DNA from: a virus
Length of the DNA: 64,000 nt
Virus record (IMG/VR): IMGVR_UViG_3300035703_000033
Span: 1-64,000 of that record
Direction: 5' to 3' (one strand)
Each line of letters begins with the position of its first letter. The first letter of the stretch is position 1. The position numbers were made by a program, and so were the translations under genes. The notes below the pieces were generated by a model, which saw only the letters and a list, made by a program, of their open reading frames with translations, ran no database searches and was not told the origin of the DNA. Of this stretch, positions 1 to 64,000 are shown in pieces.

Positions 1-37
1 AAGTCAATTTGGAGCGGAACTTTTCTTAAGTAATCTA

Positions 38-66
38 TTGACATAGATCTTATATCTCTGTATACT
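38..66 (+). promoter_or_regulatory. Sigma-70/SigA-type promoter
   Basis: TTGACA at 38-43, a 17-bp spacer and TATACT at 61-66 form a near-consensus housekeeping promoter. It would start the rightward operon that begins at 99 and contains the WhiB-like gene. Confidence 0.8.
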
Positions 67-98
67 AGTACAGTAGATACAAATAATAAATTGGAAAA

Positions 99-332
99 AT
101 GTTATATTTGTATGAAAGCGGAGTAGAAATACTCAGAAGAAAGATATCTAATAAAAATATAGATACATATTGGGATAACTATAATTTTATTATATGGGAA
201 AAAAATCAAGGCGGATATTCAGATACAAAGGGTGTATTTAGAAATAATACTTGGGGAATAGCAAAAACTATAAATGTTTCTCCTAGTGGAACTTGGATTC
301 TGCCGATAAAATATGTCAAGTATTTTAAATAA
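99..332 (+). CDS. hypothetical protein
   Basis: A 77-residue protein that I do not recognise. It is the first gene after the consensus promoter at 38-66, and its end overlaps the start of the WhiB-like gene by 20 bp, as is usual in phage operons. It has no signal peptide, membrane segment or cysteine motif. Aromatic residues (Tyr, Trp) are frequent. A reverse-strand ORF in the same place is a shadow. Confidence 0.6.
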   Translation: MLYLYESGVEILRRKISNKNIDTYWDNYNFIIWEKNQGGYSDTKGVFRNNTWGIAKTINVSPSGTWILPIKYVKYFK

Positions 333-627
333 ATTAGGTGTAGATGAAGATGAATTTGCATGGTGGGATATTGCAGCATGCTCTGGAATGAATACAAATT
401 TATTTTATGATACATATGAATCAGATATTAATATTGCAAAAAATATAGATCAGGCTTGCCTGTCTTGTCCAGTTATAGCTATATGTTATAAAAATGGAAT
501 TAAAAATAATGAATATGGTGTCTGGGGAGGAGTTTACTTAAACTCTGGACAACATGATAAACAAAGAAATATTCATAAAACAAAAGAGATCTGGAAGGAA
601 TTAAAAAAGAAGCATGCACAGATCTAA
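313..627 (+). CDS. WhiB-family iron-sulfur transcription regulator
   Basis: A 104-residue protein with the WhiB signature: four cysteines at about residues 23, 49, 52 and 58 (one Cys, then CxxC, then C after five residues) that ligate a [4Fe-4S] cluster, followed by a GVWGG turn at about 69-73. WhiB proteins bind the principal sigma factor and act as redox- or nitric-oxide-sensitive regulators; they are essentially restricted to actinobacteria and their phages. The basic C-terminal tail (KELKKK) could contact DNA. Lying second in an operon behind a strong promoter, it may reprogram host transcription early. It is the best single host marker in the window. Confidence 0.93.
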   Translation: MSSILNKLGVDEDEFAWWDIAACSGMNTNLFYDTYESDINIAKNIDQACLSCPVIAICYKNGIKNNEYGVWGGVYLNSGQHDKQRNIHKTKEIWKELKKKHAQI

Positions 628-628
628 T

Positions 629-943
629 ATGTACGATAACCATCATTTTAAACATGGAATAAATATGTGGACTGGTGAACCAAAAAAACCAGTTTTTTAT
701 AATGATGAAATGAAAAAAAAGCTTAGAGAAATAAAGAGGCCACACATGTTGCTTATGGATGTGGCAATGTACCCTGATTTTTTAGCTTTGAGATTATATG
801 AAGACAACTTTTTACAATTTAGTGGAACAAAAAAAGAAGAAGTTATTGATTATGTCACAAAAGTTAAAAAAATGATAGAATCTTACGGAGTAAGATGCGA
901 ATTAGAAGGGGTACCAAGTGATAGAACCATCGGAAAAACTTAA
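629..943 (+). CDS. hypothetical protein
   Basis: About 104 residues starting at the ATG at 629, just after the WhiB stop codon; an in-frame ATG at 614 inside whiB is a weaker alternative. The protein is basic, with a mixed alpha/beta appearance, and I see no known motif. The next gene starts inside its 3' end, so the two are probably translationally coupled. Confidence 0.6.
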   Translation: MYDNHHFKHGINMWTGEPKKPVFYNDEMKKKLREIKRPHMLLMDVAMYPDFLALRLYEDNFLQFSGTKKEEVIDYVTKVKKMIESYGVRCELEGVPSDRTIGKT

Positions 944-1091
944 TGTATTTATACCTTCAGAAGAAGAATATGGTCATGTTAAATCCCTTGGGGCTTTTGT
1001 TTCGGAAGTCTCATATACAAAAAATGGAGTTATTTACACAGAGATGATGGAAAACGAAGATTTTATAATAATTGATGAGGATATAAATTAA
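918..1091 (+). CDS. small acidic hypothetical protein (GTG start)
   Basis: A 57-residue ORF starting with GTG at 918, preceded by a purine-rich AGAAGGGG ribosome-binding site inside the upstream gene. It ends at 1091 in a TAATG overlap with the next start. The product is acidic (EEE and EDEDIN stretches), with no recognisable domain. The head-to-tail packing supports it as real. Confidence 0.55.
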   Translation: MIEPSEKLNVFIPSEEEYGHVKSLGAFVSEVSYTKNGVIYTEMMENEDFIIIDEDIN

Positions 1092-1327
1092 TGGAAAAAA
1101 TATTATGTTATTCATGCAATAAAAGCAAAGCCAATCTTAATCTGGTTAAATCTACCCTACTTGGAATTAATTTGTTTTTATGTGAATCTTGTAAGTCAGA
1201 AAAGCTAGAGCCTAGATGGGTTGTAATAATTGCTGGCAGACAAAATGGTCCAGAATCTGTAAAAGAATTTATTGCAAAGAAAAGATACAACGGCAACGAA
1301 ATTGCAGCTTCAGAATTATTAATTTAA
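1091..1327 (+). CDS. small zinc-ribbon-like protein
   Basis: 78 residues with two CxxC knuckles (CYSC near residue 6 and CESC near residue 31), which suggest a bound zinc ion. The C-terminal half has no cysteines. Its start overlaps the previous stop codon (TAATG). Function unknown; phage proteins of this kind are often nucleic-acid binding or inhibitors of host factors. Confidence 0.6.
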   Translation: MEKILCYSCNKSKANLNLVKSTLLGINLFLCESCKSEKLEPRWVVIIAGRQNGPESVKEFIAKKRYNGNEIAASELLI

Positions 1328-1346
1328 TTAATGATATATATTAAGG

Positions 1347-1352
1347 TATAAT
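1347..1352 (+). promoter_or_regulatory. -10 box close to start codon
   Basis: TATAAT at 1347-1352 precedes the ATG at 1362 by 9 bp, which predicts a transcript with a leader of only about three bases. No clear -35 box is visible. Confidence 0.55.
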
Positions 1353-1361
1353 ATATCTATA

Positions 1362-1679
1362 ATGAAAATAGATATATTTACCTTGCTTATCTCCTTATCT
1401 GCAGCAATTTTAAGCGGTATGGGTACTGCTATAATTGCTGGTATTAAAGATTCAAAAAAAGAAAAAACTAGGCAGCAAGAGCGAGAGCAAGATCATTTAA
1501 AAATGGAAATTAAAGATTTAAAAATTCAATTATATGAGCTTGAAAAACAGTTGACTGAATGGAAAGATAAATATTATAATGCCATACAGCAACTAATTGA
1601 GGTTAAATCTGAGCTAGAGCAAACATTAATTCAATTAGATCATATGAATATTCACGTAGAAGACCCTAGCACACCATAA
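1362..1679 (+). CDS. membrane-anchored coiled-coil protein
   Basis: 105 residues. An N-terminal hydrophobic segment (about 5-28) is followed by a Lys/Glu/Gln-rich heptad region (about 30-95) that should form a coiled coil. The layout resembles small phage proteins that tether a cytoplasmic helix to the membrane. It has its own -10 box, and no Shine-Dalgarno sequence is present, consistent with leaderless translation. Function unknown. Confidence 0.6.
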   Translation: MKIDIFTLLISLSAAILSGMGTAIIAGIKDSKKEKTRQQEREQDHLKMEIKDLKIQLYELEKQLTEWKDKYYNAIQQLIEVKSELEQTLIQLDHMNIHVEDPSTP

Positions 1680-1689
1680 ATAAAAATAG

Positions 1690-1695
1690 TATACT
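1690..1695 (+). promoter_or_regulatory. -10 box of leaderless gene
   Basis: TATACT at 1690-1695 with 7 bp to the ATG at 1703. The predicted transcription start falls on or next to the start codon. Confidence 0.6.
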
Positions 1696-1702
1696 GTTAT
1701 AT

Positions 1703-2269
1703 ATGACATGTATAGTAGCCCTAATTCACGAAAATAAAGTCCTCCTAGGGGGAGACTGTGCTGCGTCTGATGATAAATCAGGATTAATTTTTCAAAGAAC
1801 AGATCCTAAAGTTTTTAAAGTAGGACAATTCGGTATTGGGTTTGTTGATAGTTTTAGAATGGGTCAGATACTTCAATATAACTGGACTCCTCCTGTCTAT
1901 AAACCAACTGCAGGCTATAGAAACCTAGATAAGTTTATGAGAACTAAATTTGTTGAATCAATTAAAGATGCTTTTAAAGAACAAGGATATGGAAACTTTA
2001 GTCCAGGAACTGAAGACGGTGATCTTGGAGGCATATTTATAATAGCTGTTCAAGGAGCAGGGAGAATTTTTTCAATGGATTCAGATTTTCATATTGGAGA
2101 AGCTGATGTCATGTATATGGCTGAAGGGGCTGGCCAAGAGTTAGCATTAGGATCACTTTTCTCAACTAGTAATATTAAAACACCACGTAAGCGTGTAAGA
2201 ATGGCTTTAGAGGCTGCAGCAAAGTTTAACATGTCTGTTAGAGCACCCTTTACAATAATAGAGGTTTAG
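1703..2269 (+). CDS. proteasome-beta/HslV-like Ntn-hydrolase peptidase
   Basis: 188 residues, close to the length of HslV. Removal of Met1 would expose Thr2, as in HslV and proteasome beta subunits (start TCIVAL). The GGDCAASD block supplies the conserved Asp18, and DPKVFKVG supplies the conserved Lys36. The GAGQELALGSL segment and the C-terminal helix match the HslV fold. In the family these subunits form barrel-shaped proteases fed by an ATPase. No HslU-like ATPase is seen in the window, so it would act alone or with a host or unseen partner. It appears to be translated from a leaderless transcript. Confidence 0.8.
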   Translation: MTCIVALIHENKVLLGGDCAASDDKSGLIFQRTDPKVFKVGQFGIGFVDSFRMGQILQYNWTPPVYKPTAGYRNLDKFMRTKFVESIKDAFKEQGYGNFSPGTEDGDLGGIFIIAVQGAGRIFSMDSDFHIGEADVMYMAEGAGQELALGSLFSTSNIKTPRKRVRMALEAAAKFNMSVRAPFTIIEV

Positions 2270-2272
2270 GTA

Positions 2273-2278
2273 TATAAT
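2273..2278 (+). promoter_or_regulatory. -10 box of leaderless gene
   Basis: TATAAT at 2273-2278 lies exactly 6 bp before the ATG at 2285, so the transcript should begin at the start codon. Confidence 0.6.
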
Positions 2279-2284
2279 TTACTA

Positions 2285-2506
2285 ATGGAAGAGTTTAATG
2301 ACATCAATAATTTAAAACCAAACTATTCAAAAGCAATGGATATCAGAGGTGTTCCAACTCATGTGTGTCCATGCGGATGTCAAGTTTTTAACTTAAAAGT
2401 AATTTTTTATAATTATGAGATAGCCAGTTACTTTATAGATATGGAGTGCGCTGCTTGTGGAACAATTGCTACCGCCCCAACACCTATTGATCGAGATGGA
2501 GAATAA
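2285..2506 (+). CDS. small zinc-finger protein
   Basis: 73 residues with a CPCGC cluster at about 28-32 and CAAC at about 55-58, a plausible zinc-binding ribbon. Function unknown. It is the first gene of a short leaderless unit and overlaps the next start by one base (TAATG). Confidence 0.6.
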   Translation: MEEFNDINNLKPNYSKAMDIRGVPTHVCPCGCQVFNLKVIFYNYEIASYFIDMECAACGTIATAPTPIDRDGE

Positions 2507-2676
2507 TGAGAAAGTCTGAAAAAATTTTACAGCTAGAACTTGAAATATATAAGCTTAGAGTTGAATTAGATCTAATTTATGATGTTTTAAATAATTTGAC
2601 TGCTGTAATTGAAGCACAAAACATGGAATCTGGCAAGTGGTATGTAAGAAAACAGCGTCCAGATTTTAACAATTAG
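2506..2676 (+). CDS. small helical hypothetical protein
   Basis: 56 residues. An amphipathic, Leu/Glu-rich helix (about 3-40) is followed by a basic tail containing WYVRKQRP. It starts in the TAATG overlap with the zinc-finger gene. No known domain; possibly a small coiled-coil DNA- or protein-binding factor. Confidence 0.5.
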   Translation: MRKSEKILQLELEIYKLRVELDLIYDVLNNLTAVIEAQNMESGKWYVRKQRPDFNN

Positions 2677-2679
2677 CTA

Positions 2680-2708
2680 TTGACAACCACCTAACTTTAT
2701 TATATTAT
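2680..2708 (+). promoter_or_regulatory. SigA-type promoter, leaderless
   Basis: TTGACA at 2680-2685, a 17-bp spacer and TATTAT at 2703-2708, then 6 bp to the ATG of the subtilase gene at 2715. The predicted start site is at the start codon. Confidence 0.65.
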
Positions 2709-2714
2709 TTACTC

Positions 2715-3650
2715 ATGAAAAAAATGCTAACTGCGTTAGTAGTGTTGGTGGTTTCGGCGGGAACTCTACCAGCACAAGCAGCCCTAAAAAACTCAACCGT
2801 CAGCACACCTACACTAGCCATTCTTGACACTGCCCTGGATACCTCTATCCCACAGATTAAAGAAAAGCTTGTCGGAGAAGTTTGTATTTTGGATTGGAAC
2901 TCATGCCCAAATGGTCAAGCTTTTATGGAAGGCGAAGGATCATCAGTGCTTCCAATGAATATTTTATCTAATAATAATTTTAATCATGGAACACAAATGG
3001 TATCAGTAGCAATTAATAATAATCCAAATATGAATATTTTATTTGTTCGTATTATTGGTCATACTACAGATGGTCGTAGACAAATGACTAAGGCTACATT
3101 AGTGCCACGAGTACTTGAGTGGCTGTATGCAAATAAGGATAAGTACAATATCCAAGCAATTTCAATGTCACAGGGGCATCATAATTTATTGAGATCTACT
3201 GATTACTGCCCTGTAAATACAGGGTTAGATGCAGCCTTGTTAAAGCTTAACTCTGTTGATGTTCCAGTGATGTTTTCTGTTGGCAATGATAGAGACTATA
3301 GCAGAATCGATTGGCCTGCATGTAACATGTCTCCAAATGTTTTTGCAATTGCTGGATCCGAAAGCTATAATGCACCAGCAACATATAATAATCATGACTC
3401 AAGTAGAACAGATTTCTTCGATTATGGAAATCAAAAGGTTTTGCGTCCAGGTAACGTAGGTGCTTACGCTGCTGGTTCTTCGGTAGCTACTGCATCTTTT
3501 TCTGCAAAGTGGATTGCTTTAAAGTCAGCAAAAAATACATTAACTATGTCACAGCTATCTGAGGTTATTAAAAATACCTCTATTGCAATTAAGAATTCCA
3601 GGGGTGTCTCAGGAAATCTAATTAATCTAGGTGGTGCTATCAATGGCTAA
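2715..3650 (+). CDS. secreted subtilisin-like serine protease (S8 family)
   Basis: 311 residues. A Sec signal peptide is clear: basic MKK, a hydrophobic core and an AQA-A cleavage site at about 22. The S8 triad is recognisable: Asp38 in AILDTALD, His91 in NHGTQM, and Ser in the AAGSSVATASF block at about 255. An Asn in SVGND supplies the oxyanion hole. There is no obvious propeptide. The mature enzyme should be exported or surface-located, where it could process host surface proteins, phage proteins or competing factors. It has its own consensus promoter and reads as intact. Confidence 0.85.
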   Translation: MKKMLTALVVLVVSAGTLPAQAALKNSTVSTPTLAILDTALDTSIPQIKEKLVGEVCILDWNSCPNGQAFMEGEGSSVLPMNILSNNNFNHGTQMVSVAINNNPNMNILFVRIIGHTTDGRRQMTKATLVPRVLEWLYANKDKYNIQAISMSQGHHNLLRSTDYCPVNTGLDAALLKLNSVDVPVMFSVGNDRDYSRIDWPACNMSPNVFAIAGSESYNAPATYNNHDSSRTDFFDYGNQKVLRPGNVGAYAAGSSVATASFSAKWIALKSAKNTLTMSQLSEVIKNTSIAIKNSRGVSGNLINLGGAING

Positions 3651-3852
3651 AGATCTAACCGTATTAGAAGAAATTATTGGTAAGGTTGCTGAAGATCTAT
3701 ATAATAAATGGGTTGCAGCTTTGCCAGAGGACCAAAAAGATAACGAAGCTTTATCTGCATTAAGTAAAAATGCATATGAGGTAACTGTTCTTATTATTCA
3801 AAACTTCATGAAGAGGTTTAATGATGCTGCAGAGGAACTAAAAGATAAATAG
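3643..3852 (+). CDS. small helical hypothetical protein
   Basis: 69 residues, mostly predicted helix and acidic. Its ATG at 3643 overlaps the end of the subtilase gene, so the two are probably co-translated and then co-terminated by the hairpin at 3860-3883. It could be a partner or inhibitor of the protease, but nothing in the sequence proves that; there is no signal peptide. Confidence 0.6.
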   Translation: MAKDLTVLEEIIGKVAEDLYNKWVAALPEDQKDNEALSALSKNAYEVTVLIIQNFMKRFNDAAEELKDK

Positions 3853-3859
3853 GCGGTTT

Positions 3860-3891
3860 GGGGGAGAGTATTGACTCTCCCCCATTTATTT
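3860..3891 (+). terminator. rho-independent terminator
   Basis: A 10-bp perfect stem (3860-3869 with 3874-3883), a four-base loop and a T-rich tail (ATTTATTT). It ends the subtilase operon. Confidence 0.85.
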
Positions 3892-3905
3892 AGTAGGATA
3901 TAAGT

Positions 3906-4376
3906 ATGCAAACATTTCTTCCACATAAAGACTTTGCTAAAACAGCAAAGCATTTAGATCGTAAGCGATTAATTAAGCAAAGCGTAGAAAACCTTCAGGT
4001 GCTAAAGTCACTGTCTGGCTATTATGACTCTACAGGAGCCTGGGTTAATCACCCAGCAGTTAAAATGTGGAGGGGTCACGAGGACTGGTTATTCTTGTAC
4101 AATGAGGCTATCATTAAAGAGATTATAATGAGGGGATATAAGAATACAACAAGAGACACATTCGACTCAATATATCATGATAATTTCCTTGGATTAGAAT
4201 CAGAATCACCTTGGTGGCTTGGAAATGAGAGTCTACACTACTCTCACAAGGGCAGATTGTATGAAAAAGATAGCGAACTTTACTATTTTTATTCTGAGTT
4301 TGCAGATTACAAGGAGCTGGGGTATACTTGCTGCGTGTCCTGTAACTATTACTGGCCAACACATGTGGAGGCGTAA
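3906..4376 (+). CDS. pyrimidine-dimer DNA glycosylase-like protein
   Basis: 156 residues. The N-terminus (MQTFLPHKDFAKTAKHLDRK), the HPAVKMWRGHEDWL segment and the following RGY region resemble the bacterial and phage family related to T4 endonuclease V (pyrimidine-dimer glycosylase, PF03013-type). Those enzymes cut at UV photoproducts, which would suit a phage of sunlit water. The C-terminus adds a CCVSC motif that may bind metal. The assignment is by pattern recall, and a search is needed to confirm the family. Confidence 0.6.
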   Translation: MQTFLPHKDFAKTAKHLDRKRLIKQSVENLQVLKSLSGYYDSTGAWVNHPAVKMWRGHEDWLFLYNEAIIKEIIMRGYKNTTRDTFDSIYHDNFLGLESESPWWLGNESLHYSHKGRLYEKDSELYYFYSEFADYKELGYTCCVSCNYYWPTHVEA

Positions 4377-4678
4377 TGATAGTTACTGATGATAATTTTG
4401 ATAGCGTTATTAGTTCTCATAAAACAGTAATGATAGATTTTTGGGCTGAATGGTGTAGACCATGTAAAATATTTAGTCCTATTATTGAAGAAGTTTCTAA
4501 AGAAACTGGAATTTGGTTGGGTAAAATTAACATAGATGATAATAGCGTCCAGCCAGAAAAATACCAAGTGTCTTCTATTCCTACAACAATTTTGTTTAAA
4601 GATGGAAAACCAGTAAAAACTATTATTGGAGCCAAGCCTAAGCATATTATGATGGAGGAGATCAAGGAATGGATCTAA
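4376..4678 (+). CDS. thioredoxin
   Basis: 100 residues with the complete thioredoxin fold signature: FWAEWCRPCK active site (Cys27 and Cys30, with Arg-Pro between them), the cis-proline loop SIPT and the C-terminal FKDGKPV strand. It would be a cytoplasmic dithiol reductant, a plausible electron donor for the phage ribonucleotide reductase encoded at 29594. It starts at the last base of the previous stop codon. Confidence 0.92.
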   Translation: MIVTDDNFDSVISSHKTVMIDFWAEWCRPCKIFSPIIEEVSKETGIWLGKINIDDNSVQPEKYQVSSIPTTILFKDGKPVKTIIGAKPKHIMMEEIKEWI

Positions 4679-4839
4679 CTTTTGAAGAATGGATGAAGCT
4701 TGGTTATGATAAGGGATGGATTTCTGATGTATTTTGTGATACACATGAAGGCCCTCCACTAACAGATGAAGAATCTGAAGAATGGGAACAAGGCGGAGAT
4801 CCTTGTTCTTTCCATGTAAAAGTCATGGAATTACATTAA
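4669..4839 (+). CDS. small acidic hypothetical protein
   Basis: 56 residues starting inside the thioredoxin 3' end at 4669, with an AAGGA ribosome-binding site directly upstream. Acidic, with two Cys and two His residues near the C-terminus; no recognised family. Confidence 0.5.
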   Translation: MDLTFEEWMKLGYDKGWISDVFCDTHEGPPLTDEESEEWEQGGDPCSFHVKVMELH

Positions 4840-4888
4840 GTTTCTGTGCTCAAAAAAGAGGCAGATAAATTAAGGAGAAATAAATTAA

Positions 4889-6007
4889 ATGAAGTCATTT
4901 AAGAAAATCGCTCTAGCCATGGTTGCAGCCATGACTACTGCTACACTCGTAGCAACACCTGCAAGTGCTGCTGTAATGACAGTTGCTGTAGATCTTAACG
5001 GAGTTGCAAATACAACTGCATCCGCTATTGCTACGCCAGCTGCTCTTCCAGTTCCTGCAGACAACACAATTGATGCAACTGATGCATTGAAGTTTGTTGC
5101 AACTGTAGACACAGGAACAGCCGTTACTGTGACAGCTACAAATGCAACTGTTGTTGCTGCTCTACACACAATTGCTGCTCCAGTAACAGCATCGTCAGGA
5201 TCATCATCTTTGACAATCGCAACTGGAACAGGAACAACTGCAACGTTTTATGTATATACTAAAACGACAGCAATCGGTTCAGTTGTCATTAACAACGGTG
5301 GAACCACACTAACATATTATGTACAGGGCACAGCAGGAAAGATCAACAATCTTATTGTTTCTGCCCCAGCTTCAGGTGCTGCTGGAACAAAGCAAGATAT
5401 TCTAGTAACAGCCACAGACGTATTTGGAAACAAGATTTCTGGAAAGTCTTTGACTGCAACAGTATTTGCTGCAACAGCAACTCTTGATTCTGCAACAGCT
5501 ACAACTGGTGCAACGCTTTCAGATTTTGGAGTTGCTACATTTAAGGCAACACTTCCAACAACTGGAAATCGTGCTCTTGTTATGTTTGCTCCAACTACAT
5601 CATCTGATGCAGTTTCTGGAGCAGTTACTGGTCTTGCAGTACCTACATTAGCACCATTTGCTGAAATTACAGTACGTGATCTTGCTGGAGAATTGGCTGC
5701 CGTACAGGCTGCTCTTGCTGCAGAAAAGACAGCACGTGCTGCTGAGGCTGCTGCTGCAGCTCAGGCTGCTGCTACTGCTAAGCTAGCATCAGATGCAGAA
5801 ATTGCTAAGCTTAAGGCTGAGGCTGTAAGCGCAAAGCTTGCTTCTGATTCAGCAACAGCTACTGCTATCGCTGCAAAGGATGCAGAAATTGCTAAGCTTA
5901 AGGCGGATAATGCTAAGGCTCTTGCTGACCTAAAGAAAGCATTCAATGCTCTCGCTAAGAAGTGGAATGCAAAGAATCCAAAGTCAAAGGTTACTTTAGT
6001 AAAGTAA
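4889..6007 (+). CDS. secreted Ala/Thr-rich surface-type protein with coiled-coil tail
   Basis: 372 residues. A Sec signal peptide with a PASAA cleavage region at about 27 leads into a long Ala/Thr/Val-rich beta region (about 28-255), where the ATDVFGNKISGKSLT segment resembles bacterial Ig-like repeats. Then comes an Ala/Lys/Glu coiled coil (about 260-350) and a basic end. It looks like a cell-surface or S-layer-like protein of actinobacteria. Its base composition is richer in GC and codon use more biased than in neighbouring genes, suggesting high expression or acquisition from a host. An AAGGAG site precedes the ATG. Possible roles are surface remodelling, superinfection exclusion or a host-derived decoy. 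Confidence 0.65.
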   Translation: MKSFKKIALAMVAAMTTATLVATPASAAVMTVAVDLNGVANTTASAIATPAALPVPADNTIDATDALKFVATVDTGTAVTVTATNATVVAALHTIAAPVTASSGSSSLTIATGTGTTATFYVYTKTTAIGSVVINNGGTTLTYYVQGTAGKINNLIVSAPASGAAGTKQDILVTATDVFGNKISGKSLTATVFAATATLDSATATTGATLSDFGVATFKATLPTTGNRALVMFAPTTSSDAVSGAVTGLAVPTLAPFAEITVRDLAGELAAVQAALAAEKTARAAEAAAAAQAAATAKLASDAEIAKLKAEAVSAKLASDSATATAIAAKDAEIAKLKADNAKALADLKKAFNALAKKWNAKNPKSKVTLVK

Positions 6008-6022
6008 TTAAATTATAAATAT

Positions 6023-6055
6023 AAAGGGGCAAGGAAGACCTTGCCCCTTTATCAT
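6023..6055 (+). terminator. rho-independent terminator
   Basis: A 12-bp perfect stem (6023-6034 with 6039-6050) and an AAGA loop, with Ts at the 3' stem end. It terminates the secreted surface-protein gene. Confidence 0.85.
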
Positions 6056-6063
6056 ATAAATGA

Positions 6064-6069
6064 TAGAAT
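6064..6069 (+). promoter_or_regulatory. extended -10 promoter, leaderless
   Basis: TGA-TAGAAT (hexamer 6064-6069) lies 6 bp before the ATG at 6076. The TG dinucleotide makes it an extended -10 promoter. Confidence 0.55.
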
Positions 6070-6075
6070 ATATTA

Positions 6076-6231
6076 ATGGATATGGATAACTTATACGTTT
6101 TTGTAAAAAAACAATGTATAAATGAAATTATTAAAGAAATAGAAAATTTAGAATTTCCACCAGAATGGAGGCCAAGAGACGTACTTGGCTTTATAGTTAA
6201 AAAACTTAAGGAGAAAGAACAAAAATGTTAG
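6076..6231 (+). CDS. small hypothetical protein
   Basis: 51 residues, helical, with a mixture of acidic and basic residues. The leaderless arrangement and the overlap with the next gene support it. It has no recognised domain. Confidence 0.5.
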   Translation: MDMDNLYVFVKKQCINEIIKEIENLEFPPEWRPRDVLGFIVKKLKEKEQKC

Positions 6232-6461
6232 AAGGTTTTAGAACTAAGTTCAAAAGATGGTTTGGTTTTCCAAACTATTTAGATGTAAATACATTTATTG
6301 AAGATATTGATATTGAGAAATCTCAAATCAAGAAGGCACCAGCCAAGAAGGCACCAGCCAAGAAGGCACCAGCCAAGAAGGCGCCAGCCAAGAAGGCGCC
6401 AGCCAAGAAGGCGCCAGCCAAGAAGGCGCCAGCCAAGAAAACTACTGTTAAGAAGAAGTAA
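6225..6461 (+). CDS. histone-H1-like KKAPA-repeat basic protein
   Basis: 78 residues. A globular N-terminus of about 35 residues is followed by seven consecutive KKAPA pentapeptides and a lysine-rich end. Such Lys/Ala/Pro tails occur in histone H1 and in the C-terminal domains of actinobacterial HU and are nonspecific DNA binders. An AAGGAG-like site precedes the ATG. Likely a DNA-compacting or nucleoid-associated protein; repeat number may vary between strains. Confidence 0.7.
   Translation: MLEGFRTKFKRWFGFPNYLDVNTFIEDIDIEKSQIKKAPAKKAPAKKAPAKKAPAKKAPAKKAPAKKAPAKKTTVKKK
6330..6434 (+). repeat. 7 tandem 15-bp repeats
   Basis: Seven copies of a 15-bp unit encoding KKAPA. The first three carry GCACCAGCC and the last four GCGCCAGCC, showing recent in-frame expansion. 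Confidence 0.9.
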
Positions 6462-6462
6462 A

Positions 6463-6663
6463 ATGGACTCTAAAAAGAAAAGTATAATTAAATCAATAAC
6501 CTGGCAATTCGTACACCTTGGCTTTGTAGCTGGGCTGATATACCTTTATACCCGTGAGTGGGAATATGCTTCTTTGGGAGCTTTAGCCTACCTAGCATGG
6601 GAATCAACTGCATATTATTTACATGAAAGAGCTTGGGCAAGATTTGGAAAGCATATAAATTAA
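6463..6663 (+). CDS. DUF2061-like small membrane protein
   Basis: 66 residues with two hydrophobic segments and the pattern SIIKSITWQFVH near the start and YYLHERAWARFG near the end, which matches DUF2061 membrane proteins. Function in the family is unknown. It lies in another frame within the larger repeat-shadow ORF; the ATG at 6463 follows the KKAPA gene stop codon. Confidence 0.7.
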   Translation: MDSKKKSIIKSITWQFVHLGFVAGLIYLYTREWEYASLGALAYLAWESTAYYLHERAWARFGKHIN

Positions 6664-6785
6664 TGGATCTTGTTGATATTTGTGAAATTCAGGGATGTGG
6701 CGGAAATGCAGAAAGAATTACTAGTACTGAAACCAAGATTATACAGGTTTGTGTAGACTGCTATAATCAAAAATATAAGAAATGA
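6663..6785 (+). CDS. tiny zinc-finger-like protein
   Basis: 40 residues with Cys at 7 and 12 and a CVDC knuckle near the end, a possible zinc site. It begins at the TAATG overlap with the DUF2061-like gene. Confidence 0.5.
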   Translation: MDLVDICEIQGCGGNAERITSTETKIIQVCVDCYNQKYKK

Positions 6786-6824
6786 TATAATTGTAAGATG
6801 GCAGGATTTCTAGACCCTGCTAAA
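6786..6824 (+). promoter_or_regulatory. extended -10 promoter with possible 8-residue leader peptide
   Basis: TGA-TATAAT (hexamer 6786-6791) lies 6 bp before an ATG at 6798 that opens MAGFLDPAK-stop (to 6824 or nearby). The geometry is the same as for the other leaderless starts. A second start for the real gene at 6846 has its own TAGGAG site. Confidence 0.45.
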
Positions 6825-6845
6825 TAACCCTATAGGAGAAAAAAT

Positions 6846-7007
6846 ATGTCAGACGGAAAGAATTTAACAGGCTTTAACGAAACAAAGCCAGCTGGTGTTA
6901 CACCATGGAGCAATAATGAGCAGTATGCTCAGGATCCAAAGGCTGCATTTCCTGCAACCGATAAGTCATCACAGGATGGCGCTGGACTAGGCAACGGCGG
7001 TAAGTAA
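6846..7007 (+). CDS. small hydrophilic hypothetical protein
   Basis: 53 residues rich in Gly, Asn, Gln and Ser with a glycine-rich end. The TAGGAG ribosome-binding site is clear. The protein looks disordered; no recognised family. Confidence 0.55.
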   Translation: MSDGKNLTGFNETKPAGVTPWSNNEQYAQDPKAAFPATDKSSQDGAGLGNGGK

Positions 7008-7009
7008 TT

Positions 7010-7165
7010 ATGTGCGTTGAATGCGGATGCCAGATGGTAGGCAGCGAAACTGGAATTTCTCAAATTAATGGAGGAATTCTGGATGTCTCAAGAGATGGCG
7101 AAGCTGGATTAACATTAAATATGACAGCATCTCGTGAACAAAGAGAAAGATTTATTAACGAATAA
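7010..7165 (+). CDS. small Cys-rich N-terminus hypothetical protein
   Basis: 51 residues beginning MCVECGC, a possible metal site, then a soluble region. It is coupled by overlap to the next gene. Function unknown. Confidence 0.5.
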   Translation: MCVECGCQMVGSETGISQINGGILDVSRDGEAGLTLNMTASREQRERFINE

Positions 7166-7377
7166 TGTCAGAAAATGGATCGCATACTGTTGCAGCGCCA
7201 AATGCGGAAGCGTCTGGCGCTGTAACTTCTAATGAAGCTACAAAGAAACACCCTAAACAGGGTAAGTTTAATTCTGGTATCAATAAAAAAGTCCCAATGA
7301 AAGTGGACGTAAATAAACATGGTATTAGAAGAGAAACTAGTATGCAGCCAAAACGGGTCGGCAGAAAAAAAGTATAG
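7165..7377 (+). CDS. basic hypothetical protein
   Basis: 70 residues, Ala/Ser/Asn-rich at the N-terminus and strongly basic in the second half (KKHPKQGK, KRVGRKK). Probably disordered, and it may bind nucleic acid. Confidence 0.5.
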   Translation: MSENGSHTVAAPNAEASGAVTSNEATKKHPKQGKFNSGINKKVPMKVDVNKHGIRRETSMQPKRVGRKKV

Positions 7378-7388
7378 GTAAATAAAAC

Positions 7389-8099
7389 GTGTATGTGATA
7401 ACTGGATCCTCTTCTGGAATCGGTAAAGATCTTTATGGTTTGTTTGTTAAAAACAATATACCAGTTCTTGGGGTTGATATAAAACCAGATGCAGATTACG
7501 TTTGTGATGTTTCTTCTAAAAAAGAATTAAAAGATTTAGTTTTATTTTTAAAAGAAAATTATGAAAAAATAGATGGAGTTGTAATTTGTGCGGGAGTTGC
7601 ATCAAACTCAAGACAAATATTAAAGATTAACTATTTTGGAGCAGTTAATTTACTAAATCTAATTTATGACTATTACAATGAAATAAATGCAGTTATGGTT
7701 GGATCTATTATGTCCGTTACATCACATAAAAATTTTATGGTAAGTAAGAAAATATTAGATTCTGAAGAATATGACGACGAACTAGAAGAAATGTTAAACA
7801 ATATCAAATTAACAGATGCTTCTGCTTATTCTACAGCTAAGTTTTCTTTAACAGAATGGATGAAATATTTTGTTAATAAAAATAAATTTGCAAGAATTAA
7901 TATAATTCACCCAGCTTTGGTTGAGACAGGTTTAGTTAAAGACTTTTTAGGTAGCAAGGTTTTAGAGGTTATATACGGCAAGAGGCTAGTACAAGAGATG
8001 ATGCAGCCTATAGATGTAGCTGAAATTTTATACTTTTTGATCACAGGTGCAAAGGTATTAAATAAACAGTCTATACTTGTAGATAGAGGAATAGTCTAA
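7389..8099 (+). CDS. short-chain dehydrogenase/reductase
   Basis: 236 residues starting at GTG. The Rossmann dinucleotide motif GSSSGIG lies at about 6-12, the CAGVAS segment matches the NAG-type strand, and the catalytic YxxxK is Tyr147/Lys151 (YSTAK). Classical SDRs use NAD(P)H to reduce or oxidise small alcohols or ketones. It lies 1.3 kb upstream of the cytochrome P450, so the two may act on the same metabolite, which is inference. Confidence 0.88.
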   Translation: MYVITGSSSGIGKDLYGLFVKNNIPVLGVDIKPDADYVCDVSSKKELKDLVLFLKENYEKIDGVVICAGVASNSRQILKINYFGAVNLLNLIYDYYNEINAVMVGSIMSVTSHKNFMVSKKILDSEEYDDELEEMLNNIKLTDASAYSTAKFSLTEWMKYFVNKNKFARINIIHPALVETGLVKDFLGSKVLEVIYGKRLVQEMMQPIDVAEILYFLITGAKVLNKQSILVDRGIV

Positions 8100-8101
8100 T
8101 C

Positions 8102-8209
8102 TGTATATCTTGTGGAAAATGTACTATTGAACATAATTTTTCAATAGATGATTCTGTTGATTTAGTGGAAGATTTAGGATTTTTAAATGAAACAAAGAAA
8201 ACTTATTAA
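8102..8209 (+). other. orphan CxxCxxC reading frame without a standard start
   Basis: An open frame directly after the SDR stop codon encodes CISCGKCTIEHNF and about 35 residues in all, but no ATG, GTG or TTG lies upstream of the cysteines in this frame. It could use a rare start, arise by frameshift from the SDR gene, or be a remnant. Confidence 0.3.
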
Positions 8210-8423
8210 TGGTAAGTCTGTTAATGAACTAGATTTACCCATAGGTATAGTTATATTTACTAAATCTCCTGCAAAGTGGAAAATAGTAGATATGGAGACT
8301 GGTGAAGAGTATGTTGGCTCTGAAACAAAACATCCATTTTTTAATAATTTTTTAAAAGAAAAAATTCAAAGTATGGAAATTGGATCTTTAATGAAAGTAA
8401 AAGGAGTTGCAGATGACAGATAA
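8187..8423 (+). CDS. hypothetical protein
   Basis: 78 residues, beta-rich, no cysteine. It contains the segment MKQRKLINGKSVNELDLPIG. No domain recognised. Overlaps the next small gene. Confidence 0.55.
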   Translation: MKQRKLINGKSVNELDLPIGIVIFTKSPAKWKIVDMETGEEYVGSETKHPFFNNFLKEKIQSMEIGSLMKVKGVADDR

Positions 8424-8523
8424 GTGCGCTTATTGTGATGATGAAGGCAGATATTTAGACTTTCATGAAGATCGATTTGTAAGTGTTTGTAAAAAACATT
8501 TATTTATGGAAATAAGTGGTTGA
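8413..8523 (+). CDS. tiny Cys/His zinc-knuckle protein
   Basis: 36 residues with CAYC near the start and a downstream Cys and His (VCKKH), matching a one-zinc ribbon. Its stop overlaps the P450 start region. Confidence 0.5.
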   Translation: MTDKCAYCDDEGRYLDFHEDRFVSVCKKHLFMEISG

Positions 8524-9761
8524 TGAATATTCAAAAACAATTAAAGTCAGAAGATCCAAGCTTTTTACTTGATTTAAGAAATCAGTATGGCAATGCATTT
8601 TGGCTAGATTCTTATTTTTTTGCTTTTGATCCTCAATATGTTAATGAAGTTTATGTTAAGCAATACCCTAATTTCATAAAAGCTGGTGGATGGCATAAAA
8701 TAAGAAAGGGTCTTGGAAATGGCCTACTTGTAAACGAAGAACCAGAACACCTCGTACATAGAAGAATATTAAATCCAGCCTTTCATATAAAAAAAATAGA
8801 ATCTCATTTATATAAAATGCATAAAATTATAAATGAAGAAATATCTGCGCTCTCGCAAAAAGATAGTTTTGACTTATCTACATACTTTTTTGACTTAAGC
8901 TATAAAATATTAACAAATACTATTTTTGATGACGAAGAACTGAGCAAGTCAAAAAAACTTCAAGATGTTTTTTATTCAGTAATGAAAAAAGTTGGTAATG
9001 GTGAAGAGAATGAACCAGGATCTCTAGATGAAGACAGAGAGTATTTATACGATTTTATATCACGTGTTATTAAAAAAAGACTAGATAACGATGAATCTCA
9101 CGAAGACTTTTTGGATTTACTTATAGAGGCATCTGTAAGTAATAACTTATCATTAAAAGATATTACAGACGAAGTTTTAAGTATGATGTTAGCTGGTCAT
9201 GAAACTACCGCAAATACTGTTATTTGGGCTATATCAAATTCTTATAATAATCAATCAATAGTAAAAAAAATAAAAGATGAATCTGATATTTTTGTAAACA
9301 AAATAAATAAAGAAAACATATTAAATATTTGCAAAGAATTAAATTATTCAAAAAATGTAATATCAGAATCTTTAAGGCTTTATCCTCCAGTTTGGTTTAG
9401 CCCAAGACAGGCCCTTGAAGACTGCGTAATTGTTAATACAAAAATACCTAAAGATACCAAAATAATTATAAGCTCGTATGTTTCGCATAGAGATGCCAAT
9501 TATTTTGAAGATCCAAATACATTTATCCCCGAAAGGTGGGATGGTGGATTAGAAGAAAGTCTTCCATCAGGAGTATATTTTCCATTTCATATTGGTCCAA
9601 GAACATGTATAGGATATAGATTTGGGTTTTTGCAGGCTCAGATCACAGTACTAGAATTTTTTAATAAAATAAAAGTAGATTTAGTAGATGGTTTTCCAAA
9701 AACCCTGATACTGGCAACATTAAGACCTCAAAGTAAAATCATAGCTAATATAATTAAGTAA
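8523..9761 (+). CDS. cytochrome P450 monooxygenase
   Basis: 412 residues, a normal bacterial P450 length. The I-helix oxygen-binding motif AGHETTAN begins at about residue 224, the K-helix ExxR is Glu282-Arg285 (ESLRLYPP), the PERW segment follows, and the heme loop FHIGPRTCIG starts at about 355 with Cys362 as axial ligand. All catalytic landmarks are intact, so the enzyme should be active. No ferredoxin or reductase is seen nearby, so it would borrow host electron donors. The substrate cannot be read from sequence. Phage P450s are very rare. The ATG at 8523 follows a TTG that could add one residue. Confidence 0.95.
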   Translation: MNIQKQLKSEDPSFLLDLRNQYGNAFWLDSYFFAFDPQYVNEVYVKQYPNFIKAGGWHKIRKGLGNGLLVNEEPEHLVHRRILNPAFHIKKIESHLYKMHKIINEEISALSQKDSFDLSTYFFDLSYKILTNTIFDDEELSKSKKLQDVFYSVMKKVGNGEENEPGSLDEDREYLYDFISRVIKKRLDNDESHEDFLDLLIEASVSNNLSLKDITDEVLSMMLAGHETTANTVIWAISNSYNNQSIVKKIKDESDIFVNKINKENILNICKELNYSKNVISESLRLYPPVWFSPRQALEDCVIVNTKIPKDTKIIISSYVSHRDANYFEDPNTFIPERWDGGLEESLPSGVYFPFHIGPRTCIGYRFGFLQAQITVLEFFNKIKVDLVDGFPKTLILATLRPQSKIIANIIK

Positions 9762-9764
9762 CCA

Positions 9765-9793
9765 TTGACAAATTCTAATGTTTTTTGTATGAT
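9765..9793 (+). promoter_or_regulatory. SigA-type promoter, leaderless
   Basis: TTGACA at 9765-9770, 17 bp, TATGAT at 9788-9793, then 6 bp to the ATG at 9800. It starts the operon of small genes running to about 13396. Confidence 0.75.
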
Positions 9794-9799
9794 TAGTAA

Positions 9800-10204
9800 A
9801 TGACAGATAGAGAAGATATTTTCATACCAGAACATAAGACAAATATTTTGCCGTTTAGATGGTTTATTAACGGTGTCGTACATAGATTATCTTATTGGTT
9901 TTTTATGCGTGGACTTAAAATTAATTATAAATATGAAGATATTTGGGACAAAGCTCCCGCATTCAAGCCACCATTTTTAGATAATATTAAATTAAAGTTA
10001 TATTTTAAAATTTATCATTATTTAGATAAACCATATATGAGATGGGGAACAACTTACGTAATGTCCACAGAATTTCAGTCTCTAGTTAATATGGAGGGGG
10101 CTGAGTGGAGCGATTATGACGAAGATGGAGTACCGTACTGGGATTTATACTGGCACGAAGATCCAGTAACTGGGGATGCTTGGAGATTAATCAAGAATGG
10201 CTAA
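9800..10204 (+). CDS. hypothetical protein
   Basis: 134 residues rich in Trp, Tyr and Phe with an acidic C-terminal region. No clear membrane segment or motif. First gene of the operon driven from 9765. Confidence 0.6.
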   Translation: MTDREDIFIPEHKTNILPFRWFINGVVHRLSYWFFMRGLKINYKYEDIWDKAPAFKPPFLDNIKLKLYFKIYHYLDKPYMRWGTTYVMSTEFQSLVNMEGAEWSDYDEDGVPYWDLYWHEDPVTGDAWRLIKNG

Positions 10205-10610
10205 TTTAGAATTAGGACAAATGGTACTAAGTGGCAATGATTGGCATCAGTATGACGCTGATTGGGCTACAGATGGTCTTAATATGATCGCAGAGGTCAT
10301 TTCAGAGCTTCGTGGTAAAGAGCATGGTAGATATGGTTGGGATGCCTTGCTAACCTCAAATTCAGGCGCAGAAGAATATGTAAATGATGTGTTTGAGATG
10401 CGCTGCTACTGCTGGTGCGACGTTGCGTGGGAAGAAAACCCAGATCATCCGCATGCAAATGGATGTCCTCCAAACTTTTTATATAAGCCAACTGAGATGT
10501 TAGTAACTTGGTACAAGCATGCTAATCGTGGGATTACTTCGAATAAAAAATATCCAGGGGCAAGAACTTGGTTTGAGATAATTAAGCATTGTATTGGAAG
10601 TATAGAATGA
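10197..10610 (+). CDS. hypothetical protein with Cys/His cluster
   Basis: 137 residues. CYCWCDVAW followed by HPHANGC gives a plausible metal-binding core. It overlaps both neighbours. Family not recognised. Confidence 0.6.
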   Translation: MANLELGQMVLSGNDWHQYDADWATDGLNMIAEVISELRGKEHGRYGWDALLTSNSGAEEYVNDVFEMRCYCWCDVAWEENPDHPHANGCPPNFLYKPTEMLVTWYKHANRGITSNKKYPGARTWFEIIKHCIGSIE

Positions 10611-10828
10611 ATGAAGAGTTAATTATTAAAATAACTAAAGCTAAGTACAATGGAGAATTTTCACATTGGGAAGTTGATGTTAATTCAGATACGGCTGATG
10701 TGCTTTTAGCAGGCACTGCCCCAACAATTTGGGGAGTATTAGATATGGCTACAGAATATATCTGTGAGTCAGCAGAACATGAAGAATGGTTAAAAGATGA
10801 CGCAAATAAGCCCAATTATAATATTTAA
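10607..10828 (+). CDS. hypothetical protein
   Basis: 73 residues starting at the ATG that overlaps the previous stop codon. Acidic alpha/beta protein without known motif. Confidence 0.55.
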   Translation: MNEELIIKITKAKYNGEFSHWEVDVNSDTADVLLAGTAPTIWGVLDMATEYICESAEHEEWLKDDANKPNYNI

Positions 10829-11027
10829 TCCAGAAGGATTAACGCAAGAACAAGTTAATCTAATTAAGCAAGCATTAGATGATGCTTATCGTGCAGGATA
10901 TGAAACGGCTAAAGAGTTCTATCAGTTTAAGCTTAATACAACTACTACGACTAGCCCATCAACACAATGGACTGGCACATATCCGCCTTATACAATCAAT
11001 AACTGCTCATGCAGCAACGATAAGTAA
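10797..11027 (+). CDS. hypothetical protein with Thr/Ser/Pro linker
   Basis: 76 residues. A helical N-terminal half is followed by a TTTTTSPST stretch and a CSC motif near the end. Function unknown. Confidence 0.55.
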   Translation: MTQISPIIIFNPEGLTQEQVNLIKQALDDAYRAGYETAKEFYQFKLNTTTTTSPSTQWTGTYPPYTINNCSCSNDK

Positions 11028-11242
11028 TGCCAATCCATATACCTATTTACGTCAACGACAAGTTAATTAAAACATATCATATTGGGCGGCTAAAGGGTGA
11101 TACAAATCCTGATTCAATCAATGATTATTTAATTGTAGAAGATGATCAATTATGGACGGTAGGCAAACCATTTACTCATAGATATGGAGATGGCATTGAT
11201 ACTTGTGTAATCAAGGGTATAAATGCTATGATGGAAGAATGA
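11027..11242 (+). CDS. hypothetical protein
   Basis: 71 residues, beta-rich start (MPIHIPIYVNDKLIKTYHIG). Starts at the last base of the previous stop codon. No family recognised. Confidence 0.55.
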   Translation: MPIHIPIYVNDKLIKTYHIGRLKGDTNPDSINDYLIVEDDQLWTVGKPFTHRYGDGIDTCVIKGINAMMEE

Positions 11243-11463
11243 TGGAAGATATTAAAACTCAGGCGGGTAAAGAGATGTTTAAATACTTTAATGATAACTA
11301 TGGATCAGCTATCTGGGGCCCTGCTTTAAAAGGCATACAGGCCATAGAGGAAGAAATTATAACTAGATTAGTTCAAGCGTGGCAGAAGACAGACAACCCA
11401 GATCATTTAACATATGCAGACGGTTTAGCAGATGCAGTATCTATTGCAAGGGGAGATAAATGA
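11239..11463 (+). CDS. hypothetical helical protein
   Basis: About 74 residues from the ATG at 11239 (11242 is equally possible). Mostly helical, acidic. Overlaps its neighbours by 4 bp on each side. Confidence 0.55.
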   Translation: MMEDIKTQAGKEMFKYFNDNYGSAIWGPALKGIQAIEEEIITRLVQAWQKTDNPDHLTYADGLADAVSIARGDK

Positions 11464-11828
11464 CATACGAATATTATTATCCACCTATGGGTTATGATGA
11501 GATAGTTGCTACTCAGGGTGAAGTTATTGGACAATGGGTTATGGGAACATGGCAAGGTGATTATATATACTTGCTAAAAAATAAAGACAAATATTCTTTT
11601 TTTGTTATTGGCTACGGGTCATGTTCTGGATGCGATGCATTAGAGAGCTGTGAAAATGATGAAGAGTTTAACGAACTAAAACAAGATATTATTAATAGAA
11701 TTGCTTGGGGAACTAAGCAAGAAATTGTTGATCATATTAATAACGAGGAAGCAAATCGTTGGTATTTCCATGAAGATGGGTGGGAAGAAATTCAAAAAGA
11801 AGCATTGGATCTTTTAAATGGAAACTGA
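11460..11828 (+). CDS. hypothetical protein
   Basis: 122 residues, aromatic-rich N-terminus, a CSGC motif at about 55 and an acidic C-terminal half. ATGA overlap with the previous gene. Confidence 0.6.
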   Translation: MTYEYYYPPMGYDEIVATQGEVIGQWVMGTWQGDYIYLLKNKDKYSFFVIGYGSCSGCDALESCENDEEFNELKQDIINRIAWGTKQEIVDHINNEEANRWYFHEDGWEEIQKEALDLLNGN

Positions 11829-11982
11829 ATTAAGTAACCATTGTTGGCATTGGTCAAGACTTTCATATGTATTACCAACGCCCATGGAAGAATGCTGTAA
11901 TTGTGACAAGGTTATAAAAGAAGTAGATAGATGGAATGGAACTGATAATGGTAAATGCGAATGGGAGATTGATGAATGGTAG
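11818..11982 (+). CDS. small Cys-rich protein
   Basis: 54 residues with HCWHW near the start and CCNCD in the middle, likely zinc binding. Begins inside the end of the preceding gene. Confidence 0.5.
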   Translation: METELSNHCWHWSRLSYVLPTPMEECCNCDKVIKEVDRWNGTDNGKCEWEIDEW

Positions 11983-12137
11983 CAATTAATGGCCCTATGC
12001 AGGGTAAGTATTATCATACTTCAGACATTACTCATACAGTTATTGATCATGTAAGAGATAACTTTAATATATTTGAGCTTAGATACTATCGCACCAAAAA
12101 TGGCTGGGCGTTTCATTCATGGAAGAGAATGTATTAA
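11976..12137 (+). CDS. small hypothetical protein
   Basis: 53 residues, basic and aromatic. Overlaps the previous and the next gene; no family recognised. Confidence 0.5.
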   Translation: MVAINGPMQGKYYHTSDITHTVIDHVRDNFNIFELRYYRTKNGWAFHSWKRMY

Positions 12138-12397
12138 TGAAGAAGATGAAAGAGCCACCAATAGGCTCAATTGTTGTTGATATGGGCGGAAGCGCATGGC
12201 AAAGACATCCTGTTGGGTGGGCAGTTGCAGGAAGCGATATGTCGTGGTCATATACTTGGAATCAGCTATTAAAAGAACTTTATCGTCCTATGGACTATCC
12301 AACTCAAGAGTGGGCACCAGTATTGAATGATCCTAGATTACCTATGATTGTATATGTACCACATGAGGAATTAATTACAGGAGAAGAAGATGATTAA
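12137..12397 (+). CDS. hypothetical protein
   Basis: 86 residues from the ATG overlapping the previous stop (an ATG at 12119 is a weaker choice). Trp- and Pro-rich; no motif recognised. Confidence 0.55.
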   Translation: MKKMKEPPIGSIVVDMGGSAWQRHPVGWAVAGSDMSWSYTWNQLLKELYRPMDYPTQEWAPVLNDPRLPMIVYVPHEELITGEEDD

Positions 12398-12569
12398 ATC
12401 ATTTATTATGGGTGCAGTACCACTTGCGTTATTTGTTTACTTAATGATGTATCATCCTTATGTAATTATAGTGATAGCCATAGCAGGGGCCTTTGCTATG
12501 GTATCTTGGATGGTTGGTACTACATATAGAGAAGAGTTTGGAGATTTGCGTGACAAAGAAGAATATTGA
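12390..12569 (+). CDS. small membrane protein
   Basis: 59 residues with a hydrophobic stretch of about 40 residues that could form two membrane helices, then an acidic tail. GAAGAAG site before the ATG. Confidence 0.55.
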   Translation: MIKSFIMGAVPLALFVYLMMYHPYVIIVIAIAGAFAMVSWMVGTTYREEFGDLRDKEEY

Positions 12570-12822
12570 GCAGCGCCCAGCTTATATTATCAAGGTGCAT
12601 CGTGACTGGAAGTACGGTCCAAGAGCTAGATTCTGGGATATTCTAAAGTGGTATGAAGGAAAAGATGGAAGCGGATACTGGTCTACAGCATGCAAAGGCG
12701 GGCTGGCATATACAGAGTTTGGTATGTGGCGGGCTATCAATAAACGTCTAAAGAAGATGCAATTCGGATATCAAACTAATTACTTTAGTTTAGATAAAAC
12801 TCCCATAAAGGAGCCTAAATAA
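12550..12822 (+). CDS. basic hypothetical protein (GTG start)
   Basis: 90 residues starting at GTG 12550, with a GGAG ribosome-binding site inside the upstream gene. Basic and aromatic; a longer reading frame upstream overlaps the membrane protein and is unlikely to be used. Confidence 0.55.
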   Translation: MTKKNIEQRPAYIIKVHRDWKYGPRARFWDILKWYEGKDGSGYWSTACKGGLAYTEFGMWRAINKRLKKMQFGYQTNYFSLDKTPIKEPK

Positions 12823-13109
12823 TGTGGTCATGGATATTAGCAGCAATTGGAGTTACAGGCATATTCTTTGTTGGTCGGAAGACCATATGGGGATGGCTTA
12901 TATTATTATTAAATGAATGTATCTGGATAGCCTATGCATTGGCTACAGATCAGTATGGGTTTATTGTCATGGCTACAGCCTATGCAGCAGTTTATATTAA
13001 ATCATACATAGCGTGGAAGAAAGAAGAGAAAGAAGTATCTGTCTCACAATATGAGATTAATACTCATGGTCAAATAGATCATAGATATATCAATATTGGT
13101 CGCAATTAG
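12822..13109 (+). CDS. three-helix membrane protein
   Basis: 95 residues. Three hydrophobic segments (about 3-18, 22-42 and 46-64) precede a charged cytoplasmic tail. Distantly similar in layout to small transporters, but no firm family. Confidence 0.6.
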   Translation: MWSWILAAIGVTGIFFVGRKTIWGWLILLLNECIWIAYALATDQYGFIVMATAYAAVYIKSYIAWKKEEKEVSVSQYEINTHGQIDHRYINIGRN

Positions 13110-13396
13110 TGCAGCGCAAAAGTAGAAGTAGATTTCTCACAATAACAAAGCCGTATAGAGACCAATTCAAGCGGTCTCCGCTTTGGGTCAAGGTTGTGGC
13201 GGTTATGTGTATGTCTTACATAGCTATTCCAATTGATCTTTTTGATATCCTGTTTCCCTGGATGGCATATTCAGATGACTTATTCTTGGCAGGAATCTTG
13301 CTTAAACTATTACATAAATATGGTGGATTACCAGATGAAGATAGAATAACTCCAGTAGAACTAATTAGACAAATATTTGGTAAAGATAAACATTGA
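13109..13396 (+). CDS. DUF1232 (YkvA-like) membrane protein
   Basis: 95 residues, GTG start. The core SYIAIPIDLFDILFPWMAY and the following DD motif match the DUF1232 consensus of small membrane proteins. Function in the family is unknown. Confidence 0.7.
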   Translation: MQRKSRSRFLTITKPYRDQFKRSPLWVKVVAVMCMSYIAIPIDLFDILFPWMAYSDDLFLAGILLKLLHKYGGLPDEDRITPVELIRQIFGKDKH

Positions 13397-13421
13397 CAAA
13401 AATTATTCTTATTTATAGAAT
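13393..13421 (+). promoter_or_regulatory. SigA-type promoter
   Basis: TTGACA at 13393-13398, a 17-bp spacer and TAGAAT at 13416-13421. The predicted leader of about 37 bases precedes the gene at 13465. The -35 overlaps the stop codon of the DUF1232 gene. Confidence 0.7.
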
Positions 13422-13464
13422 ATTGTATAAATAATCGGCGGAAAGTGAAGCGGAAAAGTAGAAG

Positions 13465-13989
13465 ATGATTTGGGAATATGGGCTCACAGCCCAAGAAGAG
13501 GCCATTTGCGTCAAAGTAGGATATCAGCGTCAAGAGCCATATTTTGGCGATCCTAGCAAAAATATAAATTATGCAGAAGGCGATCTCTGGGAAATGTGGC
13601 AACACGCCATATGTGCAGGATCTGAGCTAGCCTTTGCCCGAATGATGGGTAAGAAGGACTTTATTCCTCATGTCAACAAATGGAAGACTGAATTGGATAT
13701 TCCAGGGGTGGGTGAGATAAGGTACTCATTTAATCCTAATGGAGGCATGCGCTTTACAACTAGAGATAATCCTGATCTCAAATATGTCCTAATGATAGAT
13801 GGCATGGCCATCAGAAATCGGACGGGGAAGAACCAGGAGAGAAGAAGTACTCCCTATAAAGCTATAGGATGGCTATATGGATATGAATGTATGAAAGATG
13901 AATATCTATCCCAATATAACAATAAGACATGGATTGTTCCACAGAATAAATTAAAAGCTATGCCTAGCCATATTAAACCAGTTGACTAA
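13465..13989 (+). CDS. conserved phage protein, possible PD-(D/E)XK-like fold
   Basis: 174 residues. The order GSELAFARMMG, then an Asp/Lys-rich stretch, GEIRYS, RDNPDLKYVLMIDG and AIGWLYGYE resembles a widespread uncharacterised phage family in which Glu, Asp and an E-x-R motif are conserved in a nuclease-like arrangement. Nuclease activity is inference; the family match is by memory. Confidence 0.5.
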   Translation: MIWEYGLTAQEEAICVKVGYQRQEPYFGDPSKNINYAEGDLWEMWQHAICAGSELAFARMMGKKDFIPHVNKWKTELDIPGVGEIRYSFNPNGGMRFTTRDNPDLKYVLMIDGMAIRNRTGKNQERRSTPYKAIGWLYGYECMKDEYLSQYNNKTWIVPQNKLKAMPSHIKPVD

Positions 13990-13999
13990 AATATTATAG

Positions 14000-14005
14000 T
14001 ATAAT
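14000..14005 (+). promoter_or_regulatory. -10 box of leaderless gene
   Basis: TATAAT at 14000-14005 lies exactly 6 bp before the ATG at 14012. No -35 at the usual distance. Confidence 0.55.
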
Positions 14006-14011
14006 AATCCT

Positions 14012-14248
14012 ATGGGCATATTAGATAATCTAGAAGCGTATATAGATTTTGATCAAATAGAGAATGCATGGCGGGGTGGACCAAAATGCTATTACTGTAA
14101 CAATAGAGCCATACATATAAAGAGCTATACAGATAGCGTAGATGGAATATCCTATGAATATGAGCATTGCCAAGAGCATGCAGATATAGATGATCATTCT
14201 CAAGAAGCTCTCGATCTCTGGAAATTACATAACAAAGACCAAGAATAA
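14012..14248 (+). CDS. small zinc-finger protein
   Basis: 78 residues. CYYC at about 26-29 with a later HCQEH motif gives a likely C2-CH or C2-H2 type zinc site. Acidic C-terminus. Last rightward gene before the convergent junction. Confidence 0.6.
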   Translation: MGILDNLEAYIDFDQIENAWRGGPKCYYCNNRAIHIKSYTDSVDGISYEYEHCQEHADIDDHSQEALDLWKLHNKDQE

Positions 14249-14474
14249 GCTGTAGAAATTTACAGCATTTGGTCCTATCTCCTATATCCCCCTCCCAATT
14301 ATCTCCTCTCTAAGAGCCTCTAGAAGGCTTTTAATGTGGAGTAAAGTGGAGCATTGTGGAGAATATGACTATTAATTCATGTCCAAATACTATTATTATA
14401 TTAGAATAAAGATATATGAGTAATTGAACACCATCTCACAATATGGACGTAATGTCAATTTGAGAAAATTTGCA

Positions 14475-14525
14475 GCATATTCATCCAATTTTGTCAATAG
14501 TGGCATATTCAGGCAATTTTGTCAA
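14475..14525 (+). repeat. two 23-bp direct repeats (period 28)
   Basis: Copies at 14475-14497 and 14503-14525 share GCATATTCA, two variable bases, then CAATTTTGTCAA. They resemble iterons next to an AT-rich unwinding region. Confidence 0.7.
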
Positions 14526-14725
14526 GCCTTCGTAATAGAAAAATTTGGCCCATTTCGCCAAAAATTCTGATCAAATTCTGACAGATATTATATCTATTTT
14601 ATTATATTGTTATAACATTTTGTTATATTCTATATTCATTTTGTCTTATTTTGATCAAAATTTCAGGGACATTTTATAAGCTGTCGTAAACGAATTATTT
14701 GGCCCATAATTTGAACATAGAAAAA

Positions 14726-14776
14726 GGACCTATATATCCAAAATGTACATTATGTACAAATCGGACATATAGGTCC
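14726..14776. terminator. large inverted repeat, probable bidirectional terminator
   Basis: A 10-bp perfect stem (14726-14735 with 14767-14776, GGACCTATAT arms) encloses a smaller TGTACA/TGTACA inverted repeat. A run of As lies on the left side, so it could terminate the leftward unit ending at 14799. Confidence 0.55.
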
Positions 14777-14798
14777 AGGGGAATTACTTTAACCTATT

Positions 14799-15050
14799 TT
14801 ACTTTGGTGCTTTATCTAACATCTTCTTTAGGTTATATGCTAGGATAAGTCCTTTACTTGTTGAGTCTTGGGAGTTTTCTACTTCCCGCCGCTCATCAAC
14901 TGATTTGATGATATAACTAACTAGTTCCATTACCTTATCAACTGTATAGATTGGTTGATTAGATAACTGCCGTGCCAATACTGCTGGATTGAAGAAATGG
15001 TCTTCCATAGCATTAGCAATGGTGTCTGCTAATTTGATTTCTTTACTCAT
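14799..15050 (-). CDS. hypothetical helical protein
   Basis: 83 residues, helical, mildly acidic. Last leftward gene before the junction. A GGCGGAC site precedes the ATG and a -10 box lies about 25 bp upstream. No recognised family. Confidence 0.6.
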   Translation of the reverse strand: MSKEIKLADTIANAMEDHFFNPAVLARQLSNQPIYTVDKVMELVSYIIKSVDERREVENSQDSTSKGLILAYNLKKMLDKAPK

Positions 15051-15074
15051 TGTCCGCCTTTCTTAGAACCGTCG

Positions 15075-15080
15075 ATTATA
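15075..15080 (-). promoter_or_regulatory. leftward extended -10 promoter
   Basis: Reading leftward, TGA-TATAAT (plus-strand 15075-15080). It is abutted upstream by a terminator hairpin (15087-15111). Confidence 0.55.
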
Positions 15081-15086
15081 TCAGAA

Positions 15087-15111
15087 GGGGCTGGATTTTG
15101 TCCAGCCCCTC
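15087..15111 (-). terminator. hairpin terminator of Lsr2-like gene
   Basis: A perfect 10-bp stem of AGGGGCTGGA and TCCAGCCCCT with a five-base TTTTG loop, just after the stop codon of the 15126-15272 gene. The same hairpin design recurs at 21296-21320. Confidence 0.7.
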
Positions 15112-15125
15112 CAATGCTTGCTGGA

Positions 15126-15272
15126 TTACTTGCTTGTTGCTGGCTTCTCTGCAGAGAACTTGATCCCCTGTTTCTCAGCTTCAGCTAGAGCTACCTTTGC
15201 AGCTCCTGAGAAACGGCCACGGCGGCCAACAGTAATGCCCTTGCTTGCTAGATATTCACGCTTTGTTGTCAT
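15126..15272 (-). CDS. miniature Lsr2-like DNA-binding protein
   Basis: 48 residues, which reads as only the DNA-binding half of Lsr2. REYLASKGITVGRRGRFSG parallels the Lsr2 C-terminal helix plus the RGR minor-groove loop, and the following Ala-rich helix also matches. Lsr2 is the H-NS-like silencer of actinobacteria; a phage copy without the oligomerisation domain could act as a dominant-negative competitor or a phage repressor. A strong AAAGGAG site and a consensus promoter precede it. Confidence 0.65.
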   Translation of the reverse strand: MTTKREYLASKGITVGRRGRFSGAAKVALAEAEKQGIKFSAEKPATSK

Positions 15273-15309
15273 TTGATAATCTCCTTTCAAGAGATGAGTT
15301 GTTATTTAT

Positions 15310-15338
15310 ATTATATAGGATATTCACGAATTTGTAAA
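15310..15338 (-). promoter_or_regulatory. SigA-type leftward promoter
   Basis: Reading leftward: TTTACA (plus-strand 15333-15338), 17 bp, TATAAT (15310-15315). Unlike the other leftward units it has the ordinary two-box layout. Confidence 0.7.
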
Positions 15339-15398
15339 TACCCCCGTAAGTATTTTTTTTTGCTCTTATTTCCTTTATTTAGTTATGTTTAATTAGTT

Positions 15399-15569
15399 TT
15401 AATTAACTAATTCGTAGTCATATGGTTCAATTGAGTTATCGAGCTCCAATTGGATCCATTCTGTTCTATCTGCAGAATCAGCCTTTTCATAGGCCTCCTG
15501 CAAGCTTTCTGCCTCCACCTCCAAGTAGTACTTGTCTACGAGGTCCCCATATATCTTAAACTTCGTCAT
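15399..15569 (-). CDS. small acidic hypothetical protein
   Basis: 56 residues, helical and acidic, with the pattern KFKIYGDLVDKYYLEVEAES. Starts inside the end of the preceding leftward gene (ends 15556). No recognised domain. Confidence 0.55.
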   Translation of the reverse strand: MTKFKIYGDLVDKYYLEVEAESLQEAYEKADSADRTEWIQLELDNSIEPYDYELVN

Positions 15570-15918
15570 CTTCTTCCTCCTCTATGTTGACCAGGAATTC
15601 ACAATCAATCATCCAGTCACGGATGGCCTCATGGAGGTCCTCTGTGCCGTACTCTAATGTGAATCCATTCTTGTCTGCATCTTCCCAGAACTTATCCCAG
15701 ATTTGTTTTAATGTTGTGCCCTGTGGGATTACATCATAGTCGTTCATAGCAGAATCGTCAAACTGATGATTGTCGTAGATATCTCTTACGATGTCCCAAG
15801 ACCATACCCACACCAATGACGGGAATACAGATAGATTAGATAAACTATCTATAACCTTATTAATCTCTTCATAGTTACGGTCCCTACGTGTTTGTTCAAT
15901 TAGATCTAATTCAGCCAC
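15556..15918 (-). CDS. acidic hypothetical protein
   Basis: 120 residues with a strongly acidic C-terminus (EEEEDDEV). Acidic phage proteins of this type are sometimes DNA mimics, but there is no direct evidence here. Overlaps both neighbours. Confidence 0.55.
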   Translation of the reverse strand: MAELDLIEQTRRDRNYEEINKVIDSLSNLSVFPSLVWVWSWDIVRDIYDNHQFDDSAMNDYDVIPQGTTLKQIWDKFWEDADKNGFTLEYGTEDLHEAIRDWMIDCEFLVNIEEEEDDEV

Positions 15919-16189
15919 GTGCTTTGGTCCTTTCCTCGATTGCGAATGCTAATGCATATGTCATTGCGTAGATGTCTCCTAGGGCGTCACATTGACCTTC
16001 CCAGTACTTCCGCTCCATGGACTCCATGGCGTCGGAATAGTCGTTCTCTTCCTCCACACGCTGTGCTTCCTCCAGTTGCCGCTCTGCTTCAAACAGCATG
16101 TTCTTTAAGTGCCCATGCAAGATGTCTGTGCCAGGCAGGCCAGCGTCTACCTGCTTCTGCAGATATGGTTCTAGTTCTAGAGTATTCAT
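15911..16189 (-). CDS. acidic helical hypothetical protein
   Basis: 92 residues, Glu-rich helices with a likely coiled coil. First gene from promoter 16211-16233, with an AGGAGG site 5-6 bases before the ATG. Function unknown. Confidence 0.6.
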   Translation of the reverse strand: MNTLELEPYLQKQVDAGLPGTDILHGHLKNMLFEAERQLEEAQRVEEENDYSDAMESMERKYWEGQCDALGDIYAMTYALAFAIEERTKARG

Positions 16190-16407
16190 TATGCCTCCTT
16201 CGTTTCGACGAGTATATCATTGGCCACTGACAAAAGGTGGCGGGTAGCAGTAGACTGTCCTGATACATAGTTATATTCATAATCTAATTCTTTACAAGCT
16301 TTAGATTCAGGGTCAAGTTCTTCCATTTCCTGAGATATATTCTCTAGGTCCTGTTCTAAACTAATTAGATGTAATTTCATATATTCAATTAACTGGTTCA
16401 TCAACAT
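16189..16407 (-). CDS. coiled-coil hypothetical protein
   Basis: 72 residues, mostly one Glu/Leu-rich helix. Start 16407 or 16401. The next promoter lies within its 3' end. Function unknown. Confidence 0.55.
   Translation of the reverse strand: MLMNQLIEYMKLHLISLEQDLENISQEMEELDPESKACKELDYEYNYVSGQSTATRHLLSVANDILVETKEA
16211..16233 (-). promoter_or_regulatory. leftward phage promoter (TTGTCA, 11 bp, TATACT)
   Basis: Plus-strand complement of TATACT at 16211-16216 and of TTGTCA at 16228-16233, separated by 11 bp. Member of the repeated leftward promoter family. Confidence 0.7.
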
Positions 16408-16552
16408 ATCCCTCCGCTAGTAGTCCCTCAAAAAAATTCCATATTTCTAATATGCCTTGTTTGGCCTCAGTATTACTTTCAGGAATATAATGCAATGCCC
16501 AATTCAGAGCACCACCAAACTCTTGTATATCCTGGTATGTATAACCTAACAT
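16385..16552 (-). CDS. small hypothetical protein
   Basis: 55 residues from the ATG at 16552, with a GAGGAG site. Aromatic-rich, no known motif. Confidence 0.5.
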   Translation of the reverse strand: MLGYTYQDIQEFGGALNWALHYIPESNTEAKQGILEIWNFFEGLLAEGYVDEPVN

Positions 16553-16782
16553 TATTTCTCCTCGTCCCACTCTAGGTAATATTGGTCATTTGGATTTAAA
16601 TCATAAAACTGATTAAACCTACCTTTGATGTAATTATCATTTGACATTTCTGCAAATCTATAATCTGCATACATTTGACCTTCATCTAAATTAGACTGAA
16701 CCCAGTCTTCAACTAATTGTTCGCCAATCTCTTGATAGATTGCGTCGATAACCATTTGGTTTTCATTTTCTAAGAAACTCAT
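16552..16782 (-). CDS. acidic hypothetical protein
   Basis: 76 residues starting at 16782, where ATGA overlaps the upstream stop and GGCGGA gives a ribosome site. Acidic and aromatic; no family recognised. Confidence 0.55.
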   Translation of the reverse strand: MSFLENENQMVIDAIYQEIGEQLVEDWVQSNLDEGQMYADYRFAEMSNDNYIKGRFNQFYDLNPNDQYYLEWDEEK

Positions 16783-17552
16783 ACTTCCGCCTTTTCTGTA
16801 GATTCCAATAATACCATGTGGGTCTGACATTCTTTCATAGCCTCTTCATCTCGCCATGAACCCTCTTGGCATTCAGAGCAGAATTGACCACAGTCATTCT
16901 CACAATACTCAACACAATCATAAGATTGGCAAGCATAACAACGTGTTTCATATTCTAAGATTTCCTTAACATCACCACGAAGAATCTCTAGTTCTCCACC
17001 CCATCCTTGCTCCTCTTCATACTCTAATGTGAGCAGGCAGTTCGGAACTAGATTAGATAGTTTAGTTAGAATAGTTACAGCAGGAGACCATGCAGTCTCA
17101 TACTTATATACAAGCCAATGGTCATGACCTTCTGACTTATATTCAATTAGTTCTGTATTTGGATATTCATCTCCGTCACGGACGGCTACATCCCATTTGG
17201 TTCCCCAATTAGAATTATTCCATGAATACCAATCCTTCTGAGTTTTAGCAAACTCAACAGATTTGCGGAACCAATCAGGGTCTTTCATATCTACGCTATC
17301 ACGATTTGGTTGGCAGGCATACTCCTCATCAGTAATACCGTCATCCTTATATGAATGAATGTTGAAGAAAGCAAAGACAGGATTAGAATAAGTTACCTGT
17401 TGAATTTTGGTGGGGAAACCTGAAGATGAAATATCACCCATACCAAATGTCTCTTGTGCTAATGTAAATGGCTTATTCAGTCTATCTTTGATATAATCAA
17501 TTTCCTCTTTTGGACCTTGAATAGTCAAAGTGTTATATACCCAATTTGGCAT
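16779..17552 (-). CDS. Api92/DUF1281-like protein with Cys-rich C-terminus
   Basis: 257 residues from the second ATG of MQMPNW, which has the better spacing to AAAGGA. The MPNWVYNTLTIQGP opening is typical of Api92/YubB-type (DUF1281) phage and plasmid proteins with a ferredoxin-like fold. A Cys-rich finger at about 205-235 (CYAC, CVEYC, CGQFCSEC) adds metal binding. Role unknown. First gene of the unit driven from 17581-17603. Confidence 0.7.
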   Translation of the reverse strand: MPNWVYNTLTIQGPKEEIDYIKDRLNKPFTLAQETFGMGDISSSGFPTKIQQVTYSNPVFAFFNIHSYKDDGITDEEYACQPNRDSVDMKDPDWFRKSVEFAKTQKDWYSWNNSNWGTKWDVAVRDGDEYPNTELIEYKSEGHDHWLVYKYETAWSPAVTILTKLSNLVPNCLLTLEYEEEQGWGGELEILRGDVKEILEYETRCYACQSYDCVEYCENDCGQFCSECQEGSWRDEEAMKECQTHMVLLESTEKAEV

Positions 17553-17580
17553 TTGCATATCCTTTCGTTGATATGGCTTA

Positions 17581-17603
17581 ATTATATATCAGACCACTGA
17601 CAA
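17581..17603 (-). promoter_or_regulatory. leftward phage promoter (TTGTCA, 11 bp, TATAAT)
   Basis: TATAAT (17581-17586) and TTGTCA (17598-17603) on the minus strand. The leader carries AACGAAAGGA. A Crp-type site lies upstream at 17622-17637. Confidence 0.75.
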
Positions 17604-17621
17604 ATATCAATATCAAATTCG

Positions 17622-17637
17622 TGTGAATCACACCACA
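17622..17637. promoter_or_regulatory. Crp/GlxR-type operator
   Basis: TGTGA-N6-CCACA, one mismatch from the TGTGA-N6-TCACA palindrome. Centre about 55 bp upstream of the predicted leftward start site. Confidence 0.55.
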
Positions 17638-17727
17638 TTGATCTAAAGCTGTCCCATTATATGGAATTTTCAGGAAATTTACTTGACATACGTAACAGAA
17701 ATATTGTACTCTCCGCTTTTGCGGGCA

Positions 17728-17775
17728 TAAAAAAAGATCCCCCAACTCTATACTATAAGCATTTGAGTGGGGGAC
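17728..17775 (-). terminator. leftward rho-independent terminator
   Basis: Reading leftward, a CCCCCACTC arm pairs with GAGTTGGGGG (one bulge) and is followed by seven Ts. It closes the 17892-19483 unit. Confidence 0.75.
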
Positions 17776-17891
17776 TTTAAACAGGCTGCTTGGCCAAACG
17801 AAAGGAATTAAGTAAATGCCAGCATACTTAGCGACTTGGCGAATGCCTCATCAGCCGTACCTATTTTCCTAGTTACCTAGGATTTATTATA

Positions 17892-18296
17892 TCATACTGG
17901 AAGAAGTTCGTCAGAATACTTCTCGCAGAAGGCGGACAGGTCCATGGTGAATAAAGCCTCATTCTTCATTCCCCTAACCTTGTTTGCCTGGTTTCTAAAA
18001 TCATCTTCCTCGTGAAGACTAAATGTTTGGTCTTTCCAATTAATCACAGGAATCTTATGCTCGTTATCTGAGATAGAATTCACCAGCAGGCCCCAGCCTG
18101 TAGCCATATTCCACTCGTCGCCAATCATCCTTGATGTAGCAATGCGTGTCGCATATGAATCGTCGTTCCACCGTGCACGTGCATGGACCACAGCATCTGC
18201 CAATCGCTTAAGCATGTCATGTCCAGCCCAGTGTCCGTATAGAACAATTGTCTCTCCGCTATCTTGTACAAATACGAAGTTTGCTCTGTCTCCCAT
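17892..18296 (-). CDS. conserved phage protein (MGDRAN family)
   Basis: 134 residues starting MGDRANFVF, with LYGHWAG. This opening is familiar from an uncharacterised family common in actinophages. No catalytic function is established. Last gene of the unit. Confidence 0.6.
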   Translation of the reverse strand: MGDRANFVFVQDSGETIVLYGHWAGHDMLKRLADAVVHARARWNDDSYATRIATSRMIGDEWNMATGWGLLVNSISDNEHKIPVINWKDQTFSLHEEDDFRNQANKVRGMKNEALFTMDLSAFCEKYSDELLPV

Positions 18297-18297
18297 T

Positions 18298-18504
18298 TTA
18301 TTCCGCCTTTTCTAGTTGAGGTACTTCTTCGGTCTTATTCAATTCTATAATTTCGAAAGCCACTTTGTCAAGGGCCTCTTTATTGTGATTATAGTGGTGG
18401 CCACAAAAAGCTAGCTCGCCTTCTACTAGTTTAACTAAATATAAAGCTTGAGCTGAGCTGCATTGGTCACAACCAATCCATCTATTTAGATCCTCAGAGG
18501 TCAT
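18298..18504 (-). CDS. small zinc-finger protein
   Basis: 68 residues with CDQC near residue 14 and CGHHYNH near residue 35, a typical CxxC/CxH zinc module. Function unknown. Confidence 0.6.
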   Translation of the reverse strand: MTSEDLNRWIGCDQCSSAQALYLVKLVEGELAFCGHHYNHNKEALDKVAFEIIELNKTEEVPQLEKAE

Positions 18505-18649
18505 AGTCTACCGTCCCAAATTCAAGTTGGTCAGCAATTTCATCATATACTTGACCATCGTCAGATGTTTCCGCCCACAAGCGAATATTATTTATAATAA
18601 CTTCACGGGCGAATTTAACTCCGTCCTCGAATCCGTCTTGGTAATCCAT
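18494..18649 (-). CDS. small acidic hypothetical protein
   Basis: 51 residues from the ATG at 18649, preceded by AGGGAG. Sequence MDYQDGFEDGVKFAREVI; the DGFxDGxxFAR pattern is common in small phage proteins of unknown role. Confidence 0.55.
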   Translation of the reverse strand: MDYQDGFEDGVKFAREVIINNIRLWAETSDDGQVYDEIADQLEFGTVDYDL

Positions 18650-18650
18650 T

Positions 18651-18863
18651 TTATCTCCCTGTATATCCTGTCGGTTCATATTCTGATGTATAAGTTTCTG
18701 TTAGATTAAACTTATCTCTAATCCGACTTACTTTCTCTATACTACCAGTTCCAATGTTGAATGTCAATGAATCTATTAGTTGAGGATCCAATCCCATTAC
18801 CTCCGCATCCCAGTAAGCCCTTTGTAGGGCCAACTGGTTTGGAGCGGTTAACTCAAAATACAT
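18651..18863 (-). CDS. hypothetical protein
   Basis: 70 residues, alpha/beta, no motif. Starts in a one-base overlap with the upstream gene. Confidence 0.55.
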   Translation of the reverse strand: MYFELTAPNQLALQRAYWDAEVMGLDPQLIDSLTFNIGTGSIEKVSRIRDKFNLTETYTSEYEPTGYTGR

Positions 18864-19483
18864 TAGTACTCCACATCTGCATCTTCGACATCATAAGCAT
18901 CAATTACAATGTCACCATGGAATGAATCTAATGAAAGATTATCCTGCATAAAGTAACGAGCATCAAAGTCTTCAATCTCATCAAGAGGGCAGTCATAGCG
19001 AACCTCAAAGTTGATTGTTCCAGTAATTCGGATTTCCTGCTTTGGCTCATGACCAAGGATTTCACATAGGTCGTTAAGAACTTCTGCCTTCTCATAGTTA
19101 GGGTTGTACCAACCATCTGCAGACAAGTTATCTAGAATCTGACGAATCTGTCCGTTAGAAATTTCTAACTGCTGTTCCAGTCTCTTAATTCGTTCTAGTT
19201 TCCACTCAAGTTCATTAACCTTAAGTGTTGGGTATGTTGCTACACCGTCGACAATATCTTTGTATGTGACGAGGATATTGGCATCATAGTTTGTTGTTGT
19301 TTCCATTTGCTCCCTTTCGTTTGTTGGATATATTGTAGCATCAGCCACTGACAATAATACTAAAGTATTAAAACAAGATGGACAAAGCTCCTGGTCTATA
19401 GTACGATATGAATTTATAGTCATTTCAAATGACCCGTCGCAAGTTGGACAGATATATGAATGCTTATTCCATGTTGTTGTCAT
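18863..19483 (-). CDS. zinc-finger/acidic protein with nested internal start
   Basis: 206 residues from a leaderless ATG at 19483 (7 bp after a TACAAT -10). The first about 40 residues hold two CPxC knuckles (CPTC and CPSC). A second, complete promoter and AACGAAAGGGAGC leader lie in frame inside the ORF, giving a 147-residue form starting METTTN at 19306. The C-terminal part is acidic. Two overlapping products or a fused gene pair are both possible. No known family. Confidence 0.6.
   Translation of the reverse strand: MTTTWNKHSYICPTCDGSFEMTINSYRTIDQELCPSCFNTLVLLSVADATIYPTNEREQMETTTNYDANILVTYKDIVDGVATYPTLKVNELEWKLERIKRLEQQLEISNGQIRQILDNLSADGWYNPNYEKAEVLNDLCEILGHEPKQEIRITGTINFEVRYDCPLDEIEDFDARYFMQDNLSLDSFHGDIVIDAYDVEDADVEY
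19332..19354 (-). promoter_or_regulatory. leftward phage promoter, internal to ORF
   Basis: TACAAT (19332-19337) and TTGTCA (19349-19354), 11 bp apart, on the minus strand. It would express the METTTN form from 19306. Confidence 0.65.
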
Positions 19484-19490
19484 GCGGAAT

Positions 19491-19513
19491 ATTGTACACC
19501 CCACCACTGACAA
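19491..19513 (-). promoter_or_regulatory. leftward phage promoter, leaderless
   Basis: TACAAT (19491-19496) and TTGTCA (19508-19513), 11 bp apart. The ATG at 19483 follows the -10 by 7 bp. Confidence 0.7.
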
Positions 19514-19539
19514 ATGTCCAGGATTTCAGGAAATTAATT

Positions 19540-19555
19540 TGTGATACGTAACACA
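19540..19555. promoter_or_regulatory. Crp/GlxR-type operator
   Basis: TGTGA-N6-ACACA, one mismatch. Centre about 63 bp upstream of the predicted start site of promoter 19491-19513. It includes a TACGTAAC motif. Confidence 0.5.
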
Positions 19556-19616
19556 ATTTTTTGGCCTTTAGGTCTGGGGGCATCTCATTATGTGATACGA
19601 TAAATCTCATCCCTGG

Positions 19617-19690
19617 CGATCCATAACGGACTTGAACCGTCGACCTCTTCCGTGACAGGGAAGCGCTCTAACCAACTGAGCTAATGGACC
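19617..19690 (-). tRNA. tRNA-Asp (GUC)
   Basis: Full cloverleaf on the minus strand: acceptor GGTCCAT/ATGGATC, D-stem GCTC/GAGC, anticodon stem CTTCC/GGAAG around CTGTCAC (anticodon GTC), and T-stem GACGG/CCGTT with TTCAAGT loop. The discriminator base is G, as expected for Asp. No CCA is encoded. Confidence 0.95.
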
Positions 19691-19730
19691 ATGTGGAGCA
19701 GTTTTAAATCTTGCTCAGGATTTTTATTAT

Positions 19731-20738
19731 TTAGAAGGCTTTAACCAACTTCATAATTTTATTTTTTTCTGCAGTTAAGATTGGGTCAAAACCGCTTGCA
19801 CCCGCCATTAGTGATTCAGAATTACCACGTGATGTGCGGTAGTAATCAAGGCGTTCAGTAAGTGCATTAAACGCACCCCATTTTGTGCCCTTGATGTTAG
19901 CATTAGTTGGTGAGTTATGATAAAGGTCATCAAGCAAAACAACCTTGTTTTCCCACTTAGTCAATGCAATTTTAGATGCATCTTCTTTTGGCTTAGGATA
20001 AATTGTTTGAATCAACTTAGAAAATTCTGCATCAGTAATTGCTTGGTTAAACAATTCTTGAGCCTCAATTTCAAATTGGTCAAAATAACCTAGTGCAAGA
20101 CCTAGAGTCTCACGTGCAACTTGAATTCGTCCCTCAACAGATTGAGTATGACGAATCTTGAAAGACTGCTTTGCATTACGCATTGCAAGATTCAATGTAT
20201 TTTGGCAGACAACACGAACAGGAGTAATTGCAGCCTGCACCGCAACTGAGCCGTCATGTGATGTCCAGACAATTAGATAAAGTTTTGTTTGGTCATTAGC
20301 ACCTTGTGGGTCTAATACCATTGTGCGAGGAATATCTACAGTTCCGAACACAACTTTACCTTTTTTAAGTGAGCCTGCAGATTCCCAACGGCAATCTGCG
20401 TTTGCATCATGAATTGCATCAGCAAATGCGAATAATTCTTCATTCTGCACAGGCTTGTAACGCTTTCCAACAGTTGCAAGAACATCAGTTCCGCCATTAA
20501 ATGGATTATCACGAATAACTAATTGAGCATTAGATACATCGTTCCATTCGCTAGAGATATGGTCAGTCAATGGAGACAAGCGAACATTCCAATTAGAGAG
20601 TTTCGCCTCATCAAGCATTGTTTGAGTAGTTACATCTTCATCTTGTGAGAAGATGCGGTTAGCGAGATTATGCCATGCAGGTGCACCACGTAGTGCAAAT
20701 GCAACTTCGCCATTTTCGACTTCGAGATTGTGAGCCAT
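19731..20738 (-). CDS. DUF932/TIGR03299-like phage-plasmid protein
   Basis: 335 residues from MAHNLEVEN. The APAWHNLANRI opening, DNPFNGGTDVLATVGKRYKPV and VVCQNTLNLAM match the DUF932 (phage/plasmid-like protein TIGR03299) family, which is widespread on mobile elements but of uncertain function. The leader contains CGAAAGGA. Largest gene of the leftward block, with its own promoter and Crp-type site. Confidence 0.82.
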   Translation of the reverse strand: MAHNLEVENGEVAFALRGAPAWHNLANRIFSQDEDVTTQTMLDEAKLSNWNVRLSPLTDHISSEWNDVSNAQLVIRDNPFNGGTDVLATVGKRYKPVQNEELFAFADAIHDANADCRWESAGSLKKGKVVFGTVDIPRTMVLDPQGANDQTKLYLIVWTSHDGSVAVQAAITPVRVVCQNTLNLAMRNAKQSFKIRHTQSVEGRIQVARETLGLALGYFDQFEIEAQELFNQAITDAEFSKLIQTIYPKPKEDASKIALTKWENKVVLLDDLYHNSPTNANIKGTKWGAFNALTERLDYYRTSRGNSESLMAGASGFDPILTAEKNKIMKLVKAF

Positions 20739-20767
20739 TTTTTTCCTTTCGATTGATTGATTAACTG

Positions 20768-20790
20768 AGTATAACATAGGGGTCTGACAT
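20768..20790 (-). promoter_or_regulatory. leftward phage promoter
   Basis: TATACT (20768-20773), 11 bp, ATGTCA (20785-20790) on the minus strand, with TGT extending the -10. Drives the DUF932-like gene. Confidence 0.7.
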
Positions 20791-20827
20791 TATCAAGAAT
20801 TAATTGTAATATGTCCGCTTTGTCTGA

Positions 20828-20843
20828 TGTGATCAATCTCACA
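20828..20843. promoter_or_regulatory. Crp/GlxR-type operator (perfect)
   Basis: Exact TGTGA-N6-TCACA. Centre about 74 bp upstream of the predicted start of promoter 20768-20790. Confidence 0.65.
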
Positions 20844-20943
20844 AAATTTGGGAGTTATCCACATGTCGTCGTAAGCCTGTGGATAACCCCTCACGTCTGC
20901 GGGCTTTGGCGGGGCAGGATTGATTAGATCCCGCCCCAGGCTT

Positions 20944-21201
20944 TTAAATTAAGCCGAGTTCTTCGCTTGTTAGTTTATAGTTTGTATATTTATTTACTGT
21001 TTCCATTGGTAGAAAGATTGCAAGAGTTTTCTTTTTCTTTTTACTATCATAAACATATGCACGAACATTTCCACCAAAGCGGCGAAGATTTGAAAAAACC
21101 ATTTCAGATAAGTATTCACGATTTACGCCTTCATCTGAATAAATAGTCAAATCATTTGCCTTGTTCTCATCATAGATTTCAATTCTAAATCTATTTTTCA
21201 T
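20944..21201 (-). CDS. basic hypothetical protein
   Basis: 85 residues, Lys-rich (KKKKKT), beta-rich appearance. A CAGAAAG-type site precedes the ATG. No family recognised. Confidence 0.6.
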   Translation of the reverse strand: MKNRFRIEIYDENKANDLTIYSDEGVNREYLSEMVFSNLRRFGGNVRAYVYDSKKKKKTLAIFLPMETVNKYTNYKLTSEELGLI

Positions 21202-21284
21202 TTTGTTGCTTTCTGTTAGTAGGGATTATGGTTGAGCAGTTTATCGCTTGACTTGCTCAGGTCAGGGTTCTTTTCCGTTATCGT

Positions 21285-21290
21285 ATTCTA
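21285..21290 (-). promoter_or_regulatory. leftward -10 box (weak family member)
   Basis: TAGAAT with upstream TGT on the minus strand; the box 11 bp upstream is AATCTA rather than TTGTCR and overlaps the hairpin at 21296-21320. Confidence 0.45.
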
Positions 21291-21295
21291 ACATA

Positions 21296-21320
21296 GGGGG
21301 CTAGATTTTGTCTAGCCCCC
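21296..21320 (-). terminator. hairpin terminator
   Basis: Perfect 10-bp stem of GGGGGCTAGA and TCTAGCCCCC with loop TTTTG. It follows the stop codon of the 21327-21746 gene. Confidence 0.7.
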
Positions 21321-21326
21321 ATTTCA

Positions 21327-21746
21327 TTAGAGATAACGAGCAATAGCGTTGTAGGTTGAGGTATTGACAGTTTCCTCGTCTGTCATTTTGAGAATACGAA
21401 TTGCGTTCTCAATTTCCTCTACCATCTCTTTATACTGCCAATCGTGGTAGGTATCAAAATCCTTCTTTGGCTCATCAGGCAAGTCTATTGTGCCAGCAGG
21501 TAGATTGAAAGATACTGCGATTTGACCATTGTATCGAGTATGAGCAGACAAGTCGTCAGCCTTAGCAATCTTAGCAAGTGCTAACTTAGCAACTTCCTTG
21601 TTATACTTTTCCTGAGACTTTTGGAACTTCTCCTCATTTACTTTTTGATTAGCCTTATCCTTTTGGAGTTGTGCTAACTTTAGTTCTAGTGCTTTGATTA
21701 CCTTAGTTGTGGCAATCTTTACATTTATTGCTTTTCCTCTACTCAT
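21327..21746 (-). CDS. Lys-rich hypothetical protein
   Basis: 139 residues from MSRGKAINV. The N-terminal 75 residues are a Lys/Gln/Glu helix, likely coiled coil; the C-terminal half is mixed. CCGAAAGGGAAA-type leader. Function unknown. Confidence 0.6.
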   Translation of the reverse strand: MSRGKAINVKIATTKVIKALELKLAQLQKDKANQKVNEEKFQKSQEKYNKEVAKLALAKIAKADDLSAHTRYNGQIAVSFNLPAGTIDLPDEPKKDFDTYHDWQYKEMVEEIENAIRILKMTDEETVNTSTYNAIARYL

Positions 21747-21776
21747 TTTTTCCCTTTCGTTAGTTTGTTTGAGGTG

Positions 21777-21799
21777 ATTATAGCAGGGGCTACTGACAT
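21777..21799 (-). promoter_or_regulatory. leftward phage promoter
   Basis: TATAAT (21777-21782), 11 bp, ATGTCA (21794-21799) on the minus strand. Confidence 0.7.
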
Positions 21800-21815
21800 A
21801 ACCCCTGCCAATCAT

Positions 21816-21962
21816 TTAGTTAGCAGGAACGCTTGTCCAACGCTCTGAGCCATTTACATCAAGAAGCACACGGGCAACACCTGAAGGGTGGTTGTCAATA
21901 GCCTTGATAATTCCAACGATACCACTTTGTGTCGTTGTGTATGTCTGTCCGATTTCTAGCAT
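21816..21962 (-). CDS. small beta-rich protein
   Basis: 48 residues: MLEIGQTYTTTQSGIVGII then DVNGSERWTSVP. It looks like a small SH3-like or KOW-type barrel, but this is a guess from shape. AACGAAAAGGAG leader. It has its own promoter. Confidence 0.55.
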   Translation of the reverse strand: MLEIGQTYTTTQSGIVGIIKAIDNHPSGVARVLLDVNGSERWTSVPAN

Positions 21963-21989
21963 TTATTTCTCCTTTTCGTTATGGTGAGT

Positions 21990-22012
21990 ATTATACACGA
22001 CCCCACCGACAT
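21990..22012 (-). promoter_or_regulatory. leftward phage promoter
   Basis: TATAAT (21990-21995), 11 bp, ATGTCG (22007-22012) on the minus strand; extended by TG. Confidence 0.7.
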
Positions 22013-22045
22013 TTATCGTGTTTGTTTAGTTTTTATTTTGTGAGG

Positions 22046-22321
22046 TTAGTCACACTCTGGAAGCCATGCGTCTAGGTGGTGAGCCTCTACGATAGCGTGA
22101 GCGGGAGCCTCTGTTTCTCCTCGCCAAGTAATTGGGTCTGGTAAAGAAATTAATCTACTATAATCCTCGTCATGGTATGCATCAATAGCATCTATGCAAG
22201 GTTGCACCATTGATCGTGGGACGGGTGGATAGTGATTAGCAGATAAGTGAATAGCAATACTATCCTCTAAAGATAAACCTAAATCCATTTCAGCTAAATC
22301 TGTTGCGAAGTTATTACCCAT
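22046..22321 (-). CDS. acidic hypothetical protein
   Basis: 91 residues, Asp/His-rich, no known motif. Overlaps the upstream gene by 8 bp, so it is coupled to it. Confidence 0.6.
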   Translation of the reverse strand: MGNNFATDLAEMDLGLSLEDSIAIHLSANHYPPVPRSMVQPCIDAIDAYHDEDYSRLISLPDPITWRGETEAPAHAIVEAHHLDAWLPECD

Positions 22322-22583
22322 TTAGCACCTCATTTCTCATTGTTTCCATTTCGTCAATTGTTAGCATGAGTTCTCTAAGTTGTGTTTCATTTAGCAAAAC
22401 CTTAGTAACTTTGTCTGCGGTTGCAGAAGCAAGAATACCTGAATACATATAGATAGCCTTAGCAAAATCATGTTCAGACATTTCGTTGCGTGAGTGCATA
22501 ATTATTCGAGCGAAGTCCATAACTTCATCTTCCATAATGCTATCCCCTACTGCGGAGATAAGAGCGGTTGCTGTTGATAGCAT
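22314..22583 (-). CDS. helical hypothetical protein
   Basis: 89 residues starting MLSTATALI, mostly helix. The ribosome-binding leader AACGAAAGGAAAC is canonical for this block. No family recognised. Confidence 0.6.
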   Translation of the reverse strand: MLSTATALISAVGDSIMEDEVMDFARIIMHSRNEMSEHDFAKAIYMYSGILASATADKVTKVLLNETQLRELMLTIDEMETMRNEVLNG

Positions 22584-22613
22584 TTGTTTCCTTTCGTTTG
22601 TGTGGTGGGCTAG

Positions 22614-22636
22614 ATTATACACTAGCCCACCGACAT
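22614..22636 (-). promoter_or_regulatory. leftward phage promoter
   Basis: TATAAT (22614-22619), 11 bp, ATGTCG (22631-22636) on the minus strand. Confidence 0.7.
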
Positions 22637-22638
22637 CT

Positions 22639-22890
22639 TTAGGCTAGGGCTAGGTAAGCCTGCCCGTAGCCTTCGTTAACACGGTCTAACTCTGCCTGAA
22701 TTTCAGGCTTAGACATTAGAGATACTTTTCCGATAAGTTCACGGATAGCAGATTGGTTCATCATAGTAAATACCTGAGTAGGCATTGTTTGTACCTGTTG
22801 ATACATAGTACCTTCAGGGTTAAGTAGTGATACGAATTCTACTCCGTCTACTGTGAACGGATAAGACTTCCAGTTTGTAAAGTCGGACAT
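22639..22890 (-). CDS. hypothetical protein
   Basis: 83 residues from MSDFTNWKSYPF. Gln/Met-rich middle; no motif. AACGAAAGGT leader. Confidence 0.6.
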   Translation of the reverse strand: MSDFTNWKSYPFTVDGVEFVSLLNPEGTMYQQVQTMPTQVFTMMNQSAIRELIGKVSLMSKPEIQAELDRVNEGYGQAYLALA

Positions 22891-22921
22891 ATTTTTTACC
22901 TTTCGTTTGTTGTATGCAGAT

Positions 22922-22944
22922 ATTATAGCGTAACCCACCGACAA
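22922..22944 (-). promoter_or_regulatory. leftward phage promoter
   Basis: TATAAT (22922-22927), 11 bp, TTGTCG (22939-22944) on the minus strand. Confidence 0.75.
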
Positions 22945-22970
22945 ATATCTTTATTTAGGGCTATATGTCG

Positions 22971-22986
22971 TGTGATAAACCTCACA
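22971..22986. promoter_or_regulatory. Crp/GlxR-type operator (perfect)
   Basis: Exact TGTGA-N6-TCACA. Centre about 63 bp upstream of the predicted start site of promoter 22922-22944. Confidence 0.65.
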
Positions 22987-23061
22987 ATTTTCAGGGTGTG
23001 TCGTAACTTGACGTAACAGGAGCCAGGCCCCCACAGTCTTTTGCGGGCAGCTTAGTCGTTT

Positions 23062-23079
23062 GTCAAATCGACACGCCGT
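23062..23079 (+). repeat. GTCAA-N2-CGACACGCCGT dispersed repeat, copy 1
   Basis: Same 18-bp element recurs at 24292-24309 and 24385-24402, with a partial copy near 25003. In copies 1 and 3 it follows a TTTTGCGGGC element by about 20 bp. Confidence 0.7.
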
Positions 23080-23160
23080 TTATGTTTAACTTTTCTAGAA
23101 TATTTTTTCTTGGAGGGAATGGGTTGCGCCGCATTTGATCGACGCAACTCCAAAACCTTT

Positions 23161-23352
23161 TTAATGCGAGGTAAATTTTGGAACATTATAACCACTCGCC
23201 TCATGAAATCTCGTTACATCAAAACGAGGATTATCTTTTGCAAACATTTCCGCAAAATCATTTACAATTTTAGAAAATAAAGCGGGGTGAGTTTTGTTGC
23301 TTGCATACTTTAGAATTTCTGCGGTTGCTACATAGTCTTTACGAGTCATCAT
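23161..23352 (-). CDS. hypothetical protein
   Basis: 63 residues (MMTRKDYVATAEIL), helical. 4-bp overlap with the upstream gene. Unknown function. Confidence 0.6.
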   Translation of the reverse strand: MMTRKDYVATAEILKYASNKTHPALFSKIVNDFAEMFAKDNPRFDVTRFHEASGYNVPKFTSH

Positions 23353-23555
23353 TTTGTTACGACCTTTCTTCCTTCACGATAGAAAATTTTTGTATAGCAT
23401 TTCAATGCTGGTGTGTGGATATTTACAGTTGAGTATTCGTTAGCAAATCCCCAATCGGTAAAGGCAAAGAAATCTTTCCATGCCTCGAATTCATTTTGGT
23501 ATTCTTGTTCCCAATGAATTGGGTTTTCATCATAAGCAACAGTAATTTTATACAT
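23349..23555 (-). CDS. hypothetical protein
   Basis: 68 residues, aromatic and beta-rich (MYKITVAYDENPIHWEQEY). Start overlaps the previous stop codon. Confidence 0.6.
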   Translation of the reverse strand: MYKITVAYDENPIHWEQEYQNEFEAWKDFFAFTDWGFANEYSTVNIHTPALKCYTKIFYREGRKVVTK

Positions 23556-23701
23556 TACGCACCCACAATAAAATCGGTGAAATCAACATCATCAGCAACG
23601 CAAGAGCAAGGCTCCACATCATAGTCGTTTTCATTTCCCCAAAATAGGAAACCAGCACCATTACACTCATCACAAGCAACTGCGATTATTTCATTTATCA
23701 T
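23555..23701 (-). CDS. small DnaJ-type zinc-knuckle protein
   Basis: 48 residues. CDECNGAGF is the CxxCxGxG knuckle of DnaJ zinc fingers, paired with CSC further on. First gene of the unit from promoter 23735-23757. Function unknown, probably zinc-binding. Confidence 0.55.
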   Translation of the reverse strand: MINEIIAVACDECNGAGFLFWGNENDYDVEPCSCVADDVDFTDFIVGA

Positions 23702-23703
23702 TT

Positions 23704-23820
23704 TTAGTTTTCCTTTCGTTCGTTGTTGTTGCTAATTGTAGCAGAGAGGACTGACAAAGCCTCGGATTTACTTGCTTGGCGTGTCGCTAAAACATGCGCC
23801 TTGAATTCTTCTAGGTTCAT
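23704..23820 (-). CDS. small hypothetical protein overlapping a promoter
   Basis: 38 residues (MNLEEFKAHVLATRQ), with GGAAGGGG site before the ATG. Its 3' half contains the promoter and ribosome-binding leader of the next unit. Confidence 0.45.
   Translation of the reverse strand: MNLEEFKAHVLATRQASKSEALSVLSATISNNNERKEN
23735..23757 (-). promoter_or_regulatory. leftward phage promoter
   Basis: TACAAT (23735-23740), 11 bp, TTGTCA (23752-23757) on the minus strand. Confidence 0.65.
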
Positions 23821-23943
23821 TTATAGAGCCCCTTCCTGAAATAAGCCGATTTCTAAATCTAGGATTTCTTCTGGAGTGGCTTCGGATAAATCTACCCAGC
23901 CAGCACCATCTTCATTTATTCTAAAAATTTCAATGTATCCCAT
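23821..23943 (-). CDS. small acidic hypothetical protein
   Basis: 40 residues (MGYIEIFRINEDGAGWVDLS). Sits head to tail with its neighbours. Confidence 0.5.
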   Translation of the reverse strand: MGYIEIFRINEDGAGWVDLSEATPEEILDLEIGLFQEGAL

Positions 23944-23945
23944 TA

Positions 23946-24149
23946 TTAGTCACCTACCTTTACGGCAACTGTGCGGAATTTTGTGGAGATACCACGAGTT
24001 GGCTGAACCTCTACTAAATAAGAGTCGCAACCTTCATACCACACCGCTTTTGGGTGAGGTTCTGCGTTGATAATAATTCCCTCTAGGGTTTTTGAGAAGT
24101 ATTGCTTACCTACTAAGAGGTTTTGGACAGAGTAGACATTTGCTGACAT
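23946..24149 (-). CDS. hypothetical protein
   Basis: 67 residues, beta-rich (MSANVYSVQNLLVGKQYF). First gene of the unit from 24185-24207, with an AACGAAAGAAAGG leader. Confidence 0.6.
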   Translation of the reverse strand: MSANVYSVQNLLVGKQYFSKTLEGIIINAEPHPKAVWYEGCDSYLVEVQPTRGISTKFRTVAVKVGD

Positions 24150-24184
24150 AAGTTGTCACCTTTCTTTCGTTTTGTTATGCTGAA

Positions 24185-24207
24185 ATTATAGCCTAACGGA
24201 CTGACAT
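24185..24207 (-). promoter_or_regulatory. leftward phage promoter
   Basis: TATAAT (24185-24190), 11 bp, ATGTCA (24202-24207) on the minus strand. Confidence 0.7.
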
Positions 24208-24255
24208 TTTCAAATCCAAAATGCTACCAATTCGGACATTTTGAAAAAAATCTTT

Positions 24256-24271
24256 TGTGAATCACATCACA
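24256..24271. promoter_or_regulatory. Crp/GlxR-type operator (perfect)
   Basis: Exact TGTGA-N6-TCACA. Centre about 85 bp upstream of the predicted start of promoter 24185-24207. Confidence 0.65.
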
Positions 24272-24291
24272 CCGAAATGTCCGTTTTGTCT

Positions 24292-24309
24292 GTCAAATCG
24301 ACACGCCGT
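24292..24309 (+). repeat. dispersed repeat, copy 2
   Basis: GTCAAATCGACACGCCGT, identical to the copy at 23062-23079. Confidence 0.7.
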
Positions 24310-24384
24310 AAAATTCGGGACTTTTTATAACAGTCTCGTAACGACACGCCCGACGCCGCTGCTTTTGCGGGCCAGCTTGATTTT

Positions 24385-24402
24385 GTCAAGCCGACACGCC
24401 GT
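24385..24402 (+). repeat. dispersed repeat, copy 3
   Basis: GTCAAGCCGACACGCCGT; differs from the other copies at two bases and follows TTTTGCGGGCCAGCTT. Confidence 0.7.
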
Positions 24403-24533
24403 TATTTTCTAAAATCTTTTATGGTGTCTATCACATCTTGTTTTAGATCCGCCCACATGAGGCGGAATAGATAGACGGCGGAAATAACTAACCCTAGTTG
24501 TACAATGCTAGTTAGTAGTCTATTCATAGTCAT
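24402..24533 (-). CDS. small membrane protein
   Basis: 43 residues with one hydrophobic helix (about 8-25) and a charged tail. Abuts the stop of the next gene upstream. Function unknown. Confidence 0.5.
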   Translation of the reverse strand: MTMNRLLTSIVQLGLVISAVYLFRLMWADLKQDVIDTIKDFRK

Positions 24534-24716
24534 TTATTTATCTCCAAACATGTTAAAGATTTCTTCTACTTCATCATCTGTTAGATGGTCAATTTCAATA
24601 GCCTTAGAGAAACCGAAAATGTCTTCGTCTTCTTCTACTTCTAAATCTTCGTAGTCATCTAGGTGAGCGTATTGGTCTTTTATGTCTTCTTGAATTGTAT
24701 CCCATTTAGTCATCAT
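24534..24716 (-). CDS. very acidic small protein
   Basis: 60 residues, rich in Asp and Glu. Possible DNA mimic or inhibitor by composition only; not a recognised family. Confidence 0.55.
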   Translation of the reverse strand: MMTKWDTIQEDIKDQYAHLDDYEDLEVEEDEDIFGFSKAIEIDHLTDDEVEEIFNMFGDK

Positions 24717-24871
24717 TAGTTATTTACCTCTACTTCTCTAACGATAAAGGAAAACCCTTTACCTAGTTTATTTAATTCTTCCATTACGGCTAAAATTTCT
24801 TCAGGCTTATTAGCGGTGTTACCTGTGCTTAGTAATTGGCTACCTTGCCATAGTGAGTAAGTGATTTTCAT
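24716..24871 (-). CDS. small hypothetical protein
   Basis: 51 residues (MKITYSLWQGSQLLSTGN), beta then helix then beta. Overlaps the next start in TAATG. Unknown. Confidence 0.5.
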   Translation of the reverse strand: MKITYSLWQGSQLLSTGNTANKPEEILAVMEELNKLGKGFSFIVREVEVNN

Positions 24872-24907
24872 TTATTTATTTCCTATTCGTTTAGTAGTTA
24901 GTGGGTC

Positions 24908-24951
24908 TTATTTGCTAGGCTCACCCGCTAGGCGGTTTATTTGCTAGGCTC
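24908..24951 (+). repeat. 15-bp direct repeat pair in leader
   Basis: TATTTGCTAGGCTCA occurs at about 24908-24922 and 24937-24951, in the leader upstream of the gene starting at 24871. It may be regulatory. Confidence 0.55.
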
Positions 24952-24978
24952 ATACCCTTATTTAATTGTTATGCCTTT

Positions 24979-25001
24979 AGGCTATCAGATAGCACCGACA
25001 T
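24979..25001 (-). promoter_or_regulatory. leftward phage promoter (weak -10)
   Basis: ATGTCG (24996-25001), 11 bp, TAGCCT (24979-24984) on the minus strand. The box is good but the -10 is poor. Confidence 0.5.
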
Positions 25002-25028
25002 TTTCAAGCCGACACGCTACCTATTTGG

Positions 25029-25044
25029 TGTGAGTTACCTCACA
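25029..25044. promoter_or_regulatory. Crp/GlxR-type operator (perfect)
   Basis: Exact TGTGA-N6-TCACA overlapping the last codons of the 25035-25154 gene. Centre about 64 bp upstream of the predicted start of promoter 24979-25001. Confidence 0.6.
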
Positions 25045-25154
25045 CCCTTTTCCTTAGCCAATTGCTCGGCATAGGTAGGGTCTGTAACGCTATCAGCGCC
25101 AAACTCTAGGTAAATATCTAGATAGATATCGTCATAGTAATCGTTATAATCCAT
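25035..25154 (-). CDS. small acidic hypothetical protein
   Basis: 39 residues, very Asp/Tyr-rich at the start. Its stop codon lies inside the operator palindrome. Unknown. Confidence 0.5.
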   Translation of the reverse strand: MDYNDYYDDIYLDIYLEFGADSVTDPTYAEQLAKEKGVR

Positions 25155-25171
25155 TTTTAGTTATCCTTTCT

Positions 25172-25369
25172 TTAGTAACCTAAAACTTCTGTTCCGTATT
25201 GTGATACGGCGTCATAGAGGCTCATCATACCTTTATGGTCTTTACATCTAGGGCAGAAAGCGTTCCACCCGTCTGTTAGTGATGAGCAGAATACGCAAAC
25301 CTTATCGGTTACGCAAAAATTGTTATCTACTAAGTATTCGATTATTTCATTTTTATTTAGTGTAGTCAT
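25172..25369 (-). CDS. zinc-ribbon protein
   Basis: 65 residues. CVFC and CPRC knuckles about 14 residues apart form a standard zinc ribbon. First gene of the outermost leftward unit. DNA- or RNA-binding role likely but unproven. Confidence 0.65.
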   Translation of the reverse strand: MTTLNKNEIIEYLVDNNFCVTDKVCVFCSSLTDGWNAFCPRCKDHKGMMSLYDAVSQYGTEVLGY

Positions 25370-25407
25370 TTTATGACCTACCTTTCTTTAACTTTCTTTA
25401 TACTATA

Positions 25408-25430
25408 ATCATATAACGGGGGTCTGACAT
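25408..25430 (-). promoter_or_regulatory. leftward phage promoter
   Basis: TATGAT (25408-25413), 11 bp, ATGTCA (25425-25430) on the minus strand. Start of the leftward block. Confidence 0.65.
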
Positions 25431-25487
25431 TTTTCAAGTCGCAAAACGGACATTAGAGACATTTTAAAAAATAATTTAGAAAAATCA

Positions 25488-25503
25488 TATGAGATACATC
25501 ACA
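25488..25503. promoter_or_regulatory. Crp/GlxR-type operator
   Basis: TATGA-N6-TCACA, one mismatch. Centre about 94 bp upstream of the predicted start of promoter 25408-25430. Confidence 0.45.
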
Positions 25504-25665
25504 TTATGGGCGCACTATCGGACAAATCGGACATTTATAGATGTATGTATCATACAAATTAAAAATATATTAACATTTTTCAAAATCTGATTTTTTAGTT
25601 GATCGCAAAATCGCCAAATTCAAAAAAATATTTTTATTAACATTTTATAAATCTGAAAATAGTAG

Positions 25666-25695
25666 TTGACTAGAATATATGAACTATGTTATAAT
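25666..25695 (+). promoter_or_regulatory. strong rightward promoter of ncRNA 1
   Basis: TTGACT (25666-25671), 18 bp, extended -10 TGT-TATAAT (hexamer 25690-25695). Confidence 0.8.
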
Positions 25696-25701
25696 TTACT
25701 T

Positions 25702-25917
25702 AACAGCAATTCGACGGAAGAGCTGGAGTATGGCAGAAATTTCTCGTTGTCAACAAGGGGGAATTGCATAAGAGGCCTTAACAGGTAAAGATAGTAACTT
25801 AAACTCTTAGTAGAACTAAAGCGGATCTAATTGAGCTGTTGACTTGTTCTTGATGGTAAAAAGCAATCCATCTACTCACAATTAATCTCAAAGAGAAATC
25901 TTTGGGATTTTTTTGTT
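25702..25917 (+). ncRNA. structured non-coding RNA of about 215 nt
   Basis: Begins at the predicted start of the promoter at 25666 and ends in a clear terminator. The 5' end AACAGC-AATT (25702-25711) pairs with AATT-GA-GCTGTT (25829-25840), closing a 140-nt domain; a GATGG/CCATC hairpin (25852-25872) follows, then the terminator. The only ORF with a ribosome site is 13 codons (ATG about 25730). It matches no RNA family I can recall (not tmRNA, not obviously 6S). Confidence 0.65.
25887..25917 (+). terminator. rho-independent terminator of ncRNA 1
   Basis: AATCTCAAAG pairs with CTTTGGGATT (one G-T), with a six-base loop and a run of seven Ts. Confidence 0.85.
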
Positions 25918-25925
25918 TTTACCTA

Positions 25926-25955
25926 TTGACTCTAGAATTTTTGTAATGTTATACT
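25926..25955 (+). promoter_or_regulatory. strong rightward promoter of ncRNA 2
   Basis: TTGACT (25926-25931), 18 bp, extended -10 TGT-TATACT (hexamer 25950-25955). Same design as the promoter at 25666. Confidence 0.75.
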
Positions 25956-25961
25956 TTAGTT

Positions 25962-26060
25962 CGGTTTGTGGGGGCTTACACTGGGAACTCAGTTATACCA
26001 AGTGTCTGCTTCTCTATCTCGTCAAAGTTTTTAACTTTGGGGGGTAGGGGGGCTTTCCTA
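25962..26060 (+). ncRNA. second putative non-coding RNA, G-rich 3' end
   Basis: No ORF of note follows the promoter. The transcript would hold an ACACT/AGTGT stem-loop (about 25976-26004), a CAAAG/CTTTG hairpin (about 26023-26038) and two GGGGGG runs (26039-26044, 26047-26052). The 3' end is not certain. It could also be the leader of the sulfotransferase gene. Confidence 0.45.
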
Positions 26061-26093
26061 AAAATCATAGTTTCCCAAGTATCATATATATTA

Positions 26094-26099
26094 TATAAT
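26094..26099 (+). promoter_or_regulatory. -10 box of leaderless gene
   Basis: TATAAT at 26094-26099, 7 bp before the ATG at 26107. Confidence 0.55.
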
Positions 26100-26106
26100 A
26101 TGTTAT

Positions 26107-26835
26107 ATGAATAATAAATACAAAGATTTCTATTTTTTACATATCAGAAAAACTGGCGGTAGATATGTAAAACTATTTATCTTGAAAAATCTAAAAAACA
26201 GTATTAATGTCATAGACACTGGAGAAAAACACTCTGGTTGGATAGATAAGATAACTCCAGAAACATATGTATTTACAGTATTTAGAGATCCAGTAAAACA
26301 AATTTGCAGTTTGTATGCTCATGCAGTTTCTCAAAAAGCTAATCTGCTTGAAATTTCTAAAAATTCTGAAGATCACTTAGATAATTTAAATAAAAATATT
26401 AAAGATATACATTTAGACAAAAAGTATCTTTTTGCTTGGCTAGAAAGAAATAAATGGGTATATAACATTCAAAGCAAAGAAATATTGCGTGGCTCTACTG
26501 AAAGTAAAAATGTAATAGATCAAATTATACAAAAATATACTTTTAATAATAATATAGATAAAGATTTGTTATATACAAGATTAAGAAGAATAAATCTCTT
26601 AGTGAGACAGACTAGCTTATATGATCCAGAACCAATAGTCAAAAAAATATGTTCTGACTTAGGAATTGATTTTATTGGCGGGGTTGAAAAAGATCAATTG
26701 ACTTTCTATAATATGGCATCATCTAATCTATATAAAAGCTTAACTGAAGAAGAAAAAGCTGAGATAGAAAAGTTGTTTGACGTAGATTGTGAAGTATATA
26801 ATAATGATGATTTATTCTATAGAGTAGTCGACTAG
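26107..26835 (+). CDS. sulfotransferase family protein
   Basis: 242 residues. FLHIRKTGGRY (about 10-20) is the PAPS 5'-phosphosulfate binding loop and VFRDPVKQICSLY (about 58-70) the 3'-phosphate region, both typical of Golgi-type/Sulfotransfer_2-like enzymes. It would transfer sulfate from PAPS to a hydroxyl of a sugar, lipid or tyrosine-like acceptor. Acceptor unknown. Phage sulfotransferases are uncommon; the gene stands alone after the ncRNAs with its own leaderless start. Confidence 0.82.
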   Translation: MNNKYKDFYFLHIRKTGGRYVKLFILKNLKNSINVIDTGEKHSGWIDKITPETYVFTVFRDPVKQICSLYAHAVSQKANLLEISKNSEDHLDNLNKNIKDIHLDKKYLFAWLERNKWVYNIQSKEILRGSTESKNVIDQIIQKYTFNNNIDKDLLYTRLRRINLLVRQTSLYDPEPIVKKICSDLGIDFIGGVEKDQLTFYNMASSNLYKSLTEEEKAEIEKLFDVDCEVYNNDDLFYRVVD

Positions 26836-26847
26836 AATATTAAATGA

Positions 26848-26853
26848 TATACT
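26848..26853 (+). promoter_or_regulatory. extended -10 promoter for micro-ORF/tRNA
   Basis: TGA-TATACT (hexamer 26848-26853), 6 bp before an ATG at 26860 and about 80 bp before the tRNA. It may serve either or both. Confidence 0.55.
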
Positions 26854-26859
26854 AATACT

Positions 26860-26946
26860 ATGAAACTCATAATCGCAGTAGCTGTCATAGCTATCATGGT
26901 ACATATATGTGGAATACTATTCCAAATCTATGGGCCTATAGCTTAA
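26860..26946 (+). CDS. possible 28-residue membrane peptide
   Basis: Starts with the leaderless geometry (6 bp after the -10). MKLIIAVAVIAIMVHICGIL is almost wholly hydrophobic. Its end overlaps the 5' part of the tRNA, which argues either for a true micro-gene co-transcribed with the tRNA or for chance. Confidence 0.4.
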   Translation: MKLIIAVAVIAIMVHICGILFQIYGPIA

Positions 26947-27006
26947 TCTGGTGAAAGCAATTGTCTTATATACAATCGAGTTTCGGTTCAAATCCGAATA
27001 GGCCTA
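26932..27006 (+). tRNA. tRNA-Ile (UAU)
   Basis: Cloverleaf: acceptor GGGCCTA/TAGGCCT (G1-U72 wobble), D-stem GCTT/AAGC, anticodon stem ATTGT/ACAAT around CTTATAT (anticodon TAT), T-stem TTCGG/CCGAA with TTCAAAT loop, discriminator A. It reads AUA codons directly. Bacteria usually read AUA with a lysidine-modified CAU tRNA, so this is unusual. Confidence 0.9.
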
Positions 27007-27076
27007 CAAATAAAACAGGGGGAATCAGAGACCTACTCTCTGGTCTAAATATCCCATGCTAGAGAAAAGGCTTCTA

Positions 27077-27319
27077 ATGGGGTTTCTAGACCTTAGTACC
27101 AATAAGTCCACATATGGAATGCCAAATGAGATTCTTCTAGTCCAAGAGGCCATCAAAGCCTTTATTGACTATATTGAATCTAAATTGTCAGAATGTGACC
27201 AAGTGGAGTATAATGAAGATAGAATATGTGACCTAACTTGGAAACATGATGATTGTAGAGTATTGATGGATATTCTATTTGATCTAACATTGGAAGAGAA
27301 ATATAGGAGTAAATGGTAA
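27077..27319 (+). CDS. hypothetical protein
   Basis: 80 residues from the ATG at 27077, which has an AAAGG site at good spacing; an ATG at 27056 adds seven residues. Acidic and helical, three Cys. No family recognised. Confidence 0.55.
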   Translation: MGFLDLSTNKSTYGMPNEILLVQEAIKAFIDYIESKLSECDQVEYNEDRICDLTWKHDDCRVLMDILFDLTLEEKYRSKW

Positions 27320-27371
27320 ATGGTCTCTTCTACTTCCGCCGCACTTTTTTCGCACTTTTTTGTTATAAATG

Positions 27372-27385
27372 CTACTATATAGTAG
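27372..27385. promoter_or_regulatory. 14-bp perfect palindrome
   Basis: CTACTATATAGTAG lies in the promoter region of the oxygenase gene at 27416 and may be an operator. Confidence 0.45.
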
Positions 27386-27415
27386 TTATAGATAATTTAT
27401 TGAGATAGAGGTATT

Positions 27416-28006
27416 ATGTTTTATAATGATGACAAAGTTACAGCTATAAGAGATGGTGTATGGTTGTATAGAAATTTTATTTCAAAAGAAGAATGTGATG
27501 CTATTGTTAGTAAAGTAGAACAGTTGACTGAAAAAGATTGGCAAGACGGTTGGACAAGGCATCAAGGCACTTTATTTTATACTAATAATCCAGAATCAGA
27601 AAAAGCAATAGCTGAATGGTGGAGCGATAAAGTAAGTCCTCCCATACTTATTCCAGAAGTTACAAAGGTTAACAAACAGCTAAAAGAATTATTTTCTCCA
27701 GACCTATTCTTTTTGCCAGAATATAAGGTTGTACGATTAAAGCCAGGACAAAATATGAAGTCACATAGAGATAATAGGTCAGAGAATGCAGCGGTAGAGG
27801 TTAAACAAGAATTTACAATTAACTGTGCTTATACGCTATACTTAAGTGAATTTTCTGGAGGAGAAATTAATTATCCAGAGCTTGACTATAAGCATATACC
27901 TAAACAGGGAGACCTTATAATACATTCTGGATTAGTCCTGCATGAAGTTTTTGATGTAATTGATGGATTAAGATATACAATAACAGGATGGCTTTTAAAT
28001 AAATAA
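27416..28006 (+). CDS. 2OG-Fe(II) oxygenase (prolyl-4-hydroxylase-like)
   Basis: 196 residues. Double-stranded beta-helix with the iron facial triad His118-x-Asp120 (SHRDN) and His176 (LVLHEV), and Arg186 (GLRYTITGW) to bind 2-oxoglutarate. The family uses O2 and 2-oxoglutarate to hydroxylate proline, other residues or nucleobases. It stands apart from the oxygenase cluster at 42-47 kb and carries Arg where some of that cluster carry Lys. Confidence 0.88.
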   Translation: MFYNDDKVTAIRDGVWLYRNFISKEECDAIVSKVEQLTEKDWQDGWTRHQGTLFYTNNPESEKAIAEWWSDKVSPPILIPEVTKVNKQLKELFSPDLFFLPEYKVVRLKPGQNMKSHRDNRSENAAVEVKQEFTINCAYTLYLSEFSGGEINYPELDYKHIPKQGDLIIHSGLVLHEVFDVIDGLRYTITGWLLNK

Positions 28007-28039
28007 GCCATACGTAAGGCGGATTACGTATGGCTTATT
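28002..28039 (+). terminator. perfect 16-bp hairpin
   Basis: Arms 28002-28017 and 28024-28039 are exact inverted repeats around a GGCGGA loop, overlapping the oxygenase stop codon. It ends with TATT only, so it may act in both directions between the convergent genes. Confidence 0.75.
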
Positions 28040-28091
28040 GCACATATAGTGCTACAGGGAGTAAAAACTCTACCTGCTGAATAATTATAAA

Positions 28092-28247
28092 TTATCTTTT
28101 AAACAAAGTCAATATCTTATATTTTATTTTAAAAAATTTTTGGTATATCTTCTCTTCTAGAATTCCGCCCTTTGTTTCTTCTCTGTAGTGGTCAGTCTGA
28201 AAGTAAGGACTGTGCATATGTTGAGAAAAGTGATTCCTTGGGCTCAT
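28092..28247 (-). CDS. basic hypothetical protein, leaderless
   Basis: 51 residues, strongly basic at the C-terminus (KIYQKFFKIKYK). TATAAT at plus-strand 28255-28260 precedes the ATG by 7 bp. Unknown. Confidence 0.5.
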   Translation of the reverse strand: MSPRNHFSQHMHSPYFQTDHYREETKGGILEEKIYQKFFKIKYKILTLFKR

Positions 28248-28254
28248 ATATAAT

Positions 28255-28260
28255 ATTATA
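28255..28260 (-). promoter_or_regulatory. -10 box of leaderless gene
   Basis: Minus-strand TATAAT overlapping the stop codon of the upstream gene, 7 bp before the ATG at 28247. Confidence 0.5.
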
Positions 28261-28456
28261 CATCATCCCCAGACCTAAATGATGGTGATGGGCCAAGAAG
28301 ATACCCATCTTCGTGATACTTAGACATTTTTTCTGTTTCTTCTGGACCTACAAGATTGTTAGACAAAAGAAGAAGTACATCATAAATTCTATGTAGCATT
28401 ATGTAGTTAACCATTTCTAGATTATCTTCTAGAGGTTTTGGATCATTTTCCTGCAT
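28256..28456 (-). CDS. hypothetical protein
   Basis: 66 residues from MQENDPKP. Helical, acidic, with SPSF near the end. Overlaps the upstream gene by 14 bp. Unknown. Confidence 0.55.
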   Translation of the reverse strand: MQENDPKPLEDNLEMVNYIMLHRIYDVLLLLSNNLVGPEETEKMSKYHEDGYLLGPSPSFRSGDDV

Positions 28457-28637
28457 ACTTTTCCAACTGATTTTCAATATCAACAATCATATCGCTTAGT
28501 GTTAGATTTGATTCTTGAAATGTTAAAGCGTATTTCTTAAACTCGTTTACAGCCTTCATAGCCATAGGTAATGCTGGCATATGCATACATGGTATGCCCA
28601 TGCCTACTGATTTTACAAGATCTTGATTATAAGACAT
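28443..28637 (-). CDS. hypothetical protein
   Basis: 64 residues, Met-rich N-terminal half (MGIPCMHMPALPMAM). Unknown function. Part of the operon with the endolysin. Confidence 0.55.
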   Translation of the reverse strand: MSYNQDLVKSVGMGIPCMHMPALPMAMKAVNEFKKYALTFQESNLTLSDMIVDIENQLEKYAGK

Positions 28638-28836
28638 TATCTACCAACTTTTTTAATTTATCATACAATAATAATCCAATATTATTTTTGTATTCACATG
28701 ATAAACAATATAAATATATTGTGTCGTCATGAGTTTGATTAACAGAAAGAGGGCCTTGATCTAAAGGACAATTAATCCTTTCAACAAGACCCTCTTCAGC
28801 TAAAGCTAAGTATTTTGATACATATTGTATCTTCAA
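28627..28836 (-). CDS. zinc-ribbon-like protein
   Basis: 69 residues with one Cys (CPLD) and a CLSC knuckle about 20 residues on. Possibly metal-binding. Overlaps the next gene. Confidence 0.55.
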   Translation of the reverse strand: MKIQYVSKYLALAEEGLVERINCPLDQGPLSVNQTHDDTIYLYCLSCEYKNNIGLLLYDKLKKLVDNVL

Positions 28837-28851
28837 TTACTTCTCCACCCT

Positions 28852-29433
28852 TTATTGATTAGGGAAGTCAGATAGCCATTTGCTAGCTGCCCCACTTCTC
28901 ATGGATGACCATGAGCTCCAGTCATTTCCGCCCTGGGTCATGTGGTACGTTATCTCTGCGTTAATTACAGGATCAAACAAAAGTACGTTTGATCTTAGTT
29001 CGAATTTCTCTTTACGATCAATGCCGAGATTTCCCAACATATTAATCTGAAAAATTCCATAGGAACTGTCTCCAGTTTTCCTGTTACCGTTGTAAGCCAT
29101 AGGCCTTCCATTGGACTCTGACTTAGCAACAGCCCAAGCCGTTTTAAGGGCTTTTCCTTCAAAGCCAACAGCCCAGAGTAATTCTTTTAACTCTTTGTCT
29201 GTAAGCATCTCAGAAGGCTTGTAAACAGCGTTGCTGTATCGTTCTAAGGTTTCTTTCTTCAGTTGTTTTTCATCTTTAGCAACTAGCATTTTCTCTCTAT
29301 GAGATTCGCCATTTGCTTCCAAAGCAAGAGATGTATCAGGCCCTGGCTGAACTCCAAATAAAAACAGTAATGCAACTGCTATTGATGTCCAGCTATGAGC
29401 AACATCGCTCAATCTTTGTTTTATTTTCTCCAT
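28852..29433 (-). CDS. lytic-transglycosylase-like endolysin with N-terminal membrane anchor
   Basis: 193 residues from the ATG at 29433, which is correctly spaced from AGAGGAGG. A hydrophobic segment (about 15-32) looks like a signal anchor. The catalytic region KSESNGRPMAYNGN then SYGIFQINM is the SLT/lysozyme-like core, with Glu in SES as the likely acid and the YGIFQINM substrate-binding strand. It should cleave peptidoglycan at lysis or during infection. Consensus promoter upstream. Confidence 0.8.
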   Translation of the reverse strand: MEKIKQRLSDVAHSWTSIAVALLFLFGVQPGPDTSLALEANGESHREKMLVAKDEKQLKKETLERYSNAVYKPSEMLTDKELKELLWAVGFEGKALKTAWAVAKSESNGRPMAYNGNRKTGDSSYGIFQINMLGNLGIDRKEKFELRSNVLLFDPVINAEITYHMTQGGNDWSSWSSMRSGAASKWLSDFPNQ

Positions 29434-29466
29434 AGGCATTTCCTCCTCTAGAGATAACGTTATATA

Positions 29467-29496
29467 ATAATAACATTGATACTCTAAATATGTCAA
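29467..29496 (-). promoter_or_regulatory. SigA-type leftward promoter of lysis operon
   Basis: Minus strand: TTGACA (29491-29496), 18 bp, TATTAT (29467-29472). Confidence 0.7.
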
Positions 29497-29548
29497 GTTA
29501 GTCAACTAAAAAAAATATTTTAAAAGTCTTTTTTTTATAATTTTCTTT

Positions 29549-29557
29549 TGGTAGAAT
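29549..29557 (+). promoter_or_regulatory. extended -10 promoter of RNR gene
   Basis: TGG-TAGAAT (hexamer 29552-29557) is followed by AAAGGAG (29576-29582) before the ATG at 29594. Confidence 0.6.
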
Positions 29558-29593
29558 TGTGTTCTTATTAATTTAAAGGAGAGGCGGAATTAA

Positions 29594-31528
29594 ATGTCCA
29601 GTACAATCGAAAACCCATATGAAAATTTCATTGCTCTATCTAGATATGCTAGATGGATGCCAGAAGAAAATAGAAGAGAAACTTGGAAAGAAACTGTAGA
29701 TCGTTATTTTGATTTTATGCTAAATCATCTTAACGAAAATTATAATTATATTCCAGAAAATAGTTTAGTAGAAGAAATTAAAAATTCTGTATACAATAGA
29801 AATGTAATGCCATCAATGAGAGCAGTCATGACTGCAGGACCTGCTCTTGATAGAGACCATGTTGCAGGATATAACTGTTCATTTGTTCCAGTAGATTCTC
29901 CACGTTCATTTGATGAAACCATGTACATTCTTATGTGTGGAACTGGTGTTGGGTTCTCTGTAGAATATAAGTATGTTAATAAGCTTCCTGCTGTCCCAGA
30001 ATCATTTGAAAAGTCTACAACAGTAATTGTTGTTGAAGACTCAAAGACTGGTTGGGCAAAGGCTTATCGTGAACTTCTTGCAATGCTTTGGGCTGGACAA
30101 GTTCCTTCAGTTGATGTTTCTAAGTTACGTCCAGCTGGAGCAAGACTTAAGACAATGGGTGGGCGTTCTTCTGGACCACAGCCACTAATTAATCTTTTTG
30201 ATTTTACAATTGCAAAGTTTAAAGGCGCAGCTGGTCGTCAACTAAAGCCAATTGAAGCACATGATATTATGTGTAAGATTGGAGAGGTAGTTGTAGTTGG
30301 AGGAGTTCGTCGTTCCGCAATGATCTCTCTTTCTAATATCAATGATATTGAAATGGCAGCAGCAAAGTCTGGTAACTGGTGGGAGAATAATACCCAACGT
30401 GCATTATCAAATAACTCAGTAGCATATTCTCGCAAACCAGAAATGGAGCAGTTTATTGCGGAATGGAAAAACTTATATGACTCAAAATCAGGTGAGCGTG
30501 GCATATACAATGTTGCAGCAGCTCAAAAACAAGCAGCAAGATGGGGACGTAGAGATCCTGAAATTCATTATGGAACCAACCCATGCTCAGAAATTATCCT
30601 TAGACCTTATCAGTTCTGTAATTTATCCGAAGTGGTAATTCGTGAAGAAGATACAACTACAACTGTAGCAGAAAAGGTCAGACTAGCAACTATTCTAGGA
30701 ACATGGCAATCTACTTTAACAGATTTTAAATATTTGCGTAAAATCTGGAAAGATAATACAGAAGAAGAGCGTTTATTAGGTGTCTCGTTAACTGGTCAAT
30801 TTGGAAATAAATTCTTTTCTGGCAAAGAAGACCTATCAAAGCTTTCAGATGCATTGGAACGTCTTCGTGAATATGCTCGTGAAACAAATAAGCAAGAAGC
30901 TGAAAGAATTGGAATAAATGAATCAGCAGCAATTACATGTGTAAAGCCTTCAGGAACTGTTTCACAGCTTGTAGGAGTTTCTTCTGGAATGCATGCGTGG
31001 CATTCAGACTACTACATACGCACTGTTCGTGGAGATAAAAAGGATCCACTCTCTACATTCTTAAAAGAGGTTGGAATTCCAGTAGAAGATGATTTTATGA
31101 AGCCAAACGATACATATGTATTTTCATTCCCAGTAAAAGCTCCTAAAGGCGCAATCACTAGAAATCAATTAACAGCAATTGATCATTTAAATACATGGCT
31201 TGTTTATCAGAGGGCATGGTGTGAGCATAAGCCATCAATTACTGTTTCTGTAAAAGAAGATGAATGGATGGAAGTAGGGGCGTGGGTGTACAAGCATTTC
31301 GATGAAGTATCTGGAATTTCTTTTTTGCCACACTCAGACCACTCTTATAAGCAGGCGCCATATCAAGAGGTTACAGAAGAAGAGTACTTAGATCTATTGT
31401 CTAAGATGCCATCAAATATTCGTTGGGAAGATTTATCTTTCTACGAAACTGAAGACGGGACCAGTGGAACTCAAACACTGGCCTGTACTTCTGATGGAAA
31501 TTGTGAGATTGTGGATATTTCGGCATAG
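29594..31528 (+). CDS. nrdJ: class II (adenosylcobalamin-dependent) ribonucleoside-triphosphate reductase
   Basis: 644 residues, monomeric RTPR type. Cys95 (GYNCSF) and the NPCSE block with Asn329, Cys331 and Glu333 are active-site residues; the CxxxxxC tail (Cys631/Cys637) is the redox pair that is re-reduced by thioredoxin. It makes dNTPs without oxygen or a small subunit and needs B12 from the host. The phage thioredoxin at 4376 is a likely electron donor. Reads as complete. Confidence 0.93.
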   Translation: MSSTIENPYENFIALSRYARWMPEENRRETWKETVDRYFDFMLNHLNENYNYIPENSLVEEIKNSVYNRNVMPSMRAVMTAGPALDRDHVAGYNCSFVPVDSPRSFDETMYILMCGTGVGFSVEYKYVNKLPAVPESFEKSTTVIVVEDSKTGWAKAYRELLAMLWAGQVPSVDVSKLRPAGARLKTMGGRSSGPQPLINLFDFTIAKFKGAAGRQLKPIEAHDIMCKIGEVVVVGGVRRSAMISLSNINDIEMAAAKSGNWWENNTQRALSNNSVAYSRKPEMEQFIAEWKNLYDSKSGERGIYNVAAAQKQAARWGRRDPEIHYGTNPCSEIILRPYQFCNLSEVVIREEDTTTTVAEKVRLATILGTWQSTLTDFKYLRKIWKDNTEEERLLGVSLTGQFGNKFFSGKEDLSKLSDALERLREYARETNKQEAERIGINESAAITCVKPSGTVSQLVGVSSGMHAWHSDYYIRTVRGDKKDPLSTFLKEVGIPVEDDFMKPNDTYVFSFPVKAPKGAITRNQLTAIDHLNTWLVYQRAWCEHKPSITVSVKEDEWMEVGAWVYKHFDEVSGISFLPHSDHSYKQAPYQEVTEEEYLDLLSKMPSNIRWEDLSFYETEDGTSGTQTLACTSDGNCEIVDISA

Positions 31529-31594
31529 TAGTATAATATAATTTAGGGGAAACCCTAATTCCTGGGCAAAGTGCCCAGAAACAGGAGGATCTTA

Positions 31595-31822
31595 ATGAAT
31601 CAAGATCTAAATAACGATGGAAAGGTAACAATGCAAGAGAAAATTCTAGCAGCGTTAGCAAGCTATGGTCGTCACTTTTTAGGTGCCGCTATTGCTTTGT
31701 ACATGACTGGTAACACTGACCCAGGAGATTTAATTAAGGGTGGAATTGCAGCAGTATTGCCAGTAATTTTAAAGGCTCTTAATACAAATGAGCCAGCATT
31801 TGGGTTTACCAAGAAGCAGTAA
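31595..31822 (+). CDS. EF-hand-like, holin-type membrane protein
   Basis: 75 residues from the ATG at 31595, with AGGAGG site. Residues about 4-16 (DLNNDGKVTMQEK) read as a calcium-binding EF-hand/dockerin loop, followed by an amphipathic helix and one or two hydrophobic segments. Size and topology fit a holin. Calcium gating would be unusual and is inference. Lies far from the endolysin operon. Confidence 0.6.
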   Translation: MNQDLNNDGKVTMQEKILAALASYGRHFLGAAIALYMTGNTDPGDLIKGGIAAVLPVILKALNTNEPAFGFTKKQ

Positions 31823-31843
31823 TTAGTTAGTCGATTAGGATAG

Positions 31844-31873
31844 CTCCTATGCTAAAATGAGCATAGGAGTTTT
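31844..31873 (+). terminator. rho-independent terminator
   Basis: Perfect 10-bp stem (31844-31853 with 31860-31869) plus TTTT. Confidence 0.75.
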
Positions 31874-31895
31874 CCTATTTAGGAGATTTTTGCAA

Positions 31896-32246
31896 ATGGC
31901 AGTACAAAAGAATTTTGAAGTAGATCAAAATGCTACTTTTACCTTTGAGGTTGATTATACCGAAGAGGATGAAGTCACGCCTATCGATCTTACTGGAGCA
32001 TCCGCTAAAATGCAGGTGCGTGATACCAAGGGCGGAAGTAAATTAGCTTTTACTCTAACATCCCCTTCTGGTGGAATTACTATTGACGAGCCAAATGGAA
32101 AATTGACTATTAAGATCACTCCTACTCAAACCAATAAAATGTTTTATCCTAAATCAGCATATGACATAATGGTAGTAGACTCAAACGGCAATAAAATAAA
32201 ATTGCTTGAGGGTTTTATGACACTGAGTAGGAGTGTGACTATTTAA
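31896..32246 (+). CDS. BppU-like baseplate/tail protein
   Basis: 116 residues from MAVQKNFE, with AGGAG site. IDLTGASAKMQVRD, a hallmark of upper-baseplate BppU N-terminal domains, is followed by beta strands. Likely a structural adaptor of the tail tip. First gene of the fibre array. Confidence 0.65.
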   Translation: MAVQKNFEVDQNATFTFEVDYTEEDEVTPIDLTGASAKMQVRDTKGGSKLAFTLTSPSGGITIDEPNGKLTIKITPTQTNKMFYPKSAYDIMVVDSNGNKIKLLEGFMTLSRSVTI

Positions 32247-32695
32247 TGGCAGATATAGTAAAAGTAATAGAGCAAAAAAATAAAGTAATTGTTTCTTCTC
32301 CAGGACCTCAAGGGCCAAGGGGTAAAACCATTCTTAGTGGAAATGGTTTACCTGCCTCAAATTTAGGTTTAGAAGGAGATTTTTATTACGATAAAGATTC
32401 TGCTGCATTTTATGGACCAAAGCTTTCAGACTTAAGTTGGTCAGATGCAACAGTAATTGAATTTGCTACAACAGAAAATGTATCTTATTCAACTTCGTGG
32501 GAGCTTTCTCAAGTTGTTGGCCCAATAAATGGTGAATACTCTATACAAATAACACATAACTTAGGATACAGTCCAAGCGTTACGATTAAGTCAAGCTCTG
32601 GAGATATTGTTGAAACTGGTATCAACTACGACTCACTTAATTCACTAACACTTGTAATGGCACAACCATTTTCTGGAACAGTATACCTATCATAA
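32246..32695 (+). CDS. tail-fibre protein with short collagen-like stretch
   Basis: 149 residues. SSPGPQGPRGK at about 17-27 is a brief Gly-X-Y segment; the C-terminal half (about 85-149) is a beta domain (THNLGYSPSVTIKSSSGD). Probably part of the adhesion tip. Confidence 0.65.
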   Translation: MADIVKVIEQKNKVIVSSPGPQGPRGKTILSGNGLPASNLGLEGDFYYDKDSAAFYGPKLSDLSWSDATVIEFATTENVSYSTSWELSQVVGPINGEYSIQITHNLGYSPSVTIKSSSGDIVETGINYDSLNSLTLVMAQPFSGTVYLS

Positions 32696-32706
32696 GGAGA
32701 TAAAAA

Positions 32707-33774
32707 ATGGCAAGAAAATTTTTGGTAAGCGTCGACCTAAATAAAAATGAACTTCTCAATGCCAGAATTCAGAATTTAGGTAGTGCCCCATCCAGCCCAG
32801 TAACTGGTCAAATTTATTACAATACTGGAGATAATACACTTTACTTCTGGAATGGATCAGACTGGATTCCAACATCTGGTTCTCAAGAAGTAATTCAAGA
32901 TTTAATAGGCTCTTCTATAGAGGGTGGAACTGGGTTAACAAAAACCTATAATGATTCCACTGGAGTAACAACTTTAGATTTAGACAATACTGCAGTAACC
33001 CCAGGAAGTTATGGATCTTCAAATGCAATTCCAACATTTACCGTTGACGCACAGGGTAGATTAACTTCTGCAGGAGAGACAGATCTTCCAGATCCAGTAA
33101 TAACACTCTCTGGAGATGTAACTGGTTCTGCTACGATGACAGATCTTGGCGATGTTACTATAACAACTACCATACAGCCAAATTCTGTTGCGCTAGGTAC
33201 AGATACTACAGGAAATTACATTGCAACAATTTCTGGAACAGCAAATGAAATTGTTGTAAGCGGTTCTGGCTCTGAATCAGCTGCAGTTACAATTGGACTT
33301 CCAGATGACGTAGAGATAGCTGGCAATTTAACTGTAAATGGAAATTTAGATGTAGCAGGCTCAATTAATTCAGTAAATACAACAGAAGTCAATATACTTG
33401 ATAATAAGGTTGTATTGAATTCAAATGTAACTGGAGCTCCATCAGCTAATGCTGGATTAAAAGTAGAACGTGGAACATCTTCTGATGTTGAGTTATTATG
33501 GAATGAGACAGCAGATCAGTGGCAATTAACAAATGATGGAACCAACTATCATGAGGTTACTAGAAAGTATAAGCAAACACTTTCTACTTCTGCAACATCT
33601 TATACTGTCACACATAATTTAAATACTCAAGATGTTGTGGTTCAAATTTATGAAGTTGCTTCACCTTATCAGCAGGTATTTACAGATGTTGAGCATACAA
33701 GTGCAAATGTTGTAACAATCAAGTTTGCCGCAGCACCAACAGCTGGAGAATATAGAGTAGTAGTAATAGGATAA
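32707..33774 (+). CDS. tail-fibre/receptor-binding-type protein
   Basis: 355 residues. N-terminal LNARIQNLGSAPSSPVTGQIYYNTGDNT followed by GSGSES and repeated beta-sheet segments, ending with a VTHNLNTQDVVVQIYE domain that resembles the end of the previous protein. AGGAG-type site present. Typical of phage tail-fibre arrays. Confidence 0.65.
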   Translation: MARKFLVSVDLNKNELLNARIQNLGSAPSSPVTGQIYYNTGDNTLYFWNGSDWIPTSGSQEVIQDLIGSSIEGGTGLTKTYNDSTGVTTLDLDNTAVTPGSYGSSNAIPTFTVDAQGRLTSAGETDLPDPVITLSGDVTGSATMTDLGDVTITTTIQPNSVALGTDTTGNYIATISGTANEIVVSGSGSESAAVTIGLPDDVEIAGNLTVNGNLDVAGSINSVNTTEVNILDNKVVLNSNVTGAPSANAGLKVERGTSSDVELLWNETADQWQLTNDGTNYHEVTRKYKQTLSTSATSYTVTHNLNTQDVVVQIYEVASPYQQVFTDVEHTSANVVTIKFAAAPTAGEYRVVVIG

Positions 33775-33781
33775 AATAATA

Positions 33782-34156
33782 ATGGCCAAGTTTAAATCAT
33801 TATTAAATTTAGTAACACTCCAAGCAGATCCAAATTCTGGTTCTGCTGGAGATGTTTACTTTAATACTGTATCAAAAAATTTAAAGATACATAATGGTTT
33901 ATCTTGGGTTGACTTAACACCAGGTTCTTCCGATCCAGCTCCTTTTTATATGCATACACATACTTATGATGGAGATGTTCATACCATTACAATTGATAAC
34001 ATGGTAACTTTTGATGATGACATTAACAATATTGCATCAACAGAAGAACAAATTCCTGCTATAATTGGATTTGACGGCGGAAGTCCAAATTCAATATATG
34101 ACAATGTATCTTATAAAGAACTAACATTGTTAGACGGAGGCGAAATTGGCAACTAA
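33782..34156 (+). CDS. tail-fibre-type protein
   Basis: 124 residues with a GSAGDVYFNT opening shared with its neighbours and an acidic C-terminus. It overlaps the next start. Confidence 0.6.
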   Translation: MAKFKSLLNLVTLQADPNSGSAGDVYFNTVSKNLKIHNGLSWVDLTPGSSDPAPFYMHTHTYDGDVHTITIDNMVTFDDDINNIASTEEQIPAIIGFDGGSPNSIYDNVSYKELTLLDGGEIGN

Positions 34157-35240
34157 TTTCCCAGAAGAATTAGACAATTTATCTAATCCATCATCTACAG
34201 ATTCAATGCAGGGACATGCAGACCTTCACACAAATGTAAATGACGCTTTAGAGGCATTACAAACAAAAGTAGGTATAGACGGTTCAACAGACGCAACCTC
34301 TCTAGATTATAGAGTAACAGCGCTTGAGGTTGCTCCTCCAAGCACAGAAGCAAAGCTAATATATGAAACAGTAAGTAACAATACTGGTAGCGAAATAGCT
34401 AAAGGTAAAGCTGTTTACGTTAGCGGAGCAGTTGGCGCATCTGGTAAATTAAGAGTATCATTAGCATCTAATGCAGCAGAATCAACATCAACAAAAACTT
34501 TTGGAATAACTAGAGCTGCAATTGCAAATGGCTCTGAAGGAGAAGTTGTTTCAGAAGGATTGCTTCAAGGTATTAATACTGTTGGAGCAAATGACGGTGA
34601 TCCAGTCTGGCTTGGAACAGGCGGAAGCCTATTATTTGGTTTAGCAAATAAGCCATCAGCTCCATCGCACCTAGTATTTCTTGGTATAGTAATTAGAGGC
34701 GGTCAATCAAACACTGGCTCTATGTTTGTAAAAGTTCAAAATGGTTTTGAGCTAGAAGAACTTCATAATATACAATTAACAAACGTTCAAGACGGAGATG
34801 TATTAAAATATGATTCGTCATTGGGCTTATGGATAAACTCAAATGAGTTTGCAACAACATCTTATGTAGATGATGCAATATCTACTATTGGAAACTCAGT
34901 AGATTCAGTCACTACATTACTTGGTTTAGAGGGTAATAATGACCTGGTGATTTCTGGAATAGAAAATCAAACCCAAGTAGATCAGTTTGCTATATCAGAT
35001 TATAGAACAGTTAAATATCATCTACAGATATCAAGGGGAACAGATTTTTATGTTTCTGACTTTTTGTTGTTAGCAGATGGTACCAATATAAATGTAGTAG
35101 AATCAAATGTAATATCAAACACTTCAAATGCTCTTGCAAATATTAGTTTTGAAGAAAATTCAGGTATAATTAGTCTATATGTGACACCTACTGGATCTGC
35201 TGTAACAGCAAGATTTGTTAGAACGTCATTAAAGGCTTAA
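34146..35240 (+). CDS. tail-fibre-type protein
   Basis: 364 residues, TTG start. The region from about 275 (YRTVKYHLQISRGTDFYVSD) is paralogous to the C-terminal domain of the next protein, indicating a shared trimer-tip or receptor domain. The middle contains beta domains. Confidence 0.65.
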   Translation: MATNFPEELDNLSNPSSTDSMQGHADLHTNVNDALEALQTKVGIDGSTDATSLDYRVTALEVAPPSTEAKLIYETVSNNTGSEIAKGKAVYVSGAVGASGKLRVSLASNAAESTSTKTFGITRAAIANGSEGEVVSEGLLQGINTVGANDGDPVWLGTGGSLLFGLANKPSAPSHLVFLGIVIRGGQSNTGSMFVKVQNGFELEELHNIQLTNVQDGDVLKYDSSLGLWINSNEFATTSYVDDAISTIGNSVDSVTTLLGLEGNNDLVISGIENQTQVDQFAISDYRTVKYHLQISRGTDFYVSDFLLLADGTNINVVESNVISNTSNALANISFEENSGIISLYVTPTGSAVTARFVRTSLKA

Positions 35241-35255
35241 TAAGGGGGTTGCAAT

Positions 35256-36800
35256 ATGGCAACAGTAAACAAAAACTTTAGAATTAAAAATGGTTTGGTT
35301 GTTGAGGGATCAACAGCTACCGTAAACGGCGAGGATATCTTAACCAGATCCCAAGCCGATCAATCTTATATAGTCAATTTAATTGGCGGTACAGCAACTT
35401 CACAAAATACACCAGATACTGTTGTTAAAAGAGACGGATCTGGCAACTTTGCTGCAGGAACAATTACAGCAAACCTTACAGGTGATGTAACTGGTACAGT
35501 TTCAAGCATTTCTAACCACGATTCAGATGATTTATCAGAAGGTTCTTTAAACCTATATTTCACAGATGCTCGTGCAAGAGCTGCTCTATCAAGCGGAACA
35601 GGTATAGATTATAACTCATCAACAGGTGTAATAGCTGTTGATAACACAATTGCGACAAAGACATACGCAGATAATGCAGCAGAGTCAGCAGTAAATGCTC
35701 TCGATACAGATGATATCGAAGAGGGAGCATCTAATTTATACTTTACAAATCAGAGAGCGCTTGATGCAACAGCGGCTGCTTATGACGCAGCAGGTTCTGC
35801 TTCAACAGCACAGACTGCAGCACAAGGCTATACAGATTCTCAGCTAGAAGATTATACAACAACAGCACAGCTAGATACAGTTATTGATAATCTAGGATAT
35901 TTAAAGTCAGCAGACCTTACAGGATATGCAACAGAAGGATATGCCGATGGCGCAGCATCTAATGCACAATCAGCAGCAGAAGCAAATGCATCTACATATA
36001 CAGATAATGCCATAAATGCTTTAGATACAGACGATATTGAAGAGGGTACAGTAAATAAGTACTACACAGACACTAGAGTTTTATCATGGCTTTCTGATAA
36101 AGGTGGAACTGGAATTGATATTGACTCTGTAAGTGGTCAAATATCTATAGATAATACAGTTGCAACAACATCTTATGTCGATACAGCAATTAATAATCTT
36201 GTTGATGGAGCTCCAGGACTCCTAGATACTCTAAATGAGATTGCAGCAGCAATTAATGATGATGCAAATTACTTTACAACAGTAACAAATGCAATTAATG
36301 CTAAGCAGAACAACTTAACAGCTGGCGCAAATATTGATATCACAAACGATACAATATCTGTAACTGGTTTAGATACAGATGACGTTGCAGAAGGCACAAA
36401 CCTATATTTCACAGATGCCCGTGCTCGTGATGCAGTAGATGGAACAGACCGCTCATTTACATCTGTAGCAATTAATGAAGTTTCAAAGGAAGTTGCTGCA
36501 ACTACTGGTAATATTGCAACAGCAGCAGCCACAACAGCATATTCTTGGCTAAAGACAGATTATAGAAGCGCCAAGTTTATGGTTAAAATTAAGAATGGCA
36601 CACATACAGAGGTTTCTGAAATTCTCGTAACTCTTGATACTTCTGATAATGTTTATCTAACAGAATACGGAATGTCTTCAACTAGCGGAACATCTCTTGG
36701 AACAATTTCAGCAGATGTCAGCTCAAATGATGTAAGAATCCGTGTAACACCAGCAAACAACAACTCAGAAGTTATTGTAGCTGGAACACTATTAATATAA
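35256..36800 (+). CDS. tail-fibre-type protein with Ala-rich shaft
   Basis: 514 residues. Repeats of the NLYFTDARAR/NLYFTNQRA type and Ala-rich helical stretches form a shaft; the C-terminal domain YRSAKFMVKIKNGTHTEVSE is shared with the preceding protein. AAGGGGG site before ATG. Confidence 0.7.
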   Translation: MATVNKNFRIKNGLVVEGSTATVNGEDILTRSQADQSYIVNLIGGTATSQNTPDTVVKRDGSGNFAAGTITANLTGDVTGTVSSISNHDSDDLSEGSLNLYFTDARARAALSSGTGIDYNSSTGVIAVDNTIATKTYADNAAESAVNALDTDDIEEGASNLYFTNQRALDATAAAYDAAGSASTAQTAAQGYTDSQLEDYTTTAQLDTVIDNLGYLKSADLTGYATEGYADGAASNAQSAAEANASTYTDNAINALDTDDIEEGTVNKYYTDTRVLSWLSDKGGTGIDIDSVSGQISIDNTVATTSYVDTAINNLVDGAPGLLDTLNEIAAAINDDANYFTTVTNAINAKQNNLTAGANIDITNDTISVTGLDTDDVAEGTNLYFTDARARDAVDGTDRSFTSVAINEVSKEVAATTGNIATAAATTAYSWLKTDYRSAKFMVKIKNGTHTEVSEILVTLDTSDNVYLTEYGMSSTSGTSLGTISADVSSNDVRIRVTPANNNSEVIVAGTLLI

Positions 36801-36810
36801 TTAAATAAAA

Positions 36811-36840
36811 GGCTAGGGGAGAGCCAGAAATCTCCCCAAA
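36811..36840 (+). terminator. hairpin
   Basis: GGGGAGA pairs with TCTCCCC around an eight-base loop; followed by AAAATC, so it may be a processing or attenuation hairpin rather than a classic terminator. Confidence 0.5.
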
Positions 36841-36865
36841 ATCAAATTCGGGGGATAGGGAACTC

Positions 36866-37204
36866 GTGACAACAAACAATAAAGATTTTAAAGTTAAGAA
36901 TGGCCTTGTAGTTGAGGGTAATCAAATAACACTAGGAGATACTCCAGTGGCCTTCAATACCTCCACAAGCAAATTAGAGATTTATATAAATGGCGCTTGG
37001 CAGCCAATAGCATTTACTTCAGATATTCCAGATGTACCAGAAATTACATTTATGGATATTGGATTAGCTATTGACTATAATGGTGATCCAATATATACAG
37101 TTCAGGCTAACGGTGTAGTAACCTCAGCCACAAAATTCGCAGATGGGGGAACTCCATCAACATCTTCTTTTGGTATGACCTTTGACTCAGGTTCTATCAA
37201 TTAA
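36866..37204 (+). CDS. small tail-fibre-type protein (GTG start)
   Basis: 112 residues, GTG start. Begins with the same NKDFKVKNGLVVEG opening as 35256-36800, so probably a paralogue that lost the shaft. Confidence 0.6.
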   Translation: MTTNNKDFKVKNGLVVEGNQITLGDTPVAFNTSTSKLEIYINGAWQPIAFTSDIPDVPEITFMDIGLAIDYNGDPIYTVQANGVVTSATKFADGGTPSTSSFGMTFDSGSIN

Positions 37205-37234
37205 GAAGACAAAATGATATAATAAGGAGTAATT

Positions 37235-39598
37235 ATGGCAACAGTAAGAATTCAACTAAGAAGAGGCACAGCCGCTGAATGGACAGCCACAAACCCTGTC
37301 TTGGCCGCTGGCGAAATGGGTCTGGAGACAGACACTGGCGATTTTAAATTTGGTAATGGTACAGACACATGGAGCAACCTTGCATATTCATTAGGTAATG
37401 CAATAGATGACTACATTCCTTTATCTGAAAAGGGTGTAGCTGACGGAGTTGCTACCCTAGATTCATCAGGTTTAGTACCACTAGCACAGCTTCCAGGGGC
37501 AGCAGCTTTGGATGCAGAGGTAAGCTCAGCAATTTCTGATCATAATTCAGATACCACAAATGTACATGGTATAGCTGACACATCGATATTAGTAACAACA
37601 TCAGGAACACAAACATTAACTTCAAAGAGCTTAACTTCACCAGCTCTTACTGGAACACCTACCGCTCCAACAGCAGTAGTAGGAACAGATACAACTCAAA
37701 TTGCTACAACTGCATTCGTACAAGATGCAATCGAAGCAGTTGTAGGTGCAGCTCCAGCAGCATTAGATACATTGGCTGAAATTGCAACATCTTTAAATGA
37801 TGATGCGGATTTGGCTGGAACATTAACAACATCAATTTCAGAGAAGGTAGCCAAGTCTGGCGATACAATGTCTGGAGCTCTTGATATGGGGTCTAACAAG
37901 GTTACAAATCTTGCAAGTCCTACAACAATTTATGATGCAGCAAATAAGTTTTATGTAGATTCTAGATCAGCAGCAGATGTCGGAGGACACGCAAGCACCA
38001 CAACAAATGTTCATGGAATCGCAGATACTACACAATTAGTAGTGCAGTCTGATGAAAGATTAACAAACGAAAGATATCCTGTTCCTTTATCTGTTACAGA
38101 AGGCAAGATTGCTAATGCTGCTGTTACAGAATCAAAGATTGCAGATAGCTCAGTATCTAATTCAAAGCTTGCAGATGGATCAGTTACTACTGTAAAGATT
38201 GCAGATGATTCTGTTAGCACAGCAAAAATTGCTGATAATGCAATTTCTACAGATAAAATTGCTGATGCTGCTATAACAAATGCTAAAATAGCAGGAAACT
38301 CTATAACTGCTTCTTTAATGCAGGACAATTCAATAGATACAGCTGCAATAGTTGACAGTGCTGTAACTTCAGCTAAAATTGCAATTTCAGCAGTTGAGGA
38401 ATCAAAAATTGCAGATGATGCAGTTTCTACTTCTAAGATTCTTAATTTAGCTGTCACAGAAGATAAAATTAACACATCAGCTGTTACAGAAGGCAAGATT
38501 GCTAATGCTGCTGTTACAGAAAATAAAATCGCAGATGGTTCTGTAACTTCAGCTAAGATTGCAAATGGATCTATAGTTAATGAAGATATTTCAACTACTG
38601 CAGCAATTGCTCAGTCTAAAATTGCAGATTTAACAACAGATCTTGCAGCCAAAGCACTTGATTCAGATCTTGATGCACATATAAATGCAACTACTTCGGT
38701 ACATGGAATTGCAGACACATCTGTGCTTGCAACAGATTCTGATGTAAGTGCTGCACAGACAGCTGCAGAGGCGCATGCAGATTCTGCAGTATCTACACAC
38801 AATTCTGATACAACTTCTGTACATGGAATTTCTGATACTTCTCAGCTAGCATATAAGAATGCTGCAAATCAGACATTTACAGGAAATATGGAAGTTGATG
38901 GAAATCTTGTAGTAGATGGAGACTTTACTGTAAATGGAACAAACTTCTCTGCTTCAGCAACATCAATTGTCATCGAGGACAACATGGTTCAGCTTGCACA
39001 TCAAAATGCTGCAAATACAGTAGACCTTGGTCTTGTAGTTGCATATAATGATGGTTCAGCAAAGCACTCTGGTATTGTAAGAGATGTTTCTGCAGATAAG
39101 TGGAAGCTATTTAAGGGTGTAACAACAGAGCCAACAACCACAGTTGACTTTACACAGGGATCCCTAGATGATCTTCAGGTGAAGAACCTAGATGCTGTTG
39201 CAATTACAGCTACTGGAGCAATTACAGCATCTTCTTCTGGAGTAGTCTTTACAGATGGCACTCAGACAAAAGCTGGAGTTCCGTCTATCACACCAATTGC
39301 AGAAAAGACTGCAAACTATACACTTTCAAGCTTAACAGAAAGAGATACTCTTATTGAGGTAAATCATACAGGAGGAACTGCAGTTACAATTACTGTACCT
39401 TCAGATGCTACTGTAAACTTCCCAGTAGGAACATCAATCGATATTTTAAGAACAAATACTGGAGAAGTAACAATTGCTGGCTCAGGCGCTACAGTGAATG
39501 CTACACCAGGATTAAAGTTAAGAGCTCAGTGGTCAAGCGCAACTCTATTTAAGAGAGCGGCAAACACATGGGTACTATTCGGAGACCTAAAGGCATAA
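37235..39598 (+). CDS. long tail fibre with Mtd_N-like head and KIAD repeat shaft
   Basis: 787 residues. RIQLRRGTAAEWTATNP and LAAGEMGLETDTGDFKFGNG form the N-terminal domain also found in phage major tropism determinants. From about 290 to 460 a degenerate 10-residue repeat (xVTxxKIAD) builds a beta-solenoid shaft, and VHGIADTS units recur. The C-terminus (about 600-787) is a separate head with an inferred receptor role. AAGGAG site. Confidence 0.75.
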   Translation: MATVRIQLRRGTAAEWTATNPVLAAGEMGLETDTGDFKFGNGTDTWSNLAYSLGNAIDDYIPLSEKGVADGVATLDSSGLVPLAQLPGAAALDAEVSSAISDHNSDTTNVHGIADTSILVTTSGTQTLTSKSLTSPALTGTPTAPTAVVGTDTTQIATTAFVQDAIEAVVGAAPAALDTLAEIATSLNDDADLAGTLTTSISEKVAKSGDTMSGALDMGSNKVTNLASPTTIYDAANKFYVDSRSAADVGGHASTTTNVHGIADTTQLVVQSDERLTNERYPVPLSVTEGKIANAAVTESKIADSSVSNSKLADGSVTTVKIADDSVSTAKIADNAISTDKIADAAITNAKIAGNSITASLMQDNSIDTAAIVDSAVTSAKIAISAVEESKIADDAVSTSKILNLAVTEDKINTSAVTEGKIANAAVTENKIADGSVTSAKIANGSIVNEDISTTAAIAQSKIADLTTDLAAKALDSDLDAHINATTSVHGIADTSVLATDSDVSAAQTAAEAHADSAVSTHNSDTTSVHGISDTSQLAYKNAANQTFTGNMEVDGNLVVDGDFTVNGTNFSASATSIVIEDNMVQLAHQNAANTVDLGLVVAYNDGSAKHSGIVRDVSADKWKLFKGVTTEPTTTVDFTQGSLDDLQVKNLDAVAITATGAITASSSGVVFTDGTQTKAGVPSITPIAEKTANYTLSSLTERDTLIEVNHTGGTAVTITVPSDATVNFPVGTSIDILRTNTGEVTIAGSGATVNATPGLKLRAQWSSATLFKRAANTWVLFGDLKA

Positions 39599-39608
39599 GG
39601 AGCAAATA

Positions 39609-40946
39609 ATGGCAATTAATAAAAGATCAGGAACAGGTTCTTCCGCACAGGATAACTTTATCGGACCAAATCCAGTTACTGGATTAACAGCAACAGATGT
39701 TGGTTCTGGAAGAGCATACAACGATGGTAGAATTGATTTGTCTTGGACAAACCCGTCTACTGGAAATACTCCAACAGGGTATAGAATTATTCGTGGTGGA
39801 ACTGAAATAGCAACAGTAGCTCATCCTAATAATACATACTCAAATACTGGGCTTTCTTCAGCCACTTCATATTCGTATGTAGTTCGTGCATATGATGATT
39901 ATGCTACAGCAGCAGATTCAAATACTGCTAGTGCTACAGCAACAACAGTTCCAGCTACAATGAGTGCTCCAAGTGCTACAGCTGGAGTTGATAAGGACAC
40001 ATTGTCTTGGACAGCACCAGCAAATGGTGGTTCAGCAATTACACTATATAGATGGACATCAAGCGACGGAAAGACTGGAACATCTACTGGAACATCAGTT
40101 GATATTTCTCAAGAAGCAAACACTGCACAAACATATCAAGTTAGAGCAGAGAATGCTAACGGAGCAGGAGTGTATTCTGGAAATTCAAATCAGGTTACAA
40201 CCCAGGCCCCAAGCTTCTTCGGTCCTCCAAGCTTCTTCGCCCCTCCAGGGTTCTTTGCCCCTCCAGGGTTCTTCGCCCCTCCAGGGTTCTTCGCCCCTCC
40301 AGGGTTCTTTGCCCCTCCAGGGTTCTTCGCCCCTCCAGGGTTCTTCGCCCCTCCAGGGTTCTTCGCCCCTCCAGGGTTCTTTTCTCCACCAAGCTTTTGG
40401 AAGTCTGTTGGAATTAACACTTTGATTAGAACACCTGGCGGAATGGTTTCTGCAGGACAGTTGGAAATTGGAGATGAGGTAATTGGTTTACGTATACCAG
40501 GTATACCAGATAACTATTGGTTACTTGATGACGGTTCATATGGCTCATACTCAGATTTTGTAATATCAGAAGAGCAATTAAATAATGCAGAAGAGACAAT
40601 TGTAACTGTTACAGGTAAGAGACTTCATGAGAATGCTGGAGCTGCAGCTGTTAATGGTGATATTTATACTATTAACCACTACATTCTAGCCAAGAGAAAT
40701 GGTGAAATTAAGTCTTTGAATGTTAAGGATTTATTGTCAGATGATCTTATATATAACTATCAGACAAAAGATTTTGTTCCAATAGAATCTCTTGAGATAA
40801 ATGAAGAAATTACAATTCAATCATATTCTATAAACGTAGAGCCATGGGACTTCTACTTTACAGAAAACGGTTTAACCTTTGATATGCAGGCGCTATCAGA
40901 GTCTCTGTCTGGATCTGATGATCCAGATGGTTCTGGCCCCCTATAA
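39609..40946 (+). CDS. FN3 / FFAPPG-repeat / Hint-like tail protein
   Basis: 445 residues. Two fibronectin-III-like domains (about 20-115 and 118-198) are followed by a hydrophobic repeat SFFAPP, seven GFFAPP and one GFFSPP (about 203-262). Then a Hint-like domain (about 270-430) contains GINTLIRTPGGMVSAGQLEIGDEV, YTINHYILAKRNG and VEPWDFYFTENG. The Hint Cys1 position is Ser and the C-terminal His-Asn is missing. Probable adhesion protein of the tail tip. The PPG triplets face the adjacent prolyl-hydroxylase-like genes. Confidence 0.7.
   Translation: MAINKRSGTGSSAQDNFIGPNPVTGLTATDVGSGRAYNDGRIDLSWTNPSTGNTPTGYRIIRGGTEIATVAHPNNTYSNTGLSSATSYSYVVRAYDDYATAADSNTASATATTVPATMSAPSATAGVDKDTLSWTAPANGGSAITLYRWTSSDGKTGTSTGTSVDISQEANTAQTYQVRAENANGAGVYSGNSNQVTTQAPSFFGPPSFFAPPGFFAPPGFFAPPGFFAPPGFFAPPGFFAPPGFFAPPGFFAPPGFFSPPSFWKSVGINTLIRTPGGMVSAGQLEIGDEVIGLRIPGIPDNYWLLDDGSYGSYSDFVISEEQLNNAEETIVTVTGKRLHENAGAAAVNGDIYTINHYILAKRNGEIKSLNVKDLLSDDLIYNYQTKDFVPIESLEINEEITIQSYSINVEPWDFYFTENGLTFDMQALSESLSGSDDPDGSGPL
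40230..40391 (+). repeat. tandem 18-bp repeats encoding (FFAPPG)n
   Basis: About nine units, nearly identical, differing mainly by C or T in the third base of one Phe codon. In-frame expansion or contraction is likely among strains. Confidence 0.9.
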
Positions 40947-40953
40947 AATATAG

Positions 40954-41493
40954 GTGAAATTTAAAGTAACAAGTACTGGTCAGGAGATAGAGAAATCTAT
41001 CTCCTATCAGTCTTTCCCAGAAGAGTTATATAATGAGGGTATATGGGGTCATTTTGCATTTATAGAAGATAAAGAAATGAATATTCGTGTTATATGTTCT
41101 GCTTATAACAATGATAGATATTCTCCAGGTACTGTTGTCGTATCGAATAAAATATTTAATGATTTTCCAATTGCTCAAAGTGCATGGAATATAAGTAATA
41201 AAATTAGTAGAATGTATGTTGATCCGTTTTATAGAAATAAAAAGGTTGCAACTTATAGTGTTATAACAAATGATATGTTAGCTAGAAAAATGGGTTATGA
41301 AATATGGTCTAATATATACGGAGAAAAAGGCGGTACTATAGCAGGCGACCAACTTTATAATAAAATATACGATTTAGGTTTTGAGGTAAAGAAAGCACAG
41401 ATAGACCTAAACGATATTTTTCAATATAGAAATTTTTCACACCCAATACATTACATAGATAAGAGACCAGTTTATGATGAATCAAGTCTATAG
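40954..41493 (+). CDS. GNAT-like acetyltransferase
   Basis: 179 residues, GTG start. ISRMYVDPFYRNKKVATYSVI matches GNAT strand 4 plus the acetyl-CoA pyrophosphate loop (R-x-x-K-V-A). Acceptor unknown. First of the enzyme genes after the fibre array. Confidence 0.65.
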   Translation: MKFKVTSTGQEIEKSISYQSFPEELYNEGIWGHFAFIEDKEMNIRVICSAYNNDRYSPGTVVVSNKIFNDFPIAQSAWNISNKISRMYVDPFYRNKKVATYSVITNDMLARKMGYEIWSNIYGEKGGTIAGDQLYNKIYDLGFEVKKAQIDLNDIFQYRNFSHPIHYIDKRPVYDESSL

Positions 41494-42049
41494 CAAAACC
41501 AAATTTTTAAAGAAAGAAGTCAATTTTGACTTTGATATAAAAAATATAAAAGATATGTCTTTTAAAAAAGATGAGTTATTTTTTGTTGATAATGGAAATC
41601 TTAATAAAAATAACGAAATTGTTTATAAATCAAAAAATATATTTACTATATACAGCAGAGACATCCACAGCCTATATAAAAGTATATCTAGTCTATTAGA
41701 TGAATCTTGTGATTTATATGAAATAAAAAAAGATATACAGAACTATATGATTTATGGCAAAATTTCAGAGTATGGTGAACATAATAGAGGAATATGGTAT
41801 GATTTTCCAGGAATAAATATTCCATACTTACACGGGTTTTTCTTCTTTGACTCCAGCTATGAGGTTAACTTTAAAAATCAAAATAATTTAGTTAAAGAAT
41901 TAATAAATACCAATACAATTATTATCAATAAGCCGACAGATTTAATAAACATTAAATCAGAAAAAGAGTCAGAGGTAATTGAATTCTATATAGTCCCTAT
42001 TGATATGTTAAAACATAATGAACCAGGCGTATGGGTTCCAATATTATAA
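41474..42049 (+). CDS. unknown protein, possibly degenerate dioxygenase
   Basis: 191 residues. YLHGFFFFDSS and INTNTIIINKPTD hint at a double-stranded beta-helix, but the iron triad is not convincing. Overlaps the GNAT gene. AT-rich and Asn/Lys-rich. Confidence 0.45.
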   Translation: MMNQVYSKTKFLKKEVNFDFDIKNIKDMSFKKDELFFVDNGNLNKNNEIVYKSKNIFTIYSRDIHSLYKSISSLLDESCDLYEIKKDIQNYMIYGKISEYGEHNRGIWYDFPGINIPYLHGFFFFDSSYEVNFKNQNNLVKELINTNTIIINKPTDLINIKSEKESEVIEFYIVPIDMLKHNEPGVWVPIL

Positions 42050-42058
42050 AACAAATGA

Positions 42059-42064
42059 TATAAT
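42059..42064 (+). promoter_or_regulatory. extended -10 promoter
   Basis: TGA-TATAAT (hexamer 42059-42064), followed about 24 bp later by GTG/ATG with GAGAAAGAGG site. Confidence 0.55.
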
Positions 42065-42084
42065 CATATCCAAGAGAAAGAGGC

Positions 42085-42786
42085 GTGATGTTAGAAAATG
42101 CAGAGTACCTAGCAACTGGAATAGTTGTATATAGAGATGTTTTTAAAAAGGAACATAACTATGTAGAGAGATTAGAAAAGGCTTTAGGGTCAGTAGAAGA
42201 AAATAGATACGGTTGGAAGCCAGGGTATACTGGCTACGGAGCAAAAAATCTTAATTATAGAGATTGTTTTGATTTTAAGATTAAGCATAATGAAGACGGC
42301 TCTCTAAGCGCACATATGGACTGTATTAAAAAAGAAGATCAAAACGAAACAGACAAAGATTTAATTAGAATTTGGGATGATGCATATTATGCACAGGTTC
42401 CACCAGTTGACGACTATAGAAGTATGTTTAGCCTGGCACCATTAAAATATTGGGAATCTTTTAATTTTATTAAGTATGGACCAGGACAGCATTTCCAGGT
42501 ACATTCAGATCATGGATATTCTTATACGTGTGTTCTTTCTTCAGTTGGGTATTTAAATGATGATTATGAAGGCGGAGAGCTTTATTTTGATAAGCTTAAC
42601 CTAAAGATTAAGCCAAAAGCAGGAGATCTTTATCTATTCCCATCTTCATATGTATACTCTCATGCTGCAATGCCAGTCACCTCTGGTACTAAGTACTCTA
42701 TAGTTACAATGTTAGATTATTTAGAAACAGCACATACTCCAGAATATAGAAACCTGGAAGCAAGATACTCTAAAAGCCTTCTTTAA
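42085..42786 (+). CDS. 2OG-Fe(II) oxygenase 1 (P4H-like)
   Basis: 233 residues from GTG 42085 (ATG 42088 is equally likely). Facial triad His-x-Asp (HFQVHSDHG, about 140-142) and distal His in YSHAAMP (about 193). The 2-oxoglutarate anchor is Lys (GTKYSIV), as in collagen prolyl-4-hydroxylases. YLNDDYEGGELYF and KPKAGDLYLFP are strongly P4H-like. First of five tandem apparently intact paralogues. Confidence 0.85.
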   Translation: MMLENAEYLATGIVVYRDVFKKEHNYVERLEKALGSVEENRYGWKPGYTGYGAKNLNYRDCFDFKIKHNEDGSLSAHMDCIKKEDQNETDKDLIRIWDDAYYAQVPPVDDYRSMFSLAPLKYWESFNFIKYGPGQHFQVHSDHGYSYTCVLSSVGYLNDDYEGGELYFDKLNLKIKPKAGDLYLFPSSYVYSHAAMPVTSGTKYSIVTMLDYLETAHTPEYRNLEARYSKSLL

Positions 42787-43481
42787 TGTATTCTATAACA
42801 GCCTATAATATAGGAGGTTTAGCTACCATTAGTCAGTCTCCAGTAAAAAGAGATTGGATGGAAGATACATATGATAAGCATGCCTATAATTGTTTCCCAG
42901 TAACAATTACAAATTCATTAGGGTGGAGCATATCTTTTCCAGAAGAAATTTCTTTTATTTGGGATGGCATATCAGATAGTTCAGCAGACCACGTTAAAGT
43001 TTTAAGTGGAGAAAAGTATGTTTCAACTAGAAGAGCTAATGGAACCATAAGCTTTAATTCTGGATTTGGTTTTAAAACACAAAATGACTTAAGCTTGTTA
43101 TGCATGCCAACACCAAACCAGTTTATAAGGGGTGCTCAATGTTTTACTACTTTAATATCAACATCTTTTTTTAATGGAGACTTCCCTATAGTTTGGAAAA
43201 TTACTGAGCCTATGATAAAAATAGTAATTCCTGCAAACACGCCAGTTGCTAATATTATTCCTATATCTTTAACAGAATTACAAAATTCTGAAATAAATTT
43301 TGAACCAGTAAGCAATATGCCATCCAGTAAATGTCCACCAGAATTTGCTATAAAAGCTGTTGAGAAAGCATACCAGACTGGCGGATGGACAAATTTTTAT
43401 AGAGATGCAGTAGATGCATGCGGGAACAGTATTGGGTCGCATGAAATAAAATCAATAAGATTGAAGGTAAATAATGCCTAA
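42786..43481 (+). CDS. DUF6065-like protein
   Basis: 231 residues. The order of an SLGWSI strand, FIWDGISD, SLLCMPTPNQF and IPANTPVANIIPISL resembles DUF6065, an uncharacterised family seen in phages beside oxygenase genes. The start overlaps the stop of oxygenase 1. Function unknown. Confidence 0.55.
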   Translation: MYSITAYNIGGLATISQSPVKRDWMEDTYDKHAYNCFPVTITNSLGWSISFPEEISFIWDGISDSSADHVKVLSGEKYVSTRRANGTISFNSGFGFKTQNDLSLLCMPTPNQFIRGAQCFTTLISTSFFNGDFPIVWKITEPMIKIVIPANTPVANIIPISLTELQNSEINFEPVSNMPSSKCPPEFAIKAVEKAYQTGGWTNFYRDAVDACGNSIGSHEIKSIRLKVNNA

Positions 43482-44187
43482 AATAACATTTCATTCAAAT
43501 AAAACTTATAATCAACCAGGACATGAATTAAATCCTAAACCAGCAAAGAAGAGCGTTCCTCAATGGTTTTCCGAATCAAGCAGGTACTGGTTTCCAGAAG
43601 TAAAAGACTCTCTTTCATTTAAAGCTTGCCCAGCATTAGTAGATGCATTTCTTGCAGGTTATGTTTTAAAAACTCCATGCGACATATATTTCCAAAAAGA
43701 GTCTAGCTCTGATGTTTTTAAGCACACTGATATATTTAAAGTTTATAAAGAACCAGGATATGATGATTTTTGTTGTTCAAGACCAGATATGCCAGGGTTT
43801 CCCAAGCCACACGGATTTGATAAACATTTTCATTGGTTTCCTAATTGGATGCCAGGGCTTGAGCCAGGCTACAGCGCTTTATATGTTCATCCATTAAATC
43901 GTTTTGATCTACCGTTCATCACCGTCTCTGGTATAATTGATAACGATAAGATGAATACCCCTGGTTTAATGCCTTTCTTCCTTAAAGAAGGTTTTGAAGG
44001 TCTGATTCCAAAGGGAACTCCATTTGTTCAGATAATTCCATTTAAAAGAGAAGATTGGGAATCAGAAGAGCAGATGTATTCCATAGAAGAGATATTTGAA
44101 AGACATAATTATCAAGCAAATAAGTTTAGAGTTCCAGAGGGCGGGGCTTATAAGAAAAAAGTTTGGTCAAGAAAGAGGTATGATTAA
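43474..44187 (+). CDS. DUF6065-related protein
   Basis: 237 residues. KSVPQWF, FKACPALVDAFLAGYV, LYVHPLNRFDLPF and IPKGTPFVQIIPFKRE match the same family pattern, likely a paralogue of the preceding gene. It contains several His residues, possibly metal-binding. Confidence 0.6.
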   Translation: MPKITFHSNKTYNQPGHELNPKPAKKSVPQWFSESSRYWFPEVKDSLSFKACPALVDAFLAGYVLKTPCDIYFQKESSSDVFKHTDIFKVYKEPGYDDFCCSRPDMPGFPKPHGFDKHFHWFPNWMPGLEPGYSALYVHPLNRFDLPFITVSGIIDNDKMNTPGLMPFFLKEGFEGLIPKGTPFVQIIPFKREDWESEEQMYSIEEIFERHNYQANKFRVPEGGAYKKKVWSRKRYD

Positions 44188-44906
44188 TGAATATGAAACG
44201 TTGGGACACTAGCGGTAATTTAGCTAACTTTAATGCTAAGTCTATAACTCCATCTGGATTTTTTGGAGATTCAGATAAAAATATAGTTGAGGTTGAAGAT
44301 TTTATTACAGAAGAAGAAAATAATATATTTTTAGAGTTTGCAAGAAAAAATTCTTCTTTTGATGAAACACCAACAGAGTTTAATGAAAATGGCAATCTTA
44401 TTTATGACGAAAGACCGTGGGTAAATAGAGTAGCAACTGGAGAGACTCTATTGAAGAGTGGACCACACGTGATACCAGTTCTTACACATATGGTTACAAG
44501 ATTTCAAAAAATAATTGAAGATTTTTTTGATGTAGAAGTTACTCCTACAGGACCAGCAATTGTTAGGTGGCCAGTTGGAGCAAGACAAGAGCCACATGCA
44601 GATAAAGAGTTGCATGAGGGCCCAGATGCAGGAAAACCAAATTCTTTCCCGTGGTATGATATTGGAACTGTTTTTTATTTTAATGATGATTATGAGGGTG
44701 GAGAATTATATTTTCCAAAACAAGGTGTTGAGTTTAAGCCAAAAGCACGAGCTGCATATTTTTTCCCAGGCGATATGAACTATATTCATGGAGTAAGGCC
44801 AATAACAAAGGGATGTAGATACACTGCTCCATATTTTTGGACAATAAATAAGTTACCAGAAAAATATAATGGCCCAAAGGAGTTTAATTATGTGCCACAT
44901 AACTAA
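44187..44906 (+). CDS. 2OG-Fe(II) oxygenase 2 (P4H-like)
   Basis: 239 residues. HADKE supplies His-x-Asp, NYIHGVRPI the distal His, and GCRYTAPYF the 2OG-binding Arg. FNDDYEGGELYF repeats the paralogue signature. Reads as active. Confidence 0.85.
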   Translation: MNMKRWDTSGNLANFNAKSITPSGFFGDSDKNIVEVEDFITEEENNIFLEFARKNSSFDETPTEFNENGNLIYDERPWVNRVATGETLLKSGPHVIPVLTHMVTRFQKIIEDFFDVEVTPTGPAIVRWPVGARQEPHADKELHEGPDAGKPNSFPWYDIGTVFYFNDDYEGGELYFPKQGVEFKPKARAAYFFPGDMNYIHGVRPITKGCRYTAPYFWTINKLPEKYNGPKEFNYVPHN

Positions 44907-45615
44907 ACATAAGGAAGAATGTTTTACAATTGAGCATTTTTTAACAGAAGAAGAATGTAAAGCTATTATTTCGTATACGGAGTGGTTAGCTAGCAATAAC
45001 ATTTTAGAGTGGAATCAAATATCGTTTTATGATTCATTTGCAATGGGCTTTTGGGAAGAGGATCCAACTGGTGGCTGTGAGTTATTTGGACTTCCCAAAA
45101 ATTATTTTCATGGTGTTTTAAAACAAAAAATAAAAGATGCTTGTGAAAATGCTTTAGGAAAAGATTTAGCTGAGGTTAGTTATCATGCTCAAAAATGGAA
45201 AGATGGAGCATATGCATCATTTCATTCCGATAACTCTGACGAGCATGGAAACCCTTCAGAGTTTGAAAGAAGTAAGTATGCTGCATTTATCTATCTTAAT
45301 GAAGACTTTAAAGGTGGAAATTTAAATTTTAAACATCACGATGTAAACATAAAACCAAAAGCTGGTATGCTTGCAGTTTTTGCAGGCGGGTATACAAATG
45401 AACATGAAGTTACAAAAGTTCATGGAGGTACTCGTTATACCGTAGGATCATTTTGGGATAACGCAGATGCTGTTTATACTGAAGAGCAAATTAAAGAAAG
45501 AGAAGAAAGATTAAAGAAAACTAGAGCTGAGCAAGATTTAACTTATCAGCAGTGGGCAAAGCAAAAAGAATTGGGAATAACTCAAGACTATGTTGGAAAA
45601 TACGGTGAAGTATGA
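44890..45615 (+). CDS. 2OG-Fe(II) oxygenase 3 (P4H-like)
   Basis: 241 residues from the ATG at 44890, spaced 8 bases from AAAGGAG. FHSDNSD is the His-x-Asp pair, NEHEVTKV the distal His, and GTRYTVGSFW the Arg. A Lys/Glu-rich helix (about 205-240) is added at the C-terminus. Confidence 0.85.
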   Translation: MCHITKHKEECFTIEHFLTEEECKAIISYTEWLASNNILEWNQISFYDSFAMGFWEEDPTGGCELFGLPKNYFHGVLKQKIKDACENALGKDLAEVSYHAQKWKDGAYASFHSDNSDEHGNPSEFERSKYAAFIYLNEDFKGGNLNFKHHDVNIKPKAGMLAVFAGGYTNEHEVTKVHGGTRYTVGSFWDNADAVYTEEQIKEREERLKKTRAEQDLTYQQWAKQKELGITQDYVGKYGEV

Positions 45616-46469
45616 ATAGAATAGAAATTTATCCAAGAGTAGTTGTGTATAAAAATACGCTACCTAGATGGAAAGAGTATGTAGATCTTTTAAAAAAGTC
45701 TGAATCAGAGCCACCAAGATACTACTTCAAGGATTGGGAAGATTGGTATGGTTTTGGAAAAATGATGAATCTATCAATGAATAATCCAAATGTTTCATAC
45801 AATATTGATTCTGATGATGAATATGCAAAACTACAGCAAGATTTTTTACAAGATGTAACAGATGCCTATTATAATGTTACAGCAGATTATGTAAAAACAT
45901 ACGGCATCTCTTTACCAAATTGGGTCAATAATGGTATATCGATTTGCAAATATTGGGAAAGCCCTAAGCAAAATGAAATGGCAATGCACTATCATACAGA
46001 TTATGTTGGCGCAAATGCAGATGCCCCAGGTAAAAAATTTGCTATTACTTGTACAATTTATATTAATGACGATTATGATGGCGGAGGACTATCATTTCTA
46101 AGGGAGGATACTGGTGATGTTATTGACTATAAGCCAGAGGCTGGAGATATAGTTGTATTCCCATCAGGAGATCCTATTACTGGAGCTTCTCATTATTTCC
46201 ACGGCGTAGATAGAGTCGATAATGGAGAAAAGTATTTTATAAGATGTTTTTGGTCATATGAGTTTGAAGGTACAAAAGAGTGGCATGAAGGTGTTGAAAA
46301 GTATGGAAAAGATATATGGGAAGATATGCAGCTTGAAAAAATGAAAGAGGATATAAAGTCTGGTAAATGGCATAGATATCTTGTCATGCCTGGTGAGGAA
46401 GACCCAAAGAAAGAAAGGTCTACCCCATTCTTTTTAAGGGATAAAGATGCTTATAAAAAAATTAGATGA
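45612..46469 (+). CDS. 2OG-Fe(II) oxygenase 4 (P4H-like)
   Basis: 285 residues, longest paralogue. HYHTDYV gives His-x-Asp, HYFHGVDR the distal His, and GEKYFIRCFW has Lys at the anchor position. A C-terminal extension follows. ATGA overlap with oxygenase 3. Confidence 0.85.
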   Translation: MNRIEIYPRVVVYKNTLPRWKEYVDLLKKSESEPPRYYFKDWEDWYGFGKMMNLSMNNPNVSYNIDSDDEYAKLQQDFLQDVTDAYYNVTADYVKTYGISLPNWVNNGISICKYWESPKQNEMAMHYHTDYVGANADAPGKKFAITCTIYINDDYDGGGLSFLREDTGDVIDYKPEAGDIVVFPSGDPITGASHYFHGVDRVDNGEKYFIRCFWSYEFEGTKEWHEGVEKYGKDIWEDMQLEKMKEDIKSGKWHRYLVMPGEEDPKKERSTPFFLRDKDAYKKIR

Positions 46470-47061
46470 GAATATTATCTATTATGAAAATGTATTAGAT
46501 AACCCATATGAATTTATTGAAAAAATAGAAAGTTTAGATATATCTAATAATAATTCAAGCCATATTAGCAAGTGGGAAAAGTGGAGTGCAAGTAATGCTG
46601 ATCAGCAGTACGGCATTTCTAAAAATGGTAGATTTTCTAATATGCATTACAGCACTGCGGAAGATATAGAAACCTCATTAATTTCGTATAAAATTAAAGC
46701 AATATCTGATTTATGTTTTGCTAACTATAAAGCTAACACTGGAGTGGATATGCTTAAGTTACCAGATTACTTTAGTATTAGGAAGTATGATACTGGAGCA
46801 GACATGGGAAAGCACGTGGATTCAGAGGATCCAACAGATAAGTCTCACCCAGTAGTTTCTGGAGTTCTTTATTTAAATGATAATTACGAGGGTGGAGAAA
46901 TTTACTTTCCAGAACAAGAAATTAAAATAAAGCCAAAAGCTGGAAGTATGATCATGTTTCCATCCTATAGACCATACTTTCATCACCCATTAGCAATTAC
47001 TAAAGGAAATAAATACATGATTCCATTTTTCTGGTATCCATTAGAAACGGTTTGGGAATAA
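46447..47061 (+). CDS. 2OG-Fe(II) oxygenase 5 (P4H-like)
   Basis: 204 residues. GKHVDSED gives His-x-Asp, PYFHHPLAI the distal His, and GNKYMIPFFW a Lys anchor. LYLNDNYEGGEIYF is close to the other paralogues. Confidence 0.85.
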   Translation: MLIKKLDENIIYYENVLDNPYEFIEKIESLDISNNNSSHISKWEKWSASNADQQYGISKNGRFSNMHYSTAEDIETSLISYKIKAISDLCFANYKANTGVDMLKLPDYFSIRKYDTGADMGKHVDSEDPTDKSHPVVSGVLYLNDNYEGGEIYFPEQEIKIKPKAGSMIMFPSYRPYFHHPLAITKGNKYMIPFFWYPLETVWE

Positions 47062-47068
47062 ATGTATA

Positions 47069-47728
47069 ATGAAAGCAAAACAAAATTTTTGGTCAACTCT
47101 ATATGAAAGGTCACAAACAAAAATGATGTACTTACCCAATGTTCTTGGAGATAGCTGTGTTTATTTTAGAAATACTATCTCTGAACCACAAAAATTAATA
47201 GAATTTATTGAAGAGTGCGAAAAAGATCAATCAACACATAAGTACCTAACCAGCTGGTCAGAGATGACTGACTCTATTATGTTTAAAAAGTTTTTGCTTG
47301 AAGAAAGCGATATATCAAAAAGGAATAAACAAAAGCTTCTTTATATATATAATAGCTTTAAGGCTGGGATAGACTATTGTAAAGAACATTATTCTAATTT
47401 TGCTAAACAAGAAACATCAGATATAAAGCCTTTATATCTATTTAAGTCTAAGCCACTATCAGAAGGAGAAAGAGATCAGGAGTACTCTTTGCCAGATAGC
47501 TCACAATCTATTTCTGTTTATTTGATGATGAATACAGAAGCTGAAGGTAAGGCATTCTGTTTAAATAAAGAAAAGTCTATATATATCTACCCAGAGCCAT
47601 GGAGTATTGTTATGGTTCCAGATAATCTTTCACACTCAGAAGGCATCAATGCTAATAGTGAGTTGTATTATTTAAAGACAAAGTTTGAGCTAGGGGCAGA
47701 AAAGCTGCAATGCAGTAATCTGCTATAA
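47069..47728 (+). CDS. degenerate 2OG oxygenase paralogue
   Basis: 219 residues. The strand order and the YIYPEPWSIVMVP and LSHSEGI blocks align with the active paralogues, but the His-x-Asp pair is not found (LFKSKPLSE in that place) and the 2OG anchor is replaced (ELYYLKT). It keeps a full reading frame, so it may be a non-catalytic partner rather than a pseudogene. Confidence 0.6.
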   Translation: MKAKQNFWSTLYERSQTKMMYLPNVLGDSCVYFRNTISEPQKLIEFIEECEKDQSTHKYLTSWSEMTDSIMFKKFLLEESDISKRNKQKLLYIYNSFKAGIDYCKEHYSNFAKQETSDIKPLYLFKSKPLSEGERDQEYSLPDSSQSISVYLMMNTEAEGKAFCLNKEKSIYIYPEPWSIVMVPDNLSHSEGINANSELYYLKTKFELGAEKLQCSNLL

Positions 47729-47729
47729 T
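47724..47729 (+). promoter_or_regulatory. -10 box of leaderless gene
   Basis: TGC-TATAAT (hexamer 47724-47729), 6 bp before the ATG at 47736. Confidence 0.6.
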
Positions 47730-47735
47730 TAAATA

Positions 47736-49421
47736 ATGTCATATTTAGCATCAGTACTCAAAGACTACCCAGTGGGATTCTGGCCACTTTCTTCAAGTGC
47801 AGAGGATAAGTCTGGATGCGGAAATGACGGGGTTGTAAGTGGCACACATCAGTTCGGCAAAAATTCTTTAATACCGTACTCTGGTGAATCAACAAGAATA
47901 GCTGGATCATCGTATATATCAATACCGCTAGATAAAGATTATTATTCTTCTTCTGTTTTGCCAGCAATTGCAAATAGCTCAAGTTCAACAAAAGAGTTTA
48001 CTATAGAGCTATGGTTTAAGCCAGAGTCTGATTTCTTACAAGAGTCTCCTTTGTTTGCTGACGTACTAAACGGCACTGGAATTTTTTATCAAAACGGTAA
48101 TATAATATTTAAAATAGAAGACGTTTCGTTAGAGTATACATTAAGCAATATAAATAAATCTTTATATATCGCATGTATTTATGGTGTTAATAGTATGTCA
48201 ATATATGTTGACGGAGAAATTGTTGCTACAAAAAATACAGACGGTTTTAAATTTGAGGCAGAGGGTGTAGATTTTCAGGTTGGCCCAGTCGTTGGACCGT
48301 CGGATTCATTTTTAATTAATGGAATTTCTGTTTACAGGTATGCATTAAGCTCAGATCAAATATATGGAAGATTTTCTAACTTATATAATATACCTCCAAT
48401 ACAAATAGCAGATCCAAATAATGGTTCATTATTTGAGATTAAAAATAAGGCATATGGTAGAAAATTTACATTTAGTTATCCAATCGATAAAGACTGGTCA
48501 GAAATAGCAGAAAGCCCTGTAAGGCGCAATGAAGGTTACGGGTACATAGAACTAAGCCAAACTGATGGCGAGGTCTCTAAAGAGCTTATAGACGTTCTAT
48601 CAATACCATCTATGGAAGAGTACAACCACTCAGTAATAGAATGGGAGGGAGACAATGGAGTATCAATCTATATATCTCAAGATAACTCTACTTTCAATGA
48701 ATGCAAAAATGGTCTTCCTCTTCCAATATCTGATTTTACAAAAAGTGTTATTTATTTAAAGATAAAATTTACTTCAAGTAATGCTCAGCGCTTTAATCCA
48801 AGATTACATAAATTAAATATATCTTTCTTTAAAGATGTAAGAATTTATTCAGAAAATAGCGCCAGCTATATTGCAAAGTCAACGGGCGGAAGCCATGATT
48901 TTGGTTTCACGTGGAACAATAAGCCAATACTCTCACAGTCTAAATATAACGGTCTACGGGCAGAGGCTAAATTCAGTTTATACACAGACAGAGATGTCCA
49001 TACCCTAGAAACCTTTTATACACCAGATTCTCTTGAGGCAGGATCATTATTTGATCAGCTTTCATGGAATGGGGCGGGAACACTAAGTAATCCCAATATC
49101 CTAGCCCTATATATCAACGGAGAAGACAAGACATCAGAAACATCAGTCTCTGGCTTATTTGAGGTAGGACAATTACACCATGTTGTAGTAGTCCTATCAG
49201 ACTCAATTACTGAAGAAATAGTATTTAATGATGGATCAAATGAGGCCCTATATCAGTATATAACCATATATGAGAGCCAAATGGATGCAGTTACTGCACA
49301 GGCTCATTATGAGATGTATGTGGATAGTGTCTCTACTATTGCCGTCGGCGGGTCACTGTCAATGACAGAAAATTCAATAAACTACTATGATAATGATTGG
49401 GTAGTGATACAAAATATTTAA
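47736..49421 (+). CDS. LamG-like (concanavalin A-type) tail protein
   Basis: 561 residues. FTIELWFKPES followed by IYVDGEIVATKN is a LamG/laminin-G jelly-roll signature (about 20-210); a second weaker copy lies at about 375-560 (VVVLSDSIT, IYESQMDAV). Probably a carbohydrate-binding tail component. Leaderless start. Confidence 0.7.
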   Translation: MSYLASVLKDYPVGFWPLSSSAEDKSGCGNDGVVSGTHQFGKNSLIPYSGESTRIAGSSYISIPLDKDYYSSSVLPAIANSSSSTKEFTIELWFKPESDFLQESPLFADVLNGTGIFYQNGNIIFKIEDVSLEYTLSNINKSLYIACIYGVNSMSIYVDGEIVATKNTDGFKFEAEGVDFQVGPVVGPSDSFLINGISVYRYALSSDQIYGRFSNLYNIPPIQIADPNNGSLFEIKNKAYGRKFTFSYPIDKDWSEIAESPVRRNEGYGYIELSQTDGEVSKELIDVLSIPSMEEYNHSVIEWEGDNGVSIYISQDNSTFNECKNGLPLPISDFTKSVIYLKIKFTSSNAQRFNPRLHKLNISFFKDVRIYSENSASYIAKSTGGSHDFGFTWNNKPILSQSKYNGLRAEAKFSLYTDRDVHTLETFYTPDSLEAGSLFDQLSWNGAGTLSNPNILALYINGEDKTSETSVSGLFEVGQLHHVVVVLSDSITEEIVFNDGSNEALYQYITIYESQMDAVTAQAHYEMYVDSVSTIAVGGSLSMTENSINYYDNDWVVIQNI

Positions 49422-49469
49422 TTTTGTCATATAGCATGACAAGATATGGACTTTGGCACTATAAAGTGG

Positions 49470-49475
49470 TAGAAT
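49470..49475 (+). promoter_or_regulatory. extended -10 promoter of portal operon
   Basis: TGG-TAGAAT (hexamer 49470-49475), 9 bp before the ATG at 49485. Two inverted repeats (TTGTCAT/ATGACAA near 49423-49443 and CACT/AGTG near 49458) lie just upstream. Confidence 0.55.
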
Positions 49476-49484
49476 AGTCAACAT

Positions 49485-49826
49485 ATGGATATCAAAAGAA
49501 CTGGATTTAAAGTTAATGACCACGAGTCAACGCTTGGCATATACGTTTGGAAAATGCCAGATGGAAGATGGATTGGCGACGACGATGGAAATTTTCTTTC
49601 TATAACCTCAAAAGAAGGTAATAGAGAAAGAATGAACTTGCTTGCTGACGCAGTTAGATCATACGGTATTTATGAAGGACAACCTCACTTTTTATCTGGT
49701 CGTAGAAAGATTGATGACGAAGAATTTGAGTATCAACAGCAGAGATTGAAATGGGGTCTAACTCCAGATCCTCTTGATATTGGTGTATACAAGGATAGTC
49801 TTAAGGAGTTAAACGGTGGCAAATAA
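49485..49826 (+). CDS. hypothetical protein upstream of portal
   Basis: 113 residues, Arg/Asp-rich, with PDGRWIGDDDGN. Overlaps the portal start. Small proteins of this size often precede actinophage portals; role unknown. Confidence 0.6.
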   Translation: MDIKRTGFKVNDHESTLGIYVWKMPDGRWIGDDDGNFLSITSKEGNRERMNLLADAVRSYGIYEGQPHFLSGRRKIDDEEFEYQQQRLKWGLTPDPLDIGVYKDSLKELNGGK

Positions 49827-51411
49827 TATGATGGAATTTGAAGATGAAAACAACTCTGTCGAAGAGATTGAGATTTCAAATACAGCAGACTGGATGAAGT
49901 TCTCTTCTCCAGTTGTGCAAACAAGCAATGATCCATTTAAGATTGAAAATGAAGAAATTTTAAAGGTATCAGGAATGTCTCCTACTTTCAGAAGAAAAGT
50001 AAGTAGAGATTTGCAAAAACGTTTTACTGGAATTGATGGAGCACAGACACAGCAAAATCTTTTACAGCAGGCAGTCACTGGCTATGCAATGTTTGATTTG
50101 GTTGAGCCACCATATAACCTTGAATACCTATCTTCTATTTATGAAATATCTCCATATAACTACGCAGCTATTAATGCGAAGGTGGCAAATATTGTAGGAT
50201 TAGGTTTTGATTTTATTGAAACAAGAAAAACAAATGATGCTCTTGATGAAATTGCAGATGAGAAGCAATTAGAAAGAGCACGACGAAAGCTAAGCAGAAT
50301 TAGACAAGATCTACATGAGTGGCTTGAAGATTGCAATGATGAAGAAACATTTAAAGAAACATTAATTAAGTTTTATACCGACGTTGAGTCTACAGGAAAT
50401 GGATATCTTGAAATCGGAAGAACTACATCTGGAAAGATTGGATATATTGGACATATCCCATCCAAGACAATGCGTGTAAGAAGATTACGTGATGGTTTTA
50501 TTCAGTTGCTTTATGGCAAGGCTGTGTACTTTAGAAACTTTGGCGATCAGGAAACACCAAATCCTATAGCTGGTGGACTTGATAGACCAAATGAAATTAT
50601 TCATTTGAAGAAGTATACCCCTAAGAATAACTACTATGGAATTCCAGATATTATTGCTGCTCAAAATGCAATGGCTGGAAATGAGTTTGCAGGAAAGTAC
50701 AACCTAGATTATTTTGAAAATAAGGCAGTTCCAAGATATATTATTACTGTTAAGGGTGCAAAGCTTTCATCAGAGTCAGAGCGTAAGTTGCTTGAATTTT
50801 TCCAAGTAGGATTGAAGGGTAAAAACCACAGATCTCTGTACATACCTCTTCCAGCAGATTCTCCAGACTCAAAGGTTGAATTTAAAATGGACCCAATTGA
50901 GGCGGGGTCTCAAGAGTCATCATTTAATATTTATCGTACATCAAATAGAGATGAAATATTAATGGCTCATAGAACTCCTATTAATAAGATAGGAACACCA
51001 GCTGGTGTTAATTTGGCAGCAGCTAGAGATGCCGATAAAACATTTAAAGAGCAGGTTTGCAGACCAGCTCAAGAAAATTTAGAAAAGAAATTAAATAAAA
51101 TTATTGAAGAAATGACTGATGCCTTGAAATTAAAATTCAATGAATTAACCTTGACAGATGAGGATACTCAGTCAAAAATTGATGAAAGATATTTAAGATT
51201 CCAGGTAATGACACCTAATGAAATTAGATTAAGAATGGGTCTTGTGCCAAGAGAAGGCGGAGATAAACCAGTAGATTTAGCAGCCCAGGCTGCTGAGGTT
51301 AAAGCTCAGGCACTTCAGACCAGAACTAGAGACCAGGAAAGATCCTCTAACTCCCCAGATATTTCGGGGGATGGTAGAAATGCAAAGGGAGATGGAAGAC
51401 AAGTTGAGTAG
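49816..51411 (+). CDS. portal protein
   Basis: 531 residues from GTG 49816 (an ATG lies at 49828). PSKTMRVRRLRDGFIQL, FGDQETPNPI and PINKIGTPAGVNLAAARDADKTFKEQV are PBSX/HK97-type portal features. It forms the dodecameric DNA gate at one head vertex. No terminase is encoded upstream in the window. Confidence 0.85.
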   Translation: MANNMMEFEDENNSVEEIEISNTADWMKFSSPVVQTSNDPFKIENEEILKVSGMSPTFRRKVSRDLQKRFTGIDGAQTQQNLLQQAVTGYAMFDLVEPPYNLEYLSSIYEISPYNYAAINAKVANIVGLGFDFIETRKTNDALDEIADEKQLERARRKLSRIRQDLHEWLEDCNDEETFKETLIKFYTDVESTGNGYLEIGRTTSGKIGYIGHIPSKTMRVRRLRDGFIQLLYGKAVYFRNFGDQETPNPIAGGLDRPNEIIHLKKYTPKNNYYGIPDIIAAQNAMAGNEFAGKYNLDYFENKAVPRYIITVKGAKLSSESERKLLEFFQVGLKGKNHRSLYIPLPADSPDSKVEFKMDPIEAGSQESSFNIYRTSNRDEILMAHRTPINKIGTPAGVNLAAARDADKTFKEQVCRPAQENLEKKLNKIIEEMTDALKLKFNELTLTDEDTQSKIDERYLRFQVMTPNEIRLRMGLVPREGGDKPVDLAAQAAEVKAQALQTRTRDQERSSNSPDISGDGRNAKGDGRQVE

Positions 51412-51464
51412 TCCTGCTCAACCATTATTTGCCTTTTTATATATAGCATATTAAAATTAACTAT

Positions 51465-52823
51465 ATGAATATCGAAAAATCCTATTGGTCTTCTAATGGC
51501 GATGCCATTAATTTATCAGTTCCTTTCACTAAAGTCAACCGTGAAAGACGAACTGTATCTGGCTTTGCAACGCTAGATAACATAGATCAAACTGGTGATT
51601 TGGTTACAGCAGAAGCAAGCCTAGAAGCATTTGAAAAGTTCCGTGGAAACATTCGTGAGATGCATGGATCAAATGCAGTTGGCAAAATGTTATCCTTTAG
51701 ACCAGAAACATTTTATAATCCAGAAACACAAGAGATGCACACTGGTGTATATGTAGATGCATATGTTTCAAAGGGCGCACAAGATACCTGGGAGAAAGTT
51801 CTAGATGGAACTCTTTCAGGTTTTTCTATTGGCGGAAAGATTATTGAATCAGATAATGAAGTAAATAAGTCTACAGGAAAGTCTGTGCGATTTATTAAGA
51901 AGTATGCTTTACTTGAGTTGTCCCTTGTCGACTCACCAGCAAATGAATTATGTAATGTTCTTTCTATCTCAAAGTCAAACGGACAAATGGTATATAAAGG
52001 AATTGCAGTAGAAACAGAAACAGAAAATATTTTTTATTGTGAAGAAAGCGATTCAGTTTTTCTATCGCCAGAAGAAACATATGTCTCACCAGTAAGTGGA
52101 AAGAATGCAACACTAATTGGATGGGTAGAAAAGAATGATAGCAATAAGGCTAAAGAAATAAATAAGATTCTTGATTCGTTTAAGAATTCAAGATTACCGT
52201 TGCCTGATACACATATCGCAAAACAGGCAATTGGAGAAGGAGGTAATGAAGTGGAAAACGTAGAGAATACAGAAATTGTAGAAAAGCTACGGGCACCAGA
52301 AGCTCCAGCAGTGGAGCCAGCAGCAGAAGTTGTTGCTGAGCCAGTTGTTGAAGCGACTCCAGATTCTCCTGCATCTGATGAAGATGCCGCAGAAGAAGAA
52401 GTAGCTACAGAAGACACTTCTGCCGAAACTCTCGAAAAGGCAGCCGACGTATCAGAAGTTGAGGTTGATGAACCTGATTTTGCAAAGATGCTCGGTGATC
52501 TTAAGGGATTCTTTGCGGAAACCCTTAATAAGGCGTCGGAAAACAATGCTGCACAGGTTACAGAGATTAAGTCTACTGTTGAATCTTTCAGCAAGAGTGT
52601 CGACACAAGAATTTCGGAGTTAGCAGAACAACATACTGCTTTATCAAAAGCAGTTGAAGAAATAAAGAACACAATCTCTACAGTAGAGAAGCGTGTTGAC
52701 GCAGTAGAATCAGATACTGCAATTAAGAAGTCCTCAGACCTCGGCGGGTCTCAGGAGATTACAATCAAAAAGTCAAGATGGAACGGTTCTTTCCTCGGTT
52801 CTGTCAATGAACTATTTAACTAA
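51465..52823 (+). CDS. prohead protease fused to scaffold-type tail
   Basis: 452 residues. Residues about 1-170 are an XkdF/S78-type protease: IREMHG (His), GTLSGFSIGG (Ser) and LVDSPAN. The C-terminal half is Ala/Glu-rich coiled coil (about 275-420) and should act as internal scaffold. Confidence 0.82.
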   Translation: MNIEKSYWSSNGDAINLSVPFTKVNRERRTVSGFATLDNIDQTGDLVTAEASLEAFEKFRGNIREMHGSNAVGKMLSFRPETFYNPETQEMHTGVYVDAYVSKGAQDTWEKVLDGTLSGFSIGGKIIESDNEVNKSTGKSVRFIKKYALLELSLVDSPANELCNVLSISKSNGQMVYKGIAVETETENIFYCEESDSVFLSPEETYVSPVSGKNATLIGWVEKNDSNKAKEINKILDSFKNSRLPLPDTHIAKQAIGEGGNEVENVENTEIVEKLRAPEAPAVEPAAEVVAEPVVEATPDSPASDEDAAEEEVATEDTSAETLEKAADVSEVEVDEPDFAKMLGDLKGFFAETLNKASENNAAQVTEIKSTVESFSKSVDTRISELAEQHTALSKAVEEIKNTISTVEKRVDAVESDTAIKKSSDLGGSQEITIKKSRWNGSFLGSVNELFN

Positions 52824-52841
52824 AGGTAGGTGAAAAAAATA

Positions 52842-53897
52842 ATGAGCAATGAACTATTAGAAAAAGCAGTTGCAGCTGATACTACCGTAACAGGTACTAT
52901 GGAAGGCGCTCTCTCAGGTTCTGGCATCCACGTTGGTGCTACATCTAAGGGTGGTCTTTTGAATCCAGAGCAGTCTGCTCGTTTTCTCGATTACATGTTC
53001 GATGCAACAGTAATCGGTAAGGTGGCTCGTACAGTTCGAATGAGAGCTGACACCACCGAGATAGATCGTATTGGTGTTGGTGAAAAGCTAATGAAGCTTG
53101 CTACTGAAGCAGATAATACTGCATCAAATTCAGCAGTTACTTTCTCCAAGATCTCTCTCACAACAAAGAAGCTTCGCCTAGATTGGGAACTTTCGACTGA
53201 ATCTCTTGAAGACAATATCGAAGGTGCTGATCTCGAAGATCATATTGCCAGAATGATGGCAACACAGGCAGGTAACGACATTGAGGATGTTCTCCTTAAT
53301 GGTGATACCTCTCTAACAGGAGATGCACTTTATAAGTCTTTCGATGGTGCTGTTAAGCTTTCAAAGGCTAACGGTCACGTCGTTGACGCAGAGGGTGCTG
53401 CAATTTCACGTGCTGTATTCAACAGCGCATTGAAGGCACTTCCACGTAAGTACAAGCAGCGTCGTGCAGACCTTAGATTCCTTTCAGGTTCAAACTTGAT
53501 CCAGGATTATCTATACTCTGCATCACTACTTGGAGATTACGGCTCAAACAACCCACAGGATATCGCTTCAAGCGTAATCCGTGGAGCTGGCGTACAGCCA
53601 CTAGGTGGCCCAGCAGGATATGTCGCACCATTTGCGTTCGGCATTCCAGTAGTTGAAGTTCCACTTCTTCCAGAAGCACAGGACGGAGACTACTCTGGCG
53701 CAACAGGAAACCACGGTGATATTCACTTGACATTCCCAAATAACGTTGTTATTGGTATCAAGCGTGATGTTACTGTATATCGTTTCTTCTGGCCACGTAA
53801 GGACTCTATCGAGTACACAATGTATACTCGTGTAGGTGTTCAAATCGAGCAGGCAGACGCTTGGGTCGTTGTTAAGAACGTAAAGGTTGCTTCCTAA
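52842..53897 (+). CDS. major capsid protein (HK97 fold)
   Basis: 351 residues from MSNELLEK, with AGGTAGG site. Position after the protease, highly optimised codon use and a spine-helix to E-loop order (RTVRMRADTTEIDRI, NDIEDVLLNGD) fit an HK97-type capsid subunit. Followed by a strong terminator. Confidence 0.88.
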   Translation: MSNELLEKAVAADTTVTGTMEGALSGSGIHVGATSKGGLLNPEQSARFLDYMFDATVIGKVARTVRMRADTTEIDRIGVGEKLMKLATEADNTASNSAVTFSKISLTTKKLRLDWELSTESLEDNIEGADLEDHIARMMATQAGNDIEDVLLNGDTSLTGDALYKSFDGAVKLSKANGHVVDAEGAAISRAVFNSALKALPRKYKQRRADLRFLSGSNLIQDYLYSASLLGDYGSNNPQDIASSVIRGAGVQPLGGPAGYVAPFAFGIPVVEVPLLPEAQDGDYSGATGNHGDIHLTFPNNVVIGIKRDVTVYRFFWPRKDSIEYTMYTRVGVQIEQADAWVVVKNVKVAS

Positions 53898-53918
53898 TTT
53901 TTAGGAATTAAACTGCCG

Positions 53919-53952
53919 AAAAGCCCCTAATTAAATTTAGGGGCTTTTCCTT
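53919..53952 (+). terminator. rho-independent terminator
   Basis: Perfect 12-bp stem (53919-53930 with 53937-53948) and T-rich tail, after the capsid gene. Confidence 0.9.
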
Positions 53953-53967
53953 TTAATTGACTAATGC

Positions 53968-53973
53968 TATAAT
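53968..53973 (+). promoter_or_regulatory. extended -10 promoter
   Basis: TGC-TATAAT (hexamer 53968-53973), upstream of the connector operon; an AGGAG site precedes the ATG at 53999. Confidence 0.65.
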
Positions 53974-53998
53974 TTATTTAAGTAGAATAGGAGATTTT

Positions 53999-54400
53999 AT
54001 GTCATTTGAGACATTAAAAGTATCTGAGTTAAAGAAGGTAGCCGAAGAATTCGGTGTAGATACAGAAGGACTAAAAAATAAGTCTGATATTGTGGCCGCA
54101 TTGGCTGAAGAGGGAATTACCTGGAATCTATATCAGGATACAATAAAGAAAATTGAGGAAGAATCAGTGCCAGTAGAACAAGAAGTTTTACCAAAGTTTG
54201 ATGCAACTAAAGAGATTGCTGAAGATCAAGTATTGGTTAGAATGACACGAGCTAATTTTAGATACGATATAATGGGTAAGACATTTACAAAAGAGCACCC
54301 ATTTGTTGCTATGACAAAAGATGATGCTCAGAAAATTTTTGATAAGGAGGAGGGCTTTAGACTAGCAACTCCAGCGGAAGTTAGAGAGTTCTATAACTAA
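53999..54400 (+). CDS. HeH/LEM-SAP-like head protein
   Basis: 133 residues. LKVSELKKVAEEFGVDTEGLKNKSDIVAAL is a SAP/HeH helix-extended-helix motif, common in small head-associated phage proteins. The C-terminal FDKEEGFRLATPAEVREFY resembles a head-completion domain. Confidence 0.65.
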   Translation: MSFETLKVSELKKVAEEFGVDTEGLKNKSDIVAALAEEGITWNLYQDTIKKIEEESVPVEQEVLPKFDATKEIAEDQVLVRMTRANFRYDIMGKTFTKEHPFVAMTKDDAQKIFDKEEGFRLATPAEVREFYN

Positions 54401-54409
54401 GCCTATAAA

Positions 54410-55393
54410 ATGGCAGAGGTATTAAAAAATACAAACGCTCCAGTTTACCATCAGGTATTCTGGAAAGGCGGTGTACAGGATGCAGATGATCTACCAGTAG
54501 TTAAGGTATATGATATTTCTGAAGATCCATTTACCGACTCTCCTTCTGAATCATACTATCTTTTAGATATAACTGCTGAAAAGGATGAAACAAACATAGG
54601 GCTGTATGCAGTTTATATACCAGTGCTATACACATCAAGTAATGCTACTCTTAGATTAATGTGGCAGTATGAAGTTGAGTCACAAGAAATGGAATACAGC
54701 CATGATTTATTTGTGGTTACTCCGTATGCAGATTTATATCAAGCATCCAATATGCTTGGCATAAATACAGATCCATCAGACCCAAACTATAGGTCATATA
54801 AAGAACTAGCAGCGGCTGAAAGATATGCAAGAAAAAGAATTGAAAACGCTACTGGGCAAAAATTTTATCTATATAATGATGTTGCCAGAGTAATTGGCTA
54901 TGGTTCAGATATTTTACCATTACCAGAAAAAATATTTAGGTTAAGAAAATTATATATGAACGATATTCTAATGGTTGATAATGTTACATATCCAAATGTA
55001 AATAATTTTGGGTTCGATGTAGAAATTTCAGAGACTGGTTTTGGCTTAAGGATAAATAAATCCAGCTTACTTGATAACACGGTATATGTAGCAAATGGTA
55101 TGGTTCCACCAACAATACATGACTCAAGTGGTGTGTTTAAGAATAATGTTGAGTACGAGATACAGGCTACATTTGGATGGAAGAAGGTTCCAGACGAAAT
55201 AGAATTAGCTGCTATAGAGTTAATGAAAGACTTTTTCTCTAAAGACACTGTTTGGAAAAATCAATATATTAAAAATATACAGACATTTGACTGGCAGTTT
55301 GAGTATAACTCTGATGTATTGAGTGGAACTGGAAATGCATATGCAGATAAGTTAATTTCTGGATATGTAATGGACAAGGTTGAAATAATATAA
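54410..55393 (+). CDS. head-tail connector (gp6-type) with N-terminal extension
   Basis: 327 residues. A beta-rich N-terminal domain (about 1-110) is fused to a helical YKELAAAERYARKRIENATGQKF domain typical of phage head-tail adaptors. Overlaps the next gene. Confidence 0.65.
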   Translation: MAEVLKNTNAPVYHQVFWKGGVQDADDLPVVKVYDISEDPFTDSPSESYYLLDITAEKDETNIGLYAVYIPVLYTSSNATLRLMWQYEVESQEMEYSHDLFVVTPYADLYQASNMLGINTDPSDPNYRSYKELAAAERYARKRIENATGQKFYLYNDVARVIGYGSDILPLPEKIFRLRKLYMNDILMVDNVTYPNVNNFGFDVEISETGFGLRINKSSLLDNTVYVANGMVPPTIHDSSGVFKNNVEYEIQATFGWKKVPDEIELAAIELMKDFFSKDTVWKNQYIKNIQTFDWQFEYNSDVLSGTGNAYADKLISGYVMDKVEII

Positions 55394-55821
55394 TGTCATC
55401 CGTAATAGATGCCGTTTTATCCATGAGAATGGATGTATATAAACAAGTTGATTTGCAAGATCCAAATACTGGAGCATTAAAAAAAGAGTGGATGTTTGAC
55501 AGAACAGTAGATTGTCACGCAAAAGGGGTTATAAGTAATTCCGCTACCTCAAGATCTAGCGATAAGCAAACCTTTGATAATAGATATTCTAATGATCAGG
55601 TTATACAGGTCAGAACATCTGGTAGGATTACAGCAAGAGAAAAGATAACAAATATACAAAATAGAGAAGGTGTTTGTATATGGACAGAAATAAATTTTCC
55701 TAGCGACACTCCAACAGTTTTTGAAGTAGTAGGAACAACTCCTATTACAGACCCCTTTGGCAGAGTTGTAGGATATAACTCTACAATGAAGAGGTCGGAG
55801 AATCAGCAAATTGGCATCTAA
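55393..55821 (+). CDS. head-tail joining/stopper-like protein
   Basis: 142 residues, small beta-barrel type, with DPNTGALKKEWMF and GRITAREKI. Its place between connector and tail terminator fits a head-closure protein. Confidence 0.6.
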   Translation: MSSVIDAVLSMRMDVYKQVDLQDPNTGALKKEWMFDRTVDCHAKGVISNSATSRSSDKQTFDNRYSNDQVIQVRTSGRITAREKITNIQNREGVCIWTEINFPSDTPTVFEVVGTTPITDPFGRVVGYNSTMKRSENQQIGI

Positions 55822-56593
55822 TTTTTTATTTGTAAATGTTGCTAGCGGTTTAGAGCCATTAATGCAGTCACCGCAGCATAGCCATATTAAGCAATCAATG
55901 GTTGCTCAAATTTCTGCTGCAGTCTATTATCAAGCTAAAGTATTAGAAAAATTAGAAGACAGCGAAAGCTTTAAAAGACAATTTAGAACTGTTATATTTA
56001 ATCAGATTGAAAAAGAGTTTGGTCAGTATATAGATGCAAAAGCTAGAACAAGTCCAAAATCACTACATCACGTATATGAATGGAAGAAAATTGGACAGCC
56101 AGAGGCTAGGTTATTTAAATTAAATCAGCTAGAAGGGCAAGGCATATCATTTAAAATATCTACAGAACTTCTACCATCAACATCTTTTGTACCAACTGGG
56201 AAGGGAAGACATAGACATGTTTTCTCAAATAAGGCAGAGGTTATGGAAGCTGGAAAACCAGTTATAATTTCACCTAAGTATTCAGAAAGATTAGTTTTTG
56301 AAATAGATGGAAATACTGTTTATATGCCTAAAGGTGCATCTGTAACTGTTAATAGACCTGGAGGACCAGGAGCTACAAATCAATTCTACCTAGCAACTAA
56401 TCAATATTTCAAAAGTAATATGGTAAACTTAGCTATAAAGAACTCTGGTTTTCAAAGATTATTTACTGCATCTTTAAAGAAAGCAATGTCTGTTCCATCA
56501 GATATTAGAACTGTGAAATATAAGTTTAGTCCAAATATGATTAAAAGCCAGGCTGACTTTGCAGTAAATGCAGCATTCGGAGGTGTAATGTGA
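55811..56593 (+). CDS. minor tail/neck protein (TTG start)
   Basis: 260 residues starting at TTG 55811. GRHRHVFSNKAEV and VNAAFGG are seen; gp10-type neck protein is possible. Order suggests head-tail interface. Confidence 0.55.
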   Translation: MASNFLFVNVASGLEPLMQSPQHSHIKQSMVAQISAAVYYQAKVLEKLEDSESFKRQFRTVIFNQIEKEFGQYIDAKARTSPKSLHHVYEWKKIGQPEARLFKLNQLEGQGISFKISTELLPSTSFVPTGKGRHRHVFSNKAEVMEAGKPVIISPKYSERLVFEIDGNTVYMPKGASVTVNRPGGPGATNQFYLATNQYFKSNMVNLAIKNSGFQRLFTASLKKAMSVPSDIRTVKYKFSPNMIKSQADFAVNAAFGGVM

Positions 56594-57102
56594 GTCCAAA
56601 TTATAATATAGACTCAATGTATGAGATTAGAAAGTTCTTGTGGCAAGGGCTGCAAGATGCTAATTTAATAGATGCCGATGACTACTATAGCGATAACCTT
56701 GGCGAGGCTATAAACCCAATTATTCCAGTACAACAGCTTGCAGAAATGAATCAGTTTTTGAGCGGGAAAACTCATATTGTTTATGACAAAATAGGAATGT
56801 CTTATGAGCAAAATTGGTTGATATGCTGCGAGCAATTATTATTTACGATATATTCTACAGATTTTGCAGAGATAAATAGAATTAGAAATTACATGCTGGA
56901 CCAGTTCAGACGCATGGATGAGTCGGCAAGAGATCTTAATTATTGGGAAGATGTTTCAGATATGGTTAAATTCCATAGCATATTTGTTGCAGACATATCT
57001 CCTACAGCCCCTTCAGAGGAGCTACAAGGCTTTCTGGCAGCCGATGTCATACTTGAGGTCAAATACTCTAGGATAACAGACCTAAACGGCAGATTTGCTT
57101 AA
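56590..57102 (+). CDS. tail terminator-like protein (GTG start)
   Basis: 170 residues, GTG start in an ATGTGA-type overlap. Alpha/beta with EQNWLICCEQLLFTIYS; position just before the major tail protein matches a tail completion protein. Confidence 0.6.
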   Translation: MSPNYNIDSMYEIRKFLWQGLQDANLIDADDYYSDNLGEAINPIIPVQQLAEMNQFLSGKTHIVYDKIGMSYEQNWLICCEQLLFTIYSTDFAEINRIRNYMLDQFRRMDESARDLNYWEDVSDMVKFHSIFVADISPTAPSEELQGFLAADVILEVKYSRITDLNGRFA

Positions 57103-57205
57103 ATTGCTTTAGGCAACTGAATATTGTAAAATTATCTATAGAGGAAAGGGCCTAGCCAGCCACTTTATATATATATAAATAATTTCATGAAATAGGAGGA
57201 AACTC

Positions 57206-57931
57206 ATGGCACAAGCAGTAGGTAATGCAAGAAATATTCTTGTTGGTGCTTCACCATTGTTCCTATCAACACTAGATTCCACAGCAGCAGGTTATGATGC
57301 AGACATGGAAGCTGGAGTTGCTAAAGCAGGCACAGTTGGTGGAAATAATAAGGTCCCAGCATTTGCTTCAGGTGTATCTTATACAGATACACTAAACGCA
57401 CAGGATGCTAGATTTGGCGATGACGGAGCATACCGTAACGTTGGTTACACAAATAACGGTCTTCAGATCACCTATAACCCAACATATGATTCTGTAACTG
57501 TTGACCAGCTTCTTGATACAGCTAAGCTGTTCAAGTCTGCGATGGAAGTTATGATTGCAACAGAAATGTCCGAAGGTACTCTAGAGAACGTTCTAGTCGT
57601 TTTCGGTCAAGGAAGAAGCACTCTAGACGAGTCAGATGGAACAAAGGATGTTTTAGGTTTGGAAGCAGGTGCACTAGGTGCAGCTCCAACAGAGCGTCAA
57701 TTAATTGCAGTTGGACAAGCTCCAGGAACTGACGTTGAAGGTAATACAATTACAAGAACAGAGCGTGTATATTATGCACGTCGTGTTCTTTCAGTACAGC
57801 AGTCACAGTTCTCTTTGGCTCGTACAGCTCCAACTACATTCCCAGTAACATTCCGTCTTCTACCATCTGGTGACGCAGCTCACGCAGGTAAGGAATACGG
57901 TTTAATTATTGACCGTGTAGTTACAGCTTAA
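57206..57931 (+). CDS. major tail tube protein
   Basis: 241 residues with an AGGAGG site and highly biased codons, consistent with abundant structural protein. VTFRLLPSGDAAHAGKEYG and the position before the chaperones identify it as the major tail subunit. Confidence 0.78.
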   Translation: MAQAVGNARNILVGASPLFLSTLDSTAAGYDADMEAGVAKAGTVGGNNKVPAFASGVSYTDTLNAQDARFGDDGAYRNVGYTNNGLQITYNPTYDSVTVDQLLDTAKLFKSAMEVMIATEMSEGTLENVLVVFGQGRSTLDESDGTKDVLGLEAGALGAAPTERQLIAVGQAPGTDVEGNTITRTERVYYARRVLSVQQSQFSLARTAPTTFPVTFRLLPSGDAAHAGKEYGLIIDRVVTA

Positions 57932-57952
57932 TAATTAATTTTAATTATTAAA

Positions 57953-57978
57953 TAAAGCCCCCAGAAATGGGGGCTTTA
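57953..57978 (+). terminator. rho-independent terminator
   Basis: Perfect 10-bp stem of TAAAGCCCCC and GGGGGCTTTA with a six-base loop, after the major tail gene. Confidence 0.8.
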
Positions 57979-58003
57979 TACTTGTAACCGTATAATCCTT
58001 ATG

Positions 58004-58009
58004 TTATAA
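58004..58009 (+). promoter_or_regulatory. extended -10 promoter
   Basis: TGT-TATAAT just downstream of the terminator; AAAGGAGG follows before the TTG start at 58037. It would restart transcription for the chaperone and tape measure genes. Confidence 0.6.
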
Positions 58010-58036
58010 TAATTGAGACAGCCAAAGGAGGATAAA

Positions 58037-58363
58037 TTGGCAACTACGGTATATAATACAGAAGAAATTGTATTACAAAATGGAAATAAGGTAACACTTA
58101 AGCCATTAACTATTAAGCAGTTAAGAAAGTTTATGGTGGTAGTAAATAAGCTATCAGAAACAACTACAGAAGATGAAAGCCTCAGTACATTATTAGAGGC
58201 ATGTTCAATTGCATTAGAAAAGCAATTAGATGATGTTTCGACTGAAACATTAGAAGACATTTTGGACGTTCCAACTATTAACCGCATCCTAGAAGTATGT
58301 GGAGGAATTAAGATGGACGACCCAAACCTTCTAGCGGCGGCGGTTCTGGCTGGTCAGAACTAG
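58037..58363 (+). CDS. tail assembly chaperone G (upstream frame, TTG start)
   Basis: 108 residues, starting at TTG 58037 six bases after AGGAGG. IVLQNGNKVTLKPLTIKQLRKF is typical of tail chaperones. A slippery CCCAAAC lies near the 3' end, so a fraction of ribosomes would make a longer G-T product. Confidence 0.75.
   Translation: MATTVYNTEEIVLQNGNKVTLKPLTIKQLRKFMVVVNKLSETTTEDESLSTLLEACSIALEKQLDDVSTETLEDILDVPTINRILEVCGGIKMDDPNLLAAAVLAGQN
58321..58327 (+). promoter_or_regulatory. -1 ribosomal frameshift site CCCAAAC
   Basis: In-frame X-XXY-YYZ heptamer (C CCA AAC). Slippage by -1 leads through K-P-S-S-G-G-G-S-G-W into the downstream open frame and past the G stop codon at 58361. Confidence 0.75.
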
Positions 58364-58692
58364 ACCTTGCCGCATTGGAAGGAGAGATCTTTCTTCTCGG
58401 ACATTGGAAAAATTACGAGGAGCTAGAAGAAAATCTCTCAATGCCAGAGTTAATACAAACAATTAAGTCTATGCAAAAAACTGAAGAAGAAAAAAGAAAA
58501 TTCTTAGCTTCGCTTCAAGGTATAAACTTAAATGAAGAAGAAAATAAAGATGCTTTAACTTTTGAAGATGTCAAAAGAAGAGCTCTTGGAATAAATGCTT
58601 CAGGAGATGACGTAGTTTCACTTCAAGGAAGTTTTGCACAAGAGTCTGGTTTTGGAATTGGTATGGGGTTAGGGTATAGTAGGAGTAATTAG
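58329..58692 (+). CDS. tail assembly chaperone T extension (by -1 frameshift)
   Basis: About 120 residues reached by frameshift from the G gene; an internal TTG at 58375 could also be used but has no need to be. Glu/Lys-rich helices, with LLGHWKNYEELEENL. It should coat the tape measure protein during tail assembly. Confidence 0.72.
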
Positions 58693-61600
58693 TGGCTGAA
58701 GAAAATATTATCACTAATATTACGGCAAGGGCTGACTTCTCAAGTCTTATAAAAGATTTGAATAGGGTAACGGCCTCATTGTCGTCCCTACAGCAAACAG
58801 TTGGCGCAACTAATAAAGCAATCTCTAGTCAAATAGATGCAATCAATAGAGGATTTGCAAATACAGTTAGAAGTACAGGACAGTTTTCTTCACACTATGT
58901 TTCTTTATCTTCAGATGTTGAAAAGTTTGGTAGAAGCCTAGACTCTGGAAGATTAAAACTAAAGGATTATTTTAGAACCTGGCAGGATCATACCAGAACC
59001 TCTGGCGGATTAATTAGAGATCTTGCAAAACAGCAAGTACAATTACAAAATGCAATCCTCCAGCCATTGGGACGAAATGCCCAAGGCTTAATGCAATTTA
59101 ATGTCCATGTTCCAAGAGGGCTTGATGTAATTAAAAATAAAACAGCTCTAACAACACAAGAGCTGAAGATTATGAATAAAGTTGTACAGGATGGAGCAGT
59201 ACAACTTATCAACTGGGGTAAGAATACTCAGTGGGCAGGACGTCAGCTTACAGTAGGTTTAACTCTTCCATTAGCAGCATTTGGTAAAGCTGCAGCAGAT
59301 GCATTTAGAAGTGCAGATCAAGAGTTAACAAGACTAACAAAGGTTTATGGCGATATAGCTGGTGCAACTTCAGCAGAGCTTGGGCAGATTAGAAATGATG
59401 TATCTAAGACTGCAAAAGAACTCGCTTCTAGCATGGGAGTTAATTTTCAAGAAACTATAGCGTTAGCAGCAGACATTGCGGCAACTGGAAAAACTGGAAA
59501 TGAATTATTATCTTCAGTTTCTGAAACAACTAGATTGGCAGTTCTTGGTGAAGTAGATAGACAAGAAGCTATGAAAGCAACTCTTGCAATACAGTCAGCT
59601 TTCAAGTCAAATACAGAAGAGCTTAGCCAGTCAATTAACTTTTTAAACGCAGTAGAAAACCAAACATCAACTACTCTTAATGACCTTGTAGAGGCTATTC
59701 CAAAGGCTGGCCCAGTTATTAAGGGTCTTGGTGGAAGTGTTCAAGATTTAGCTTTATATCTTACAGCAATGCGTGAGGGTGGAGTTTCTGCATCTGAAGG
59801 TGCAAATGCCCTTAAGTCAGCATTAGCTTCTTTAATTAACCCAACTGATGTTGCTGTTGCAAAATTTGAAGGGTTCGGTATAGATCTACTTGGTATTGTA
59901 AATAATAATGCAGGTAATGTAACACAAACTTTGATGTCATTACAAGGTGCATTAGATAAACTTGATCCATTGCAAAAGCAACAGGCAATTGAGCAGTTAT
60001 TTGGTAAGTTCCAATTCTCAAGACTTAATGCATTATTTGAAAACCTAGGAAGACAAGGAAGTCAGACGCTGCAGGTTCTTGATCTTATGAAGGCAAGCGC
60101 AGGAGATTTGGAAAATGTTGCAAGTCGAGAATTAGCAATGGTTACTGAATCAGCAGCAGGTAAATATAAGAGAGCAATAGAATCTCTAAAGGCTGACCTG
60201 GCTGGTGTTGGAGAGCAGTTCCTAAATATAGGAACAACAATAGTAACTGTATTAGATAATATTATTGATTTTGGTAAAAAGCTTCCAGAGCCACTTAAAA
60301 AGATATTAGCTTTTGGAACAGCATTCACTGCTATGGTAGGGCCAGTAATTATGTTAACTGGTTTGCTTGCAAACTTCTTTGGATACATAGTTAAGGGTGT
60401 TTTCCACTTTAAGTCGCTATTTAAGGGTGGAGAGGGATGGAGACTTCTAACTCCAGAAATTTTAGCTGCAGAAAAAGCAGGCTCTTTAGCAGAGCAAACA
60501 TTTTATAGTGATGCACAAGCCGCTACAATATTAAAGAAAGCATTAGCTGATTTATCAATGGAGTATGATGCTCTAGCAGCACGTCTTGCTTCTGGAAAAA
60601 TTTCAGTATCTCCAGCACTAACAACGATGGCTGGCTCAATAATTCAACCAGGATCTCCTGGGTATAGACCAGTAAATCCAAACCATCCTCTTGTTGGCGG
60701 AATGTCAAGCTCTCACTTAAATCCAAGAGACCCAAATAATCCAGCAACCCTATTTGGCCTAGTTCCAGGAGCCACTGGCGTAAATCAGAAAATCGGTAGA
60801 AATCCACAAATTATGATGGAGGAGAGGCTTCCAAATATTGAAGGCTTAACTTCTGTAGGTGGAGTTTCAACTGGAGTTGTAGCATCAGAGGCTGCTAGAT
60901 ATCAGGCACTTATGGCAACACTTGGAATGCAGTCTCAAAAAGAAATTGAAGATTTAAAGAAAACTATTAGAATGGGTGGAGCAGTAAGCTCTCAATTTAT
61001 TCAAACATTTGATGATATTTTGCCTTTAACAACTCAAATAACTCAAAATGTTGCAGCACAGTCAGCAGCAGTAATTGCAGAGCTAAGAGCTGGTAAGTTA
61101 ACTGTTGATCAAGCTAAGGCTCAAATTATTGCATTGAATGCACAACTTGAAGCAGATCTAGGTAGAACAGTAAGCGCATATGCTAGTTCAACTGGAAGAA
61201 GCATAGATTTAACTAGAGTGCCACTAATAGATCAGCCAGTAGTTGATGCAACTGGAAAGTCAAATATGAGAGCATTATTTAGAAAGGGCAGAATGCGTGA
61301 TATCATGCAAGCCCTTGGAAGAGCTACCAGAACAAGAACTATGGGTGCTCCATACAGCATAGAGACTACTAATCTGCCTAAGTTTAATACTGGTGGTCAA
61401 GTTTATGTGTCACCAGGAAGCGTTGTTCCTGGCCCTAACGTTAATGCGGATGTCGTACCAGCAATGCTTACTGCTGGAGAGTTTGTTGTTAATAGAGAAG
61501 CTACAGCAGCTAATTTACCATTACTACAAGCAATTAATGGTCAAGGTTCAAGGGGCCCAGGGTTTAATTTAGGATCTTCAAGAGAAATTAGAAACAGATA

Positions 61601-64000
61601 TTCTGGAAGACAACTGGCACATTTAACAGATGCAATTACTGGAGACACTCTTTCTGTAGATGCAAAAGCTAGACTTATGAGGCAGTTTGGTTTAACTTAT
61701 GATCAAGTTTCTGCACCAAGTACTAGAGTTAATAGCTCTTTATTTGCAGCATATGATAAGTTCTTTAATCAGGGTACAAATGATGGGAATTTAAGTATAA
61801 GTAAAGCAATAGATTATTTAAGTGGTAAGCCAGTATTTGATCCAAAATTTGCAAAAGGTCCAGTGGTTCATAACCCGCTAATAGCATATGAAGGAATGAT
61901 GGCAGACCTTGGAATACCAGTCAAAGACAGACCAGCATTTGCAAGATCGCTAGATGCAGCAATTGTTTCAAGGTTAAAAACTTTAGCAACATCTGGAGCA
62001 GATACTCTTTCAGATTCACCAACAAGACCTGGACAAGTTAAAGCATCCATAATTGGAGATGCCATAACAGATCAGATAGTTAGTTCAAAAGATCCAAGAA
62101 TTATTAAAGCATTAGAAAGATTAAAAACCCCTGGAGAAGTTAGAGTTTATAATCCAAGACGTGGAACAAGTGATAGGTTTTTCCCTAAAGCTACAAGTAG
62201 AATTAGTACGCTTCTTGCATCAATAGTTGCAAAAAGAAGAATGCCTTCAGTATCTGCAGCAGTTGCTGCGGCATTTCCATCAATAAGAACTAAGATTGCA
62301 GATCAGCCAGCAGCGCCAACAAGAAGCACACTACCTAGAGGAACGTTTACCCCTGGAGCATACAGAGGATATTTCCCAAGAAGAAATCGTGGCGGAGTTA
62401 TTGGATATAATTCTGGAGGTTATGTACAAGCATTGAATAATGGCGGAATAAAAACTGATCTTGGAATGCCAACAATGGGTCCTACTGCTCAATGGAGGGG
62501 AGACCATGTTTCTCCTATGCAAAGATTTAAGGGTCAAGGCGGACCAATGATGGCTGGATTCGGATTGCAGATGGCAGGACAAATGATAGGTGGTCAAGCT
62601 GGAAATGCAATGATGTTTGGCGGACTTGCAATGCAACTTTCTCCTTTGTTAGGAATGATGAAGGGTCTCAGCGCTTCAATGATTTCATTTAAGTCTATAG
62701 GAACAGTAGCAATGAGTGCGGTTACTAAGACTGTTGGTGTTCTAAGAGCTGCTCTTGTATTCTTAACGGGACCAGTTGGAGCAACAATTGCAGCATTGAC
62801 AGCAGTATCTATAGTTTTATTAAATATGAAGAAGAATGCAGAAGCAGCTGGAAAAGCAAATAGATTAGCTTTAGGCGGAACTTCTGAATCATTCTCTTCT
62901 GTTGGAATTAAAAATTATAAAACTGTTTCTGACAGACTTAAAGAAATTAATGACCAGATGGAGCTTAATAGGGCAAAGGCAAAATCTATTGCAGATTCAT
63001 ATAATCAAGCAGGCCCTACAGGTGTTACTTTATCAATCAAGCAATTAAATGAAGCAATTAAAAATGCTAAAGCAAATCAAAAAGATTACGTGGACGCATT
63101 TAACTCAATTGATCCTTCTAAGGTAGTATCTTATGCTGCACAGATTAAAGCACAGTTTGTAGCTATGGGAATGAGTGCTGAGCAGGCATCTAATCAAATA
63201 TTTGCAATAATTAAAGCTTCTGAAAAAGCATCTCAAGCATTTTCTGCTGTATCATCTTCAGAATTTAGAAATATTACAAGTCAGGTTACAGCACTTAAAT
63301 CATTATTTACCACAATGGCAAAAGCATCTAGCTCATCTCTATTTAACGCAGAAGAGTTCACACAAGGCTTAGATACGCTAGTATCTTCAGTTCTTGCATA
63401 TAGAGATTCATTAATTGGAACTAAGGATGCTGCACAAAATATATTAGATGAGTCTGATGCAACCAAGAAGGTAATGGATGAGATCAGCAAGGTAAAGAAT
63501 GCCGATGCCCAGCTAGACCAAAAGGTAATTCAAGGACTCAAGGAGCAAAGCTTAACTTATGCAACAATTTTAAATTCAGCAGAAAGCTTAGAGAGTATAA
63601 CTGCAAAAATATTACTATACCAGTCAGGATTATCAAATATAGTTGATTTAGCTGCAATGGGAGCACAGGCTGCAGTTACAATGGCAAAGAATTTATCAGT
63701 AATACAAGGTGGAATTAATAATATTACTGAAAGCACAGATCCAAAACTTAACCCATTATCAGGCTTAGCTGTTTCCATTAATGCAGCTGATAAAGCTCAA
63801 AATGCATTTAATAATAAAATTAAAGCTGCAAAAAAGATGGATGAAGATTATTATAAGAACAAAATCAAGGCAATAGATAAGGTTATAGATAAGCTTCAAG
63901 AAGAAGCAGACGAAAGAATTAAGGCAATTCGTGCAGAACAAGATGCAAGAAATGTAGCCACCGATATACAGCAAGAGCAGCTTAAGTATCAGCAAGCCCT
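58692..64000 (+). CDS. tail tape measure protein (3' end outside window)
   Basis: At least 1769 codons, GTG start overlapping the T stop codon. Early region has alpha-helical LNRVTASLSSLQQTVGA; NWGKNTQWAGRQLTVGLTLPLAAFG and LASSMGVNFQETIALAADIAATG match TP901-type tape measures; hydrophobic stretches occur at about 530-560 and 1310-1370. Gly/Pro-rich linkers separate helical blocks. Its length predicts a long tail. The frame is open to the last base. Confidence 0.85.
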   Translation, partial: MAEENIITNITARADFSSLIKDLNRVTASLSSLQQTVGATNKAISSQIDAINRGFANTVRSTGQFSSHYVSLSSDVEKFGRSLDSGRLKLKDYFRTWQDHTRTSGGLIRDLAKQQVQLQNAILQPLGRNAQGLMQFNVHVPRGLDVIKNKTALTTQELKIMNKVVQDGAVQLINWGKNTQWAGRQLTVGLTLPLAAFGKAAADAFRSADQELTRLTKVYGDIAGATSAELGQIRNDVSKTAKELASSMGVNFQETIALAADIAATGKTGNELLSSVSETTRLAVLGEVDRQEAMKATLAIQSAFKSNTEELSQSINFLNAVENQTSTTLNDLVEAIPKAGPVIKGLGGSVQDLALYLTAMREGGVSASEGANALKSALASLINPTDVAVAKFEGFGIDLLGIVNNNAGNVTQTLMSLQGALDKLDPLQKQQAIEQLFGKFQFSRLNALFENLGRQGSQTLQVLDLMKASAGDLENVASRELAMVTESAAGKYKRAIESLKADLAGVGEQFLNIGTTIVTVLDNIIDFGKKLPEPLKKILAFGTAFTAMVGPVIMLTGLLANFFGYIVKGVFHFKSLFKGGEGWRLLTPEILAAEKAGSLAEQTFYSDAQAATILKKALADLSMEYDALAARLASGKISVSPALTTMAGSIIQPGSPGYRPVNPNHPLVGGMSSSHLNPRDPNNPATLFGLVPGATGVNQKIGRNPQIMMEERLPNIEGLTSVGGVSTGVVASEAARYQALMATLGMQSQKEIEDLKKTIRMGGAVSSQFIQTFDDILPLTTQITQNVAAQSAAVIAELRAGKLTVDQAKAQIIALNAQLEADLGRTVSAYASSTGRSIDLTRVPLIDQPVVDATGKSNMRALFRKGRMRDIMQALGRATRTRTMGAPYSIETTNLPKFNTGGQVYVSPGSVVPGPNVNADVVPAMLTAGEFVVNREATAANLPLLQAINGQGSRGPGFNLGSSREIRNRYSGRQLAHLTDAITGDTLSVDAKARLMRQFGLTYDQVSAPSTRVNSSLFAAYDKFFNQGTNDGNLSISKAIDYLSGKPVFDPKFAKGPVVHNPLIAYEGMMADLGIPVKDRPAFARSLDAAIVSRLKTLATSGADTLSDSPTRPGQVKASIIGDAITDQIVSSKDPRIIKALERLKTPGEVRVYNPRRGTSDRFFPKATSRISTLLASIVAKRRMPSVSAAVAAAFPSIRTKIADQPAAPTRSTLPRGTFTPGAYRGYFPRRNRGGVIGYNSGGYVQALNNGGIKTDLGMPTMGPTAQWRGDHVSPMQRFKGQGGPMMAGFGLQMAGQMIGGQAGNAMMFGGLAMQLSPLLGMMKGLSASMISFKSIGTVAMSAVTKTVGVLRAALVFLTGPVGATIAALTAVSIVLLNMKKNAEAAGKANRLALGGTSESFSSVGIKNYKTVSDRLKEINDQMELNRAKAKSIADSYNQAGPTGVTLSIKQLNEAIKNAKANQKDYVDAFNSIDPSKVVSYAAQIKAQFVAMGMSAEQASNQIFAIIKASEKASQAFSAVSSSEFRNITSQVTALKSLFTTMAKASSSSLFNAEEFTQGLDTLVSSVLAYRDSLIGTKDAAQNILDESDATKKVMDEISKVKNADAQLDQKVIQGLKEQSLTYATILNSAESLESITAKILLYQSGLSNIVDLAAMGAQAAVTMAKNLSVIQGGINNITESTDPKLNPLSGLAVSINAADKAQNAFNNKIKAAKKMDEDYYKNKIKAIDKVIDKLQEEADERIKAIRAEQDARNVATDIQQEQLKYQQA

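Follow-up and report, generated by a model that had tools for sequence, protein, structure and literature searches.

Aromatic-proline repeat adhesins of bacteriophages are linked to a conserved cassette of 2OG-Fe(II) oxygenases that may hydroxylate them

Why should a phage carry five 2OG-Fe(II) oxygenase genes behind an adhesin-like gene with a proline-rich repeat, and what do their products modify? The question is raised by positions 39609-47728 of a 64,000-nucleotide stretch (the window) of a 109.6-kb viral record, for which an earlier note had proposed hydroxylation of X-Pro-Gly units in tail proteins, or of host surface polymers. All features given below with start and end coordinates lie on the plus strand.

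The adhesin-like protein (39609..40946) combines one or more FN3 domains (Pfam fn3, E 2.1e-7), an aromatic-proline tract and a C-terminal domain with a predicted Hint/BIL fold. The tract (40212..40391), which is the proposed hydroxylation target, consists of ten consecutive FFxPPx hexapeptides, and TRF places the underlying DNA repeat at 40215-40381 (period 18, 9.3 copies, score 292). Exactly eight of these ten units end in PPG, in agreement with the approximate number claimed previously. In the FFAPPG units Gly recurs at every sixth residue, whereas collagen has it at every third over many triplets, and the lack of period-three Gly rules out a collagen triple helix for the tract. In the broader set of repeats, position 6 is filled by Gly in only 632 of 1409 units in register, and some adhesins have Gly-free (FFPP)n tracts accompanied by the same enzymes as the FFxPPx adhesins. 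The X-Pro-Gly reasoning of the earlier note may suit the eight PPG units of the window and is not supported as a general rule; the feature common to the adhesins is the aromatic pair followed by Pro-Pro, not PPG. The tract stays constant between adhesins, while the N-termini are swapped (FN3, PASTA or other) and the C-termini vary (Hint, Cys-rich, short or chaperone-like). The repeat pattern has zero matches across 84,980 bacterial and archaeal genomes, so that no host or prophage can be named, and neither the adhesin nor the oxygenase ox4 described below matches a named phage in a collection of 50,697 records. The carriers of the adhesin and enzyme set are freshwater phages, probably of actinobacteria.

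The C-terminal domain of the adhesin (40392..40943) is predicted to adopt a Hint fold: the AlphaFold model has a pLDDT of 83.8, and the best Foldseek match is the bacterial intein-like (BIL) domain 2lwy (E 2e-7), followed by inteins and Hedgehog. BIL/Hint domains have Cys1 and a terminal His-Asn, but alignment with relatives bearing these residues demonstrated that the autoprocessing residues (N-terminal Cys/Ser nucleophile and C-terminal His-Asn) are missing in the window, with Ile in place of Cys1 and Phe-Asp in place of His-Asn. Since both are lost in this branch, self-cleavage is not expected there; distant relatives, for example L350, L033 and L030, retain them.

The five oxygenases claimed as intact all exceed the PF13640 cut-off of 27 bits (30 to 58.7 bits), and their HxD...H triad and Arg/Lys anchor are invariant in 18-19 orthologues per enzyme. 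They are ox1 (42085..42786; HSD...H...K, P4H-like, Pfam E 1.2e-15), ox2 (44187..44906; HAD...H...R, E 1e-6), ox3 (44869..45615; HSD...H...R, prolyl 3-hydroxylase-like, Pfam E 3.7e-11), ox4 (45612..46469; HTD...H...K, E 1.9e-10), and ox5 (46447..47061; HVD...H...K, Pfam E 2.1e-11, PKHD/P4H-like by PDB comparison). The Lys anchor of the collagen and PBCV-1 P4H type is present in ox1, ox4, and ox5 only, as had been noted before, and ox2 and ox3 have Arg. Pfam and clade analysis identify ox1 and ox2 as core enzymes common to unrelated phages; in particular, ox1 orthologues of different lineages form one clade (98/99). Among named phages in the same 50,697-record collection, ox1 is matched only by cyanophage and a few other phage oxygenases at less than 60% identity. 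The clade analysis resolves the five enzymes into five separate orthologous classes, a pattern that would fit the earlier idea that their redundancy reflects several sites or substrates. The cassette genes are all under purifying selection, with dN/dS well below 1.

The solved structures nearest to ox1, ox2, ox3, and ox5 include peptidyl-prolyl hydroxylases; ox4 has no close solved relative in the PDB. The best solved matches of ox1 are the collagen-type P4Hs (B. anthracis P4H, 3itq/5hv0, E 1e-7; PBCV-1), with 5c5t as a further P4H entry. These enzymes share the PF13640 fold family with all five phage oxygenases and the HxD...H...K site with ox1, ox4, and ox5. The virus-encoded P4H of PBCV-1 is reported to act on peptide substrates (Eriksson et al. 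1999, as cited in PMC9301287 and PMC7019647). Unlike these systems, the phage has five paralogues in one late block, known here from their genes and tied to one adhesin, and its tract is FFxPPx or (FFPP)n instead of Gly-X-Y collagen. Among solved structures, ox3 matches collagen prolyl 3-hydroxylase 1 (8k0e) best (E 3e-9, against 4e-3 for P4H), and the same protein nearly ties with P4H for ox2 (E 8e-8 and 1.5e-7), but both Arg-anchored enzymes align with it over the catalytic core only, lacking the leprecan helical domain, and their regiochemistry is not readable from sequence.

Two further genes of the cassette encode DUF6065-like proteins, as had been suggested. The product of 42786..43481, a core protein common to unrelated phages, matches PF19541 (E 5.8e-28; 98.4 bits, cut-off 26.6) and is found in 16 of 19 records, also in lineage B (see below). 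The second (43474..44187) has no Pfam match and is assigned by synteny and by PHROG 7084, which it shares with the first. The notion that DUF6065 is a further oxygenase is unsupported, the structural model giving a weak dUTPase-like match. The last gene of the cassette (47069..47728), previously described as a decayed paralogue, is instead a conserved pseudo-oxygenase: its profile is P4H-like (hhalign probability 95.6, E 1.3e-8), its metal ligands are lost, and it retains 76-82% identity in close relatives with dN/dS of 0.06-0.10, which rules out decay. Between the adhesin and ox1 lie two conserved genes recognized by synteny. The product of 40954..41493 resembles GNAT enzymes by eye, and this assignment is not confirmed by profile search, as no Pfam GNAT profile matches in the window and Acetyltransf_7 reaches E 0.11, below the cut-off, in one orthologue only. 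The other, c2 (41474..42049), has 36 invariant columns in nine orthologues and was tried as a second pseudo-oxygenase; hhalign finds no relation to the oxygenases. Downstream of the cassette, a Laminin-G/lectin-like protein (47736..49421; Laminin_G_3, E 1.6e-12) closes the conserved block ahead of the putative portal gene (49816..51411), identified by its position beside capsid genes and used as a neutral anchor for a survey of relatives. At least four more 2OG oxygenases are encoded outside the cassette, at 27416 and at record positions 90411, 103327, and 106807, none adjoining a Pro tract. The rest of the window also holds a P450, an SDR (short-chain dehydrogenase), and a weakly sulfotransferase-like gene.

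The order of the eleven genes from the adhesin to the pseudo-oxygenase is kept in all 17 related contigs of sufficient length, the exceptions being the absence of duf1 in L012/L013 and an inserted SDR gene in L014-L018. All 39 sampled records with the FFxPPx repeat contain PF13640 genes, usually 4-15 apiece. The survey of related phages proposed earlier bears out the association from both sides. For 90 of 98 distinct aromatic-Pro-tract adhesins in IMG/VR, a same-strand oxygenase gene follows downstream within 2.5 kb, against 9 of 317 windows in the background; of the eight without one nearby, some are second copies with the cassette elsewhere in the contig. From the oxygenase side, an adhesin lies within 3 kb of 7 of 10 testable loci with at least five oxygenases and of none of 52 with one or two (Fisher p 2.4e-7). 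Lone oxygenases without a nearby tract are the commonest arrangement of the enzyme family. Of the three cluster misses, L288 had an adhesin once extended, L339 shows the Hint end of the adhesin at the contig edge, and L257 is not phage-like. Blind extension of four clusters whose upstream flank had not been visible uncovered a Pro-tract adhesin in each. In the portal survey, 39 of 40 relatives have the oxygenase cluster, and the remaining one, L222, lacks both the cluster and the Pro-tract adhesin. Oxygenase clusters without a PPG-type protein, which would have counted against the original proposal, do occur if PPG is taken strictly, and not if Pro-rich tracts are counted: nearly all phage clusters of at least five with visible flanks have such a protein. 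The ox4-like clusters L344, L292, and L236 show no Pro tract in view. In L109, the apparent oxygenase that overlaps the adhesin is most likely an artefact of reading the repeat out of frame. Given the synteny and co-occurrence, the adhesin-oxygenase link is not due to chance.

Most FFxPPx records represent one lineage (portal 53-100% identical, same gene order), so the above counts are not independent, and clearly separate lineages are few. Nevertheless, no portal or capsid homologue is detectable in the records of lineage B, some of them large (98-205 kb), and these records carry orthologous ox1, ox2, and DUF6065 genes beside a Pro-tract adhesin in a different arrangement; the ox2-like gene is convergent in some of them. 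The Pro-repeat adhesin and the oxygenase cluster are thus linked in many phages of at least two types without mutual portal or capsid homology.

We consider it fairly probable (about 0.6) that the locus is a dedicated, conserved phage cassette for post-translational modification of the adhesin, which would hydroxylate the tract prolines. The adhesin would be produced late, alongside tail genes, and the co-directional oxygenase genes are probably co-transcribed with it. A minimum set would consist of P4H-like ox1 with its Lys anchor and P4H/P3H-like ox2 with its Arg anchor, with DUF6065 as a partner. The prolines of the FFxPPx or FFPP units, and possibly neighbouring residues, would be hydroxylated in the infected cell ahead of virion assembly. 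Hydroxylation would probably either turn the tract into a stiffer, polyproline-type stalk or supply hydroxyls for further decoration, and the modified part would be the virion region that meets the host. Peptidyl-prolyl hydroxylation as the reaction is suggested by the gene neighbourhood and the nearest structures, and we infer likewise the presence of the adhesin in the virion, the role of the tract as substrate, and the mechanical effect. More tentatively, and at somewhat less than an even chance, the P4H-like and P3H-like enzymes, the pseudo-oxygenase, and the DUF6065 partners may form a multi-enzyme machine for the aromatic-Pro repeat of an adhesin that ends in a Hint fold; virion proteins of unrelated phages would then have a polyproline-type stalk of FFxPPx or FFPP units, distinct from collagen and densely occupied by 3- and 4-hydroxyproline.

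The oxygenases could instead modify another target at the host interface, such as a host surface polymer, another tail fibre, a lipid, or a secondary metabolite, the adhesin adjoining them as part of a receptor-recognition island. The cassette does include unassigned chemistry, the SDR of L014-L018 would also suit metabolite work, and the P450, SDR, and sulfotransferase-like genes elsewhere in the window, like the oxygenases with no adjoining Pro tract, agree with this possibility. We regard it as unlikely, since the association tracks the Pro tract, being seen for clusters and never for lone oxygenases, with both absent together from L222; moreover, the end domains of the adhesin change while the tract and the enzymes stay, and four of the five enzymes have peptidyl-prolyl hydroxylases among their nearest solved relatives. 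Linkage by descent only, with one successful lineage carrying both parts and a neighbourhood uninformative on the substrate, would explain the similar portals and common gene order of most FFxPPx records. It is rendered improbable by the rearranged pairing in lineage B, the blind extensions, and the purifying selection on all genes.

EF-Tu is a substrate of a bacterial PHD-like 2OG prolyl hydroxylase. Ribosomal protein uS12 is likewise acted on by a 2OG prolyl hydroxylase (PMC4396695), and these precedents would allow the phage enzymes to alter host translation by hydroxylating host proteins. Such a role would not account for five paralogues that stay, in the late tail region, with an adhesin that itself varies, and neither the synteny nor the portal survey showed a conserved connection with early genes or with genes of host takeover, which makes it very improbable. 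Still less credence can be given to modification or repair of nucleic acids, to which the names of PHROG 2297 and 274 on the oxygenases would point, related families being labelled, for example, 'DNA endonuclease': all five enzymes belong to PF13640, the sole AlkB-family match is weak (ox5, 2OG-FeII_Oxy_2, E 0.034), the closest solved structures are peptidyl hydroxylases, and the PHROG names have most likely been carried over from earlier annotation.

Modification of the adhesin by its own cassette thus remains the preferred reading, and it suggests that these phages themselves harden or decorate, by chemical means, the proteins with which they bind their hosts. Marine phages encode 2OG-Fe(II) oxygenases of PHROG 61 (PMC12774648) that are of the same protein family and fold class, but these have mostly been treated as widespread single enzymes, whereas the cassette is a fixed multi-enzyme set with a partner protein. 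The fixed partner gene turns the question of why phages carry such enzymes into a testable one of enzyme and substrate. Within the open-licence literature, a scope without subscription journals and preprints, we found no earlier report of the adhesin-oxygenase linkage. If true, the proposal would establish a dedicated virion-protein hydroxylation system in bacteriophages, make the infectivity of abundant freshwater phages hinge on O2, iron, and 2-oxoglutarate, and provide the first context for the DUF6065 family.

Phage collagen-like Gly-X-Y fibres are likewise repetitive, hydroxylatable, and tail-associated, but the adhesin tract lacks Gly at each third position and the term 'collagen-like' is inapplicable to it. 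The Gly-X-Y stretch noted earlier in another fibre gene of the window (32246..32695) is present as SPGPQGPRGKT and amounts to only about three triplets. Longer collagen-like proteins adjoin some other cassettes (L349 and L290).

The gene at 39609-40946 (+ strand) encodes, in order, an fn3 domain, ten FFxPPx units and a C-terminal domain, and eight of the ten units end in PPG, in agreement with the PPG repeat described in the earlier note. Its FN3 domains, its location among fibre genes and a weak match to a tail PHROG argue that the product may act as a virion adhesin. The last 187 residues were modelled by AlphaFold with a pLDDT of 83.8, and a Foldseek search with this model recovered the bacterial intein-like domain 2lwy (E = 2e-7), inteins and Hedgehog. 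The nucleophile Cys and terminal His-Asn are retained in distant relatives of this domain; in the window's branch they are replaced by Ile or Val and by Phe/Tyr-Asp, respectively, and thus the window's copy should not self-process.

The adhesin gene is followed on the same strand by a cassette of mostly overlapping or closely spaced genes: a possible, unconfirmed GNAT, an unknown gene, ox1 (start 42085), a DUF6065 gene (42786-43481), a DUF6065-like gene (43474-44187), ox2 (44187), ox3 (44869), ox4 (45612), ox5 (46447) and an oxygenase-like gene (47069), with a laminin-G-like gene and then the portal gene lying 3' of the latter. The earlier count of five 2OG-Fe(II) oxygenases (PF13640), three of them with a Lys anchor, holds: the anchor is Lys in ox1, ox4 and ox5 and Arg in ox2 and ox3, and neither the iron triad nor the anchor varies among 18-19 orthologues of each. 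The gene at 47069, previously considered a decayed paralogue, instead evolves under purifying selection (dN/dS against close relatives 0.06-0.10, rough values with dS near saturation); it is P4H-like by profile (E = 1.3e-8), lacks the metal ligands, and is classed on its sequence as a pseudo-oxygenase. Comparison with solved structures matched ox1 to B. anthracis P4H (1e-7), with a weaker match to a further P4H entry, 5c5t, which we take to be the PBCV-1 enzyme; ox2 matched prolyl 3-hydroxylase 1 (8e-8) about as well as P4H (1.5e-7), ox3 prolyl 3-hydroxylase 1 (3e-9), ox5 PKHD and P4H, and ox4 no solved structure. The lean of the Arg-anchored ox2 and ox3 to P3H, as against that of ox1 and ox5 to P4H, suggests that the enzymes may modify different sites on the Pro-Pro dyad.

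A search with the adhesin C-terminal domain identified 18 viral contigs, all with an FFxPPx tract; the five oxygenases follow in identical order in all 17 contigs of sufficient reach, the remaining one stopping inside the next gene. The cassette gene duf1 (DUF6065) is absent from L012 and L013, and in L014-L018 ox3 and ox4 are separated by an additional gene, which, where read, encodes a short-chain dehydrogenase (L014:13736-14425, with an equal-sized gap in L015-L018; one branch). L013 also has a second adhesin (1456-3628), which combines PASTA domains and PPVVVNTD repeats with a Hint domain that is intact (both Cys and HN present); another ox1-like oxygenase gene lies directly 3' of it. In another cassette copy (L132:874-3365) the oxygenase genes are split into short frames, reflecting sequencing errors or real decay.

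The DNA pattern of the repeat alone matched at least 120 stretches in IMG/VR, whose proteins have varied N-terminal domains and end in a Hint domain with Cys, a short tail, a Cys-rich tail or a chaperone-like region. PF13640 genes were present in 39/39 sampled repeat-bearing records. The co-occurrence survey proposed earlier bore out the association: across all fetched loci, 98 distinct aromatic-Pro-tract proteins have 2.5 kb of sequence in view on their downstream side, and for 90 of them this span includes a same-strand oxygenase, compared to 9 of 317 background windows more than 8 kb away in those loci. Of the eight tract proteins with no such oxygenase, some are second adhesin copies in contigs that carry a cassette elsewhere (e.g. 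L056, L084). Short FFGPPG proteins with Cys-rich tails and no adjoining oxygenase were observed in L072, L077, L112, L144 and L056; such phages can carry, further along, another tract protein that does have oxygenases.

Searching at the DNA level for the oxygenase motif added 118 loci among the matches listed. For clusters of at least five oxygenases, a Pro-tract protein lies within 3 kb in seven, none in three, and eight are cut at the edge; for loci with one or two oxygenases it is found in 0 of 52 testable cases (Fisher p = 2.4e-7), the loci compared being related by descent and the contigs fragmentary. The three clusters without such a protein are L288, for which extension brought an adhesin into view, L339, with the Hint end of one at the contig edge, and L257, whose contig has a bacterial appearance. 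The association was also tested as a prediction: when four clusters (L288 included) were extended past the locus edge, an (FFPP)n-type adhesin was immediately upstream in all four. In a portal-based survey the oxygenase cluster was present in 39 of the 40 relatives listed, and the one relative without it, L222, lacks a Pro tract as well. Many oxygenases have no Pro tract beside them, so belonging to the family is by itself no predictor of an adhesin-linked role; the clustered set of ox1, ox2 and DUF6065 is one. The bacterial-looking contig (L257:1351-9372) combines an FAD-dependent halogenase-like gene with several oxygenases, probably a separate, metabolic use of the PF13640-type family. Collagen-like (Gly-X-Y) proteins adjoin the cluster at L290:618-1919 and L349:6124-6849 and are possible additional substrates.

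Most records belong to one broad lineage (portal identity 53-100%). No portal or capsid homologue was detected in G035, G036 (98 kb), G045 (205 kb), G055 (162 kb) or G062, and these records or their lineage-mates contain a Pro-tract adhesin with ox2-like, ox1-like and DUF6065 genes, ox2 being convergent in some. In the tree, the ox1-like and ox2-like genes group with the window's ox1 (support 98/99) and ox2 (92/94, slightly below the starred level). As judged from these sequences, the shared core is therefore ox1, ox2, DUF6065 and the aromatic-Pro adhesin, with ox3, ox4 and ox5 added in the window's lineage, and the adhesin-oxygenase association is probably not only a matter of descent.

The tract prolines would be hydroxylated inside the infected cell, before assembly, and hydroxyproline could favour a stiff polyproline-type stalk or provide an attachment site for further groups. 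The collagen analogy behind the earlier note fits the enzymes but not the substrate, because the sixth position is Gly in only 632 of 1409 units and FFPP tracts lacking Gly occur in many phages; PPG is thus apparently not the key feature of the tract. No earlier report of the adhesin-oxygenase linkage was found in the literature searched, and one survey describes the use that viruses make of P4H as cryptic (PMC9301287).

The full virus record is 109,615 bp, of which the window covers bases 1-64000. A WhiB gene at 313-627 (Pfam E = 7.6e-10), a criterion for freshwater actinophages (PMC6802176), points to an actinobacterial host. Further 2OG oxygenases lie outside the cassette (window 27416-28006; record 89919-90779, 102859-103740 and 106504-107067), as does a second DUF6065 gene (record 91071-91763), in the replication/right-arm region and with no adjoining aromatic-Pro-tract protein. 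Translations read by eye revealed a candidate secreted subtilisin-like protease in the left arm (2715-3650) and, as unusual phage cargo, a gene resembling a short-chain dehydrogenase, after which comes a cytochrome P450-like gene of 413 aa (7389-9761).
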